Assembly (NCBI GenBank): GCA_913060555.1
Contig: CAJXRS010000002.1
Span: 1-64,000 of the forward strand
Origin: an uncultured Gammaproteobacteria bacterium
GTDB taxonomy: Bacteria > Pseudomonadota > Gammaproteobacteria > Pseudomonadales > Porticoccaceae
Reading direction: 5' to 3'
Length of the DNA: 64,000 bases
The notes under the pieces are model-generated. The model was given only the letters and a program-made list of their open reading frames with translations. It was not told the DNA's origin and ran no database searches. Each line of letters opens with the position of its first letter. Positions within the stretch are counted from its first letter, which is position 1. Shown here in pieces: positions 1 to 64,000 of the stretch. The translations under genes and the position numbers were made by a program.

Positions 1-423
1 ATGCGCCGCCTCAGGCCCAGCTCCGGTTTCTATGAAAATTTATGGGACAGCAGTGAGCTAACATTGAATATCTGGAAATATTCCTCGTTCAAACACGGAA
101 GATTTCCGCATGCCCCGCGTGAGCCTCGAAGCATACCCACAAGCTTCAAGGGACAGCTGCTCAACGAGAACCTTTGGTAGGCCAATCACTTGTGCACTCC
201 CTCGCTTTTTTCCACGCGCTCCGCCACGAGCCGGGCGCCGTGCAATTCCGGCAGATTTCCGTATGACCCGCGGCGCGGGCCGACGACTGGCAACCTACTG
301 TGCCCACCCGCGCGAGGCAATACGCCATCTGCGGTTTCAGGCAGCAGGAGCCCAGTGGTACGAACCGGCCCGGGCTGGTCTCGATGGGCTGGTTACCTGG
401 CCAAGCCGCTCAGGCAGCTTCGC

Positions 424-445
424 TGCATCGAAATATTTTGATGCA
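424..445. promoter_or_regulatory. Candidate operator of the adjacent ArsR/SahR-like regulator: TGCATCGAAATATTTTGATGCA
   Basis: 22-bp palindrome with a single mismatched pair (430/439), 29 bp upstream of the regulator ATG in front of a methyl-cycle operon. Confidence 0.7.
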
Positions 446-466
446 AGGGGCGGGTTGGTGTAGAGT
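438..466 (+). promoter_or_regulatory. Candidate sigma70 promoter (TTGATG - 17 bp - TAGAGT)
   Basis: -35-like TTGATG at 438-443 and -10-like TAGAGT at 461-466 with 17-bp spacing; the -35 lies inside the palindrome. Confidence 0.4.
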
Positions 467-473
467 CGCCGCC

Positions 474-1499
474 ATGACTGCCGTAGCCCATCGGCCGCCC
501 TCTGCGGGCGGCGCCGAGCTGACTGATCTGACCGCGCTGTGCAAGGCGCTGGGCGATCCGCTGCGCGCGCAGATCCTGCGCGTGCTGGCCGGCGATGCCT
601 ACAGTGTGGCGGAGCTGTGTCATGTGTTCGGCGTTCGTCAGCCGGCGCTCAGCCACCATCTCAAGCTGCTGGTGGGCACCGGGCTGGTGACGCCGCGGCG
701 CGAGGGCACCTTTGTGTTCTATCGCCGCGCGCCGCGGTTCGATGACAGCCTGGACGGGGTGCGCACCCTGCTGTGCCGCAATCTCGACGGGTATCCGCTG
801 GAGCCGGCGATCGCCCAACGGCTCGGGGAGGTCGAGCGGGACCGCGCCGAGCGCTCGCTGGCCTTCTTCCACCGCCACGCGGCGGAGTTCCGCGAGCACC
901 AGGATCTGATCGCCGCCTACCCGCAGTACGGCGATACGGTTGTCGAGCTGCTCGACGCGGTGCGTCGGCCGCAGGACCGAATCGCCCTGGAGGTGGGCCC
1001 GGGCGAGGGCGAGCTGCTGGCGGCGCTGGCGCCGCGCTTCGCGCGGGTGGTGGCGCTCGACAACTCCGAGGCCATGCTCGCCCGCGCACGGGACTTTGCC
1101 GACGCCAATCAGCTCGCCAACCTCGATTTCGTGCTCGGCGACACCGCCACCGGCATCGCCCGGGGGCTGCGCGCGCCCCTGGTCACCCTGAATATGGTGC
1201 TGCACCACAATGCCTCGCCGGCGCGCATGCTGGGCGATCTGGCGACCCTGCTCGAGCCCGGCGGCTCGCTGCTGGTCACCGAGCTGTGCGCCCATCACCA
1301 GGACTGGGCGCGGACGGCTTGTGGCGATCTGTGGCTGGGCTTCGAGCCCGAGCAGCTCGACGAATGGGCCGCCGCCGCCGGCCTCGCCGCCGGCGACGGG
1401 CAATTCCTGGCGCTGCGCAACGGTTTCCGGGTCCAGATCCGGCAGTTCATCCGCCTCGCCGTCGCGCCGGGCGATACCCAGACTTCCCTTCAACACTGA
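474..1499 (+). CDS. sahR: ArsR-family transcriptional regulator with C-terminal SAM-dependent methyltransferase domain (SahR-like)
   Basis: N-terminal wHTH ([17 protein letters not shown]...[23 protein letters not shown]), C-terminal methyltransferase motif ([28 protein letters not shown]); adjacent to metK-ahcY-metF. Confidence 0.8.
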
Positions 1500-1512
1500 G
1501 GATGCAGCCATC

Positions 1513-2736
1513 ATGAGCCAGTATTCCATCTTCACTTCGGAGTCGGTGTCCGAGGGTCACCCCGACAAGCTGGCCGACCAGATCTCCGACGCCATCCTGG
1601 ATGCGGCCCTAGCCCAGGACAAATATTCGCGGGTTGCCTGCGAGACCCTGGTGAAGACCGGCGTCGCCATCATCGCCGGCGAGATCGCCACCACCGCGGT
1701 GCTCGACTATGAGCAGATCATCCGCGACGTCATCCTCGAGGTCGGCTATGACTCCTCCGACGTCTACTTCGATGGCGCCACCTGCGGGGTGCTCAACCTG
1801 ATCGGCGCGCAATCGCCGGACATCGCCCAGGGGGTGGACCGCGCCAAGCCGGAGGATCAGGGTGCCGGCGATCAGGGCCTGATGTTCGGCTATGCGACGG
1901 ACGAGACCGACGCCCTGATGCCCGCACCCATCCTCTATGCCCATCGCCTGGTGGAGCGCCAGGCCGAGGCGCGCAAGTCCGGCCTGCTGCCCTGGCTGCG
2001 GCCGGACGCCAAGGCTCAGGTCACTTTCCGCTACGAGAATGGCCGGCCGGTGGCGGCGGATGCCATCGTGCTCTCCACCCAGCACGCGCCGGACGTCTCC
2101 GACCGTGATATCCACGACGGGGTGATGGAGCTGATCGTCCATCAGGTGATTCCCCGCGAGTGGCTGCACAGCGATACCCGCATTCACATCAACCCTACCG
2201 GCCGCTTCGAGATCGGCGGTCCCATGGGCGACTGCGGCCTGACCGGGCGCAAGATCATCGTCGACACCTACGGCGGCATGGCGCGCCATGGCGGCGGTGC
2301 CTTCTCGGGCAAGGATCCCTCCAAGGTGGATCGCTCGGCGGCCTATGTCGGGCGCTATGTCGCCAAGAACATCGTCGCCGCGGGGCTGGCCGAGCGCTGT
2401 GAGATTCAGATTTCCTACGCCATAGGCGTCGCCGAGCCGACCTCGATTTCGATCAACACCTTCGGCACCGGCAAGATCTCCGATGCGCGCCTGGTGGCCC
2501 TGGTGCGCGAGACTTTCGATCTGCGTCCCTACGGCCTCACCCGCGAGCTGGACCTGCTGCATCCGATCTATCAGCCCACCGCGGCCTACGGCCATTTCGG
2601 CCGTACCCCCTACGAGCGCGAGTATTGCTACGCGGTGCGCGAGGGCGGCCAGAAAGTCACCCGGACCCATCGCGCCGCTGCCTTCACCTGGGAGCGCACG
2701 GACCGCGTCGACGCGCTGCTCGCCGGCGCCAAGTAA
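1513..2736 (+). CDS. metK: S-adenosylmethionine synthetase
   Basis: [31 protein letters not shown]..., [19 protein letters not shown] motif. Confidence 0.97.
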
Positions 2737-2752
2737 CGTCAGACGCACTGCC

Positions 2753-2770
2753 GGCGGGCCCGCGCCCGCC
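2753..2770. other. Intergenic hairpin between metK and ahcY
   Basis: GGCGGGC-CCGC-GCCCGCC perfect 7-bp stem; no T-tract. Confidence 0.4.
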
Positions 2771-2808
2771 AGCCATTCCCGCAAACATCGATGAGAGGGA
2801 AAGAGGAC

Positions 2809-4206
<1,398 letters not shown>

Positions 4207-4218
4207 GCAGCTTGAGAG

Positions 4219-5064
4219 ATGGCACGACGAATCCCGCTCAGTTTCGAGTTCTTTCCGCCCAAGACCGCGGAGGGCATGGCGCGCCTGCAACAGGTGCGCA
4301 GCGCCCTGGCGGCTTTCGATCCCGAGTTCTACTCGGTGACCTACGGCGCCGGCGGCTCCACCCGGGAGCCGACCCTGGCCGCGGTGCAGGCGCTCCACCG
4401 GGCCGGTTGCCCGGTGGCTCCGCACCTCTCCTGCAGCGGCGATGACACCGACGGCGTGCTCGATCTGATCGATCGCTACCGGGAGGCGGGCATCACCCGC
4501 CTGGTGGCGCTGCGCGGCGACCTGCCCTCGGGTGTCGGCGGCAGCGGGCAGCTGGTCCACGCCAACGAACTGGTGGCCTTGATCCGCCGCCACAGCGGCG
4601 ACCACTTCCGTATCCATGTGGCCGCCTACCCCGAGATTCATCCCGAGGCGCGCGGCTACGCCGAGGATATCCGCTGGCTGGGCGCGAAATTCGCCGCCGG
4701 TGCCGACACCGCCATCACCCAGTATTTCTATTCCGCCGACGCCTACTGCCATTTTCTCGACGCCTGCCGCGCCGCCGGCATCGACCGGCCCATCGTGCCC
4801 GGCATCATGCCGATCACCAATTACGAAAGCCTGAGGCGCTTTTCGGTACGCTGCGGCGCCGAGATCCCCCGCTGGCTGCAGTACCGGCTGGCGGACTTCG
4901 GCGACGACTCCGCGGGGCTGCACAGCTTCGGCACCGAAGTGGTGACGCGTCTGTGTGAGCGCTTGCTCGCCGCCGGCGCGCCGGGACTGCACTTCTACAC
5001 CCTCAACCAGGCGGGGGCGACCGCGGCCATTCTGCGCGCGCTGGGGCAGGCGGAATCCGCCTGA
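4219..5064 (+). CDS. metF: Methylenetetrahydrofolate reductase
   Basis: ISFEFFPPK-type start, SVTYGAGGSTRE, PGIMPITNYESLRRF. Confidence 0.95.
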   Translation: MARRIPLSFEFFPPKTAEGMARLQQVRSALAAFDPEFYSVTYGAGGSTREPTLAAVQALHRAGCPVAPHLSCSGDDTDGVLDLIDRYREAGITRLVALRGDLPSGVGGSGQLVHANELVALIRRHSGDHFRIHVAAYPEIHPEARGYAEDIRWLGAKFAAGADTAITQYFYSADAYCHFLDACRAAGIDRPIVPGIMPITNYESLRRFSVRCGAEIPRWLQYRLADFGDDSAGLHSFGTEVVTRLCERLLAAGAPGLHFYTLNQAGATAAILRALGQAESA

Positions 5065-5068
5065 AGCC

Positions 5069-5797
5069 ATGGCTGCGCCGCGCGTCTTTACCGATCAGGC
5101 GTTGGCCGACGGCGCCCGGATCGCCCTTGAGGCCGGGCCCAGCCATCACCTGCTGCGGGTGCTGCGACTGAAGGCCGGCGCCGAATTGCACGTCTTCAAC
5201 GGCCGCGGCGGCTGCCACACGGCCCGGCTCGCCGGCAGCGAGGGCGCCCGCGCCCGGGTCGAAGTGGGTGCCATCGACCGCGATGACCGCGAATCCCCGC
5301 TCGCGGTAACACTGGCGATCGGCATCTCCCGCGGCGAGCGCATGGACTGGATTGTGCAGAAATCCGTGGAACTCGGCGTCACCGCGATTCACCCCCTGAC
5401 AACCCAGCGCACCGAGGTACGGCTCAAGGGAGAGCGCAGCGCCAGGAAGCTCACCCACTGGCGCCAGATCGCCATCGCCGCCTGCGAGCAGAGCGGGCGT
5501 AACCGGATACCCGAGATCCACGCCCCGCAGCCCTTCCAGGCGATTCTCGACTCGCCTGCCGAACTTCGGCTGGTGCTCGCGCCCGGGGCCGCACAGTCGC
5601 TGGCGGGGCTGGCGGACGCGCCCCAGTCTCTCAGCCTGTTGATCGGCCCCGAGGGCGGCCTCGCCGCCGAGGAGATTGCCGCCGCCGAGGCGGCCGGCTT
5701 CCTGGCGGTGGGTCTCGGCCCCCGGGTGCTGCGCACCGAGACCGCGCCGCTGGCCGCGCTCGCGATCTGCCAGGCGCGCTGGGGAGACCTTCGCTGA
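5069..5797 (+). CDS. rsmE: 16S rRNA (uracil(1498)-N(3))-methyltransferase
   Basis: RsmE signatures: WIVQKSVELGVTAIHPL, IGPEGGLAAEEI, LGPRVLRTETAPLAAL. Confidence 0.93.
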   Translation: MAAPRVFTDQALADGARIALEAGPSHHLLRVLRLKAGAELHVFNGRGGCHTARLAGSEGARARVEVGAIDRDDRESPLAVTLAIGISRGERMDWIVQKSVELGVTAIHPLTTQRTEVRLKGERSARKLTHWRQIAIAACEQSGRNRIPEIHAPQPFQAILDSPAELRLVLAPGAAQSLAGLADAPQSLSLLIGPEGGLAAEEIAAAEAAGFLAVGLGPRVLRTETAPLAALAICQARWGDLR

Positions 5798-5798
5798 G

Positions 5799-5822
5799 CT
5801 AGTGGGCCGCGTGGCCCACTAG
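5799..5822. terminator. Candidate bidirectional terminator hairpin between convergent genes
   Basis: CTAGTGGGCC-GCGT-GGCCCACTAG, perfect 10-bp stem; contains the minus-strand gene's TAG stop. Confidence 0.6.
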
Positions 5823-7378
5823 TCGCTGGGAGCAGGGGCGTCCGATGCCCGCCAGATGACCCGATACAGATCGTGGCGGCGATCCTTGCGGTTGGTGACC
5901 GCGCCCTCGTGATGGAGGTGGGTGAGCCGGTCCAGGTCGAGATCGGCGATCAGCGCCATCTCGGTGTTGGGGGTGCTCTCGGCGATCACTGCGTCGTGGG
6001 GAAAGGCGAAGTCGGAGGGCGTGTACACCGCCGATTGGGCGTACTGCAGATCGACATTCTGCACCTGGGGCAGGTTGCCGACGCTGCCGCCGATCACCAC
6101 ATAGCATTCGTTCTCCACGGCACGCGCCTGGGCGCAGCGCTGCACCCGCAGGAAGGCGTTCTTGGTGTCCGTCCAGAAGGGCACGAAGAGGATGTCCATG
6201 CCCTGCTCGGCGAGCAGCCGGCCCAATTCGGGAAACTCGACGTCGTAGCAGATGAGGATGCCGACGCGCCCGGCATCGGTATCGAACACCTGCAGGCTGT
6301 CGCCGCCGGAGATCACCCAGTCGCGGCGCTCGTGGGGGGTGATGTGGAGCTTGGGCTGTACGGCGATGGTGCCGTCGCGGCGGCAGAGGTAGGCGTTGTT
6401 CTGCAGCTTGTCGCCGACCAGCGCGGGGATGCTGCCGGCGATCAGGTTGATGTTGTAGGACACCGCGAACTGCGCCATGGCCTCGATGCTGCGCTCGGCG
6501 AAGGTCGCCAGGAAGCGGATCGCCTCGTACTGGTTGCTCTGGTCGCCCATGCCCATGAGCGGTGCGTTGAAGAATTCCGGGAAGAGCACGAAGTCCGCCT
6601 TGTAATCGGCCACACAGTCGACGAAGAACTCGACCTGCCGCAGCCATTCCTCGAAGGATTGGCTGAGGCGCATCTGCCACTGCATGACCCCGACCCGCAC
6701 CACGCTCTTGCGGATATTGGCGATATCCACCTGCTCGGGCTCGTAGAGGATGTTGTTCCACTCCAGCAGGGTGGCATAGCCGCGGGAGCGCTCGTCGGCG
6801 GGCAGGTAAGCGCGCAGCAACCGCTTGACCTCGAAATCGTTGGCGAGCTGGAAGCTGAGAATGGGGTCGTGGATCTCGCGTTTGCGCACTGCGTCGATGT
6901 ACTGCGCCGGGGTGAGGCGCTCGGCGTTCTCGTGATAGTTGACGATGCGGCCGCCGGCGAGAATGGCGCGCAGGTTGAGGTTGCGGCACAGATCCTTGCG
7001 GGTATCGTACAGACGTCGCCCCAGCCGGAGCCCCCGGTAGTCGGGATCCACGAACACGTCCATGCCGTACAGGGCATCGCCGTCCGGGTCGTGGTGGATG
7101 CGGTCGCGCCGGGCCACCAGGTCCTCGTAGGTATGCTGGCGGCTGAAACGGTCGTAACTGCAGCGCACGCTGAGCGCCGCGCCCACCAGTCGGCCGTGGT
7201 CCTCGATGACGATCTGGCCTTCGGGAAAGTCCGCGATCAGCGCCCGAATCGAGTGCTCGGGCCAGGCGCCGCTGATGTCGGCGTACACCTCGTCCATCAA
7301 CTCCTCGAGCCGCGGATAGTCTTCCATGGTGAGGTTGCGGACTTTCAAATGCAGATCGACGGGACTGTCAGTGGTCAT
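5819..7378 (-). CDS. Bifunctional GNAT N-acetyltransferase / carbon-nitrogen hydrolase (nitrilase superfamily) fusion
   Basis: N-terminal GNAT region, C-terminal nitrilase fold (VLFPEFFNAPLMG; KLHITPHERRDW; ILICYDVEFPELGRLLA). Confidence 0.85.
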   Translation of the reverse strand: MTTDSPVDLHLKVRNLTMEDYPRLEELMDEVYADISGAWPEHSIRALIADFPEGQIVIEDHGRLVGAALSVRCSYDRFSRQHTYEDLVARRDRIHHDPDGDALYGMDVFVDPDYRGLRLGRRLYDTRKDLCRNLNLRAILAGGRIVNYHENAERLTPAQYIDAVRKREIHDPILSFQLANDFEVKRLLRAYLPADERSRGYATLLEWNNILYEPEQVDIANIRKSVVRVGVMQWQMRLSQSFEEWLRQVEFFVDCVADYKADFVLFPEFFNAPLMGMGDQSNQYEAIRFLATFAERSIEAMAQFAVSYNINLIAGSIPALVGDKLQNNAYLCRRDGTIAVQPKLHITPHERRDWVISGGDSLQVFDTDAGRVGILICYDVEFPELGRLLAEQGMDILFVPFWTDTKNAFLRVQRCAQARAVENECYVVIGGSVGNLPQVQNVDLQYAQSAVYTPSDFAFPHDAVIAESTPNTEMALIADLDLDRLTHLHHEGAVTNRKDRRHDLYRVIWRASDAPAPSD

Positions 7379-7429
7379 GGTTCGGCCAGTGGCGGATTGA
7401 AGTCGTTAAGGTAGCAGAGATCCTGGCGT

Positions 7430-7939
7430 TCAGGCGCGCCGCGACGTCGAGCCCCGCCGCAGACTCAGGGTGGCGAGCGCCACCACCGACTCGGCGAGCA
7501 GCGCCAGCAGCAGGCCGATGCCCAGACCCCAGGCGATGGCGGTCGGCTGCAGGGGTACCCGGTAGTTGTAACCCGCTGCCGTCTCGCGCAGCAGTTCCCG
7601 ATCGCCACCGGCGCCGACATGCCAGGCGCTTCGATACCAGGGCCCGGACAGCGCCGCCCGCTCGGCTTCGAGGTGTGCGACTCGCGCTGCCAGGGCGGCG
7701 ACACCGTCTCCGGTCTCGCCGATCACCGCATCCGGATTCGCCTGGTAATGCGCGATCAGGTCGGCCAGATCGTCATTGAAATGGCGCTCGGCAATGGCCG
7801 CGAAGGGCTCCAGGGCGCGGCGCGCCTCGGCCAGGTGAGCGCTCACCACGACCTCGTATTGCTGGATGAAGCCCGGTACCTGGACGCCGGCCAGCAGCCC
7901 GGCGGCAAAGCACAGCAGGCGCACATAGGCGCGCAGCAT
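7430..7939 (-). CDS. DUF2937 family membrane protein
   Basis: N-terminal and C-terminal hydrophobic segments, MLRAYVRLLCFAAGLLAGVQVPGFIQQYE; start set at CAT 7937-7939. Confidence 0.65.
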   Translation of the reverse strand: MLRAYVRLLCFAAGLLAGVQVPGFIQQYEVVVSAHLAEARRALEPFAAIAERHFNDDLADLIAHYQANPDAVIGETGDGVAALAARVAHLEAERAALSGPWYRSAWHVGAGGDRELLRETAAGYNYRVPLQPTAIAWGLGIGLLLALLAESVVALATLSLRRGSTSRRA

Positions 7940-7944
7940 CGCTG

Positions 7945-8778
7945 TCAGCGCTCCGCGAGTTCGGCGCGTATCTGGCGGATCATCGGCGCCGTCTGCGGAC
8001 GCACGCCCCGCCACAGGGCGAAGGCCTCGGCCGCCTGCTCGACGAGCATCCCCAGGCCATCGGCCAGCGCAGCGGCACCCTGGGTTTCCGCCCAGCGCAG
8101 AAAAGCCGTGGGCGCCGCGCCATACATCATGTCGTAGGCGGCGCCGCGATCGCCGAACACCCCCGCGGGCAGCGGCGGCACCGCACCGGAGAGGCTGGCG
8201 CTGGTGGCGTTGATGAGTAGATCGAAGCGTCCCTGGGTTGCCAGTTCGGGGTAGCCGCCGCCGCGGACCGCGCCCAGATCGGCGAATTCCCGCGCCAGGG
8301 CCACCGCCTTTTCAGCGGTGCGGTTGGCGATGTACAGCGAAGCCGGCCGTTGCTCCAGCAGCGGGCCGAGCGCACCGCGTGTGGCGCCGCCGGCGCCCAG
8401 CACCAGTACCCGGCGCCCGGCGATGGGCCAGCCCAGGTTGGCGGTGAGGTCCCGCACCAGGCCAACGCCATCGGTGTTGTCCCCGAGTACGCCGCCATCG
8501 GCCTCGACCGCCAGGGTGTTGACCGCACCGGCGCGGCGCGCCCGCTCGGTCAGGCGGCTGGCGAAGCGACAGGCATCGGCCTTGAAGGGCAGGGTGACAT
8601 TGCCACCGCGGCCGCCGCCGGCGAAGAAGGCTTCGGCCGCTGCCGCGAATTCCCCCAGCGGCACCAGCAGGCGGTCGTAGCTCATGTCCTGTCCGGTCTG
8701 CGCGGCAAAGGCGGCGTGCACCCTGGGCGAAGGGCTGTGCGCGACGGGGTTGCCGAACAGGACGTAGCGGTCAGTCAT
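7945..8778 (-). CDS. aroE: Shikimate dehydrogenase
   Basis: MTDRYVLFGNPVAHSPSPRVHAAFAAQT, NVTLPFK, GDNTDGVGLVRDL, GAGGATRGAL. Confidence 0.95.
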   Translation of the reverse strand: MTDRYVLFGNPVAHSPSPRVHAAFAAQTGQDMSYDRLLVPLGEFAAAAEAFFAGGGRGGNVTLPFKADACRFASRLTERARRAGAVNTLAVEADGGVLGDNTDGVGLVRDLTANLGWPIAGRRVLVLGAGGATRGALGPLLEQRPASLYIANRTAEKAVALAREFADLGAVRGGGYPELATQGRFDLLINATSASLSGAVPPLPAGVFGDRGAAYDMMYGAAPTAFLRWAETQGAAALADGLGMLVEQAAEAFALWRGVRPQTAPMIRQIRAELAER

Positions 8779-8843
8779 GGCACATTTTCGTGGAGAGCGG
8801 ACGCCGTATTCTAGCGGCTTCTGGGCCGGCGTCGGCGCACCGC

Positions 8844-10344
<1,501 letters not shown>

Positions 10345-10453
10345 ATACTCGGCCTCCGGCGAATCGCCTGCGGGACTGCAACGGGGGCGGAGAGGCTACC
10401 GAAAGCCCGGGTCGGGAACAAGCGCCCGGGGCCGGGCTGTGGCTGCCGGCGAA

Positions 10454-11539
10454 TCAGGGCAGGCGCTGGTAGGTGCCGCCGCGGTTCTCCACCCGGCCGG
10501 AGAGTTCCAGTTCGACCAGCACCCTGGTCAGTCGCGCGGCATCCAGCCCGGTACGCTCCACCAGGGTATCGACGGCCAGTGGGTCATATCCCATGGCATC
10601 GAGGACCCGCTCCGCCTCGGATCCGGCCGGCGGGCCGGCCGTGGCCGCCGCGGGCATCGCCTCGGCGCCTTTGAACGCCAACAGGCCGCCGAGTTGGGCG
10701 ACCAGGTCCGCGGTGGTCTCGGCCAGGGTCGCACCCTCGCGGATCAGCTGGTGGCAGCCGCGGGCCAAGGGGTTGTGGATCGAGCCCGGTACCGCGAATA
10801 CCTCGCGCCCCTGATCCAGGGCCTGGCGCGCGGTGATCAGCGAACCGCTGCGCAATGCCGCCTCGACCACCAGCACGCCCAGGCTGAGACCACTGATGAT
10901 CCGATTGCGGCGGGGGAAATTGCCCGCCCGCGGCGGCGTCCCGGGTGGGAACTCGGTCACCAGGGCGCCACCGCCGGCGAGGATCTCCGCGCACAGGTCT
11001 GCATGCTGGCGCGGATAGACGCGGTCGATGCCCGTGCCCATTACCGCCAGGGTGCGGCCCGCGGCGAGCGTGCCGCGATGCGCCGCGGCGTCGATGCCCA
11101 GGGCCAGGCCGCTGACGACGGCAAAGCCGCCTGCCGCGAGCCCGGCCGCGAAGCGCCGCGCGGTGTCCAGCCCGGCGCCGCTGGCGTGGCGGCTGCCTAC
11201 CACCGCGACTGCCGGCAGAGCGAGGGTCAGCGGATCGCCGCGGCCGTAGAGCAGCGGCGGCGGCGAGGCGATCTCGCGCAGCAGGGCGGGGTAATCGGGA
11301 TCGGACAGCGCAAGCAGGAACACCTCGGGGGCGGTGAGTACTGCCGGTAGCGGATCCCGAGCGGCGCTGCGGCACTTGCGCAGGGCGGATCGCAGGGGAT
11401 CGGGCGCCGTCGCCAGAGGTTCGCTAAACGCTGCCTCGAAGCTGCCGAACGCGCGACACAGCGCCAGGGCGGCAGCCGGCCCCAGGCCGCGCCAGGTGAT
11501 CAGTTGGTGGGCGCACAGCGCCTCGCGGGTTGCTCGCAT
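10454..11539 (-). CDS. dprA: DNA processing protein DprA
   Basis: VAVVGSRHASGAGLDTARRFAAGLAAGGFAVVSGLALGIDAAAHRGTL, FPRRNRIISGLSLGVLVVEAA. Confidence 0.95.
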   Translation of the reverse strand: MRATREALCAHQLITWRGLGPAAALALCRAFGSFEAAFSEPLATAPDPLRSALRKCRSAARDPLPAVLTAPEVFLLALSDPDYPALLREIASPPPLLYGRGDPLTLALPAVAVVGSRHASGAGLDTARRFAAGLAAGGFAVVSGLALGIDAAAHRGTLAAGRTLAVMGTGIDRVYPRQHADLCAEILAGGGALVTEFPPGTPPRAGNFPRRNRIISGLSLGVLVVEAALRSGSLITARQALDQGREVFAVPGSIHNPLARGCHQLIREGATLAETTADLVAQLGGLLAFKGAEAMPAAATAGPPAGSEAERVLDAMGYDPLAVDTLVERTGLDAARLTRVLVELELSGRVENRGGTYQRLP

Positions 11540-11575
11540 CGGCTCGATCCCTGAGCCAGAAAATCCGGGGGGCGC

Positions 11576-12598
11576 TCAGGGTTCGCGGACCAGGTCACCG
11601 ACATTGAGCGGGCGGGTGGCATTCATTACCAGGCCGAAGCTCATCTGCTCGAAGGTACGAAACACCATCAGCAGCCCGGCGCGCTCGGGGGGCAAGGTGA
11701 CGATATCTTCGGAAATCCGGTCGCGGACGGTTTCTCCTGCCTTGTAAATGGCGAAGGTATCGCCGATCTCCAGGCCATCTTCCTCGCCGCGGTTGATCGC
11801 CACCACGTCGAGGTGACCCACATTGTCGATACCGCCCTCGACCGCCATGATCACGCCTTCCGCTCCGCTGGGCGGTGCACTGGGGTAGAAGACGGTTTCG
11901 ATCTTGCGGTCCTCGACCGGCAGGATACGGTCGCCGATACGGATTTCCTCGACGCTGCGGGTCGCCGCCAGTGTGAGGATCTCGCCGTCCACGGCCTTGA
12001 GCTTGCCGGAACCGATGTCCTGGGCGCGGACACCGAGGATTTCCCCGGTTTCCGGATCCACATAGTTGCCGCCGTTACGGTAAACCCCCCAGAAGGTTTG
12101 CTCAGCGGGGATTTCACCGCGCACATAGAAGTCGTCGCCGACACCGACGATGATGCTCTTCTCCTGGCCGGCGACCACATAGGGTGCGGCCTCCAGCTCG
12201 CCCGGTGCGACCACCCGGGTTCTGGACAGGAAGGTGTCGATGACATCGAGCGGCAACGCCGGAATGGCCTCTCCATGGGGCACTGCCTTGATTTCCGGGC
12301 TCAGCTTGACGTCACGGCCGCGGTTCAGGCTGAGGCGCGGCTGGCCGTCGACATAGATCAGACTGATCTCGTCGCCCGGATAGATCAGGTGCGGGTTGGC
12401 GATCTGCGGATTGACGTGCCAGATCTCCGGCCAGCGCCAGGGTTTGCTCAAAAAGAAGGCGGCGATATCCCACAGGGTGTCGCCTTTCTTGACCACATAG
12501 CGATCGGGGATGCCTTCGTTGAAGGTGTCTCTGCCCTGAGCAAAGGCCAGGGTCGCGACCAACCAGAGCCCCGCGACTACCAGCAGTATTCTTTTCAT
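11576..12598 (-). CDS. LysM peptidoglycan-binding domain protein
   Basis: Signal peptide, LysM (YVVKKGDTLWDIAAFFLSKPWRWPEIWHVNPQIANPHLIYPGDEI); dprA-adjacent, divergent from def. Confidence 0.9.
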   Translation of the reverse strand: MKRILLVVAGLWLVATLAFAQGRDTFNEGIPDRYVVKKGDTLWDIAAFFLSKPWRWPEIWHVNPQIANPHLIYPGDEISLIYVDGQPRLSLNRGRDVKLSPEIKAVPHGEAIPALPLDVIDTFLSRTRVVAPGELEAAPYVVAGQEKSIIVGVGDDFYVRGEIPAEQTFWGVYRNGGNYVDPETGEILGVRAQDIGSGKLKAVDGEILTLAATRSVEEIRIGDRILPVEDRKIETVFYPSAPPSGAEGVIMAVEGGIDNVGHLDVVAINRGEEDGLEIGDTFAIYKAGETVRDRISEDIVTLPPERAGLLMVFRTFEQMSFGLVMNATRPLNVGDLVREP

Positions 12599-12719
12599 CG
12601 CGCTCTTCCCTTGTGCAGTTTCCCGGTAATGTATACTGGCATCCGGACTCGGCCCGAACGAGCTTGTTGGGATCTTAGCAGTCGATTAACGCACTTTACT
12701 AGAAAGCTGTCACAAGTTT

Positions 12720-13226
12720 ATGGCGATTCTGACAATTCTGGAATTCCCCGATTCCAGGCTGCGCAAAGTCGCGGAACCCGTGACCGAAGTCGATGCCGCG
12801 CTGCGCAACCTGGCTACAGACATGCTGGAAACCATGTACGGCGCGCCCGGGGTCGGCCTCGCTGCCACCCAGGTCAATGTCCATCGCAGGCTGGTGGTCA
12901 TCGACGTCTCGGATGCGCGCGATCAGCCTCTGGTGCTGATCAACCCGGAAATCGCGGTACTCGACGACACACCGCGCGATTACGACGAGGGCTGCCTGTC
13001 GGTGCCCGGCTTCTATGAAAAGGTCGCCCGCCCCGAACGGATCAGGGTGCAGGCGCTGGACCTCGACGGCAATCCCTTTACCCTGGAACCGGATGGCCTG
13101 CTGTCGATATGTATCCAGCATGAGGTCGACCACCTCGACGGCAAGCTGTTCGTCGACTATCTTTCGCCCCTCAAGCGCCAGCGCATCCGCCAGAAGCTTG
13201 CCAAGCTTCAACGCGCCACGGCCTGA
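12720..13226 (+). CDS. def: Peptide deformylase
   Basis: [44 protein letters not shown]. Confidence 0.97.
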
Positions 13227-13238
13227 TCCACACCGGCC

Positions 13239-14189
13239 TTGACCGCGCCCCTGCGCATCGTCTTTGCCGGTACCCCGGCATTCGCGGCCACCCACCTGCG
13301 CGCGCTGCTCGACGCCGGGCAGGGGATCGCCGCCGTCTACACCCAACCGGACCGCCGCGCCGGCCGTGGCCGGCAGCTGGCCTCCAGCCCGGTCAAGGCG
13401 CTCGCCCTGGAGCACGGCCTGGAGGTTCGCCAGCCGGCGTCGCTGCGGGATCCGGCCGCCCAGGACGAACTCGCGGCACTGGCCGCAGATGTGCTGGTGG
13501 TGGTCGCCTACGGCCTGATCCTGCCCCAGGCCGTGCTCGACCTGCCGCGACTGGGCTGCATCAATGTCCATGCTTCCCTGCTGCCGCGCTGGCGCGGCGC
13601 CGCGCCCATCCAGCGCGCCATCGCCGCCGGCGACCGGGAAACCGGCGTCGCCATCATGCAGATGGAGGCCGGCCTCGACACCGGCCCGGTGTTGGCCACC
13701 GCTCGCTGCCAGATCGCCGCGGACGACACCGGCGGCAGCCTGCAGGACAAGCTGGCCGCCCTGGGCCCTCCGCTGCTGCTCGAAGTGCTGGCGAAGCTGG
13801 CCCGCGGACCCCTTCCGGCATTGCCCCAGGACGACCGCCTCGCCACCTATGCCGCCAAGATCGACAAGGCCGAAGCCGCCACTGACTGGCGGGAGGACGC
13901 GGTAGTCATCGACCGCCAGGTGCGTGCCTTCAATCCGGTGCCGGTCGCTCACGCCAGCCTGGCGGGGATAGCCTTGCGCATCTGGGCAGGCGAACCCTGC
14001 GCCGGCACGGCCCCGGCCGCTCCCGGAACGCTGCTGTCCGCTGACCGGAGCGGCATCCTGGTGGCCTGTGGCACCGGCGCCTACCGGATCCGCGAACTCC
14101 AATTGGTGGGACGCAAGCGGCTGAGTGCCGCCGAAGTGCTCAATAGCCGCGCCGACCTGTTTGCTCCCGGAGCAGTATTTGACCACTGA
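13239..14189 (+). CDS. fmt: Methionyl-tRNA formyltransferase
   Basis: [42 protein letters not shown] start candidate. Confidence 0.96.
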
Positions 14190-15489
14190 AGCCACTGAGG
14201 CCACTGAGGTCCGCGCCGCCGCGGCCCGGGTGGTCGCTGCCGTCGCCGGCGGGGAATCGCTGGATGCGGCGCTACCGCGCGAGGCGGCGCGGGTGGTCGC
14301 CCGAGACCGCGCCCTGCTGGCGGAGCTCTGCTATGGCACCCTGCGCTGGTACCCGAGGCTGACCGCAATCCTTGACCGGCTCCTTGCCCGACCGCTGAAA
14401 TCCCGGGATGGGGACCTCCGCGCGCTGCTCGCCACGGCCCTCTACCAGTTGGAGCACACGCGCATCCCCCCGCATGCGGTGGTCCACGAGACCGTCGCCG
14501 CCTGCCGCGCGCTGGCCAAGCCCTGGGCGACCGGGCTGGTCAATGCCTTGCTGCGCAACGCCCAGCGCCGCCGCCCGCAGCTCGACGCCGCGCTCGCCGA
14601 AGATCTTGCCTACCGCAGCGCGCATCCGCCCTGGCTGGCTCGGTTGCTGGCGGCGGACTGGCCCCGGGAAGCCGAGGCGGTGATGGTGGCCAACAACGCC
14701 CGTGCGCCCATGACCCTGAGGATCAATCAACGGCGCACCGACCGCGCCGCTTACCTCGAACTGCTGGCCGCTGCCGGCATCGAGGCGCGACCGGCGACCC
14801 ACAGTGCCGCCGGCATCCTGCTCGGCTCACCCCGCGCGGTAGCCGAACTGCCGGGCTTTGCCGCGGGGCTGGTGAGCGTGCAGGACGAGGCAGCGCAACT
14901 GTGTGCCCCGCTGCTGGCGCCGGGTCAACGGCTGCTGGACGCCTGCTGCGCCCCGGGCGGCAAGACCGGCCACCTGCTGGAACTGGCGCCGGACGGCGCC
15001 GAACTGGTGGCTATCGACAACAGCCGGCAACGCCTGGCGCTGGTCGCCGACAATCTGGATCGCCTGGGCCTGCAGGCGCGATTGCTCGACGCCGACGCCG
15101 GGGCCCCGGAGACCTGGTGGGACGGCACCCCCTTCGACCGCATCCTGCTGGACGCCCCCTGTTCCGCCACCGGGGTACTGCGCCGGCATCCCGATATCAA
15201 ACTGCTGCGCCGGGCGGGCGACATTGCTAAGCTGGCCGCTGCCCAGCGGCGCCTGTTGTTGGCACTCTGGGAGCTGCTGGCACCGGGCGGACTGCTGCTC
15301 TACGCGACCTGTTCGGTGCTGTGCGCCGAAAACGATGCCGTGGTGGCGACGCTCACCGCCGCACGGGCGGACGCGCGGCCATTGCCGCTGCCCGGCATCC
15401 CGGGCGCCGCCACCGCGGCGGGCCGGCAATGGCTGCCGGGAACGGATGACAACGACGGGTTCTACTATGCGCTGCTGGAAAAACGCTGA
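14125..15489 (+). CDS. rsmB: 16S rRNA (cytosine(967)-C(5))-methyltransferase (true start possibly TTG ~14179)
   Basis: NusB-like N-terminus and MTase motifs [40 protein letters not shown]. Confidence 0.94.
14183..14209. repeat. 9-bp tandem repeat CCACTGA(A/G)G x3 over the fmt stop codon / rsmB start
   Basis: CCACTGAAG CCACTGAGG CCACTGAGG. Confidence 0.9.
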
Positions 15490-15525
15490 CCGCCGCACCA
15501 CTACCGGGAGCCGACCGACCCGACC

Positions 15526-16908
15526 ATGAAAATCGTGATCATCGGCGCCGGTGCCGTGGGCGGGACCCTGGCCGAGCATCTGGCGCGCGAAGCCAATGAC
15601 ATCACCCTGATCGACCTGGACGAGCAGTTGCTGGGCGAACTCCAGGATCGCCTCGATATCCGCACCCTGCCCGGTTCCGGAGCGCATCCGGACGTGCTCT
15701 ACGCGGCCGGTATCGAGGATGCCGACATGCTGGTCGCGGTCACCAGTAGTGATGAAGTCAACATGATCGCCTGCCAGGTCGCGGCGACCCTGTTCAAGAC
15801 CCCCACCAAGATCGCCCGCATCCGCAGCGCCAGCTATATCCAGTCCCGTTACCGGGAGACATTGTTCGGCCAGAACGGGATCCCGGTCGATGTGTTGATC
15901 ACCCCGGAACAGGCGGTCACCGACTATATTCACCGGCTGATCGAGCGCCCGGGCGCGCTGCAGGTGCTGGATTTCGCCGGCCGCCGCATCCAGCTGGTGG
16001 GGATGCGCGCCGAGGTCGGCGGCCGCCTGGTGGGCGAGGAGCTGCGCGAGATCCAGCGCCATATCCCCAATATCGAAACCCGCGCCGCCGCCATCTACCG
16101 GCGCGACCGCTCGCTGATCCCGGAGGGCGACACCGTCATCGAAGAGGGCGACGAGGTGTTCTTCATCGCCGCGGCGCGCGACATTCGTCGGGTGATGGCG
16201 GAACTGGCGCCGGAGGCCAAGCCCTATCAGCGCATCATCATCGCCGGCGGCGGCAACATCGGCCACCGCCTGGCCAGCGCCCTGGAACAACGCCTCAACG
16301 TCAAGGTGATCGAACAGTCTCCGCCGCGCGGCGCCAGGCTCGCCGAACTCCTCAATCGCGCCGTGGTGCTGATCGGACGCGCCGACGACCGCGAGCTGCT
16401 GCTCGACGAGAATATCGACAAGACCGACCTGTTCCTTGCGGTAACCAACGACGACAAGGCCAACATCATGTCCTCGATCCTCGCCAAGCGCCTCGGCGCC
16501 GGCAAGGTGATGACCTTGATCAGCAACCCGGTGTACGCCGATCTGGTGCAGGGCAGCGAGATCGATGTCGCCATCTCGCCCCAACAGGCGACCACCAGCG
16601 CGCTGCTCAGCCACGTGCGGCGCGGTGACACGGTGAATGCTCACTCACTGCGCCGAGGCGCCGCCGAGGCGCTGGAGATCATCGCCCACGGCGATGCCAG
16701 GAACTCCCGGGTGGTGGGGCGCGCCATCGATCAGATCAAGCTGCCGCGGGGCGCCACCATCCCCGCCCTGGTCCGCGACGGCGAGGTGATCATCGCTCAC
16801 CACGACACCGTGATCGAAAGCAACGACCACGTCATCGTGTTCATCCTCGACAAGCGTTACACCCGCGACGTGGAAAAGCTGTTCCAGGTCGGCCTGACCT
16901 TCTTCTAG
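15526..16908 (+). CDS. trkA: Trk system potassium transporter TrkA
   Basis: Two RCK/TrkA-N domains: MKIVIIGAGAVGGTLAEHLAREANDITLIDLDE; IIIAGGGNIGHRLASALEQ. Confidence 0.96.
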   Translation: MKIVIIGAGAVGGTLAEHLAREANDITLIDLDEQLLGELQDRLDIRTLPGSGAHPDVLYAAGIEDADMLVAVTSSDEVNMIACQVAATLFKTPTKIARIRSASYIQSRYRETLFGQNGIPVDVLITPEQAVTDYIHRLIERPGALQVLDFAGRRIQLVGMRAEVGGRLVGEELREIQRHIPNIETRAAAIYRRDRSLIPEGDTVIEEGDEVFFIAAARDIRRVMAELAPEAKPYQRIIIAGGGNIGHRLASALEQRLNVKVIEQSPPRGARLAELLNRAVVLIGRADDRELLLDENIDKTDLFLAVTNDDKANIMSSILAKRLGAGKVMTLISNPVYADLVQGSEIDVAISPQQATTSALLSHVRRGDTVNAHSLRRGAAEALEIIAHGDARNSRVVGRAIDQIKLPRGATIPALVRDGEVIIAHHDTVIESNDHVIVFILDKRYTRDVEKLFQVGLTFF

Positions 16909-16918
16909 CGGCGGCACC

Positions 16919-18367
16919 ATGCATTTTTCGGCCGTGGCCAGGGTATTGGGTTTGATGCTGATGCTGTTCAGCATCACCCTGCTGGTCCCGATCCCGGTGG
17001 CCAGCTACTACGGCGAGGATACCCAGGGGGCGTTCTTTCTCGCCTTTGCGATCACCTTTTCCCTGGGCATGCTGATCTGGCTGCCCTACAGCCGCACTGC
17101 GGCCGACATGCGCACCCGCGACGGCTTCGTGGTCACGGTGTTGTTCTGGCTGGTGCTCGGGCTGATGGGCGCCATTCCGCTGATGCTCGCCGAGCCGTTG
17201 CAGCTCGGCATCGCCGACGCCGCCTTCGAGGCCATCTCCGGGCTGACCACCACTGGTGGCACCGTGATTACCGGGCTCGACGCCCTGCCCAGGTCGATTC
17301 TCTACTACCGCCAGCAGCTGCACTGGCTGGGCGGCATCGGTATCGTGGTCATCGCCGTGGCGATCATGCCCATGCTGGGTATCGGCGGCATGCAGCTTTA
17401 CCGCGCCGAGGCCCCCGGGCCGGTGAAGGACGCCAAGCTAACGCCGCGAATCACCGAAACCGCCAAGGCGCTGTTTTTCATCTATCTCGTCCTCACCCTG
17501 GTCTGCATCCTCGCCTACTGGATCGCCGGCATGAGTCCGTTCGACGCTATCGGCCACGCCTTTTCCACGGTATCCACCGGCGGGTTTTCCACCCATGACG
17601 CCAGTATCGGCTGGTTCGACAGCCCCGCGATCATCATCATCACCATCGTCTTCATGATCCTGGCCGGACTCAACTTCGGGCTCCACTTCCTGGTCTGGAA
17701 CCGGCGCACGCCCCGGCAATACCTACGCGATCCCGAGGCGCGCCTCTTCCTGGTGCTGCTGATCACGGGTTGCATGGTGGTCGGTCTGTACCTTTATGCC
17801 ACGGCGACCTACGACAGCCCGGGGAGCCTGCTGCACGGCAGCTTCCAGTTTGTGTCGATCATGACCTCGACCGGCTACGGCACCGCGAACTTCTCCCAGT
17901 GGCCCAGCTTTCTGCCGGTGTTTCTGGTGGTTTCCTCCTTTTTCGGCGGCTGCGGCGGCTCCACCTCCGGCGGCGTCAAGATCGGCCGCATGCTGATCCT
18001 GGCCAAGCAGTGCCTCAACGAGTTCTACCGGCTGATCCATCCCAATGCGATCCGGCCCCTGAAACTGGGCGACCGCGCCGTCGGGGTGCGTGTCGCCGAT
18101 GCCATCTGGGCGTTCTTCGGCGTCTATCTGGCGGTGTTCTACGGCATCACCCTGCTGCTGCTGGCCTCCGGGCTGGATTTCGAGACGGCCTGGTCGGCAA
18201 CCGCCGCCTGCCTCAACAATATGGGTCCGGGGCTGGGCGAGGTGGCGGCCAGCTTCGGCGGCATCAGCGATTTCGCGAAGTGGGTGCTGTGTGCCGCCAT
18301 GCTGCTCGGCCGGCTGGAGATCTTCACCATGCTGGTGTTGTTGAGTCCGGCATTCTGGCGGCGCTGA
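16919..18367 (+). CDS. trkH: Trk/Ktr potassium uptake protein TrkH
   Basis: Multi-TM; GLTTTGGTVITGLD, STVSTGGFSTHDASIG, SIMTSTGYGTANF, CLNNMGPGLGEV selectivity-loop repeats. Confidence 0.95.
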   Translation: MHFSAVARVLGLMLMLFSITLLVPIPVASYYGEDTQGAFFLAFAITFSLGMLIWLPYSRTAADMRTRDGFVVTVLFWLVLGLMGAIPLMLAEPLQLGIADAAFEAISGLTTTGGTVITGLDALPRSILYYRQQLHWLGGIGIVVIAVAIMPMLGIGGMQLYRAEAPGPVKDAKLTPRITETAKALFFIYLVLTLVCILAYWIAGMSPFDAIGHAFSTVSTGGFSTHDASIGWFDSPAIIIITIVFMILAGLNFGLHFLVWNRRTPRQYLRDPEARLFLVLLITGCMVVGLYLYATATYDSPGSLLHGSFQFVSIMTSTGYGTANFSQWPSFLPVFLVVSSFFGGCGGSTSGGVKIGRMLILAKQCLNEFYRLIHPNAIRPLKLGDRAVGVRVADAIWAFFGVYLAVFYGITLLLLASGLDFETAWSATAACLNNMGPGLGEVAASFGGISDFAKWVLCAAMLLGRLEIFTMLVLLSPAFWRR

Positions 18368-18403
18368 GAAGTATCGGCCCACCAACCGCCGGACGATGAG
18401 CGT

Positions 18404-18560
18404 GCGCCGCGCCTGCGCCCAGCAGCCGGCGTGGACGACATCGGGTTGGCGGCGCAGGGCAGGGTAGCCGGCATAATCGGCGGTGTGCAGGTAACCAGCC
18501 CTGAAGCAGCTGCGGTCACCTCGCTGCCGCGACTGCGGTGGTAGTCGTAGCGGATCGATT
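18404..18560 (-). pseudogene. IS66-family transposase (TnpC-like) remnant, frameshifted
   Basis: Minus strand reads ESIRYDYHRSRGSEV (18560-18517) in one frame, then GYLHTADYAGYPALRRQPDVVHAGCWAQARR (18496-18404) in another; matches the IS66 pattern YDY..SR...GYLQTDGYAGY...GCWAHARRKF. Confidence 0.75.
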
Positions 18561-18574
18561 CATCCATCGAGCGG

Positions 18575-18591
18575 GCGGGCCACCGGCCCGC
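18575..18591. other. Hairpin next to IS66 remnant / downstream of macro-domain gene
   Basis: GCGGGCC-ACC-GGCCCGC perfect 7-bp stem. Confidence 0.4.
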
Positions 18592-18621
18592 ACTCACAGG
18601 TGGTAAACGCCCTGTGGCCCA

Positions 18622-19101
18622 CTAGTCCTCGACGCCTTCGATATGCGGGTTGAAGATGGTATACAGATAGACCTTGGCCGGCAGGTCGCCCAGATGTTTT
18701 TCGATCAGGGGCTTGACGTCGCGCCAGTCCAGCTCGCCGGCGCCGGTGCCAAGCCTGGGCAGCGCGACACGGCGCAGTCCTTCCTGCTCGATGAAGGCGC
18801 GCAGCTGGATCAACGCCTGCTCCACCCATTCGAGCCGCGCCTTGCCGCTATGGTCCGCGGCAGCCTCCCGGATGAACAGGCTCAGCACCCGGGGTCCGGC
18901 ACCGTTGCGCCAGGCCCACAAACTGCCGGGTTCCGGCGCGCCTGCGGCACAGTGCTGTGCGAAGTCTTCGATAATGCCCGGGTGTCGCCGGCTGACGGCC
19001 TGGGCCACCCCGCTGTGGAAATCCTCATTGGCCGCGATGCCTTGCACGATGGCGTCGGACTTGCTGAAGGCGATATTGCCTACCAAGGCTTCTTTGATCA
19101 T
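18622..19101 (-). CDS. Macro domain-containing protein
   Basis: MIKEALVGNIAFSKSDAIVQGIAANEDFHSGVAQAVSRRHPG... LPRLGTGAGELDWRDVKPLIEKHL. Confidence 0.75.
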   Translation of the reverse strand: MIKEALVGNIAFSKSDAIVQGIAANEDFHSGVAQAVSRRHPGIIEDFAQHCAAGAPEPGSLWAWRNGAGPRVLSLFIREAAADHSGKARLEWVEQALIQLRAFIEQEGLRRVALPRLGTGAGELDWRDVKPLIEKHLGDLPAKVYLYTIFNPHIEGVED

Positions 19102-19247
19102 GGCGGTACACTCCGGTGGCCAGACAATGGGTCGGATTCCAGTATCCGCCGTCGCCGCCGGCTCACCATGACCCAGGTCATGGGGTTTGCTTTTTCCGGA
19201 ATCACTGTGTTTTATGGCGCCCTTTGCGGTAGTTCGCAGGTCCTGGC

Positions 19248-20111
19248 ATGACATCAGAGACGCACGGAGTCCGCTTGATTCTGTCCTGTCCGGACCGGGT
19301 CGGCATCGTCGCCGCAGTGAGTTCTTTCCTGGCCGCCGAAGGCGGACTCATCACCGAAGCCAACCACTATCGCGATCCCGAATCCGAGTGGTTCTTTGCA
19401 CGCCAGGACATTGCCGCGAACTCGCTGCCCTATGGCGCGGAAGAGCTGCGCCGCAGGTTCGCGCCATTGGCCGGGGAGCTGGGCCTGGAATGGCGGGTGG
19501 TGGAGACCAGAGTCCCCAAGCGGGTGGTGATCATGGTCAGCCGCCAGGCGCACTGTCTGGCGGATCTGCTCTACCGCTGGCGCAGCGGAGATCTGCCCTG
19601 CGAAGTGGCCGCGGTGCTTTCCAACCACGACGATCTGCGCAGCTACGTGGAGTGGCATGGTATTCCCTATCACCACTTGTCCGTGCAGCAAGGAGACCGA
19701 GACGCCCACTTCGCGGCGGTCACCGCATTGCTCGCGGAGCTGGCTCCCGATGTGGTGGTGCTGGCGCGCTACATGCAAATTCTGCCGAGCTTTCTGTGCC
19801 GGGCCTATGCGGGGCGCATCATCAACATCCACCACAGTTTTCTGCCCGCTTTCGCCGGTGCCAGGCCCTATCATCAGGCCGCCGAGCGCGGGGTGAAACT
19901 GATCGGCGCCACCTGCCACTATGTGACCGAGGCTCTGGATGCGGGGCCGATCATCGATCAGGACATCGCCCGCATCAGCCATCACGACGCTGTCCCGGAC
20001 ATGGTGCGCAAGGGCAAGGACATCGAAAAGATCGTGCTCGCCCGCGGCCTGCGCTTTCATCTGGAAGATCGGGTGTTGATTCACGGCAACAAAACCGTGG
20101 TTTTCGAGTAG
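19248..20111 (+). CDS. purU: Formyltetrahydrofolate deformylase
   Basis: ACT domain (LILSCPDRVGIVAAVSSFL) plus formyltransferase domain (NIHHSFLPAFAGARPYHQAAERGVKLIGATCHYVTEALDAGPIIDQD). Confidence 0.95.
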   Translation: MTSETHGVRLILSCPDRVGIVAAVSSFLAAEGGLITEANHYRDPESEWFFARQDIAANSLPYGAEELRRRFAPLAGELGLEWRVVETRVPKRVVIMVSRQAHCLADLLYRWRSGDLPCEVAAVLSNHDDLRSYVEWHGIPYHHLSVQQGDRDAHFAAVTALLAELAPDVVVLARYMQILPSFLCRAYAGRIINIHHSFLPAFAGARPYHQAAERGVKLIGATCHYVTEALDAGPIIDQDIARISHHDAVPDMVRKGKDIEKIVLARGLRFHLEDRVLIHGNKTVVFE

Positions 20112-20120
20112 ATGCAGTCG

Positions 20121-20161
20121 CCGGGGCTGCGGCACCATCCGCTTTTTTTTGCAGCCGCCGG
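20121..20161 (+). terminator. Purine/pyrimidine-structured leader: possible terminator or attenuator between purU and the FNR gene
   Basis: GCGG-CACCAT-CCGC-T8 (20129-20150) overlapping an alternative CCGG.GGCTGC / GCAGCC.G.CCGG pairing. Confidence 0.4.
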
Positions 20162-20181
20162 TTCGCCGAAGGAGTAGCGCC

Positions 20182-21210
20182 ATGACCGAAGATGAGGACT
20201 TCACCACCGATGTCGCGGTGATCGGCGCCGGTCCGGTCGGGCTGTTCGCGGTGTTCGAGTGCGGCATGCTGAAGATGCGCTGTCATCTGATAGATGCGCT
20301 GCCCGCCATCGGTGGCCAGTGCACGGCGCTCTATCCCGAAAAGCCCATTTACGACATTCCGGCCGCGCCGGAGCTGAGCGCGGCCGAATTGGTCGATCGC
20401 CTGCACCGGCAGATCGCGCCCTTCGCGCCGCAGTTCCATCTCGACCAGCAGGTGGTGGCGCTGCAGCGCGCCGGGGATACCTGGGAGCTGGTGACCTCGC
20501 GGGGTATCCGCATTCGCGCGCGGGCGGTGATTGTCGCCGCGGGCGCCGGAGCCTTCGGGCCCAATCGGCCGCCGCTGGCCGACATCGAGGATTACGAAGG
20601 CCGCTGCGTACATTATCTGGTTACCGAGCGGGCACGCTTCCGCGGCCAGCGGCTGGTGATCGCCGGCGGCGGGGACTCGGCGGTGGACTGGGCCATCGCC
20701 CTGGCGGACGAGGCCGCCGAAGTGCATCTGGTGCACCGGCGGGAGCGGTTTCGGGCGGCCCCGGAAAGCGTCGATCGCCTCCACCAGCTGGTCGCGGAAG
20801 GGCGGATCCAGCTGGTCATTCCCTATCAATTGGCGGGTCTGGAAGGCGATGGCACGCGGCTCTCGGGCGTGCTGGTGAAAACCCTGGATGGTGACCAGCG
20901 ACGCATCCCGGCCGATCATCTGCTCGCCTTTTTTGGCCTGGCGACCAGGCTGGGGCCCATCAACGACTGGGGGTTGGGTGCGCGCAATGGCGTCGTGCCG
21001 GTCGAGCCCGCGACCTGCGCGACCTCCGCGCCCGGGGTGTTCGCCGTCGGCGATATCGCCGGCTACCCGCACAAACTGAAGCTCATTCTCACCGGCTTCG
21101 CGGAAGCCGCCCATGCCGCCCACGCGGCCTTTGCATTCGTTTACCCGGACCGGGCGTTGCACTTCGAATATTCCACTTCGACCGGGGTTCCCGGCCGCGA
21201 GTCGGCCTAG
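20182..21210 (+). CDS. Thioredoxin-reductase-like ferredoxin--NADP(+) reductase (type 2)
   Basis: VAVIGAGPVGLFAVFECGMLKMRCHLIDALPAIGGQCTALYPEKPIYDIPAAP; VIAGGGDSAVDWAIALAD; GVFAVGDIAGYPHKLKLILTGFAEAAHAAHAA. Confidence 0.88.
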   Translation: MTEDEDFTTDVAVIGAGPVGLFAVFECGMLKMRCHLIDALPAIGGQCTALYPEKPIYDIPAAPELSAAELVDRLHRQIAPFAPQFHLDQQVVALQRAGDTWELVTSRGIRIRARAVIVAAGAGAFGPNRPPLADIEDYEGRCVHYLVTERARFRGQRLVIAGGGDSAVDWAIALADEAAEVHLVHRRERFRAAPESVDRLHQLVAEGRIQLVIPYQLAGLEGDGTRLSGVLVKTLDGDQRRIPADHLLAFFGLATRLGPINDWGLGARNGVVPVEPATCATSAPGVFAVGDIAGYPHKLKLILTGFAEAAHAAHAAFAFVYPDRALHFEYSTSTGVPGRESA

Positions 21211-21241
21211 TCCGCCGTCACCAATTGGGGGAGATTCCTGT

Positions 21242-21556
21242 ATGCCAATCATCCATGTCACCACTGTCGAGGGCGAGGCATTGGAACTGCAAGCCGATAG
21301 CGGCCGTTCCGTCATGGAGGTGGTCAAGGCCAACGACCTGCCCATGCTCGCCGCCTGTGGCGGTGCACTTGCCTGCGCGACCTGCCATGTGATCGTGGAT
21401 CCAGATTGGTACGATCGCCTGCAGCCGCCCAGCGAGGACGAAGAGGATCTGCTCGACACCGCGCACGGCCTCACCTCGACCTCTCGCCTCGGCTGCCAGA
21501 TCCTGATGCGCGAGGAGTTGGATGGCATCCGGGTGTGCCTCACCCCGATGGACTGA
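21242..21556 (+). CDS. 2Fe-2S ferredoxin (adrenodoxin type)
   Basis: CGGALACATCHVIVDPDWYDRL ... LGCQILM; cysteine pattern of [2Fe-2S] ferredoxins. Confidence 0.93.
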   Translation: MPIIHVTTVEGEALELQADSGRSVMEVVKANDLPMLAACGGALACATCHVIVDPDWYDRLQPPSEDEEDLLDTAHGLTSTSRLGCQILMREELDGIRVCLTPMD

Positions 21557-21613
21557 CCCGGTCACACCGGGTTCTGGCCGGGCGGTGGCGCGCCATGTTA
21601 CAAGGGACTATCG

Positions 21614-22480
21614 ATGGCCAGACCGACAGCAGCGATGGCGGTATCGGACAGCCCCCACGCGCATTTTGCGGCCGAGGTGAGCCGTCCGGATGCGGAGATC
21701 GATCTCATCCGGGCGGCCCTGCTGATCGCGCAGGAACACCATGCCGGCGCCGAGGTTGCATCCTGCCGGGAGATCCTGGAGCAGTTGGCGAACCGCGCCG
21801 CGGCGGCGATGCCGAACGGTCCGGACGCGCAGGCATTGTGCGCCTTTCTCGCCGGCCAGGAAGACTTTCGCGGCAATGCGGCGGATTACTACAATCCGGA
21901 CAACAGTTATCTGGACTTGGTGCTCCGGACCCGCAGGGGCATCCCCATCTCACTGGCGCTGGTCTATCTGAGCGTGGCTACCGACCTCGGCCTGGAAGCC
22001 GCCGGAGTCGGGTTCCCGGGCCACTTCCTGGTGCGCGTGGAGGCCTCGCCGGGCAGCGCCCCGGAGCTGATCGATCCCTTCGCCGGGCAGGTGCTCAGCG
22101 TGGCGGATTGCCGTGCGCTGCTGCGTGCCGGCACCCGGGGCGCGGTGGAGTTTTCCGAACGGTTGCTGGCACCGGCCGGCAAGCGGGAAATCCTGCGGCG
22201 CATGCTCGGCAACCTGAAGATGATCTATCTGCAGCGTCAGGATTTCGAGGAGAGCCTCAGTCTCTGTGACCTGCTACTGCTGCTGGAGCCGGACTCACTG
22301 CAGGATCTGCTCGACCGGGCACTGGTGCTGGAGAAACTCGAGTGCTTCGGGCCGGCTGCTGACGAGCTGGAGCGCTTGATGACCCGCGCCGAACTTGCCG
22401 CCCGGCCCGAGGCTATGGCGTCGGTGGCACGCAAAATCGAACAGCTGCGCAGTCGCACCGGCGGCCCCACTCTGCACTGA
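21614..22480 (+). CDS. SirB1-type transglutaminase-like/TPR protein
   Basis: AADYYNPDNSYLDLVLRTRRGIPISLALVYLSVATDLGLEAAGVGFPGHFLVR. Confidence 0.85.
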   Translation: MARPTAAMAVSDSPHAHFAAEVSRPDAEIDLIRAALLIAQEHHAGAEVASCREILEQLANRAAAAMPNGPDAQALCAFLAGQEDFRGNAADYYNPDNSYLDLVLRTRRGIPISLALVYLSVATDLGLEAAGVGFPGHFLVRVEASPGSAPELIDPFAGQVLSVADCRALLRAGTRGAVEFSERLLAPAGKREILRRMLGNLKMIYLQRQDFEESLSLCDLLLLLEPDSLQDLLDRALVLEKLECFGPAADELERLMTRAELAARPEAMASVARKIEQLRSRTGGPTLH

Positions 22481-22498
22481 ACTGAACTGAACTGAACT
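22476..22498. repeat. (ACTGA)4+ACT microsatellite over the stop codon of the SirB1-like gene
   Basis: ACTGAACTGAACTGAACTGAACT. Confidence 0.95.
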
Positions 22499-22516
22499 TG
22501 GAGTGCGAGTCTGCCG

Positions 22517-23059
22517 ATGAATGACATCGTCACACCTGCCAAAGCCAACCTGGTGCAGAAATTCGCTGCGTCCCGCTCGGGCGCCTGGCTACTGGCGCGG
22601 GTCGGGCATCATCTGGACCGGATTTTTTTGCGCCTTTCCGGAGAGCGGGTGATGTTGTCCAGCCTGCTGGTCGGACTGCCCGTGGTGATGGTGGATACCA
22701 TCGGCGCCAAAACCGGCCGCGTGCGCCGCATTCCATTGCTGTGCATCCGGGATCAGCAGCAGGAAGGCGACTTTGCCGTCATCGCGTCGAACTTCGGCCA
22801 GGGCCACAATCCCGCCTGGTATTACAACCTGAAGGCCCATCCCGAAGTCTCCTGCACCCTGTACGGCAAGGTTTCCACCTATCGAGCCGGTGAGGCGGAG
22901 GGTGACGAATACCAGCGCTTCTGGCGTTACGCGCTCGCCACCTATATCGGATTTCCCGGTTACAAGCAGCGTGCCGGAGCGCGGCACATCCCGGTCATGG
23001 TGCTGCGGCGGATGGGTGAAACGCAGAAGGACGAACACGCGGCATCAGGGATGCCCTGA
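22517..23059 (+). CDS. Nitroreductase/deazaflavin-dependent oxidoreductase (DDN-like family)
   Basis: VDTIGAKTGRVRRIPLLCI, GQGHNPAWYYNLKAHPEVSC...YRAGEAEGDEYQRFW. Confidence 0.8.
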   Translation: MNDIVTPAKANLVQKFAASRSGAWLLARVGHHLDRIFLRLSGERVMLSSLLVGLPVVMVDTIGAKTGRVRRIPLLCIRDQQQEGDFAVIASNFGQGHNPAWYYNLKAHPEVSCTLYGKVSTYRAGEAEGDEYQRFWRYALATYIGFPGYKQRAGARHIPVMVLRRMGETQKDEHAASGMP

Positions 23060-23194
23060 GGGCGCCCTTCACTCCTTCGGGCTCGGGAGGCAGTGGGGTG
23101 GAACGATACGTTTTTGACCCCTCAGCGTCGCCTTCCGAGCCAGCCGAAGGGGCGGACCCAGAGCGCAGTCGGATGGTTGTGTACCCAGGCCTGG

Positions 23195-23215
23195 AGGCCC
23201 GGGCTCGCCGGGCCT
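23195..23215. terminator. Candidate terminator hairpin 3' of adhC
   Basis: AGGCCCGG-GCTCG-CCGGGCCT perfect 8-bp stem, 3 bp from adhC stop. Confidence 0.5.
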
Positions 23216-23217
23216 GG

Positions 23218-24324
23218 TCAGTACACCACCACCGAGCGGATGCTTTCGCCGGCGTGCATCAGGTCGAAGCCGCGATTGATATCTTGCAGGGCCAGGCTAT
23301 GGGTGATCAGCGGGTCGATCCGGATCCTGCCTTCCATATACCAGTCGACAATGCGCGGCACGTCGGTGCGGCCGCGCGCGCCGCCGAACGCGACCCCGTG
23401 CCACGAGCGGCCGGTGACGAGCTGAAACGGCCGGGTGGCGATCTCCTGGCCGGCACCGGCGACGCCGATGATATAGGACTCGCCCCAGCCCTTGTGACAG
23501 CACTCCAGCGCTTGGCGCATAACCTGGACATTGCCGATGCACTCGAAGCTGTAGTCGGCGCCGCCCTGGGTGAGGTCGAGCACCGCCGCTACCACTTCCG
23601 GTTCCCTCGACGCGTCGATGAAATCGGTCATGCCGAACTCGCGCGCCAGCTTCTCCCGCGCCGGGTTGATATCGACACCAATGATCTGGCGCGCCCCGAC
23701 CATGCGCGCGCCCTGGATCACATTGAGGCCGATGCCGCCGAGCCCGAACACCACCACCCGCGAGCCAGGCTCGACCCTGGCGCGAAACACCACGGCGCCG
23801 ATGCCGGTGGTGACCCCGCAGCCGATGTAACAGATCTTGTCGAAGGGCGCGTCGGGGCGCACCTTGGCCAGTGCGATCTCCGGCAGCACCGTGTGCTGAG
23901 CGAAGGTGGAGCAGCCCATGTAATGCAACAGCGGCTCGCCGTCCAGCGAGAAGCGGCTGCTGCCGTCCGGCATCCGGCCCTGGCCCTGGGTGGTGCGAAT
24001 CGCCTGACACAGGTTGGTCCTGGGGTGCAGGCAGTATTCGCACTGGCGGCATTCGGGCGTGTACAGCGGAATGACGTGATCGCCCGGCGCCAATGAGGTC
24101 ACCCCCGCGCCCACCTCCAGCACGACGCCCGCCCCTTCATGGCCGAGGATGGTGGGAAACAGCCCTTCGGGGTCATCGCCCGACAGCGTGAAAGCGTCCG
24201 TGTGACAGATCCCGGTGGCCTTGATCTCGACCAGCACTTCACCGGCGCGGGGACCTTCGAGGTCGACTTCGCAGATCTCCAGAGGTTTGCCGGCACCGAA
24301 GGCCACGGCGGCTTTGGTTTTCAT
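23218..24324 (-). CDS. frmA: S-(hydroxymethyl)glutathione dehydrogenase / class III alcohol dehydrogenase
   Basis: [71 protein letters not shown]. Confidence 0.95.
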
Positions 24325-24415
24325 GGGTATTCCAGCCAACTCGTTGACAGGTAGCATGAACGAAAAAAGCCGCCCGAAAAAGGCGGCTTGCGTCGACTGC
24401 AGAGTGCGCGAGGGA

Positions 24416-24967
24416 CTACCGCAGCATGGAGCGGATATCAGCATCCTTGGGCAGCGCGTAGTCGTGCACGGCCATCACCACATTGGTGGTCGGTTCGATC
24501 ACCTTGAGGTTGACGAACACGGCGTCCTTGCTCACGCCATAGGTACCCACGATGACGGCCTGGGCCTGGTGACTCTCCGCCACATGCTGGATTTCCCGCG
24601 TCAACAGCAGTTCGCCCTGGTCGCGTCTCATGTAGACATTGTCGCGAAACTTCATCTCGATCATGCGCAGCCCGGTTTGCGAAAAGCGCGCAGAAATCTG
24701 CTCGGACGCCAGCCGGCCGAATGTCGATGATCGCTCCAGCTCGTCGATGCTCACCAGGGTGGCCGCGATAAGTGGCTGGTTGGGGCTCAGCTTGTCCTTC
24801 AGTTGTTTGAGCAGAGTATCGGCGGCAGCGTAGTTTGCCTTGATCAACAGCGCCGGAGAGTCACTGCGATAGGTTGCGTTATAGGACTGGCCGGAGGAAC
24901 AGGCCGCCAACCCCAGAAATGCGCTTACCAGCAGCGGCAGAAAGTATCGCGGGAAGGAGCCGTTCAT
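24416..24967 (-). CDS. FlgO-like lipoprotein
   Basis: Lipobox [57 protein letters not shown]. Confidence 0.75.
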
Positions 24968-25656
24968 TACCGTGCCCCCACTATTTGAAATGCCTTGGTG
25001 GCCGCGGCGTCATAGAGGACGCGGTCGGAGTCCGATACGTAGTAAATGTGGGTAGAGCGGGCGAGATAACGGGCCTCGTCGGACACCGAGACATTGACCA
25101 CGATTTCCGTTTTGGGAGTTGGGCCGGAGGCCGACTGGGACTTGAACCAACTGTACACATCCCAGCCGATTGCGCCGGCAGTCACCGCGGCCGCGGCCGT
25201 GGTCTTGGCAGTTACTTCGGTGCTCAGGGTCCGTACTGCCCAGGCGCCGGTGACCAGGGCCGTCGGCCATCCGATCCATTTGTTCTGTGCGCGATCCTCC
25301 GAAAATTCGATCACCTGAGTGTCGACCTCCATGCTGAGCGCGCCCTCGGGGCGAGTTGCCACCGGATAGCCGCCACGCACCATTGCGGTGATCAACTGGT
25401 CTTCAACCGCGCGGTTGAAGGCAGATTCCTGACCAGCGTGCACATACAGATTGCTCGCAAGCGGGGTGGGCAGCGCGGCCATCACCTCGCGCGCGATGTC
25501 TGCGGAGATGGCTTCCCAGTGCGCCGCGGCCTGCAACTTTTCTTGCTGGGTTGTGGGAAAGTTGGTCGCCAAAGGGGCTTGCGAATGGGGCGCCGCGCAG
25601 CCCGCGATCGCGACGGCGCCAAGCACAGCGACTGCTGTCTGCTTCAGCATTTTCAT
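24967..25656 (-). CDS. Uncharacterised lipoprotein coupled to the FlgO-like gene
   Basis: Lipobox VAIAGCAAP; stop/start overlap (TAATG) with the downstream FlgO-like CDS. Confidence 0.7.
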   Translation of the reverse strand: MKMLKQTAVAVLGAVAIAGCAAPHSQAPLATNFPTTQQEKLQAAAHWEAISADIAREVMAALPTPLASNLYVHAGQESAFNRAVEDQLITAMVRGGYPVATRPEGALSMEVDTQVIEFSEDRAQNKWIGWPTALVTGAWAVRTLSTEVTAKTTAAAAVTAGAIGWDVYSWFKSQSASGPTPKTEIVVNVSVSDEARYLARSTHIYYVSDSDRVLYDAAATKAFQIVGAR

Positions 25657-25910
25657 GTTTTTTTGTGCTCCTGTGGGGATGAGACCGGACCAACAGCCGC
25701 TGTGCCCGGCCTCGTGGTGCGGGCCGCCCAGCCAAGTGGTCGAATGTGCAGGGATCTGGCGGAGGGTAGGTCGTCCATGACTATGTTCGCGTATTCCTTG
25801 ACAATAGAGCCTGGGAAGGTCGAGCCAATGTTAATATCGAAATCAGCAGCGCGTCAAACCGTGCGTCTGCAGATTACGCCCCCTGGGTATGCTTTTCGAC
25901 GAAATTCGCG

Positions 25911-27233
25911 TCATGCACCGAACACATCCAGAATCGATCGCCGCAGCCGCTCGATGAACAGGTCGACCTCGCGCTCGGCGATGACGAGCGGCGGCGACAT
26001 CACCAGGTTGTCGCCCACCGCGCGGCACAGCAGGCCGTTTTCCCAGCAGCGGTTGTGCACTGGCACGCCAACGCCGCCCGGAAATTTGGCTGGATCGGGC
26101 GCCAGGGTGACGGCGCCCAGCAGGCCATAGTTGCGGATGTCGATCACCTGCGGCAGGTCCCGCAGGCTGTGCAGGGCGTCTTCCCAGTAGCGGCCGATGG
26201 GCCCGGCGGCACGGGTCAGCAGGCCCTCGCGCTCGTAGATCTCGAAAGCCGCGAGCCCGGCGGCCGCCGCCACCGGTGCGCCGGCATAGGTATTGCCGTG
26301 AAACAGCTCGGGGCCGCTGCCCGGTGCCGCCTCGAAGATCGTTTCCTGGATATCGCGGCGCACGAATACACCGCCCATGGGCACGCTGCCACCGTTGATC
26401 GCCTTGGCGGTGGTCATCAGGTCCGGGGTCACTTCCAGGCGGGTGGCGGCGAAGGCTGCGCCGGTGCGGCCGAAGCCGGTGACCACTTCGTCGAAGATCA
26501 GCAGGATGTCGTGCTGGGTACAGAGCTCGCGCAGCCGTTGCAGATAACCCACTGGTGGCGGCACCATGCCGCCGGCGCCGACGATGGGCTCGACGATCAC
26601 CGCGCAGAGGTTCTCCGCGCCGCGCAGGGCGATGATCTTCTCCAGCGGATTGAGCTGGTCCGCGCCACGCTCGGGCAGGCCGCGGCTGAAGGCGTTGGCG
26701 GAAATGTCGAGTAGGTCGGGCAGGAAGTCGACATTGTCGAGGACGGGGAAGCCCTTGCGGTTGTTGGGAATCCCTTGCAGCGAGGTGCCGCCGACATTGA
26801 CGCCGTGATAGCCTCGTTCGCGGGACACGAAGCGGGTCTTGGTGCCCTTGCCGCGGGCCCGCTGCCAGGCGTAGGCGATCTTCATCGCGGTCTCCACGGA
26901 CTCGGACCCGGAGTTGGTGAAGAAGATGCGGTCCAGTCCGGGGGGCGCGTATTCGGCCAGTTTGGCCGCGAACTCGAAGGTCACCGGTGCGCCGAACTGA
27001 AAAGGCGGCGCAAAATCGAGTTCCAGCAGTTGGTGCCGGACGGCGTCGGCCACCTCGCGGCGGCCGTGGCCCAGGTTCGCACACCAGAGTCCGGCGGTGA
27101 TGTCGAGGATCTCCCGGCCGTCGGGCGTGTACAGGAAGCAGCCCTCGCCGCGGGTGATCAGCCGGGGATTGCCGCGAAACGCCCGCACGTTGGTGAAGGG
27201 CTGCCACCAGTGGTCGAGAGTGAGTTGGCTCAT
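25911..27233 (-). CDS. Class III PLP-dependent aminotransferase (omega-aminotransferase type)
   Basis: FFTNSGSESVETAMKIAYAWQ, LLIFDEVVTGFGRTG, TTAKAINGGSVPMGGV. Confidence 0.92.
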   Translation of the reverse strand: MSQLTLDHWWQPFTNVRAFRGNPRLITRGEGCFLYTPDGREILDITAGLWCANLGHGRREVADAVRHQLLELDFAPPFQFGAPVTFEFAAKLAEYAPPGLDRIFFTNSGSESVETAMKIAYAWQRARGKGTKTRFVSRERGYHGVNVGGTSLQGIPNNRKGFPVLDNVDFLPDLLDISANAFSRGLPERGADQLNPLEKIIALRGAENLCAVIVEPIVGAGGMVPPPVGYLQRLRELCTQHDILLIFDEVVTGFGRTGAAFAATRLEVTPDLMTTAKAINGGSVPMGGVFVRRDIQETIFEAAPGSGPELFHGNTYAGAPVAAAAGLAAFEIYEREGLLTRAAGPIGRYWEDALHSLRDLPQVIDIRNYGLLGAVTLAPDPAKFPGGVGVPVHNRCWENGLLCRAVGDNLVMSPPLVIAEREVDLFIERLRRSILDVFGA

Positions 27234-27403
27234 GGGTGCCTGTAGTTGCGCCGGGTCGGGTCCGGCAGTGTAAGGAAAATTCCGTCAGCATCCCATCCGC
27301 GGTCATGCTGCGCTCGCAATCACTCCGGTAAACTGCTATTTTCGACCTTGCCATAGAGCTTTAGATTGGCGGTTTAACTGAATGAAAAACAAGTGGTGCG
27401 TCC

Positions 27404-29185
27404 ATGAGTGATCGTCCCGAGCAGGCCCCCGGAAACCAGGTCCTCCCGGAATACGGCGATCTCGTCATCGCCTATCTGGAGCAGCTCGGCGTCGAATACG
27501 TGTTCGGTATTCCCGGCGGCGCCATCGAGCCTTTCTACAATGCCCTGGCGCGCAGTGAGCGGCGCGGCGGTCCGCGGGCGATCGTCGCCCGCCACGAGAC
27601 CGGCGCGGCCTTCATGGCCGACGGCTATTCCCGCAACACCGGCAAGCTGGGCGTGTGCTGCGCCACCACCGGCCCCGGCGCGACCAACCTGATCACCGGG
27701 GTCGCCTCGGCCTACGAAAATCATATCCCCATGTTGGTGATCACCGCGCAGACTCCGCTGTCCACCTTTGGCCGGGGCGCCATGCAGGAATCCTCCTGTA
27801 CCGGGGTCAACACCGTCGAGCTGTTCCACTACTGCACCCGTTACAGCACATTGGTGTCCCACATCGAGCAATTCGAGCACAAGCTGATCACCGCCATCAT
27901 GACGGCGTTCTCCTCGCCCATGGGGCCGGTGCATATCAGTGTGCCCATGGACATCATGCGACAGCCTTGGAATCTGGAGAAGCCGAGCTTTTCATTGCCA
28001 CAGTTACTGCGCAGGCCGGCGCTGCACGACGATCAGGCTATGCAGCAACTTTATGAAGAACTGCTCGCTGCCGAGCAACCGGTTTTTCTGATTGGGGACG
28101 AAGCCCGGGAAGCTATAGGCACTACTTTGAGCGTGGCCGCGTGCCTGCAGGCGAAGGTAATAGTGACGCCGCACGGCAAGGGCTTGGTAAGCCCGTACCA
28201 CCCGCTGTTTCGTGGTGTTATCAGCTTTGCCGGGCATCGCGAAGCAAACCGATTGCTATCGGACGAGACTGTCGACCGGATTTTCATCATCGGCGCCAAC
28301 ATGGGGGAGTGGGCCAGTAATGGCTGGGATCCCCGGCTTTTCGGTCATCGGATCATCCATATCGAATCTACCGAGGCGAATCTGGCGCGAACCCCCATGG
28401 CCGCACTGCATGTCAGAGGGCGACTGCAGACCATCATGGAGAGAACGCTCGAGAGACTAGAGAGAGAAAGAGTAAACAAGGCTCCCGAGGGAGCGATAAA
28501 ATCTCCGCAGCTGGTCAGAGAGTCGAAGCGCCGCTTCTCTCTCGACGATGAAGAGAAATATTGTTCCGACGAGGTTCCCATTAAGCCGCAGCGCTTGATG
28601 CGCGAGCTTCCCCGAGTATTGCCAGCGAATACCTATTATCTGGCGGACTCAGGTGCCAGCTTGTCTTGGGCGATCCACTATCTTCACCCCTATGACCGCC
28701 GCATGGCCGGCCAAAGAGACGGCAAGCGCGGGTTGTTCCACGCTGTGACGGAGTTCGCGTCCATGGGCTGGGCCATTGGCAGTGCGGTGGGGGCCGCCTT
28801 GGCGCGGCCCGGAGATCCAGTGGCCTGCATCATTGGTGATGGCAGTATGCTGATGAGCGGTCAGGAGATTACCGTGGCCATTCAGGAAAAGCTTCCGGTG
28901 ATTTTCGTCGTGCTCAATGACAGTGCATATGGAATGGTAAAGCATGGCCAGCGTATGACCGGAGCCGAGTCTATAGGTACCGATCTTCCGCAAACGAATT
29001 TTGTGGCCTTCGCGAAATCCATGGGAGCGCAAAGCTACCTGATCGAATCTCCGGAAGATCTGCTGGCATTGGATGGCAAGGCGATAGCGGCAACACCTGG
29101 GCCTACGCTGCTGGACGTGCGGATTGATGTGGACGAGGCACCGCCGATCGGTTTCCGCACCAGCTTTCTGAAGCCCGTAGAATGA
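27404..29185 (+). CDS. Thiamine diphosphate-binding enzyme, acetolactate-synthase-like
   Basis: GIPGGAIEPFYNAL, ARHETGAAFMADGYSRNTGKLGVCCATTGPGATNLITGVASA, ThDP motif GDGSMLMSGQEITVAIQEKLPVIFVVLND. Confidence 0.9.
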   Translation: MSDRPEQAPGNQVLPEYGDLVIAYLEQLGVEYVFGIPGGAIEPFYNALARSERRGGPRAIVARHETGAAFMADGYSRNTGKLGVCCATTGPGATNLITGVASAYENHIPMLVITAQTPLSTFGRGAMQESSCTGVNTVELFHYCTRYSTLVSHIEQFEHKLITAIMTAFSSPMGPVHISVPMDIMRQPWNLEKPSFSLPQLLRRPALHDDQAMQQLYEELLAAEQPVFLIGDEAREAIGTTLSVAACLQAKVIVTPHGKGLVSPYHPLFRGVISFAGHREANRLLSDETVDRIFIIGANMGEWASNGWDPRLFGHRIIHIESTEANLARTPMAALHVRGRLQTIMERTLERLERERVNKAPEGAIKSPQLVRESKRRFSLDDEEKYCSDEVPIKPQRLMRELPRVLPANTYYLADSGASLSWAIHYLHPYDRRMAGQRDGKRGLFHAVTEFASMGWAIGSAVGAALARPGDPVACIIGDGSMLMSGQEITVAIQEKLPVIFVVLNDSAYGMVKHGQRMTGAESIGTDLPQTNFVAFAKSMGAQSYLIESPEDLLALDGKAIAATPGPTLLDVRIDVDEAPPIGFRTSFLKPVE

Positions 29186-29198
29186 TTGTGAGCCGACG

Positions 29199-30014
29199 GT
29201 GAAACCATCCAAGGAAAGTATCGTTACCAAAATCTGGAATGAAGAGCCAGAGCCGGACAACCCCTTCGCCGCCCGCGCCTGTTATTGCTCCGGATTCGAT
29301 GTCTACGGCGATCTACTGGGCAAGATCTCCTGGATTCAATATCTCTGGCTGTTGATTCGGTTGGAGCCCCCGGAGCCCGCCCAGGCCCGGATGCTGGAGG
29401 CGCTGGCTGTGGGCCTGGCCAATCCCGGACCCCGGGAACCGAGCGTGCATGCTGCCATGTGCGCCGGCGTGGGTGGCTCGACGCGGGCCTCGGCGTTGAT
29501 CGCTGCGCTCTCGGTGGGGGCCGGCAACCTGGGCGGGGCGCGCGATGTCTTCGCGGCAATGGGCAACTGGGCCGATTGCGGTACCGATCTGGCGGCCTGG
29601 CGCGAGCGCATCCGCAATCCGCCGGTAGACGAGCGTGACGATGTCTGGCCGTCCTTCGAACACCCCCCGGGTTTCGACCCCAATGGCGCCGGCTGCCCCA
29701 CGCCGGTGCGGCAATTGTTGAACCACCTCACGGTGTTGGACCCCGGCCCGGTGCTACCCTGGCTTCAGCAGAATCGTGAAGTGCTGCAACATGAGGCCGA
29801 TGCACCCTTGGCATTTTCCGGCGTCGCGGCTGCGGCCCTCCATGCCCTGGGCTTCACCCCGGAGCAGGGCGAGATGCTGTTTCTGCTGCTGCGCTTGCCC
29901 GGGGCGGCGGCGCACGCTCTCGAGCAGAAAATGAACTGGGCGAAGTTCCCCTTTTTCGGCAACGGCCTGAGGCTCACGGATGACCCCGGCCCATCGAGTC
30001 CCGATCATGAGTGA
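29199..30014 (+). CDS. Divergent citrate synthase/citryl-CoA lyase-like protein A
   Basis: DLLGKISWIQYLWLLI...MLEALAVGLANPGPREPSVHAAMCAGVGGSTRASALIAALSVGAGNLGGARDVFAAM resembles the citrate-synthase fold pattern. Confidence 0.6.
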   Translation: MKPSKESIVTKIWNEEPEPDNPFAARACYCSGFDVYGDLLGKISWIQYLWLLIRLEPPEPAQARMLEALAVGLANPGPREPSVHAAMCAGVGGSTRASALIAALSVGAGNLGGARDVFAAMGNWADCGTDLAAWRERIRNPPVDERDDVWPSFEHPPGFDPNGAGCPTPVRQLLNHLTVLDPGPVLPWLQQNREVLQHEADAPLAFSGVAAAALHALGFTPEQGEMLFLLLRLPGAAAHALEQKMNWAKFPFFGNGLRLTDDPGPSSPDHE

Positions 30015-30822
30015 AGACAAGGGCCCGGAAATGCTGGCGCGTTGCGAGGACAACTGGGTCACCGCCATGGGCGCTTGGTTTCCGGAGGGTCGCGTTGTGC
30101 TGCGCGGCAAGGATGTGCTCAATGACCTCGGCCATCGGCCCTGGATGGAGTATTTCATCTACGGGATCAACGGCCAGGAGGATTCCAGATTCGCACGCTT
30201 TGTCGAGGGCGTCTGGGCGCTGACCACCAGCTATCCCGATCCCCGCCTTTGGAACAACCGGGTGGCTGCCCTGGCGGGAACCACCAGATCGACCGGCGTG
30301 TTGGCCTTGGCCGCCGGGATTGCGGTGTCCGAGGCGTCCTTGTACGGACTGCGGCCGATCAGAGGGGCTCTGGATTTTCTGTATCGAGCCGATCGCAAGC
30401 TCGCCGATGGCGCGATCCTGGAAGACGTGGTTTGGGAGGAGCTGCGCACCTATCGCAATGTGTTCGGCTATGGCCGTCCCATTACCTCTGCCGACGAACG
30501 GGTCGCCCCTTTGATGAAGTTCGCCGATTCCTTGGGAATGGGGAAAGGGAAATTCATCCAACTGGCATTTGAGGTCGAAAAAATCTTAAAACAATCCCGG
30601 CTGAAGTATCAGATGAATATCGCCGGCGCCGTTGCCGGGTTGGTCGCGGACGAAGGGCGCACGCCGGACGACCACTACTACATGGCGGCACTCTCATTCG
30701 TGGCCGGGATGATGCCTTGCTATATCGATAGCCTTGGCAAACCGGGAGGCAGCTTATTCCCGCTCAGGGTTACCAGAATCGACTACAAGGGCGCGCCCCC
30801 AAGGCGCTGGGGAGCGGCATGA
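30007..30822 (+). CDS. Divergent citrate synthase/citryl-CoA lyase-like protein B (alternative start 29980)
   Basis: GRVVLRGKDVLNDLGHRPWMEYFIYGI...RVAALAGTTRSTGVLALAAGIAVSEASLYGLRPIRGALDFL; ATG overlaps upstream stop (ATGAGTGA). Confidence 0.6.
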   Translation: MSEDKGPEMLARCEDNWVTAMGAWFPEGRVVLRGKDVLNDLGHRPWMEYFIYGINGQEDSRFARFVEGVWALTTSYPDPRLWNNRVAALAGTTRSTGVLALAAGIAVSEASLYGLRPIRGALDFLYRADRKLADGAILEDVVWEELRTYRNVFGYGRPITSADERVAPLMKFADSLGMGKGKFIQLAFEVEKILKQSRLKYQMNIAGAVAGLVADEGRTPDDHYYMAALSFVAGMMPCYIDSLGKPGGSLFPLRVTRIDYKGAPPRRWGAA

Positions 30823-32966
30823 AAAATAGCCATAAGACGCTGCGCATAAGGGCGCTGTTGCTGTTGTTGCCAGGGATTGCCTTGGGCCAGCCCACCCCCG
30901 AGGAGGAATTGGCCGAACTCTATGGGGGCGAAGAGTTTGTCCGTATTGCCACCGGTGTCGCCCAGCCGGTATCCAAGGCGCCGGCGGTGGCCTCCATCAT
31001 TACCGCAGAAGAAATTCGCGCTATGGGCGCCACCGATATCGACGAGGTGTTGGAGACGGTACCCGGCCTCCATGTGGCGCGCAGTGCATTGGGCTACAAC
31101 CCCATCTATGTATTTCGCGGCATGTACTCGGATGTTAATCCTCAAGTATTGATGCTGATCAACGGTATTCCCCTCACCAACTTGTACGTGGGAGACCGGA
31201 ATGTCGCTTGGGGCGGAATGCCCGTGGAAGCCATCTCGCGGATCGAGGTAGTGCGCGGGCCGGGTTCGGCGGTCTATGGCGCCGATGCCTTTGCCGGGGT
31301 GATCAATATCATCACCAAGTCGCCGGAAGAGATCGAAGGGCTGTCTCTTGGCACCCGCGCCGGCAGCTTCGACACCCAGACGGGCTGGCTGCAGTACGGT
31401 GGCAGCCGCGGCGAACTGAGCTATGGCGCGGTGATCGAGGCTCACCGCACCGATGGTCAGCGCGAGCGGGTGGCTGCCGATGGGCAAAGCTTTCTGGATG
31501 CGGTTTCCGGTACCAGCGCTTCTCTCACGCCCGGCCCGGTAAATCTCCACCGGGAGAACCTGGATGCAAGGCTGGAGCTGGGTTATCGCAATCTCACTTT
31601 GCGCGGCGGCGCGCAAGTCAGAAACGATGGTGGTATCGGGCTTGGGGTAGCTCAGGTGCTGGACCCCCAGGGTGCGGTCGGGAGTGATCGCTTCAACGCC
31701 GACCTGACCTACGACAATCCCGCGCTGACCGACAGTCTTGGTCTGAAGCTGCAGGGCAGCACCCTGTTCACCAGCCAGGAGGTGGACGAAGACCTTCGCC
31801 TCTTCCCCCCCGGCTCTCGCGGGCCGTTTTTCACACCATTGGGGGCGCCGATCTTTCCGCCTTTTCCGGATGGCATCATCGGCAATCCGGAAGTCTACGA
31901 ACGCCATTACCGGCTCAATGCCACCACGCTGTACCAAGGGATTCGGGATCACAAGATTTCCCTGGGCACTGGCTATCACTATGGTGAGGTCTACAGGACC
32001 GAGGAGGAGAAAAACTTCGGTATCGACCCGGCCAGCGGGCTGCCCATCCTCCCGGGCAGCCCGCTGGTCGATGTCTCCGACACTGCGCTGGTGTTCCTAC
32101 CCGAGGGCCGGCGGGAAAACACCTATGTCTATGTGCAGGACATCTGGCATTTCGCCCGCGATTGGCAGCTGACTGCCGGGGTCCGCTACGATCACTTCTC
32201 TGATTTCGGCGATACCACCAATCCCCGGCTGGCGCTGGTCTGGTCGGCGCGCCGCAATCTGACTCTCAAGGCGCTCTATGGCGAGGCCTTCCGGGCACCA
32301 TCCTTCTCCGAGACCCGGGTGCAGTCGAACCCGGTCTCCCTGGGCAATCCCATGCTGAAGCCGGAGCAACTGGAAAGCTATGAACTGGCGGTCAACTACC
32401 AGCCCACCTTTGACCTGACTCTGGACTTCAATGTCTTCCATTATCAATGGGATGATGTCATTCAATTCGTCGCGGACCCCGGCGCCGGCACCCGTACTGC
32501 CCAGAATGCCGGCGAACAGACGGGTTACGGGGCCGAATTTTCGCTGTCCTGGGATGTCACCGAGGCGTTGTCTCTGACCGGCAACCTGGCGCTGCAGAAA
32601 TCCCAGGATCAGTTGACCGGCGAGGATGCCGGCAATGCTCCAGAGCATCAAAGTTATGTCCGGGCCGACTGGGATTTGCTGCCCGGTTGGAGCCTGGATG
32701 TGCAGGCCAACTGGGTGGCATCGCGCAATCGGGTGTTCGGCGACCCGCGCAGTGATATCGGAGACTATGTGATCACCGACCTGACCCTGCGCAATCGCCA
32801 GTGGGCGCCCAGGTTCGAGGTCGCCTTGCTGGTCAAGAACCTGTTCGACGAAAATGCGCGTGAGCCCAGTCTCGACGGGGACCCGCTACCCTCGATCCCC
32901 AGGGATTTGCCCTTGGCGGGCAGGGCCGCCTTCCTGGAAGTGCGCTATACGCCCACCGGCCACTGA
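30819..32966 (+). CDS. TonB-dependent receptor
   Basis: Signal peptide, plug domain (AVASIITAEEIRAMGATDIDEVLETVPGLHVARS; RIEVVRGPGSAVYGADAFAGVINIITK), beta-barrel C-terminus; ATGA overlap with upstream gene. Confidence 0.93.
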   Translation: MKNSHKTLRIRALLLLLPGIALGQPTPEEELAELYGGEEFVRIATGVAQPVSKAPAVASIITAEEIRAMGATDIDEVLETVPGLHVARSALGYNPIYVFRGMYSDVNPQVLMLINGIPLTNLYVGDRNVAWGGMPVEAISRIEVVRGPGSAVYGADAFAGVINIITKSPEEIEGLSLGTRAGSFDTQTGWLQYGGSRGELSYGAVIEAHRTDGQRERVAADGQSFLDAVSGTSASLTPGPVNLHRENLDARLELGYRNLTLRGGAQVRNDGGIGLGVAQVLDPQGAVGSDRFNADLTYDNPALTDSLGLKLQGSTLFTSQEVDEDLRLFPPGSRGPFFTPLGAPIFPPFPDGIIGNPEVYERHYRLNATTLYQGIRDHKISLGTGYHYGEVYRTEEEKNFGIDPASGLPILPGSPLVDVSDTALVFLPEGRRENTYVYVQDIWHFARDWQLTAGVRYDHFSDFGDTTNPRLALVWSARRNLTLKALYGEAFRAPSFSETRVQSNPVSLGNPMLKPEQLESYELAVNYQPTFDLTLDFNVFHYQWDDVIQFVADPGAGTRTAQNAGEQTGYGAEFSLSWDVTEALSLTGNLALQKSQDQLTGEDAGNAPEHQSYVRADWDLLPGWSLDVQANWVASRNRVFGDPRSDIGDYVITDLTLRNRQWAPRFEVALLVKNLFDENAREPSLDGDPLPSIPRDLPLAGRAAFLEVRYTPTGH

Positions 32967-33002
32967 CGTGGCAACAAACCAAGGGAGCCCGGTAGGAACG
33001 AC

Positions 33003-33902
33003 GTGAAATGTCTGACACGCTTTGCCCTGATATCGATCGCGCTGCTGGCTGCCGGCCAGACGCTGGCCCAACAGGTGGTGATCCTTTACCCCATGGTGCG
33101 CGAGCCCTATGCGCGGATCTACCGGGATACCCTCGCTGGTATCGAGCAGACCTATAAGGGAGACAGCCGGAGCCTGCCGGTACTGCCCGGGCACGAACTC
33201 GCCCCGGGACTGCTCACCAATGATGGCACCGGTGTCGCGGTTGCCCTGGGTAACGGCGCGGCGCGCGCCCTGAGCGAACTGAATCCCCTGATTCCGGTGA
33301 TCACCGCGGCGACCGAGGATATCTCCTTCCGTATACATCATCGGTTGGAATACTACCCGGACCCGCCCATGTTGCTGGAGCAACTGCGCCGCTTTCAGCC
33401 CGGCGTCGAGCGCATAAAGTTGGTTGCGGCACCGGAGATCGGCGAATATGTCGACCTCGTGCGCGAAGCAATGACCGCTGCCGGGATCGGCTTGGACATA
33501 TGCAGCGCCGAAGATCTCAAGACCGCCGCCGGCTGTTATCGGCAACTACTGGATCAGGCGTCTTCCTCGGATGCGATCTGGCTACTGCAGGGTGGCAGGT
33601 TGCTGGAACCGGCATTGCTGTCGTACATTCTCGATGTCGCCTGGCGGCGGCAACTCCCGGTATTCTCTTCCAATCCCTCTCACGCCGGGCGCGGTGCGCT
33701 GTTCGCACTCTACCCGGATAACGAAGCGGTCGGACGCCAGATCGGATCGCTGATCAACGAGTGTCTGCGCCAATGCGACGGCGAATCCCCGCAGGTCAGC
33801 TATCTGCGGGAGATGAAGGTGGTATTGAACGAGCGCACCAGCAGACGCCTGACATTGGATATCACGCCCGAGGCACGACAGGGCGTGGACCTCATCCTCT
33901 GA
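33003..33902 (+). CDS. Periplasmic ABC-type substrate-binding-like protein
   Basis: Signal peptide ALLAAGQTLAQ; periplasmic-binding-like fold pattern; no permease/ATPase gene alongside. Confidence 0.7.
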   Translation: MKCLTRFALISIALLAAGQTLAQQVVILYPMVREPYARIYRDTLAGIEQTYKGDSRSLPVLPGHELAPGLLTNDGTGVAVALGNGAARALSELNPLIPVITAATEDISFRIHHRLEYYPDPPMLLEQLRRFQPGVERIKLVAAPEIGEYVDLVREAMTAAGIGLDICSAEDLKTAAGCYRQLLDQASSSDAIWLLQGGRLLEPALLSYILDVAWRRQLPVFSSNPSHAGRGALFALYPDNEAVGRQIGSLINECLRQCDGESPQVSYLREMKVVLNERTSRRLTLDITPEARQGVDLIL

Positions 33903-33913
33903 GACCGCCTGCC

Positions 33914-36900
33914 GTGTTACGTCTTCGCAATCTTCGCTTCCGGCAGCAGCTGGTGCTGCTGTTCGTGATCGGCGCGTTGCTGGTCACCCTGATCGGTTCG
34001 ATTGCGGCGAGTCGGTTTGCCAGCAACCTGGTGGAGCAGGAGATGCGTCGCCAAGGGCTGAGCGTTACCCGCACCCTGGGCCAGAACGCCAAGCTGGCCA
34101 TGCTCTACGAGAGTACCGAGGCGGCCGCGGACGCCGTGCAATCGGTGGCCGGCTTTCCGGACATCCAGGTACTGGAAATTCGTGCTGCCTCCGGAACCCT
34201 GCTCTACCGGGACGAAACCGGCCCGGTGGTCCCCGCGCCGGGGCCACTCGCGCCCGAGGGATATCTGGAGATGGATACAGCGGACAGCTGGCTGTTCCGC
34301 CTCGATGTCGTCGCCGAGCGGGCGGAGGACTGGAACCCGAGTCTGGAGAAGGGTCTGGCTCCCCAGGAGCCCGAGCGCCTCGGCCAGGTCACGGTAGCGC
34401 TCCACAAGCGCACCCAGCATGAACTCGCGCAGCGGATTCTGCTGGGCATCCTGGGCACATCCAGTCTCGCCGCCGGGTTGCTGTTGCTGTTTTTGATCCA
34501 GATATCGCGGCGCATCACTCGTCCCCTGGAAAGTCTCGCCCGCGTCATGGGACAGGCGGAACATGGCGACCTGGCGGTGCGGGCCGATCTCAAGGGTGGC
34601 CAGGCCGATATCCTGGAGATGCAGCACGCGTTCAATTCCATGATGAACGAGCTCGAGAGCCGTGATCAGGAATTACAGCGCGCGCGGGATGCAGCCGTGG
34701 AATCGGCGCGCCTCAAAGGCGAGTTTGCGGCCAACGTGACCCATGAGTTGCGTACGCCGATGAACGGCGTGCTCGGCTTGCTCGATCTGTTGCGTGACAC
34801 CAGGCTCGGCGCTCGTCAGGTGGAATACCTGGATCTGGCGCGCAAGTCTGCCGAGGGTCTATTGAGTCTGATCGACAACATCCTCGATTTTTCCAAGAAC
34901 GACAGCGGGGTGATCCGTATCACCACCGACGAGGTCATCTTCCGCGATCTGCTCGAGGAAATCATCAACCTGATCGGCACCCAGGCATTGTCGAAGGGAG
35001 TCGACATCGGTTATTTCATGGCCCCGGAAGTGCCTGCGGTACTCAGTCTGGATGCCGCCAAGCTCAAGCAGGTGTTGATCAATCTGCTGGGCAATGCCAT
35101 CAAGTTCACCGAGGTGGGCGAGGTTTTTCTACGCGTCTCTCTGTCAGCTGATTCGGCAGCAAGGCTCAGGTTCGAGATTTCCGACACAGGGATCGGGATC
35201 GGCCCAAACCAGCGCAAGCGGATTTTCGAGCCCTTCACCCAGGCCGACGCCTCCTCCAGCAAGCGCTATCAGGGGACCGGGCTCGGCCTGACCATCTGTC
35301 GGCAACTGGTCGATATCATGGGTGGGACCATAGGCCTGGATACCGAAGTCGGGCGTGGTAGTTGCTTTTGGTTCGAGGTGCCCTTTGCGGCCCCTGCGCA
35401 GGCGCGCGCCCTGCAGACACCACGGGTCGAGCCGGCTTCCCTCCCGGTGCGGGCGGTCTGTGTGCTCGGCAGTGATCAGGGTTATGCCTTTATTGCCGAC
35501 ACCCTGCGCCGTGAGCAGCTGGGTTGTGTTCGTGCCCTGGACCTGCGATCCGTGCGCATTGCGCTGGAGCGGATTCAGGCCGGCGGCGAGCCGCCCTTGG
35601 CCATTGTTGACGACACCATCTATTTCAGTCATCGCGACGAATTCGACGATCTTGCGGCACTGGGCCGGGCGCGCGTCTGTGTGCTGCTGAACCCGTTCAG
35701 CAAACTGGAGATCGCCGCCGGCAAGGTGGTGCGAACCCTGGAAAAGCCCGTGTTGTTCGCGCCCCTGGCGAGGTTTGCGAGCGATCTGTCCGCGGCCGAT
35801 GCGCGCCCCCCGGAACCCGAGGCCAGCGTGCGGGAACCGGTCTTCACCGCCGAGCTGCGGGTACTGCTGGTCGAAGACAACGCAGTCAACCAGCAGGTCG
35901 CCTTGGAAATGCTCTCGCGGCTCGGTGTCATGGCCGATCTCGCCGAGCACGGCGAGCAGGCGCTGGCCATGGCGACCCGGGCCGAGTACGACCTCATCAT
36001 GATGGATTGCAACATGCCGGTGATGGATGGCTATGAGGCGACCCGGCGCATTCGCGCGCTGGAAGTCGATCGCCAGACGCCGATCATCGCCATGACCGCA
36101 ACTACCGGTGAGGAAGAGCGGCAGCGGGCGCTGGAGGCCGGGTTCAGCGATTTCCTCTACAAGCCCGTCCGCCTGGAGGCGCTTAGCGTCATGGTTTCGC
36201 GCTGGGCGCAGGCGACCGCGCCAGACGTCGATGCCTCGCCTCCGCAGGTCCGGGAGCAGGCAGCTTACAGTCCCGCCGCCATGCAGGAGTTGCACGACAG
36301 CGTCGGCGACGTCACTTACCGGATGGTGGAGTCCTTCCTGGAGGATACCCCCGTCTACCTGGATTCGCTGAAATCCGCATTGTTGGAAAACGACGCCCGT
36401 CGCGTCTACGAGATCGCCCATGCATTGAAGGGCAGCGCCAGCACCTTCGGTGCTGCACCCTTTCTGGAGGTGGTCGCCGCGCTGGAGAACAAGGGCAAGG
36501 CGGAAGATCTGGCCGGCGGCGAGGCCTTGGCCAGCGCCTGTGGCGAGCGCTTCGCCGACCTGCGCAAGGAGCTCGAGCGCTATCAGTTCGCCGAGACCGG
36601 CCACCAGGACGGTTCGCCACGCAAACACCAGTTGTTGATCGCTGACGACGACCGCACGCTGAGGCTGGCGCTGCGCGGTACTTTCGAGGGCGAAGAGTTT
36701 GAGATTCTGGAGGCGGCCGACGGTGCCCAGGCGATCGCGCTCTGCGAACGGGCCATGCCCGACATCATTCTCATTGACGCCATGATGCCCGAGATCAACG
36801 GCTTCGACGCCTGCCAGCGCATTCGCCAGCTGCCCGGCGGCGGCGATTTACCGATCCTGGTAATCACCTCGCTGGACGACGAGGACGCCATCGTGCGCGC

Positions 36901-38329
36901 CTTTCGTTGCGGTGCCACGGACTACCTCACCAAACCCATTCATTTCACCGTGCTCAAGGAGCGGGTCGGGCGGCTGATCAAGGCCAACCGGGCCGAGGTG
37001 CGCGCCCGCACCCTGGCGTTCGCGGACTCGCTTACCGGCCTGCCCAACCGCGCCAGGCTCAACCAGGAACTGGGCTTCACGCTCAATCAGGCAAGCCTCA
37101 ACGATGAGCGCGTAGCAGTACTGTTTCTCGATCTCGACAACTTCAAGAACGTCAACGACAGCCTCGGACACCAGGTTGGGGACCTCCTGCTCAAGGCTGT
37201 GGCCGACCGCCTGCGCCGCTGCCTGAGGCGCAGCGACTTCATTGCCCGGCTGGGCGGGGACGAGTTCACCGTGATCCTGCGGCGCGTCGAAAATGACGAG
37301 ATCGTTTCCAACATCGCCCGCAACATTCTCGAAGCCCTGAATGAGCCCTTCGTCTTCATCCAGAAGCGCATGCTGGTATCGACCAGCATCGGCATCTCGA
37401 TCTTCCCGGATCATGGCGAGGATGTCAGCTCCCTGCTCAAGCATGCCGATCTGGCCATGTTCAAGGCCAAGGAAACCAAGAACCGGTACTGTTTCTATAC
37501 CCATGGCATGGAAGACGCGGTGTCCCGCAAGCTGCAGCTCCAGCAGGAGCTGCGCCACGCGCTCGACAACGATCATTTCGTGCTCTACCTGCAGCCCCAA
37601 TACGACCTACGCGAGCGCCGGGCGGTAGCCGCCGAAGCCCTGGTCCGCTGGCGCCGCGAGGACGGCAAGATACTGACTGCGGGCAATTTCATACCGCTCG
37701 CCGAAGAGACTGGGTTGATCACCGAGCTGACCGATCTGGTGCTGGAGAAAGCCTGTGTGCAGATCCGGGCCTGGCTGGATCGGGGTTATCCGGTGAAGCT
37801 GGCGGTCAATCTCTCGGCGCGGGATTTCGCCATCCCCGGGAGGTTGTTCGCGCGGGTCGCGGACCTCACCCGCAAGTACGGCGTACCCACGCGGCTGCTG
37901 GAACTGGAAATCACCGAGAGCATGCTCATGGAGGATCCGGAGCGCAGCCGTGAGGAACTGCTGGAATTGAAAAACGCCGGCTTCAGCCTGTCCATCGATG
38001 ATTTCGGCAGCGGCTATTCGTCCTTGTTCTACCTCAAGAACCTGCCGGTTGACGTGCTCAAGATCGACCGCGCCTTCGTCAAGGATCTGGAGGAAACCAG
38101 CAATCGCCGCGATATTCCGGTGATCACCGGAATCATCGCGCTGGCGCGCAGCCTAGGGCTGCACACGGTTGCCGAAGGCGTGGAGACCGAACCCCAGAAG
38201 AAAGTGATCGAGTCGCTGGGCTGTGAGCTGATTCAGGGCTACCTGATCAGCGAGCCACTGCCCGCGCTTGAGTTCGAGCGGCGTTTCCTGGCCGATTTCG
38301 CCACCGATTCTGCCAAGGTGCGGAGTTGA
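33914..38329 (+). CDS. Hybrid sensor histidine kinase: TM-HAMP-HisKA-HATPase-REC-Hpt-REC-GGDEF-EAL
   Basis: GTG start 33914; THELRTPMNG H-box; REC (MMDCNMPVMDGYEATRR); Hpt (AHALKGSASTFGA); REC (ILIDAMMPEINGF); RRSDFIARLGGDEF; AAEALVRWRR. Confidence 0.93.
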   Translation: MLRLRNLRFRQQLVLLFVIGALLVTLIGSIAASRFASNLVEQEMRRQGLSVTRTLGQNAKLAMLYESTEAAADAVQSVAGFPDIQVLEIRAASGTLLYRDETGPVVPAPGPLAPEGYLEMDTADSWLFRLDVVAERAEDWNPSLEKGLAPQEPERLGQVTVALHKRTQHELAQRILLGILGTSSLAAGLLLLFLIQISRRITRPLESLARVMGQAEHGDLAVRADLKGGQADILEMQHAFNSMMNELESRDQELQRARDAAVESARLKGEFAANVTHELRTPMNGVLGLLDLLRDTRLGARQVEYLDLARKSAEGLLSLIDNILDFSKNDSGVIRITTDEVIFRDLLEEIINLIGTQALSKGVDIGYFMAPEVPAVLSLDAAKLKQVLINLLGNAIKFTEVGEVFLRVSLSADSAARLRFEISDTGIGIGPNQRKRIFEPFTQADASSSKRYQGTGLGLTICRQLVDIMGGTIGLDTEVGRGSCFWFEVPFAAPAQARALQTPRVEPASLPVRAVCVLGSDQGYAFIADTLRREQLGCVRALDLRSVRIALERIQAGGEPPLAIVDDTIYFSHRDEFDDLAALGRARVCVLLNPFSKLEIAAGKVVRTLEKPVLFAPLARFASDLSAADARPPEPEASVREPVFTAELRVLLVEDNAVNQQVALEMLSRLGVMADLAEHGEQALAMATRAEYDLIMMDCNMPVMDGYEATRRIRALEVDRQTPIIAMTATTGEEERQRALEAGFSDFLYKPVRLEALSVMVSRWAQATAPDVDASPPQVREQAAYSPAAMQELHDSVGDVTYRMVESFLEDTPVYLDSLKSALLENDARRVYEIAHALKGSASTFGAAPFLEVVAALENKGKAEDLAGGEALASACGERFADLRKELERYQFAETGHQDGSPRKHQLLIADDDRTLRLALRGTFEGEEFEILEAADGAQAIALCERAMPDIILIDAMMPEINGFDACQRIRQLPGGGDLPILVITSLDDEDAIVRAFRCGATDYLTKPIHFTVLKERVGRLIKANRAEVRARTLAFADSLTGLPNRARLNQELGFTLNQASLNDERVAVLFLDLDNFKNVNDSLGHQVGDLLLKAVADRLRRCLRRSDFIARLGGDEFTVILRRVENDEIVSNIARNILEALNEPFVFIQKRMLVSTSIGISIFPDHGEDVSSLLKHADLAMFKAKETKNRYCFYTHGMEDAVSRKLQLQQELRHALDNDHFVLYLQPQYDLRERRAVAAEALVRWRREDGKILTAGNFIPLAEETGLITELTDLVLEKACVQIRAWLDRGYPVKLAVNLSARDFAIPGRLFARVADLTRKYGVPTRLLELEITESMLMEDPERSREELLELKNAGFSLSIDDFGSGYSSLFYLKNLPVDVLKIDRAFVKDLEETSNRRDIPVITGIIALARSLGLHTVAEGVETEPQKKVIESLGCELIQGYLISEPLPALEFERRFLADFATDSAKVRS

Positions 38330-38365
38330 GAGCCCGGTAGCGTGTTCAATCGTCACTGCGCGGAT

Positions 38366-38395
38366 GGGCCGTTCGCTCGGCAAGCGATATGGCCC
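38366..38395. terminator. Candidate bidirectional terminator hairpin
   Basis: GGGCC.GTT.CGCT-CGGCA-AGCG... GGCCC imperfect stem between convergent genes. Confidence 0.45.
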
Positions 38396-38396
38396 G

Positions 38397-39416
38397 TCAG
38401 ACCAGCCCGCGCGAGACGAGCGCCTCGGCCGCTGCTATCAGCGCCCGGTCGGGCGGGATGAAATCAATGTCGAGGCGCCGCCGCGCTTTGTCGGAACACA
38501 ACTCATCCATATGGCCGACGCTGGGCAGTGCGGTGCGAATCTCTCCGTCGAATAGCGCGAGGAGCCGCAGGAGCCACGGCGGCGCAGCCCGGGTGGGCAT
38601 CCTGCGGCGTGGGTAGGTGCTCTTCAGAACCTTTCCCCAATCGGTGAGCCACAGCGACCCAGAGGCGAGAATGAAGCGCTGACCCTGGGTGCGGTCGCGC
38701 TCCAGCGCGCGCACATGAGCGGCGGCGACATCGCGGACATCGACGATGGACAGGCCTAGGCGGGGCAGCATCGGGTCGCGACCGCGCAGGATCCGGCTCA
38801 CCAGTTGCATTGAACTGCCGAACCGATCATCGAGGAGCGGGCCGAGGATGAGTGTGGGATTGAAGACCGTCAGCCGGAGCCCCTCGTGCGCAGCGATCTT
38901 CCAGGCGGTACGTTCGGCGATGACCTTGGAATGAGCGTAGGGCTGTGCCGGGAGCCCGGCAGCATCCGACCAGTCGTCTTCTGTGAAGATATGTCCGTCG
39001 CGGCGCCACGGCTGGACCACTGCAATGGCGGAGGACGTGAGGACCACCCGGTCGATGCCCGCTGCCTTGGCGGCGTAGAGCGCCCGCCGGGTGCCATCGA
39101 CCGCCGGGCGGATCAGGTCGTCGGGACTCTTCGGCTGGGTGATCGGGCACGGCGACGCGGTATGGACCAGGGCAGAGGCGCCCGCCATCGCCTCTGCCCA
39201 ACCCGCGTCACGGGTCAGATCCAGCGCTGCGAACTCCAGTCTACTGCTGGTATTGTCGTCCATATGCGGCAGTACCGCACGACGCACCTGTTCCGCCATC
39301 GCGGGATTGCGGACTGAGGCGCGGACGCTGTAGCCCGCTTGTATGAGCGCCAGCACGACGTGCTTGCCGAGAAACCCCGACGCGCCCGTCACGACCACCC
39401 GCATCGCTGATGACAT
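38397..39416 (-). CDS. NAD-dependent epimerase/dehydratase (extended SDR, dihydroflavonol-reductase-like)
   Basis: MRVVVTGASGFLGKHVVLALIQAGYSVRASVRNP; YAHSKVIAE. Confidence 0.88.
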   Translation of the reverse strand: MSSAMRVVVTGASGFLGKHVVLALIQAGYSVRASVRNPAMAEQVRRAVLPHMDDNTSSRLEFAALDLTRDAGWAEAMAGASALVHTASPCPITQPKSPDDLIRPAVDGTRRALYAAKAAGIDRVVLTSSAIAVVQPWRRDGHIFTEDDWSDAAGLPAQPYAHSKVIAERTAWKIAAHEGLRLTVFNPTLILGPLLDDRFGSSMQLVSRILRGRDPMLPRLGLSIVDVRDVAAAHVRALERDRTQGQRFILASGSLWLTDWGKVLKSTYPRRRMPTRAAPPWLLRLLALFDGEIRTALPSVGHMDELCSDKARRRLDIDFIPPDRALIAAAEALVSRGLV

Positions 39417-39524
39417 CGTGCCCTCTGGCTTCCTTGGTGAAGATCGCCGCCATCGAGGTGCGATTCTAGCGCTGGTATCGATTCTGCGTTTGCTTTTTCG
39501 AGGGACCACCGGTCCCGGCCACAC

Positions 39525-41324
39525 TCAGAACCAAGCGTCGCGCATCTCGAATGGCGCCGGGTTGGCGGTGCGGAGCACTTCCGCCTGCCAATGGATCTGC
39601 GGCAGTTCCCATTCAAGGTAGTACCGCGCGGTCTGGAGCTTGCCGCGGTAGAAGTTGCGGTCTTCCGGATGCGGGTCGCGCGCCAGGCCGGCCGCTGCGG
39701 CCAGCGCCTGCTTGAGCCATAGCCAAGCCGCCAGTACCCGGCCGTAAAGGTCGAGGTACTGGGTTGCATTGGCCATGCCCAGATCGACGTCCTCGGCTAT
39801 CTTTTCCAGCACCGCGGTGGTGGTGGTATCGAGGATCTGCAGCGCCTCTTCCAGGGCTTCGCCGAAACCGGCGGTTTCGGCGCTCGCTGCGGCGGCGGCG
39901 ATGTCGATGCGCGCGGCGGCCAGCAGGGCGCGATGCCCGGCGCCGCCGCGCATGCGGACCTTGCGCCCCAGCAGGTCGATACCGTGGATGGCTTCGGCGC
40001 CCTCGTGGATGGGGTTCAGGCGCTGGTCGCGATACAGCTGCTCGGCGCCGTATTCGCGCATATAGCCGGCGCCGCCGAGAATCTGGATGGCGTGGTCATT
40101 GCCGATGCAGCCGTATCTGGACGGCCAGGATTTGACGATCGGGGTGATCAGGTCGAGCAGCAATGCGGCCTGCTCGCGGCGCTCGGCATCCGGGGCGGTA
40201 TGCTGGTCCTCGAACAGGCTGCTGGCGTAGAGGCACATGAACAGCCCGCCCTCCGCATAGGCCTTTTGGGCGAGCAGCATGCGGCGCACATCGGCGTGCT
40301 CCACCAGCATGACCTGCGGTGAGTTGGGGTCGCTGCAGGACGGCAGCCGGCCCTGGGGGCGGTTGCGGGCATAGTCCAGCGCCAGGTTGTAGCCCTGGTA
40401 GGCCAGTGCCGCGGCGCCCAGTCCGATACCGATGCGCGCCTCGTTCATCATCTGGAACATGTATCCCAACCCCTGGTGGGCTTCGCCGACCAGGTAGCCC
40501 GTGGCGCCGTCGCGTTCGCCAAAGTTGAGCACCGTATTGGTGGTGTTGCGATAGCCCATCTTGTGGTTGAGGCCGGCCACCGTGACGTCGTTGCGAACGC
40601 CCGGAGTGCCGTCTTCGCCGACCAGGTACTTGGGCACGATGAACAGCGAGATGCCCTTGACTCCGGCGGGCGCGCCGCGGATCTTGGCGAGCACCATGTG
40701 GATGATGTTGTCGGTGATGTTGTGATCGGCGCAGCTGATGAACATCTTCTGTCCAGACAGCCGGTAACTGCCGTCCGCCGCGGGCTCGGCGCTGACCTGG
40801 ATATCGCCCAGGGCAGAACCCTGACCGGGCTCGGTCAATGCCATGGTGCCATTGGCGCGGCCGGACATCAGTAGCGGCAGGTAGCGGGCTTTCTGTTCTG
40901 CGGAGCCGAACGCGCGCAACAGGTTGATCACGCCGATGGTGATGAAGGGATAGGCGGCGGTGCTGACGTTGGCTGCGTTGATATAGGCCATCACCAATCG
41001 GAAGATGACCTCGGGAAGCTGTGCGCCGCCTTCCTCGACGGTCTCATGGGCGGCCAGGAAGCCGGCTTGGGCGAATGCTTCCCAAGCCGCCCGGGTTTCC
41101 GGAATGAGCCGCACGGTGTCGCCGTCGAGGGTGGGTTCGTTGGCATCGCCCTTGGCATTGTGGTCGGCGAAATACTTCTCTGCCACTGCTTTCGCCGTCG
41201 CCAGGGTGGCGTCGAACACCTCGCGGGAATGATCCGCGTACGCCGGGCGTTGCAGCAGTTCCTCGGTGTTCAAAGCCTCATAGAGCTGAAACGCGATGTC
41301 GCGCTCGTTGAGCAATGGGATCAT
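39525..41324 (-). CDS. Acyl-CoA dehydrogenase family protein
   Basis: MALTEPGQGSALGDIQVSA, FIVPKYLVGEDG, RNDVTVAGLNHKMGYRNTTNT, GCIGNDHAIQILGGAGYMREYGAEQLYRDQRLNPIHEGAEAIHGIDLLGRK. Confidence 0.93.
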   Translation of the reverse strand: MIPLLNERDIAFQLYEALNTEELLQRPAYADHSREVFDATLATAKAVAEKYFADHNAKGDANEPTLDGDTVRLIPETRAAWEAFAQAGFLAAHETVEEGGAQLPEVIFRLVMAYINAANVSTAAYPFITIGVINLLRAFGSAEQKARYLPLLMSGRANGTMALTEPGQGSALGDIQVSAEPAADGSYRLSGQKMFISCADHNITDNIIHMVLAKIRGAPAGVKGISLFIVPKYLVGEDGTPGVRNDVTVAGLNHKMGYRNTTNTVLNFGERDGATGYLVGEAHQGLGYMFQMMNEARIGIGLGAAALAYQGYNLALDYARNRPQGRLPSCSDPNSPQVMLVEHADVRRMLLAQKAYAEGGLFMCLYASSLFEDQHTAPDAERREQAALLLDLITPIVKSWPSRYGCIGNDHAIQILGGAGYMREYGAEQLYRDQRLNPIHEGAEAIHGIDLLGRKVRMRGGAGHRALLAAARIDIAAAAASAETAGFGEALEEALQILDTTTTAVLEKIAEDVDLGMANATQYLDLYGRVLAAWLWLKQALAAAAGLARDPHPEDRNFYRGKLQTARYYLEWELPQIHWQAEVLRTANPAPFEMRDAWF

Positions 41325-41385
41325 GGGTGGCCGGTCTTCTTGTAGTGAAGTAAGGGATAAAGGCGCCGGCGGGCGGCGCCCGGCG

Positions 41386-43005
41386 TCAATAACTGTAGGA
41401 TTTGAACTGGTCGCGCAGATCCTTCTTGCTGACCTTGCCGGTGGCCGTGTGGGGAATGAATTCCACGAACACGCAGTCCTCGGGAATCCACCAGTTGGCG
41501 ATCTTGCCCTTGAGAAAGTCGAGGATGTCCTCCTTTTTCGGCTCCGCTCCCGGCCGCTTGACCACCAGCAGCAGCGGGCGCTCGGTCCATTTCGGGTGCG
41601 GCACGCCGATGACTGCGGCCTCCAGGACATCGGCGTGGCCCATGGCGGCATTTTCGATGTCGATGGAGCTGATCCATTCGCCGCCGGACTTGATCACGTC
41701 CTTGGTGCGGTCGGTGATCTGCATGTAGCCGTGGGAGTCGATGGTGGCGACATCCCCGGTATCGAACCAGCCGTCGGGAAGGTGGGCATCGGATTCTGCC
41801 ATCCGGTAATAGCCGCTGCACACCCAGGGGCCGCGAACCTGCAACTGCCCCGAAGTCTTGCCGTCCCAGGGAAGCTCCTCCCCCTGGTCGTTCACGACGC
41901 GCATCTGGACACCGTAGATGAGGCGGCCCGCCTTGAGGCGATAGGCCATTTTTTCTTCGTCCGGGAGTTCTTCCATCCACGGAAGCAAAGTGTTCAGGGT
42001 GCCCAGCGGGCTCATTTCGGTCATCCCCCAGCCCACATGCATATAAACGCCGAGCTGGTCCATGGCACGCATCAGCGCCTCCGGGCAGGCGGCGCCGCCT
42101 ACCACCACTCGCTTCAGGGAGGGCACGCTGCCGCCGCTTTCCCGCAAGTGATTGGCGAGCGCCAGCCACACCGTGGGTACACCCAACGCCAGATTGACGC
42201 CTTCGTCGTTGATCAGCTCCGCGAGGGTGGCGCCATCGCCCATCTTGGGCCCGGGAAACACCAGCCGGGCGCCGGCCGCCGCCGCGGAATAGACTACACC
42301 CCAGGCGTTGACGTGGAACATGGGCACCACTGGCATCACGGTGTCGCCGGCAGCCAGGCCGATGACATCCCGCTGCCCGGTAGCCAGGCAGTGCAGCACG
42401 GTGCTGCGGTGGGAATAGAGCACGCCCTTGGGGTGGCCCGTGGTTCCCGAGGTATAGCACAGGGAGGAAGCGCTGTTCTCGTCCAGCGCCGGCCATTGGT
42501 AATCCGCGGGCTGGTCGGCGAGCAACGCCTCATAGCAATGCACGTTCTTCAGCGTCGTCGCCGGCATGGCTGCCGGACTGGTCAGCACCACGAACCCCTT
42601 GACCGTTTCCAGTTGCTCCTGGAGTTGCTCCAACAGGGGCACGAAGGCGACATCGGTGAAGATCCACTGGTCCTCGGCGTGGTTGACGATATAGGAGATC
42701 TGCTCGGGAAACAGGCGCGGGTTGATGGTGTGGCAGACATGGCCGGAGCAGCTGATGCCGTAATACAGCTCGAAGTGCCGGTAGTCGTTCCAGGCCAGGG
42801 TGGCGACGCGGTCGCCCTCTTGAAGACCCAGCCCGGAGAGCAGGTTGGCGACCTTGCGCGCCCGGAGAAAGGCCTCGCCAAAGGTATATCTGTGGCGGGG
42901 GTTATCGGCGGATACCGAGACGATCTCGGTATCCGCAAACACCTGTTCTGCGTATTGCATGATCGAGGTGATGGTCAGCGGATCGCTCATCATCTGACCG
43001 AGCAT
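41386..43005 (-). CDS. Long-chain fatty-acid--CoA ligase (AMP-binding)
   Basis: [73 protein letters not shown]. Confidence 0.94.
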
Positions 43006-43108
43006 GGAGGCCTCCGTCGAAGAATGGCTGGGATTCTGATGGGTAATGCGGAAAGTTTAGCACAGGGCCCGGGCGCGACCCTGGGCGCCGGCCCTGTCCG
43101 CGTCGCGG

Positions 43109-43600
43109 TCAGGCCTGTTCCGCGGGCGCTTCGCGGGCGAGGGCTTCGAGCAGTTCGAAATCCGGGATCAGCGCGGGTTCGCCGCCGATATCGACCAGCA
43201 GCGCGGCGCCTTTGGGCGGTGGTACCTCGCGGGCGCACAGGTCGCTGTCCGCGCCCAGCCGCAAGGGTCTGGGCGGATCCTGAATGGCGAGACCGTAATG
43301 GCTGCGCGGCGCGGTATCGCCCCGCATCTTGATCACCACCATGCGCCGGGCAGCGTCGCGGGGCGCGCCCGGGTCTCCGCCGATGGCCTCGTAGTCGAGC
43401 AACGGGATTTCCAGTTCCCGCCAGCGCGCCCAGCCGAGCAGCCAGTCGGCATGCGCGCCGTGCGCCGCCAGCGGGGGTTCCTCGACCACCTCGGCGATGG
43501 CGTTGAGCGGCACCAACAGCTGCAGGCGCCGGCCCGACAGCGTCAGCAGTGCGCACTCGACGGGCGCCTGGGGGGCCAGGTCCGGTTCCGCGTCTGTCAT
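43109..43600 (-). CDS. chpC: CheW-like protein (ChpC-type) of the Pil-Chp system
   Basis: CheW-like domain; last gene of the pil-chp cluster; ATGA overlap with CheB-like gene. Confidence 0.75.
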   Translation of the reverse strand: MTDAEPDLAPQAPVECALLTLSGRRLQLLVPLNAIAEVVEEPPLAAHGAHADWLLGWARWRELEIPLLDYEAIGGDPGAPRDAARRMVVIKMRGDTAPRSHYGLAIQDPPRPLRLGADSDLCAREVPPPKGAALLVDIGGEPALIPDFELLEALAREAPAEQA

Positions 43601-44547
43601 CGGGCTTCCGCCATGAGAGGGAGAGCAACATCATCCCGGTCGGCACGCTGCTGGCCGCCCGCCGCGGGCCGATGGCGGTGATTGAAACGCCGTGCCAGCG
43701 CTTGCAGCGAGCCGATGTAATCGGCGCCGCCACGGGCGATCACCGCCTCCGGCATGGCGCGGGCGACGCAGTCCGAGGGGTCCTGCACCCATACCTCCCC
43801 GCCCTGTTCGCGGATGTGCTGGCTGCCCAGTACGCCGTCATCCCCGAGACCGCCGAATACGATCATCCCGGCGCGCTCGCGATAGGTCAGTGCCAGGTTT
43901 TCCGCGAGCTGATCGATGTTGGGCCGATAGGGCTCCGGCCAGGCTCCGGAGAGAACGCGGAGTTCCGCTCCGGGACGCAGGCGCAATCGCCGTTCCGGGT
44001 GCACCAGGGCCAGAGACCCCTCCAGCAGGAAATCCGTTGCCGTGGCGATCCCTGCCCGCCAGTCGCTGTCGCGGCTGAGCCAGCGTTGCAACTGGTCCAG
44101 ATGGCCGGGGTCGATGTGCTGTGCGTACAGCAGGGCCAGTCCCGCCGCTCTGGGGACGGCGGAGAGGAATTGTGCCACGGCCGCCGGGCCTCCCGTCGAG
44201 GCGGCCAGCAGCCATACGCGTTCGGCGCGTGCCGCACTGGTCAGGTCTCCCAGTGGCCGGCGGGCTGCGGTGATGCGTTGCCGCAGACTTTGCTTCCAGG
44301 ATGCGAAGGCGGTGCGCGATCGGGCCAGGAAATCGGCCTCGATGTGCAGGTGGAAACACGCGGCGACCTCGCGTGCCGAGTCTTCGCGGCGCTCGATCTC
44401 GATCAGCAGGTCGATGTCGCGCCAGTCCGCCGCCGCCATGTCCTGGGGCCGGCTGGTGTCGAACAGCACCAGGTGGCCGAGTTCCTCCAGCGCGCGGCGC
44501 AGTGGCGCCCGGTCCCAGGGGCCGTCAGAGACCATGGCCACTTTCAC
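43597..44547 (-). CDS. chpB: CheB-type protein-glutamate methylesterase (ChpB)
   Basis: VWLLAASTGGPAAVAQFLSAVP, AQHIDPGHLDQL, VFGGLGDDGVLGSQHIREQGGEVWVQDPSDCVARAMPEAVI. Confidence 0.88.
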   Translation of the reverse strand: MKVAMVSDGPWDRAPLRRALEELGHLVLFDTSRPQDMAAADWRDIDLLIEIERREDSAREVAACFHLHIEADFLARSRTAFASWKQSLRQRITAARRPLGDLTSAARAERVWLLAASTGGPAAVAQFLSAVPRAAGLALLYAQHIDPGHLDQLQRWLSRDSDWRAGIATATDFLLEGSLALVHPERRLRLRPGAELRVLSGAWPEPYRPNIDQLAENLALTYRERAGMIVFGGLGDDGVLGSQHIREQGGEVWVQDPSDCVARAMPEAVIARGGADYIGSLQALARRFNHRHRPAAGGQQRADRDDVALPLMAEAR

Positions 44548-47500
44548 GCTGCGAGGCTCCGGTCGGTGGCAGGCAGGTCTCGACCACTGCCAGCAGGTGT
44601 TCTTCCTGATAGGGTTTGCCGAGGTAGTGATCGACCCCCAGTTCCAGGGCCTTGTTGCGGTGCTTGTCGCCGCTGCGTGAGGTAATCATGACGATGGGCA
44701 GGGCGCGCAGGCGTTCCGAGGCGCGCACCTGGCGGGTGACCTCGAAACCATCCATGCGCGGCATCTCCACATCGAGCAGCATCAGGTCCGGGGTGAGCTC
44801 CTGGAGCAGTTGCATCGCCTCGACGCCATCGCGTGCGCTGAGCACCTTGTAGCCCTGGCGTTCGAGCAGGCGTCCCGTGGCCTTGCGCATGGTCACCGAG
44901 TCGTCGACCACCAGTACCACGGATCCCGAGGCTTCGATCTGGGGTTCCGGCGGTGACAGGGTCGCGCTGCCGTAACGCAGTGCCGACCAGGGCGCGACCC
45001 GATCGGTGATCAGGGCATTGAGGTCGAGGATGGGGACCACCTGGCCGTCGCCCAGCACAGTGGCGCCGGAAAGCCCCCGAACCTTTGCGAACTGTGGCCC
45101 CAGGGATTTCACCACCACCTCCTGGCTGGGTTCGAGGGCGTCGACCAGCACCGCGGTCGGCTCCGAGGTGCCCTTGGTGAGCACCAGCGCCGATTTGCCG
45201 GCGGCCAGCTCGGCGCCCGGCTCGGTACTGCCGATGAGGTCGCCGAGCCGGCACACCGTGAAACGCTCGCCGCGATAGCTGAAGCCGGTTTCCGCCTGGG
45301 TGCGGAGCTGCTCCAGTTCGGCGGCGTCCAGGCGCACCACCCCAGAGACATTGTTGACCAGGGTACCGTAGCGCTCGCGGCTGGCCTTCATCAGCAGGGC
45401 GCGGTTGACGGATACCGTGAAGGGCAGGCGGAGTGTGAACTCCGTCCCTTCTCCCTCCCGGGAGCGGGGGCTGACGCTACCGCCCAGTTGGCGCAGTTCG
45501 CTGTCGACCACGTCCATGCCGATGCCGCGCCCGGAAATCTGACTGACGGCGCTCGAGGTCGAAAATCCCGGGTGAAAGATCAGTTGGGTGAGGTCCTGCT
45601 CGCCGATGGCCGCATCCGGGTTGAGCAGACCCAGGCTCTCGGCCTTGCTGCGGATGGCTGCGAGATCCAGGCCACAGCCGTCGTCGGCGAGCTGGATCAC
45701 CACGTCGCCGGCCTCCCGGGAGAAGGTGATGGATACCCTGCCGGTGTCGGGCTTGCCGGCGGCGCTGCGTCGCTCGGGCACTTCGATGCCGTGGTCGATG
45801 GCGTTGCGGATCAGGTGCTCCAGCGAGGGCACGATGCGCTCCAGCACCGAACGGTCCATTTCGCCTTCGATGTTGTGCAGTTCCAGTTCCACCGGTTTGC
45901 CCAGTTCGCTGGCGGTCTGGCGCACGATGCGCCGCAGGCGCGGCACGATCCGCGCAAAAGGCACCATTCGGGTCAGGGACAGATTTTCCTGCAGCTCGCG
46001 ATTGATGCGGGCCTGTTGGATCAGCAGCGCCTCGGTCTCCCGAGCCTTGGTGAGCAGGGTGTCCTGCAGGTCGTGAAGATCGGAGGCGGATTCCTCCAGC
46101 GCCCGCGACAGCTGCTGCAGGGTCGAATATCGATCCATCTCCAGAGGGTCGAACTGATCTTCCGTGCCCTCGGAGATCAGTTGCTCGCGCCGAAACTGGA
46201 TCTGCGCCTCGGTTTCCATGCCCAGGCGGCGTGCCTGATCGTGGAAACGGTCGACCGTGGTGTCCATTTCCTCCAACTGAAAGTGAAACTGCTGGAGCTG
46301 CTGTTCGATACGGCTGCGGCTGATGCTGGTCTCGTCGGCCAGATTGACCAGCTTGTCGAGAATCGACGCCGCGATCTTGACCACCTCGCGGGGTTGGCCC
46401 GCGCCGGTCAGGTCGCGTTCGGCTCCGCCCTCGCGCACCCTGCGCCGCCAGGGCGGCGTAACCCCGGAGCTGCGGAACAGTTCCCCGGCCGGCGGTGCCG
46501 ATGGTGGCGCTGCCGGCCGGCTCTCCGCGGCCGGTGTTGGCACTGCTCGAGGTGGCGGTTCCACGGGCAGGGACATGGGCGCTGGTTCGGTCTGCGGCGT
46601 CGCCTGCCGGTCGCCGCGGGCGATCTGCTCGCGCTGTTGCTCGATACGGTCGTAGAAGGCCAGACAGGTGTCGAAGAAGTGCGCGTCCGCGGCCCCAGGC
46701 GCGGTCGCCAGGACCAGGGTTTCGAATTCATGGCACAGGCTCCCCAGTGCCGAGCAACCCGCCATTCGCGCGCTGCCCTTGAGGGTATGCAGTGCCCGCT
46801 TGAGATCCTCGGCGCGCTCCACGGGGGTATCGCCGTCCCGCCAGCGGGTGATCGACTGCTCGATCTGTTCGGCCAGCTCCGCGGCTTCTTCGAGGAAGAT
46901 TGCCACCAGCTCGGCATCCGGGGCCTCGTCCAGGGTCTGGTCGGGGAGCGTCTCGCCGGTCTTCGGGTGGGGGGCTGGCGTCGCCGCCTGGCCCGCTGTG
47001 GGCCAGGGCTCATAATCCGCCCCCCGCGCCGCGGTATCCGGCGCGCGCTCCGGCTGCCAGCACAGGCGAAGACGGGCTTCGAGTTCGGCATCCAGCGGAG
47101 GTGGCGGCAGCGCGGCCGCCACGGCGTCGAGCATGGTGAGTAGTTGTTCGATGCCCCGGCTGAAGTCCGCTTGGTCTGTTGCGGCAGCCGGATCCGCGCC
47201 CAGGGCCCGGGCGCCGCTTTCGGCCAGTAGCCCGGCTGCGTCGGCCAGCGGTACCAACCCGCTTTCCGCAGCAGCGGTGGCCAGCCTGTCGAGTTCGCCG
47301 AGCAATGCCGGCAGCCGTTCGCGCCACTGGCCGGCGGGTGTCGCAGGCAGCCATTCGACCGCCGTCAGCAGAGCCTCCAGGCCTTCCGCCATCAGTGCCT
47401 GCAGAGGTTCGCGGGTGCGCGGGCCGGCGCGCAGCAGGCTGTCGCGCGCGTGCTCGAGCTGGAGGTTGCACGCATCCAGATCGACCTCCGTAGCTGTGCC

Positions 47501-49954
47501 GGCAACCAGGTCACGGCAGCCGCCGAGCACGCCGGCGATGGCCTCAAGCCCCTCCGGGTCGGGGCTATCGCCGCGCTCCGCGTAGCGCGTGGCCAGTGCT
47601 TCCAGGGTGCGCAGGGCGCGCGACAGCGGCCGATGTTGGAGGCGTTCACAGCAGCCGACCAGGGTATGAATGGCTCGCGCCACGCTTTCCGGCCGGGGCC
47701 CGGGAGCGGCATCGCGCCGGGCCGCCAGGAAGTGTTCCAGAATCTCCAGCTGCGCCACGGCTTCCTCGCGGAACTCTTCCGCAAGGGGTTCCCGCTCCGG
47801 CGCTACAGGAGTCGCCGGTGCAATTTCCGGGGCTGAACCGCCGGCGGCCAGGTGCTCCGCCCGTTCGATCAGCAGCTCGTCCTGGGCGCTGGGCCCGGGG
47901 GCGGCTCCGGCGGCGAATTCCTCGACCAGCTCCGGAAGCCTGGCGCGAGCGTCCGCGATCAGCGTGCCGGCCGCATCGGACCAGCCGAGATCGCCTTCGA
48001 GCACGCGGTTGAGCAGCTGCTCCACGGCCCAGCACAGCGCCGCGAGCTCGGTGGCGCCAACCATGCGGCCGCTGCCTTTGAGGGTATGGAATCCCCGGCG
48101 GATATCCCCCAGCGCCGCCGGCGGCGCCCCGGCGGTGCCCTGGGTTTCCAGGCCGCTCAGAAAAGCCAGTATCTCGCGGGCCTCCTCGATGAAGATGTCG
48201 CGAATTTCCGCGTCGACCTCTTGGTGTCCAGGGTTCGGGGCGATTACCGCCGTCGTCGGCGAGGCGTTGGGGGGCGGTGAAGCCGGCACCTGTGCCTCCG
48301 ATGCCGCGGCGGCTTCAGCGCACAATCGCTGCACCCGCTGCTCGGCCTGGGCGAGCACGCGGTTGCCGGTTTCGGTTTCACCCTGGACGAGGAGATCCAG
48401 GTAATACTCGGCGGCGATCAGGCAGTCGGCCAGGGTATCCAATCGGGCCCAGGAAGGGCTGCCGGAGATTTCTCCGAGCCGCTCCAGATGGTCCCCACAG
48501 GCGGCGAACACGGCACTCAGACGTTGCTGTTCGATGACTTCCAGCGCGCGTTGGATCTGCCGGGCGCGCGTGATTGCTTCGGCCAGCCGGGAAGCGTCGT
48601 GAGGTGCTGAGGCATAATCGATGACCGCATCCTTGATCTCGTCGATCAGGCTGCGCACCGTGCCGATTACCGCGGCCGCCGCCGCATCGACCAGTGCCTC
48701 CCGGGAGCCCCTTTCGTCCTCGGGCTCCGCGCCCGTGGCGGTCCAGCTGTCGATCAGGCGTTCCAGGGTCTCGATCTCGTCCGCCCATCGCTCCCAGTCA
48801 GCGTTCGCCGGGGTGTTCGCGTCTTCTTCGAGCAGCGCCGCGGCGCGCCCGGCGGCGGCCGCCGCGCCGGGCAGGTCCGCCACCGTCAGGGTGTCGCGCA
48901 GGCGCCGCAATGGCGGTCGCAGCCTGGCCGCCCCCGCTGCCGGACTGTCGCCGGATTGTGCCCGTTCCTCGCCCAATCGGCGCAGTGCCTGGAGTTCGTC
49001 GCGCAGTTCACACTGCAGAGTCGCGCGCACTGTCTGGCCCCGCGCCGGCCACAGATTGTCGCTGCCGTCGACGTACAGCCCGGACTCGATGGCAAAGGTG
49101 TCGCGCAGTTCCCGGCCGGCGTCACCCGCATCCGCGGCGGCGTAGTACAACAGGTTCTTGAACAGCTCCCGGGACACCGGGGGTTGTTCGCTATCGCCTT
49201 GGTCGAGCTGGTCGCAGGCGCGCAGGTCGCGGTCGAGTTCCCAGAACAGCTGGCGCAGCGCGGGGCTGATCCGGGGCAGTTGGCCCAGGTGTGAGAGCAC
49301 CTGGCCGCAGAGCTCCCAGAGCTGGCCGCGCCGGCTGCCGGCGAACAGCTCGCCCATGCGCTGCGCCACCTTGAGCATCAGTTCGTGCTCGCGGTCGGTC
49401 TGTTCTCCCTTGAGCAAACCCAGCAGGGCGTGCTGGTAGATCTGCCGCAGCTTGCGGCAGAGCGCGCCGAACTCGCTCTGGTCCCGGGTGGGCGGCAGGG
49501 CCAGGGAAGCGTTTTCGAAGGCTGTCAGGTCGGCGCTGAACAGGCCTCCCTCCGAAGCCAGGGGTTGGCGACACAGCGCGCGCAGGTCATTGAGCAGCGC
49601 GAGCAGCAGTGCCGGTTGCTCGCGGCGTTCGATGAGGCAGCGATCCAGGTAGCCGGGCAGTGCCGCGGCGGCGGCGGCGAGCGCCTCGCCGGCCTGCTCC
49701 CCACTGGTGATCTCGCCCCTGAGCAGGGCTTCCACGGTGGCTTCCATGGCCTCGATCAGGAGTGTGCCACCGGCGCTTTCGGCCAACTGCAGGGAGCCCG
49801 AGACCTGGTGCAGATAGGCTTGGCAGAATTGCAGTTGTTGGCGATCCGTGGGTGCGGAGAGATAGGCGGCAAGTGCTGCGGTGGCCTCTTCGAGGCTGAT
49901 GGCCACCTCGTCGATCAGCCAGCGCAACCCCCAGGGCCCGGTTTCCGCGGCCAT
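44525..49954 (-). CDS. chpA: Multi-Hpt hybrid CheA kinase (ChpA)
   Basis: 1809 aa; Hpt motifs FHTLKGSGRMVG and LHTLKGSARMAG; CheA kinase core (HLIRNAIDHGIE, GRGIGMDVVDSELRQLGGSV); CheW-like and C-terminal REC (LMLLDVEMPRMDGFEV). Confidence 0.95.
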   Translation of the reverse strand: MAAETGPWGLRWLIDEVAISLEEATAALAAYLSAPTDRQQLQFCQAYLHQVSGSLQLAESAGGTLLIEAMEATVEALLRGEITSGEQAGEALAAAAAALPGYLDRCLIERREQPALLLALLNDLRALCRQPLASEGGLFSADLTAFENASLALPPTRDQSEFGALCRKLRQIYQHALLGLLKGEQTDREHELMLKVAQRMGELFAGSRRGQLWELCGQVLSHLGQLPRISPALRQLFWELDRDLRACDQLDQGDSEQPPVSRELFKNLLYYAAADAGDAGRELRDTFAIESGLYVDGSDNLWPARGQTVRATLQCELRDELQALRRLGEERAQSGDSPAAGAARLRPPLRRLRDTLTVADLPGAAAAAGRAAALLEEDANTPANADWERWADEIETLERLIDSWTATGAEPEDERGSREALVDAAAAAVIGTVRSLIDEIKDAVIDYASAPHDASRLAEAITRARQIQRALEVIEQQRLSAVFAACGDHLERLGEISGSPSWARLDTLADCLIAAEYYLDLLVQGETETGNRVLAQAEQRVQRLCAEAAAASEAQVPASPPPNASPTTAVIAPNPGHQEVDAEIRDIFIEEAREILAFLSGLETQGTAGAPPAALGDIRRGFHTLKGSGRMVGATELAALCWAVEQLLNRVLEGDLGWSDAAGTLIADARARLPELVEEFAAGAAPGPSAQDELLIERAEHLAAGGSAPEIAPATPVAPEREPLAEEFREEAVAQLEILEHFLAARRDAAPGPRPESVARAIHTLVGCCERLQHRPLSRALRTLEALATRYAERGDSPDPEGLEAIAGVLGGCRDLVAGTATEVDLDACNLQLEHARDSLLRAGPRTREPLQALMAEGLEALLTAVEWLPATPAGQWRERLPALLGELDRLATAAAESGLVPLADAAGLLAESGARALGADPAAATDQADFSRGIEQLLTMLDAVAAALPPPPLDAELEARLRLCWQPERAPDTAARGADYEPWPTAGQAATPAPHPKTGETLPDQTLDEAPDAELVAIFLEEAAELAEQIEQSITRWRDGDTPVERAEDLKRALHTLKGSARMAGCSALGSLCHEFETLVLATAPGAADAHFFDTCLAFYDRIEQQREQIARGDRQATPQTEPAPMSLPVEPPPRAVPTPAAESRPAAPPSAPPAGELFRSSGVTPPWRRRVREGGAERDLTGAGQPREVVKIAASILDKLVNLADETSISRSRIEQQLQQFHFQLEEMDTTVDRFHDQARRLGMETEAQIQFRREQLISEGTEDQFDPLEMDRYSTLQQLSRALEESASDLHDLQDTLLTKARETEALLIQQARINRELQENLSLTRMVPFARIVPRLRRIVRQTASELGKPVELELHNIEGEMDRSVLERIVPSLEHLIRNAIDHGIEVPERRSAAGKPDTGRVSITFSREAGDVVIQLADDGCGLDLAAIRSKAESLGLLNPDAAIGEQDLTQLIFHPGFSTSSAVSQISGRGIGMDVVDSELRQLGGSVSPRSREGEGTEFTLRLPFTVSVNRALLMKASRERYGTLVNNVSGVVRLDAAELEQLRTQAETGFSYRGERFTVCRLGDLIGSTEPGAELAAGKSALVLTKGTSEPTAVLVDALEPSQEVVVKSLGPQFAKVRGLSGATVLGDGQVVPILDLNALITDRVAPWSALRYGSATLSPPEPQIEASGSVVLVVDDSVTMRKATGRLLERQGYKVLSARDGVEAMQLLQELTPDLMLLDVEMPRMDGFEVTRQVRASERLRALPIVMITSRSGDKHRNKALELGVDHYLGKPYQEEHLLAVVETCLPPTGASQRESGHGL

Positions 49955-49955
49955 G

Positions 49956-50897
49956 TCATTTACCCTCCGGGTGGGGGCGCCGATAGGCGCTGATATCCGG
50001 ATGGCGCTCCCGCACCAGGAATCCCGGCTGCCAATCGCTGCATTCGCCCGGACCCACCACCAGCAGACCGCCGGGCTTCAGACGCCGGGCGAGAAAGTTC
50101 AGGGCCTGGCGGCGGCGCCAGCGGCGGAAGTAGACCAGCAGATGCTGGCAGAAAATGATGTCCGCGCCTTCGCGAAAGAAGCCGCACCGCTGGTCGAGCA
50201 GGTTGTCGGCAACAAAACCGACATGGCGCCGTACTTCCGCGGTGAGCCGGAAACGGCTCGTGGCGATCGATTCCATGAAGCGCGTCAGGCGTTGCCGATC
50301 TGCAGTGCCCAGCGCGTTGAGTGGATAGACTCCGGTGCGGGCCTCGCGCAGTGCGCTGACGCTGATGTCCGTACCGATCACGGCAAATTCCGGGGCATGG
50401 CCCGCAGTCTCGAACCCCGCCAGCGCATCCAGGGCCAGTGAGTAGGCCTCTTCGCCGGTAGAGCAGCCCAGACTCCAGATATCGAGCCTTTCTCCGCCCT
50501 GCCTGGCTGCTCGCCGAGCGACCTGTTCGCGGATGAAGTCGTGGGATTCGCGGTGACGGAAAAAGCGCGTCTCCTTGATCACCAGACGGTCGAGCAGGTG
50601 CCGCCATTCGCCGACGCCGGAAGCCGGCTGCAGGAGGTGCTGGAGATAGGTTTCGAAATCCAGGCCCAGTTCGCCGAGTCGCCGTTCCAGTTCGCGGCGC
50701 ACAAAGGGTTCCCGGTGGTCGTGGATGAGGATTCCGGTGCGCTGTTCGAAATGCTCGGCCCAGATCCGGTACTGGCCGTTCTCCAGGGCCGTCGCCGGCC
50801 GGGAGTCGGCGATGCCCAGGAGCCGCGGCTCGCTTGCGACCACCCCGGTGGTCGGGGTCGCCGGGGCGGCGGGCAAGGGCAGGTTACCGGCTTTCAT
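49956..50897 (-). CDS. pilK: CheR-type methyltransferase (PilK)
   Basis: [61 protein letters not shown]. Confidence 0.92.
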
Positions 50898-53245
50898 CGG
50901 CGCGGATAATCCTGATCGAGGTCGAATTCGTCGAGGTCGATTTCGGCCAGCTCGGTGCTCAGGCGCTGTGGGGGGGCGGCCTCGATTTCGGGATGATGGA
51001 CGTCGGGTTCCGCGGCGTCCGTGAACCAGTCGTCGACGGCGTCTTGCCGGTGATCCAGTCGCTCCATGAGGGCGCTGCTCTCGGCCAGCACCGCGGCGAT
51101 GTGCGGTTGAGGGGTGCCGCGTTCCCGGCGCGGGGTGTCGCCCGGAGCGGCTGCGGCAGTCTCTCGGTCGTGCGTTGCCGGGTGCTCCGCGGGCGCGCGT
51201 CCGGAGCGTTCGATCCTGTGCGTTTCCGGGAGCTTGAACCCGGATACGGATTGGCGCAGCTCGGTGGCCATGTCGGTGAGTTCGCCAATCGAGGCGGTGG
51301 TGTCATTGGCCTGCTCGAGGGTGCGCGAGGTGATCTCCTGAATCACGTTCATGGTGTTGGAGATGTGGCTCGCCGTGCCGGACTGGTGGCGCGCAGCGGT
51401 GGAGATGTCCTGAATCAGTTCGGCGAGGTCGGTGGAGACGGTTTCGATCTGTCCCAGTGCCACTCCGGCATCCTGGCTCAGCGCGGCGCCGGCGACCACT
51501 TCGGCGGTGGTCTGTTCCATGGACGCCACTGCGGCCCCGGTGTCGGCCTGGATCGCCGCCACCAGAGTGGCGACCTGCTTGGCGGCATTTGCCGAGCGCT
51601 CGGCCAGCCGCTGCACTTCGTCGGCGACCACCGCAAAGCCGCGCCCGGCATCGCCCGCCATGGAGGCCTGAATGGCGGCGTTCAGCGCCAGCACATTGGT
51701 TTGATCGGCGATATCACCGATCAGCGAGACGATGTCGCCGATTTCCTGGGAGCTTTCGCCGAGCCGCTTGATGCGCTTGGCGGTTTCCTGAATCTGCTCC
51801 CGGATGCGGTCCATGCCGGCGATGGTGTTCTGGACGACGCCGGCGCCCTGGGTGGCGATCGACACCGAGCGCGCCGCCACCGCAGCGGATTCGGTGGCGT
51901 TGGCCGATACCTGGTCGATGGTGATCGCCATCTCGCTGATGGCCGCCGAGGCGCTGGTGATCTCGCGGGCCTGGCTCTCTGCGGCGTCGGAGAGTTCGAG
52001 GGCGGTGGTGCGGGCACGGCTCGAGGCAGCGGAGACGTCGGCGGAGGTCTCCTCGATGCGCGAAACCAGCTCGCGCAGTTGCTGGATGGCGTAGTTGATG
52101 GCATCGGCAATGGCGCCGGTGAAATCCTGGGTGACCGTGGCTTCGGCGGTCAGGTCGCCCTCCGCGAGACCTTCTATCTCGTCGAGCAGGCGCAGGATCG
52201 CGTCCTGGTTGGCCTGGTTGGCCTCCGCGGTCTTGCGCAGCCGACGGCGGCTGTCGGCGACCAGGATGAACGCCAGGGCGGCGAGCCCGGCGACCAGCAG
52301 ACCGACGCCCAGGATCGCCAGGGCGGTGATGCTGAGACCGGGCAGGACCTGGGTCCCCGCACTGGTACCCAGGATGCGGATATGGTCGGCCAACGCCTTG
52401 GCCTGGGTGCTGAGCGCACTGTTGCCGGTGGCGATGGCCGCCGCCGCCGTTTGCCCCGTGATCACGTGTTCCGCCAGCTGTTCCAGGCGGTCGATCGCCT
52501 CCGCCAGCGCCCGATAGCGGTCTGCGGTCGCCGCCAGCTGGTAGCGAACGTCATTGTTACGGGCCGCGCTGAGATCGAGGTCGGGGGCTCCGTCGCGCAG
52601 CCCATCCAGGATCCGCGTGAAGCGTCGGTTGAATTCGCGGAGGGTCGAAAAAGCTGCCGCAGCCTGGGCCTCGGGGTCGAGCAGCGAAGTGACCGTGGCT
52701 TCGAGTTGTTCTGTCCAGGCCGCCAGTGAATAGGCAGCATCGATCTCGGTCGCCGAAGCCCGGGCATTGACCATGGTCTTGCCCAGGGCGGCGGTGGCTT
52801 CCTGCAGTGCGGGCAGAGTCTCCAGTGCCCGCGTCGCCGCCCGCTGAAAACCCTCGGCGGCTTGGCCGCGCACGGCTACCACGTCCACCTGGCGCTGCAC
52901 TTCTCCCCAGTCGGACGCGAAGGCCGAGACTCGCTCCGGCGGCAACTGGTCGGCGAGGTCCGCGTCGATACTGGCCCAGATTTTGGCCATGCTGTCGCGC
53001 TGTTCGAGCATGAGGGTGTGTGCTTGCGGATCCCCGAGTGCCGCCAGGGATGCGCTGCGTGACAGATCGCCGGCCAGGGTCTGGACGTCGGCGGCCATTT
53101 GTGTGCTGGCGCGGTCGTATTCGGCATCCCGATACAGGGTGTAGAAGATGTAACCCAGGCCGATGGTGAGCGCGATCAGCACCACCACCAGCAACAGCAC
53201 CGGTAGCCCCGTGGCGGCGCGCGCTTTGAGTGATTGAGGTTCCAT
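50894..53245 (-). CDS. pilJ: Methyl-accepting chemotaxis protein (PilJ)
   Basis: Two TM segments, HAMP, MCP signalling tip ([32 protein letters not shown]). Confidence 0.93.
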
Positions 53246-53268
53246 GGTTCGGCGTGGGCTCCGGCGGC

Positions 53269-53835
53269 TCAGGTGGGGGCGGGATCGCGCAGGGCGACGT
53301 CGCGAAACAGCGGGTCCCGGAACAACAGGGCGGGCTGGAACAGCGGGACCACTCCCTGGCCGGGGTCGCAGAGCCCGCCGACGGCATAGCCGCGCAAGGG
53401 GCTCTCCGCGAGTTCTTCCGGCGCCACATAGGCGTCGTGGGGAAAGCGCCGCAGGCCCTCGACTCGGTCGACGATCAGTCCCGCGGAGAACTCCTCCGAA
53501 AAAATCACCAGGATGCGCTGTTGCTTGGAAGGGCTCTGCGCCCGGCCCAAAAATTGGGCGCCGTCGGCAACCGGCAGCAGTTTGCCGCGGACGTTGGCGA
53601 TGCCGCGCATCCAGGGCTGGACCTGAGGAACCCGGGTCAGGGGCACCAGTGGCAGGATTTCCGCCAGCCAGGCCAGATCGATCAAGACCCTGGTGCCCGC
53701 CAACTGAAAGGCGATGAGGGTTTCGATCGGCGCCGGTTGGGCCTGCACCGGCAGGCCGGCCGAGCCCTGCGCGAAAGCTGCCGACAGGCTGCGCAGCAGG
53801 CGCAGGGGTTCCGGAGGCGATGGCGCACCGTTCAC
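53269..53835 (-). CDS. pilI: CheW-like protein (PilI)
   Basis: CheW domain, [20 protein letters not shown]; between pilJ and pilH. Confidence 0.88.
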
Positions 53836-53842
53836 GATAGCG

Positions 53843-54205
53843 TCAATGGGTTACATTCTGAATCATGGCGAGCAGCTCCGCCTCCCGGACCGGCTTGGTG
53901 ACATAGCCTCTGGCGCCTTGGCGCGCGCCCCAGATCCGGTCGACCTCCTGGTTCTTGTTGGAAACCAGGATCACCGGGATATGGCGAGTACCCGCCCCAC
54001 GGTTGAGTTGTCGGGTGGCCTGAAAACCGTTCATGCCGGGCATGACGATATCCATCAGCACCAGGCTGGGCTGCTCGTCGCGGGCCGCGCGCAGTCCGGC
54101 TTCGCCATCCTCTGCCTGAATCACGCTGTATCCGTGTTGTACGAGGATTTCGGTCAGTTCCCGGGTGTCGGCCGGAGAATCGTCGATGATCAGTATCTTG
54201 CGCAT
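53843..54205 (-). CDS. pilH: Response regulator PilH
   Basis: CheY-like, KILIIDDSPADTRELTEILVQHGY, LVLMDIVMPGMNGFQATRQL. Confidence 0.92.
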   Translation of the reverse strand: MRKILIIDDSPADTRELTEILVQHGYSVIQAEDGEAGLRAARDEQPSLVLMDIVMPGMNGFQATRQLNRGAGTRHIPVILVSNKNQEVDRIWGARQGARGYVTKPVREAELLAMIQNVTH

Positions 54206-54238
54206 GTTCTGGCTACCTGTTGGGCGCGCCCCGGGGGA

Positions 54239-54643
54239 TCAGGCCTCGGGCAGAGTCTGTTCGGCGTCTGATGCGGCATCCGGGGACGCCGCGATCTGGG
54301 CGACCACGTCCAGGATCTCCTGGCGGCTGAAAGGCTTGGTCAGGTAGGCGTCGGCGCCGACGATGCGGCCGCGCGCCTTGTCGAACAGGCCATCCTTGCT
54401 CGACAGCATGACCACCGGGATGTGCTGGTAGCGGCGGTTGTTCTTGACCAGGGCGCAGGTCTGGTAGCCGTCGAGTCGGGGCATCATGATGTCCACGAAG
54501 ATCAGGTCGGGCGGGTCGTCGGCGATCTTGGCGAGCGATTCGAAGCCGTCTACTGCGGTGGTGACCTGATAGCCCGCGCGGGAGAGCAGGGTTTCCGCAG
54601 TCCTGCGAATGGTATTGCTATCGTCGATCACCAGGATCTTCAC
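54239..54643 (-). CDS. pilG: Response regulator PilG
   Basis: CheY-like, KILVIDDSNTIRRTAETLLSRAGYQV, FVDIMMPRLDGYQTCALVKNN. Confidence 0.93.
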   Translation of the reverse strand: MKILVIDDSNTIRRTAETLLSRAGYQVTTAVDGFESLAKIADDPPDLIFVDIMMPRLDGYQTCALVKNNRRYQHIPVVMLSSKDGLFDKARGRIVGADAYLTKPFSRQEILDVVAQIAASPDAASDAEQTLPEA

Positions 54644-54848
54644 CTTGAGGAACCCTTATGCCTGCTCAGTGGATTGGGCGAACCGTGCCCCTGCCGCGCC
54701 GCCGCTCCCGCGGTTTCGAGGCGGTTTGCGCAAGCGGTTTCTTATGTAACACATGCTCGGGGTATTATCCAGATTGGCTTTATCATTCCGTCAAGGCGCG
54801 CTGAATTTCGCGTGCTGGATCGCATTCTGCTTTGAGGTACCCGCCATC

Positions 54849-55796
54849 ATGACAATCAGCCTGGGCGTGATCATGGACCCGATCGCCACCATCACTCCCA
54901 AGAAAGACACCACCCTGGTGCTGTTACTGGCCGCGCAGGCGCGCGGTTGGCAGCTGTGGTACATGGAACAGTGCGATCTGGCGCTGGAGGGCTCTGTGCC
55001 GGTGGCGCGACAGCGGCCCTTGCGCGTGCGGGATTCGCTCACCGACTGGTTCGAACTCGGCGAGCCGGTAGAGCGGTCGCTGGCCGAACTGGACACTGTG
55101 CTGATGCGCAAGGATCCCCCCTTCGACAGCGAATATATCTACAGTACCTACTTGCTCGAAGAGGCCGAGCAACTGGGGGTGCTGGTGGTCAATCGGCCGG
55201 CCAGCCTGCGCGACTGCAATGAGAAGCTTTTTGCCACCCAATTTCCGCAGTGCACACCGCCCCTGCTGGTGAGCCGCGACCCGGCGCGGCTGCGTGCCTT
55301 CTATCACCGCCACCGGGACGTCATCTTCAAGCCGCTCGACGGCATGGGTGGTATCGGCATTTTTCGCGCCCGTGATCCGGAGCCCAACCTGAGCGTGATC
55401 ATCGAAACCCTGACCGGGCACGGCAGCACCACCATCATGGCGCAGCGTTACATTCCCGAGATCGTCGATGGCGACAAGCGCATCCTGGTGGTCGATGGCG
55501 AAGCCGTTCCGCACTGCCTGGCGCGGGTGCCTGAAGTGGGCGAGGTGCGCGGCAACCTGGCCGCCGGCGGCAATGGCATCGTGCGGCCGCTGTCGGAGCG
55601 CGATTGGTGGATCGTCGAACAGGTGACGCCGACCCTGCGCGAGCGCGGCCTGCTGTTCGTCGGCCTCGACGTGATCGGTGATTATCTGACCGAGATCAAT
55701 GTCACCAGCCCGACCTGTGCGCGCGAGATCGATCGCGAGCGGGACACCGACATCGGCGGCCGGTTGATGGCCGCGATCGAGCGGCGCCTGTCTTGA
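54849..55796 (+). CDS. gshB: Glutathione synthase
   Basis: LGVIMDPIATITPKKDTTLVLLLAAQARGW, FKPLDGMGGIGIFR, EINVTSPTCAREI; divergent from pilG. Confidence 0.97.
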   Translation: MTISLGVIMDPIATITPKKDTTLVLLLAAQARGWQLWYMEQCDLALEGSVPVARQRPLRVRDSLTDWFELGEPVERSLAELDTVLMRKDPPFDSEYIYSTYLLEEAEQLGVLVVNRPASLRDCNEKLFATQFPQCTPPLLVSRDPARLRAFYHRHRDVIFKPLDGMGGIGIFRARDPEPNLSVIIETLTGHGSTTIMAQRYIPEIVDGDKRILVVDGEAVPHCLARVPEVGEVRGNLAAGGNGIVRPLSERDWWIVEQVTPTLRERGLLFVGLDVIGDYLTEINVTSPTCAREIDRERDTDIGGRLMAAIERRLS

Positions 55797-56689
55797 TGAC
55801 CTCTGCGCCGCTGTTTCGGAAGACCTTCGAGAACCGGGACTCGGATCGATTGGGATTCGCGGCCCTACTGGCGCTCGCCGTCCACCTGATGCTGTTGTTC
55901 GGCATCGGCTTTTCCGCGATTTCCCGGCCGGAGGCGCCGGCTTCGCTGGCGGTGACCATCGCCGTCAATGTCGCCGATGAGGCCCCCGATGAGGCCGACT
56001 TTCTGGCCCAGAGCCATCAGCGGGGCGGCGGTCAGCATGCACAGCCGGCCGAACTCAGCAACGATCGCGAAGCGGACTTCAGCGATTCGAGGATCACGGA
56101 GGTGCGGCCGATAGCCGAGCCGGTACCCCTGCCGCCGCCAGCTCCGCAGGGGGTGGCCAGCGCTGTGGTGCTGGCCGACGCCGGTCCGCGCGTCCAGCGC
56201 CTGCCCCCTCCGGGAATGGACGCCAGCGCCAGCTTGCCGGAGGCCGCAGCGCCGGCTCCGCCCAGTGCGGAGGTCGCCAGTCTGCGCGCCAAGCTCGATC
56301 ATCTGCGCCGCGACTACAGCCGGACGCCCAAGGTATTGCGCGTGACCTCGGTGAATGCCAAGGCAGCGGAAACCGCGGTCTATCTGGACTACTGGGAGAG
56401 CCTGGTGGAACAGGTCGGCAATCGCCATTACCCGGAGGAGGCGCGTCGCAAGCACATTTTCGGCAGTCTGCGGCTGGCGGTAACCCTGCTGCCGGACGGT
56501 CGTGTGGACGGGGTCGAGGTACTGGAGAGTTCCGGCTATCGGGTGCTCGACCAGGCGGCGATACGCACCATTCGCCTGGCCGCGCCCTTCGCGCCCTTTG
56601 CCGATGAGCTCGCCGCGTGGGACCGGCTGGAGATCATCCGTACCTGGCAGTTCACGCCCGGTAACCGGCTGTACACCAGCACCGATTAG
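55796..56689 (+). CDS. TonB-family energy transducer
   Basis: N-terminal TM, Pro-rich region, C-terminal TonB domain (YPEEARRKHIFGSLRLAVTLLPDGRVDGVEVLESSGYRVLDQAAIRTIRLAAPFAPF); overlaps gshB stop (TGATG). Confidence 0.88.
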   Translation: MTSAPLFRKTFENRDSDRLGFAALLALAVHLMLLFGIGFSAISRPEAPASLAVTIAVNVADEAPDEADFLAQSHQRGGGQHAQPAELSNDREADFSDSRITEVRPIAEPVPLPPPAPQGVASAVVLADAGPRVQRLPPPGMDASASLPEAAAPAPPSAEVASLRAKLDHLRRDYSRTPKVLRVTSVNAKAAETAVYLDYWESLVEQVGNRHYPEEARRKHIFGSLRLAVTLLPDGRVDGVEVLESSGYRVLDQAAIRTIRLAAPFAPFADELAAWDRLEIIRTWQFTPGNRLYTSTD

Positions 56690-56841
56690 CGACACCTCCA
56701 AGGTGCGGCAGCGTCCGACCCGGTCCGGGGGGGCAATCCGCGCGCGGTCCCGCAAACGGGCATCACAGCGGGGTGGTCCAGGGTGCATGTGGCGGGTGTT
56801 GGGCCTTGTTTTGTCCCCGCCGCGCCTCAATACTGAGCTGC

Positions 56842-57432
56842 ATGGACAAATCTGACCAAGACAGCCAAGACAGCTTCATTTGCCTGGAGCACCATTTCCT
56901 CATTGCGATGCCCAGCTTGCGGGGATCCGAATTCGCCGACTCACTGATTTACCTCTGCAAGCACACCCCGGACGGCGCCATGGGCCTCAGGGTGAACCAT
57001 TGCCTCGATGTCACCATGCGCGAGCTGTTCCTGCACCTGCAGCTGCCCAGCGATGGCGCGGCCGCCGACCGCCTGCTGCTCGCCGGCGGGCCGGTGCGCA
57101 GCGAATGGGGGTTCGTGCTACACCCCTGTTCCGGTCGCCGGTGGCAGTCGACTTTGGATGTCGCTCCGGGAGTGGCCCTCACTGCGTCCCGGGACATCAT
57201 CGAGGCGCTGGCGACCGGTGACGACGCTCCGCAGCACAGCCTGGTGGCACTGGGTTATGCCGGTTGGGGGGCGGGACAGCTCGAGGAGGAGTTGCGCGAC
57301 AATGTCTGGCTTACGGTGGCCGCGGAGGCGGATCTGCTGTTCGACGTGCCCCTGGAGGACCGCGCGCGGTTGGTGGCGGCGCAGATCGGCGTCGATCTCG
57401 CCAAGCTGAGCGATTGTGTCGGGCACGCCTGA
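56842..57432 (+). CDS. YqgE/AlgH family protein
   Basis: HHFLIAMPSLRGSEFADSLIYLCKHTPDGAMGLRVN; GGPVRSEWGFVLH; GYAGWGAGQLEEEL. Confidence 0.94.
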   Translation: MDKSDQDSQDSFICLEHHFLIAMPSLRGSEFADSLIYLCKHTPDGAMGLRVNHCLDVTMRELFLHLQLPSDGAAADRLLLAGGPVRSEWGFVLHPCSGRRWQSTLDVAPGVALTASRDIIEALATGDDAPQHSLVALGYAGWGAGQLEEELRDNVWLTVAAEADLLFDVPLEDRARLVAAQIGVDLAKLSDCVGHA

Positions 57433-57856
57433 GCGTCCGCGCGGGGCGCTGTGCTTTGATTTCGGAACCCGCCAGATCGGCGTCGCCTACGGGCAGACGC
57501 TTTCCCGGACCGCGCGGCCGGTGGCCGTGCTGCGGGCCCGCGACGGCCAGCCGCGATGGGAGGAGGTGACGCTGTTGATCGCCGAGTGGTGCCCCGCGCT
57601 GCTGGTGGTTGGGCTGCCCCTCAACATGGATGGCAGCGAGAGTGATTTCTGCCGCCGCGCGCGCAAGTTTGCCCGTCGTCTGGAGGCGCGCACCGGTAGG
57701 CCGGCGACCATGGTCGACGAACGGTTGTCGACGGTCACTGCCAAGTGCGAGGCCGGGCCGCCCCGGGACTACCGCCGCCATCCGGTGGACGGCAGGGCAG
57801 CGGCGCTGATTCTCGAGACCTGGTTGTCCGAGCCGGAATCAGGTGTCGATCCCTGA
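57416..57856 (+). CDS. ruvX: Putative pre-16S rRNA nuclease / Holliday junction resolvase-like (YqgF/RuvX)
   Basis: CFDFGTRQIGVAYGQTLSRTARPV, VVGLPLNMDGSESDFCRRARKFARRLEARTGRPATMVDERLST. Confidence 0.94.
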   Translation: MSGTPERPRGALCFDFGTRQIGVAYGQTLSRTARPVAVLRARDGQPRWEEVTLLIAEWCPALLVVGLPLNMDGSESDFCRRARKFARRLEARTGRPATMVDERLSTVTAKCEAGPPRDYRRHPVDGRAAALILETWLSEPESGVDP

Positions 57857-57885
57857 CCCCTGACCCCTGACCCCTGACCCCTGAC
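57851..57885. repeat. (CCCTGAC)5 heptanucleotide tandem repeat covering the ruvX stop codon
   Basis: Five exact copies between convergent ruvX and pilU stops. Confidence 0.97.
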
Positions 57886-57889
57886 CCAC

Positions 57890-59047
57890 TCAGCGCTGGA
57901 ACAGCCGCGTGCGCTCGGCATTCTCATCTTCCTTGAGGAACAGATCGTCCGCGGCGTTGGAGAGATAGCCGGGGTCGGTCTCCGATTGCAGCTTGATCAT
58001 GAGGCGGAGGTCGTTCTTCGAATCGGCCGCCGCCAGGGCGTCCTCGTAGTTGACCACGCCGTCGTTGTAGAGCCGGAACAGTGCCTGGTCGAAGGTCTGC
58101 ATGCCCAGCTCGGCGGAGCGGGTCATCAGCTCCTTGAGCTTGTGTACCTCGCCCTTGCGGATCAGGTCGGATGCCAACGGGGTGTTGATCAGAATCTCGA
58201 TTGCCGCCCGCCGGCCCGTGCCGTCGGCGGTGGCAATCAGCTGCTGGGCGATCATCGCGCGCAGGTTCAGGGAGAGATCCATCCACAGCTGCGGGTGGCG
58301 TTCGGCCGGAAAGAAGTGCTGGATGCGGTCGAGGGCCTGGTTGGCGTTGTTGGCGTGCAATGTGGTCAGCACCAGATGGCCGGTCTCGGCGAAGGTGATG
58401 GCGTGTTCCATGGTCTCCCGGGTGCGGATCTCGCCGATCAGGATGACGTCCGGGGCCTGCCGGAGGGTGTTCTTCAGGGCCACTTCGTAGGAGTCGGTAT
58501 CGATGCCCACCTCGCGCTGGGTGATGATGCAGCCCTCGTGCTGGTGTACGAATTCGATCGGATCCTCGATCGAAATGATGTGGCCATGGCTGTTGCGGTT
58601 GCGGTGTCCGACCATGGCAGCGAGGGAGGTGGACTTGCCGGTCCCGGTGGCGCCCACGAAGAAGATGATGCCGCGCTTGGTCATCACCAGTTCGTTGAGA
58701 ATGGGGGGCAGCAGCAGTTCCTCGGCCGTCGGTATCTGGGTTTCGATGCGCCGCAGGACCATGCCCGCGTCGTTGCGCTGGTAGAAGGCGCTGACCCGGA
58801 AGCGCGCAGCGCCGACCCGCTCGGAACTGATCGCGAAGTTGAGCTCGTGATGACGGCGGAATTCCTGGCGCTGTTGTTCGTCCATGATGCCTTCCACCAG
58901 TGCCAGGGCCTGATTCGCCGACAGCGGAACCTTGCCTACCGGCATGATCTGGCCGTTGATCTTCAGGCTGGGGGGAACGCCGCGGGTGACGAAGAGGTCG
59001 GACGCCTTCTTGTCCACCATGAGGTTCAGCAGGGTATCGAAGTCCAT
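57890..59047 (-). CDS. pilU: Type IV pilus retraction ATPase-like protein PilU
   Basis: MDFDTLLNLMVDKKASDLFVTRGVPPSLKINGQIMPV, GATGTGKSTSLAAMVGHRN. Confidence 0.94.
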   Translation of the reverse strand: MDFDTLLNLMVDKKASDLFVTRGVPPSLKINGQIMPVGKVPLSANQALALVEGIMDEQQRQEFRRHHELNFAISSERVGAARFRVSAFYQRNDAGMVLRRIETQIPTAEELLLPPILNELVMTKRGIIFFVGATGTGKSTSLAAMVGHRNRNSHGHIISIEDPIEFVHQHEGCIITQREVGIDTDSYEVALKNTLRQAPDVILIGEIRTRETMEHAITFAETGHLVLTTLHANNANQALDRIQHFFPAERHPQLWMDLSLNLRAMIAQQLIATADGTGRRAAIEILINTPLASDLIRKGEVHKLKELMTRSAELGMQTFDQALFRLYNDGVVNYEDALAAADSKNDLRLMIKLQSETDPGYLSNAADDLFLKEDENAERTRLFQR

Positions 59048-59119
59048 CTTGTCTTCCTCCCTCGTCGGGGGTCTGATGACCAGTGCGCTCCGGCGGGCTG
59101 CCGCGCAGTGGGGCGCGGG

Positions 59120-60157
59120 TTAGGTGAAATCCTCGGGAATCTTGGCCTTCTCGCGCGCCGCCTCCTTGGTGATGATCTTCTGCTGGACCAGCCGGCGCAG
59201 GCATTGGTCCATGGTCTGCATGCCGTGGTTGGCCCCGGTCTGAATCGCCGAGTACATCTGTGCCACCTTGTCCTCGCGGATCAGGTTGCGGATCGCCGCG
59301 GTGCCGATCATCACTTCGTTGGCTGCGATCCGACCGCCGCCGATCCGCTTGATCAGGGTCTGGGAAATGACCGCCTGCAGGGACTCGGAGAGCATGGAGC
59401 GCACCATGGCCTTCTCGGCTGCGGGAAACACGTCGACCACCCGGTCGATGGTCTTGGCCGCCGAGGTGGTATGCAGGGTGCCGAATACCAGGTGCCCGGT
59501 TTCCGCGGCGGTGAGCGCCAGGCGGATGGTCTCCAGGTCACGCATCTCGCCTACCAGGATGATGTCCGGGTCCTCCCGCAATGCCGAGCGCAGGGCCTCG
59601 TTGAAGCCGTGGGTATCCTTGTGCACCTCGCGCTGATTGACCAGGCACTTCTTGCTCTCGTGCACGAATTCGATGGGATCTTCGATGGTGAGAATATGCT
59701 GGTAGCGGTTCTCGTTGACGTAATCGATCATTGCCGCCAAGGTGGTGCTCTTGCCGGAACCCGTGGGCCCGGTCACCAGCACCAGGCCGCGTGGATACAT
59801 GGAGACATCGCGAAAAATCTGCCCGAAGCCGAGATCTTCTAGCGTCAGCACGCGTGAGGGGATGGTGCGGAATACCCCGCCGGCACCGCGGTTCTGGTTG
59901 AAGGCGTTGACCCGAAAGCGCGCCACCCCCGGCACCTCGAACGAGAAGTCGGTTTCCAGGAACTCCTCGTAGTCGCGCCGCTGCTTGTCGTTCATAATTT
60001 CATAGATGAGCGCGTGGACCTGCTTGTGCTCCATGGGCGGCAGATTGATGCGGCGGACGTCGCCATCGATGCGGATCATCGGCGGCAGCCCCGCCGACAG
60101 GTGCAGGTCGGAGGCTCCTTGCTTGACGCTGAACGCCAGTAGTTCTGTGATATCCAT
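59120..60157 (-). CDS. pilT: Type IV pilus retraction ATPase PilT
   Basis: MDITELLAFSVKQGASDLHLSAGLPPMIRIDGDVRRI, GPTGSGKSTTLAAMIDYVN, GEMRDLETIRLALTAAETGHLVFGTLHT. Confidence 0.97.
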   Translation of the reverse strand: MDITELLAFSVKQGASDLHLSAGLPPMIRIDGDVRRINLPPMEHKQVHALIYEIMNDKQRRDYEEFLETDFSFEVPGVARFRVNAFNQNRGAGGVFRTIPSRVLTLEDLGFGQIFRDVSMYPRGLVLVTGPTGSGKSTTLAAMIDYVNENRYQHILTIEDPIEFVHESKKCLVNQREVHKDTHGFNEALRSALREDPDIILVGEMRDLETIRLALTAAETGHLVFGTLHTTSAAKTIDRVVDVFPAAEKAMVRSMLSESLQAVISQTLIKRIGGGRIAANEVMIGTAAIRNLIREDKVAQMYSAIQTGANHGMQTMDQCLRRLVQQKIITKEAAREKAKIPEDFT

Positions 60158-60202
60158 TTTCAGTCCTGTGGTTTCCCGGCCCAGCCGTTACCGAGGGGCT
60201 GG

Positions 60203-60907
60203 GTGGCCCAGTATATGAGCAAAATCGCGGCAAACATAAGCGGTGTGCGCGCTGAAATCCAGCGCGCGGCAGCGGCCGCGGGCCGAAATGCCAACGACAT
60301 CATGTTACTGGCGGTCAGCAAGGGGCAGCCGGTGGATGCGGTGGCCGAGGCCCGGGATGCCGGGTTGCGCGATTTCGGCGAGAGCTACCTGCAGGAAGCA
60401 CTGGGCAAGATTGCAGCGCTGTGCGAAGAGCCGCTGTGCTGGCATTTCCTGGGCCCGGTGCAGTCCAACAAGACCCGTGGGATCGCCGAGCACTTCAGTT
60501 GGTTGCACAGCCTTGACCGTCTGGCCATCGCCGAACGGCTGTCCCGCCAGCGCCCCGCCGATCGGCCGCCGCTGCAGGTCTGTCTGCAGGTCAATGTCGA
60601 TGGCGAGGCGAGCAAATCCGGGGTTGCTCCAGAGGCACTGAAGGATCTGGCGCTGGCGGTGTCGGTGCTGCCGCGCCTGCGGTTGCGCGGGTTGATGGCC
60701 ATTCCCCGCCCGCGCAGCGGCCAGCCGGCACAGCGCCGCCCGTTTCGCGAGCTCGCCGCCCTGCTGGCGGATCTGCGTCGGGCGTCGCCCCGTCTGGCCG
60801 GATTGGATACACTGTCGATGGGCATGTCCGCGGACCTGGAGGCCGCGGTACTGGAGGGGTCTACCCTGGTTCGTGTCGGGGCGGCGATCTTCGGGCCGCG
60901 TCTGTAG
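60203..60907 (+). CDS. yggS: YggS family PLP-homeostasis protein (start possibly 60215)
   Basis: LLAVSKGQPVDAVAEARDAGLRDFGESYLQEALGKI, WHFLGPVQSNKTR, LSMGMSADLEAAV. Confidence 0.94.
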   Translation: MAQYMSKIAANISGVRAEIQRAAAAAGRNANDIMLLAVSKGQPVDAVAEARDAGLRDFGESYLQEALGKIAALCEEPLCWHFLGPVQSNKTRGIAEHFSWLHSLDRLAIAERLSRQRPADRPPLQVCLQVNVDGEASKSGVAPEALKDLALAVSVLPRLRLRGLMAIPRPRSGQPAQRRPFRELAALLADLRRASPRLAGLDTLSMGMSADLEAAVLEGSTLVRVGAAIFGPRL

Positions 60908-60927
60908 AGTTCGCGCCGGGAGCTGGG

Positions 60928-61758
60928 GTGCACTACGGAAAACTGACTTTCATCGGTGGCGGCAACATGGCCGCCAGCCTGATCGGTGGGCTGATCGCAC
61001 AGGGCTATCCGGCCGCGCGAATCACCGCCTGCGATCCTTCCGCGGAGGCTCGCCAGCGGCTGCTGGCGGAGTTTGGTATCCAGACCTCCGACGACAATGC
61101 ACGCTCGGCGGCGGCCGCGGAGATCCTGGTGCTGGCGGTCAAGCCGCAGGCCATGGCCGACGTGGCGCGCGGCTTGGTGCCGGCGCTCGGGCAGCGGCCG
61201 CTGGTCATCTCGATCGCCGCCGGAATTCCGCTGGCGGCGCTCAACCGTTGGTTGGGTGGGGGTGTTCCCCTGGTGCGATGCATGCCCAACACCCCGGCGC
61301 TGGTGCGCGCCGGCATTACCGGTCTGTACGCGGACCCCGGGGTTGACCCGGCCCAGCGTCAGGTCGCCGAGCGGATCCTGGCTGCGGCGGGAGCGACCCT
61401 CTGGGTCGCGGAGGAGGCGGACCTCGATGCGGTCACCGCCGTTTCCGGCAGTGGTCCGGCGTACTTCTTTCTGGTGATGGAGGTGATGATGGCGGCGGCG
61501 GAACGCCTGGGTCTGCAGCCCGAGGTGGCGCGTGAGTTGACCCTGCATACTGCCCTGGGTGCAGCGCGCATGACCATAGAGAGCGACGTCGGCGTCGCCG
61601 AGTTGCGCCGGCGGGTCACCTCGCCCGGCGGCACCACGGAGGCGGCGATCCGGGTGCTCGAGTCCGGCGAGCTGGAGCGCCTCTTCGCCGCGGCGATTTT
61701 CGCCGCCCGCGACCGCGCCGCGGAAATGGGCGCGGCCCTGGGCGGGCCGACGCCGTGA
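60928..61758 (+). CDS. proC: Pyrroline-5-carboxylate reductase
   Basis: LTFIGGGNMAASLIGGLI, VRCMPNTPALVRAGITGLYA, TAVSGSGPAYFFLVME, VTSPGGTTEAAI. Confidence 0.96.
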   Translation: MHYGKLTFIGGGNMAASLIGGLIAQGYPAARITACDPSAEARQRLLAEFGIQTSDDNARSAAAAEILVLAVKPQAMADVARGLVPALGQRPLVISIAAGIPLAALNRWLGGGVPLVRCMPNTPALVRAGITGLYADPGVDPAQRQVAERILAAAGATLWVAEEADLDAVTAVSGSGPAYFFLVMEVMMAAAERLGLQPEVARELTLHTALGAARMTIESDVGVAELRRRVTSPGGTTEAAIRVLESGELERLFAAAIFAARDRAAEMGAALGGPTP

Positions 61759-62339
61759 TGACGCTGCTGCAATTGGCGGTGTACGGGATCCAGTTCGGGT
61801 TCGGCCTGCTGGTATTTCTGTTTCTGTTGCGCTTCCTGCTCCAGCTGGCCCGGGCGCACTTCCATAACCCGATCTCGCAAACCATCTACCGGGCCACCCG
61901 GGTTCCGGTCGAGGCGCTCGCCAGGGTGGCGCCCTCCATGGGCCGTTTCAATACCGCGAGCCTGTTATTGGCCCTGTGCTGTGAATGGCTCGCCATCGCC
62001 GCCACCCTGACGCTGGCCGGGGTAGAGTTGCCGGGGGTGCGTCTGCTGATCTGGGGCGCGCTGGGTGCCGCGGCCCTGGTGGTCAATTTTTACTTCTACG
62101 GCATTTTCGTGCTGGTCATTCTCAGCTGGATCGCGCCCCACACCGGCCATCCGGCGGCGGCCCTCCTGGCCCAGTTGGTGGAGCCGGTGATGGCGCCGGC
62201 TCGCCGCCTGCTGCCGCCGCTCGGCGGTCTCGATCTCTCGCCCATGCTGGTGCTGTTCGCGCTCGGGGGGCTGCGCATTCTGCTGCGCAATCTGGCCGTC
62301 GGTAGCGGACTGATCGGCGGCGCGGTGCCGGGCCTTTGA
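61755..62339 (+). CDS. yggT: YggT family membrane protein
   Basis: Two YGGT repeats (FLFLLRFLLQLARAHFHNPISQTIYRATRVPVEALARVAPS; LSWIAPHTGHPAAALLAQLVEPVMAPARRLLPPLGGLDLSPM). Confidence 0.93.
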   Translation: MMTLLQLAVYGIQFGFGLLVFLFLLRFLLQLARAHFHNPISQTIYRATRVPVEALARVAPSMGRFNTASLLLALCCEWLAIAATLTLAGVELPGVRLLIWGALGAAALVVNFYFYGIFVLVILSWIAPHTGHPAAALLAQLVEPVMAPARRLLPPLGGLDLSPMLVLFALGGLRILLRNLAVGSGLIGGAVPGL

Positions 62340-62644
62340 ACGATCCCGACGACGCCGCTCCGTACCGCTGGCGCGGCGACGCCCTGGTGTTGCACTGCCG
62401 GGTGCAGACTAATGCCCGACACGACGGCTTTGCCGGTCTGCGCGGCGCGCGCTTGAAGCTCTGTCTGGCGGCGCCGCCGGTTGAAGGCAAGGCCAATGCG
62501 CGGGCTATCGCCTTCCTGGCGAAGGCTTTCCGAGTGCCCAGATCGCGCGTCCAGCTGGTGCGCGGTGCCGGCAGCAGCGACAAGGTCTTCGTGATCTCGG
62601 CGCCTGCGGTCATGCCCGACGCAGTGGCCGCGGCCGGGTGCTGA
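62336..62644 (+). CDS. yggU: DUF167/YggU family protein (TTG start)
   Basis: [61 protein letters not shown]. Confidence 0.9.
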
Positions 62645-62709
62645 AACGGACGGCTTGCCCAGGCGAGGCCAGCTCTTTAGACTCTCGCCGGTCAAAGAGT
62701 CCAGTTTCC

Positions 62710-63858
62710 ATGCCAGACAGCTTTCCACCGGGTTCCGCCGGTCTGGTCGTCCCCGAAGTCCACCGTTTCGATTCGCCTCTCGAGCTCAGCTGCGGCCGTT
62801 CCCTGCCGGCGTTCGAGTTGGTGGTGGAGACCTATGGCGAGCTCAATGCGGCGCGCAGCAACGCCGTGTTGATCTGCCATGCGCTCAGCGGCCATCACCA
62901 CGCGGCGGGCTTTCATGGTTCCGAGGACGCCCGGCCCGGGTGGTGGGACCACTATATCGGTCCCGGTAAGCCGATCGACACCGAGACTTTCTATGTGGTG
63001 TGTCTCAATAATATCGGCGGCTGCCACGGCAGCACTGGGCCGCGGAGCCTGAACCCGGAAACCGGCAGGCCCTGGGGCAAGCATTTTCCGCCGCTGCGGG
63101 TTCGTGACTGGGTGAAGTCTCAGGCATTGCTCGCCGATCGCCTGGGTATCGAGCAGTGGGCCGCGGTGGTCGGCGGCAGCCTGGGCGGCATGAACGCCAT
63201 GCGCTGGGCGGTGGAGCACCCGGAGCGGGTGCGCCATTGCCTGGTGATCGCCTCGGCGATGAAGTTGACCGCGCAGAATATTGCTTTCAACGAGATTGCC
63301 CGGCGCGCGATCCGCTCGGATCCGGATTTCCGCGACGGCGATTTCGCCGAGCAGGGGGTGGTGCCCCGCAATGGCCTGGCACTGGCGCGCATGGTTGGGC
63401 ATGTCACCTATCTGTCCGATGCACTGATGGGGCTGCGCTTCGGGCGCGAACTGCGTTCCGGCTCGCTGCAGCGCGGCTTCGAGGCGCCGGTGCAGTTCGC
63501 GGTAGAGAGCTACCTGCACCACCAGGGCGAAAAGTTCGCGGAAGACTTTGACGCCAACACCTACATCCTGATTACCAAGATGTTGGATTACTTCGATTTC
63601 GCCCGAGACTATGGCGATGATCCGGTGCGCGCCTTTTCCCGCGCCCAGGCCCGCTTCCTGGTGGTCGCCTTTTCCAGCGACTGGCGGTTCGCACCGGAGC
63701 GATCCCGGGAGATCGTCCGGGCGCTGGTGGCAGCCAATCGAGACGTCAGCCATGCCTGTATCGAATCGGATATGGGGCATGATGCCTTTCTCTTGCCCAA
63801 TTCCCGTTATGAGGCCTTGTTCCGCGCCTATATGGGACGGGTGGCGGGGACTTGCTGA
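62710..63858 (+). CDS. metX: Homoserine O-acyltransferase (MetX)
   Basis: alpha/beta hydrolase; [33 protein letters not shown]; followed by metW. Confidence 0.94.
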
Positions 63859-64000
63859 TGCTGCGCGTTGACTTGGCTATCGTGCAGTGCTGGGTCAGGC
63901 CGGGGAGCCGGGTGCTGGACCTGGGCTGTGGCGACGGCACCCTGCTCGAGGTGCTGCGCGACAGTCGTGATATCGAGGGTTATGGCATCGAGATCGACGC
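63858..64000 (+). CDS. metW: Methionine biosynthesis protein MetW (truncated by window end)
   Basis: [50 protein letters not shown] overlaps metX stop (TGATG). Confidence 0.9.
   Translation, partial: MLRVDLAIVQCWVRPGSRVLDLGCGDGTLLEVLRDSRDIEGYGIEID

Follow-up and report, generated by a model that had tools for sequence, protein, structure and literature searches.

A ThDP-dependent enzyme with paired citrate synthase homologues that lack the catalytic triad suggests an undescribed bacterial system for making and sensing a small molecule

What could two overlapping genes, each encoding a divergent homologue of citrate synthase that appears to lack the canonical catalytic histidines, contribute beside a ThDP-dependent enzyme? 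The question is raised by a stretch of 64,000 nucleotides (the window) from an uncultured gammaproteobacterium of the Porticoccaceae (contig CAJXRS010000002.1), for which the original prediction was an obligate heteromer with altered or no citrate-synthase chemistry. The two genes (A and B) belong to an operon of six that this prediction did not include: T, A, B, R, S and K follow one another on one strand with overlaps or gaps of less than 40 bases, T-A-B standing first. The features of the locus are:

25911-27233, minus strand: divergent class-III omega-aminotransferase, AptA-like (NCBIfam NF052567, above cut-off)
27404-29185, plus strand: T, ThDP-dependent enzyme of the acetolactate-synthase/ScyA group (Pfam TPP_enzyme N, M and C)
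29199-30014, plus strand: A, citrate-synthase-fold protein (H274 replaced by L, H320 by a P/D region, D375 by S and H238 by P; equivalent of R401 kept)
29980-30822, plus strand: B, citrate-synthase-fold protein (H320 replaced by R in 117 of 117 homologues, D375 by A or S and H238 by P; R329 kept)
30819-32966, plus strand: R, TonB-dependent outer-membrane receptor (Pfam Plug and TonB_dep_Rec b-barrel; signal peptide read by eye)
33003-33902, plus strand: S, PF04392-type periplasmic binding protein (Pfam; signal peptide read by eye)
33761-38329, plus strand: K, hybrid kinase and c-di-GMP enzyme, HAMP-HisKA-HATPase-REC-Hpt-REC-GGDEF-EAL (Pfam, NCBIfam)

R overlaps the stop codon of B by 4 bases (ATGA), and the true start of K is probably near the end of S, at about 33914, rather than at 33761. 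A and B are present as two overlapping open reading frames in different frames, and the motifs read by eye match the letters exactly (NPGPREPSVHAA and GNLGGARDV in A; YPDPRLWNNRVAA and RPIRGALDF in B). A likely alternative start for B is the in-frame ATG at position 30007 (ATGAGTGA, overlapping the stop codon of A). A chance overlap of reading frames was rejected because both A and B have homologues.

The alignment to PF00285 proposed as a check was of little help, as a single-sequence Pfam search left A below the cut-off (25.3 bits against 27) and gave no match for B, and both proteins are also sub-threshold in the NCBIfam citryl-CoA lyase family PRK06224 (at most 59 bits against cut-offs of 193-261). 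Family profiles, however, matched the citryl-CoA lyase of PDB entry 6hxp (E 1.3e-22 for A, built from 33 sequences; E 1.3e-14 for B, from 32 sequences), and the same entry was the best fold match, in a library of 350,542 PDB chains, of the AlphaFold single-chain models of A (pLDDT 87.0; E 2.4e-9) and B (pLDDT 85.4; E 3.5e-9), each with probability 1.00. Profile-profile comparison of A with B gave a probability of 99.1 and E 4.5e-19. In a maximum-likelihood tree of 84 rows (midpoint drawing), A forms one clade (100/98) and B another (100/100), and the two together are split from the citryl-CoA-lyase and citrate-synthase rows (98/96). Thus, by profile, fold and tree, A and B are members of the citrate synthase / citryl-CoA lyase superfamily, as had been predicted.

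Comparison of residues with the His/His/Asp triad (H274, H320 and D375 in the numbering of pig citrate synthase), in an alignment that includes triad-bearing relatives, did not restore the triad, and the predicted absence of canonical catalytic residues therefore stands. None of the three residues is found in any of 117 homologues of B or in 112 of 122 homologues of A, and the other ten A proteins have exactly one, H274 in nine (in the context SHGGA or EHLGA; three from Collimonas and the rest from distant lineages) and H320 in one, the sequence context of these exceptions having been read directly, row by row. The histidines of the DHG and LHGGA motifs had been named as the catalytic pair; both are indeed lost, but the former is not a triad member, being, as we take it, the oxaloacetate-binding H238, and its position is occupied by Pro in 113 of 122 A proteins and all 117 B proteins. 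A mostly keeps R401 and has lost R329; B has Arg at the H320 position, keeps R329 and has acquired invariant or near-invariant polar residues (R89, W91, N93, R166, D172 and R174). Around H274 the placement of B in the alignment may be off by a few residues, and in the profile alignment to 6hxp it is Arg166 that pairs with the residue after H320; the B protein of the window contains no His in either stretch.

The full triad is present in 20 of 26 single citryl-CoA-lyase-like proteins. The other six (L056 of Martelella, L159, L161, L168, L179 and L181) form a separate subgroup that keeps H320 without H274 and D375, and the Martelella gene adjoins a CoA-transferase and a TRAP transporter. On the Azoarcus plasmid pAZKH (L055:4691-9471), a triad-bearing citryl-CoA lyase, a CoA-transferase, a ThDP enzyme and a shikimate dehydrogenase stand in a row, possibly a separate pathway of lyase and ThDP enzyme.

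A and B thus share with citryl-CoA lyase and citrate synthase (PF00285, PRK06224, 6hxp) the fold, the length (about 270 amino acids, like 6hxp) and the positions of the motifs, but they lack the triad and H238, always occur as two paralogues, and are tied to a ThDP enzyme and usually also to a sensory module. They are probably annotated at present as citryl-CoA lyase, which, given the loss of the triad, is unlikely to be right. That they still perform citrate-synthase or citryl-CoA-lyase chemistry through a re-arranged active site is highly improbable: the fold is the correct one and H274 survives in those nine A proteins, but every A and B sequence retains at most one residue of the triad, and the same genome encodes two ordinary triad-bearing enzymes of the citrate synthase family.

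The phylogeny and the residue losses would fit a single ancient duplication, after which the triad was lost. Decay into pseudogenes was rejected, because the frames of A and B are open in nearly all relatives, selection on both genes is purifying (dN/dS about 0.1-0.14 for finite values of dS, which is near saturation) and each of two deep clades has the losses fixed.

The pairing of A with B, and of both with T, is strict. Among 398 other Pseudomonadota genomes, drawn evenly, strong matches to A, B and T occur in exactly the same nine; the cassette is present in roughly 2% of the sampled Pseudomonadota species. Among 145 genomes searched as relatives, the source genome included, 51 have a match to A, of which 50 are true A proteins when one triad-bearing match (G102) is left out, and T is present in all 50. 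A relative of A is encoded by at least 275 stretches of the named genomes scanned; the best 80 of these belong mostly to Gammaproteobacteria, Betaproteobacteria and Desulfuromonadia, and include single MAGs labelled Planctomycetota and Flavobacteriales. Cultured genera with the cassette include Hahella, Collimonas, Marinobacter, Aquabacterium and Pelotalea. When loci were made non-redundant at 70% identity of A, 49 remained, of which 47 have A and B paired and the remainder lie at contig ends. The obligate pair of the original prediction is borne out as a genetic pairing, from which we infer a heteromer, the models made here being of single chains only. In citrate synthase and citryl-CoA lyase, which are dimers, the partner subunit completes the active site.

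The partner, T, was predicted to be an apparently intact ThDP enzyme, and its sequence agrees: alignment with the acetolactate synthase of the same genome indicates that the catalytic Glu and the GDG..N motif are kept. The nearest solved relatives of T are BbmA (8x3x; the best PDB match, 1.4e-92) and CsmA (8x3z), from which the reaction of T is not transferable, the open-access literature searched containing no paper on either. Like acetolactate synthase, ScyA and BbmA/CsmA, T has all three TPP domains, the catalytic Glu and the ThDP-binding motif, but the acceptor Arg of acetolactate synthase (RFDDR), which presumably binds the 2-oxo-acid acceptor, is absent, with Trp, Ile and others instead, and T passes no curated acetolactate-synthase cut-off (300.8 bits against 509 for the best model). 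An ordinary acetolactate synthase was rejected as the identity of T, since a separate, clearer homologue is encoded elsewhere in the genome (L189). The companions of T are A and B, whereas that of acetolactate synthase is the regulatory subunit IlvN/IlvH. The ThDP enzyme of Geobacter, Pelotalea and the group of G160 is of a different subtype, about 35% identical to T, even though A of Geobacter and Pelotalea is 57-59% identical to that of the window; thus, the ThDP partner can be swapped. In five loci (L106, L114, L136, L186 and L187), A-B accompanies such a different ThDP subtype, one closer to acetolactate synthase (about 35% identical to T), and the receptor is divergent, which suggests that these cassettes may make a different product.

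IlvN and IlvH regulate acetolactate synthase, and the strongest rival explanation is that A and B are likewise a non-catalytic heterodimer, regulatory or scaffolding, that senses an acyl-CoA or a carboxylate and controls T, all of the chemistry being done by T. That nearly all members lack the whole triad, that co-occurrence with T is strict and that A-B stands directly 3' of T in most loci is what such a subunit would lead one to expect. We nevertheless consider it rather unlikely, for two reasons. The polar residues gained by B (R89, W91, N93, R166, D172 and R174) fit an active or ligand site, although a pure ligand-binding site would look alike. Secondly, in one complete genome of the same family (G024), which has neither A nor B but intact T, receptor, PF04392 protein and kinase, the interval that A-B would occupy contains a single gene for a FabH-like KAS III of 316 amino acids (L220:10551-11501; G024:C1:1922553-1923500), in which Cys and His motifs are readable, so that the slot is filled by an apparent enzyme. 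This protein is above the cut-off for Pfam ACP_syn_III and sub-threshold for KAS III in NCBIfam; its PDB match to FabH is 2.3e-26, with PQS enzymes further down the list. FabH-like enzymes load acyl groups from acyl-CoA, and their substitution in place suggests that A-B carries out an acyl-CoA step, although the swap is seen in one genome: a search of 399 genomes of the phylum and 102 of the family for further cases returned only FabH homologues of 28-32% identity, or G024 itself. As to the predicted alternatives, altered or no citrate-synthase chemistry, this single swap suggests an altered acyl-CoA role rather than none.

The operon as a whole bears on what such a step might serve. The layout T-A-B-R-S-K recurs in Gammaproteobacteria, Betaproteobacteria and Desulfuromonadia and is the order common to most relatives. 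The 49 non-redundant loci contain T in 47, B in 47, a receptor in 39, a PF04392 or YfiR protein in 34 and a histidine kinase in 34, whereas 20 loci of single citryl-CoA-lyase-like genes contain no receptor, no PF04392 or YfiR protein, and a kinase and a ThDP enzyme in five each (Fisher p 3e-10 for the receptor and 4e-8 for S/YfiR, values that are guides only, as loci share ancestry). The aminotransferase upstream of T was rejected as a core member, being found in 3 of the 49 loci only. The sensor varies by lineage while T-A-B is constant: YfiR (PF13689) replaces PF04392 in five loci from Hahella, Marinobacter, Oleiphilaceae and Thiotrichaceae (four after removal of near-duplicates), and in G206 the neighbour is a giant Ser/Thr Pkinase-AAA-GAF-HisKA_3 protein followed by a LuxR-type regulator (Pfam), with an ORF matched by size and position in G225 and G257. 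No recognised sensor is within reach of T-A-B in L115 (a planctomycete) and L184, and no recognised R is nearby in L183-L185 and L188. In 8 of 49 loci a gene for an SDR dehydrogenase separates T from A or flanks the cassette, and sulfotransferase, glycosyltransferase-like and AMP-ligase genes are found near other cassettes; in two genomes of one genus (L045:7335-8597 and L046:9600-10946), a sulfotransferase-type gene lies between the receptor and A-B. The source genome has a second operon of receptor, PF04392-like protein and hybrid histidine kinase (L198:6912-12943), in which no GGDEF-EAL was seen in the kinase, without T-A-B; the sensory half is thus evidently re-usable and T-A-B an addition to it. 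In G048 (L221:8340-12957) a deletion has fused the first part of T with the later part of K, leaving a remnant without A, B, the receptor and S, so that here the cassette decayed as a block.

No PADLOC match to anti-phage defence was obtained for T, A or B. Elsewhere in the window, on the minus strand, a CheA-type protein with several Hpt domains, CheW and a receiver (44525-49954) and a methyl-accepting chemotaxis protein (50894-53245) are encoded near each other, probably as a pilus-type chemosensory cluster. A T2SSE ATPase is found at 57890-59047. The tRNA-Ala (CGC) called by ARAGORN at 47745-47839 (plus strand), opposite the CheA-like ORF and inside it, is probably a false positive.

A TonB receptor with a binding protein is typical of uptake, and citryl-CoA-lyase-like relatives adjoin CoA-transferases, transporters and IclR regulators in catabolic-looking loci; the operon might accordingly take up, sense and break down an outside nutrient, imported by R, sensed by S and K and degraded by T-A-B. 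This is unlikely, as the genes conserved with the cassette include no inner-membrane transporter, CoA-ligase or dehydrogenase, the sensor types vary and include cytosolic GAF kinases with a LuxR-type regulator, and replacement of A-B by a condensing enzyme fits synthesis better. Uptake of a bacterium's own product by TonB receptors is common, and R has sub-threshold matches to siderophore, heme and B12 receptor families; the product of T-A-B might then be a scavenging metabolite, for instance one that binds metal, which R brings back into the cell and whose return S and K report. That is improbable, since no exporter, Fur-type regulator or ABC importer was seen among the conserved genes (nor was an ABC permease or ATPase seen with S in the operon), and the four loci noted above have no recognised R nearby.

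The reading that we tentatively prefer, at somewhat short of an even chance, is that T-A-B uses an acyl-CoA to synthesise a small molecule, which the linked receptor and kinase sense, one cassette having a synthase half (T, A and B) and a sensing half (R, S and K). An acyl-CoA (or an acyl group and a 2-oxo acid) would be bound or activated by a heteromer of A and B, and T would either turn a 2-oxo acid into a ThDP-bound acyl anion or make the acceptor. The product, perhaps a small metabolite of alpha-hydroxyketone or beta-keto type, tailored in some lineages by the SDR, sulfotransferase or glycosyltransferase, would, itself or as a close relative, be taken up across the outer membrane via R and be read in the periplasm by S (or YfiR), leading to the phosphorelay and c-di-GMP output of K; in lineages with a cytosolic GAF kinase it would be read inside the cell. 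The cassette would then operate in the manner of CqsA/CqsS, PqsBC or LuxP/LuxQ, though with other enzymes. Support comes from the co-occurrence of A, B and T (the same 9 of 398 genomes and 50 of 50 relatives) together with their linkage to receptor and sensor, from the change of sensor type while T-A-B stays, from the want of any conserved inner-membrane transporter, from the missing acceptor-binding Arg of T, from the separate sensory operon elsewhere in the source genome, and from the G024 swap, the FabH and citrate synthase folds both handling acyl-CoA. Against it, no exporter is conserved with the cassette, some T-A-B sets have no recognised sensor, the FabH swap is in one genome, and small hydrophobic signals do not usually have a TonB-dependent receptor, which would better match a ligand that is larger or bound to metal. 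Gene neighbourhood demonstrates linkage of S to T-A-B, from which binding of the product by S is a prediction. If the ligand that the linked receptor and kinase recognise is indeed made by T-A-B, this would represent new signal-synthase chemistry feeding c-di-GMP, and a metabolic fold re-purposed as a paired pseudoenzyme. The open-access (PMC) literature searched contains no description of the cassette, which is not proof of absence. A broader proposal is that bacteria have a new class of signal synthase, of which T-A-B is the first example: a ThDP enzyme and a triad-less heterodimer of citrate-synthase fold with new acyl-CoA chemistry, accompanied in Proteobacteria and other taxa by an outer-membrane receptor, a periplasmic sensor and a kinase/c-di-GMP output of their own. 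This is possible but on balance doubtful.

Among known systems, YfiBNR also links a periplasmic regulator, of YfiR type, to control of an inner-membrane GGDEF protein (PMC3375315, PMC4887326). Five loci (four of the 49 non-redundant) have YfiR in place of S, but the locus of the window is not a YfiBNR system: it has PF04392 instead of YfiR, no YfiB was seen, a TonB receptor and biosynthetic genes are present instead, and K is a full hybrid kinase with EAL. With respect to quorum sensing, a candidate synthase is genetically linked to a sensor. LuxP/LuxQ, CqsA/CqsS and LqsA/LqsS are pairs of signal synthase and receptor with a hybrid histidine kinase, LuxP/LuxQ using a periplasmic binding protein; the cassette likewise pairs a candidate synthase with a hybrid histidine kinase, but its enzymes are others, it includes a TonB receptor, and its kinase is fused to GGDEF-EAL. 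PqsB-PqsC is a two-subunit acyl-CoA enzyme, one subunit of which is degenerate, that makes a signal. A-B differs from it in having an unrelated fold, in the loss of the ancestral triad from both subunits and in its linkage to a ThDP enzyme; the two meet in G024, where an enzyme of the FabH-like kind to which such signal-making enzymes belong takes the place of A-B.
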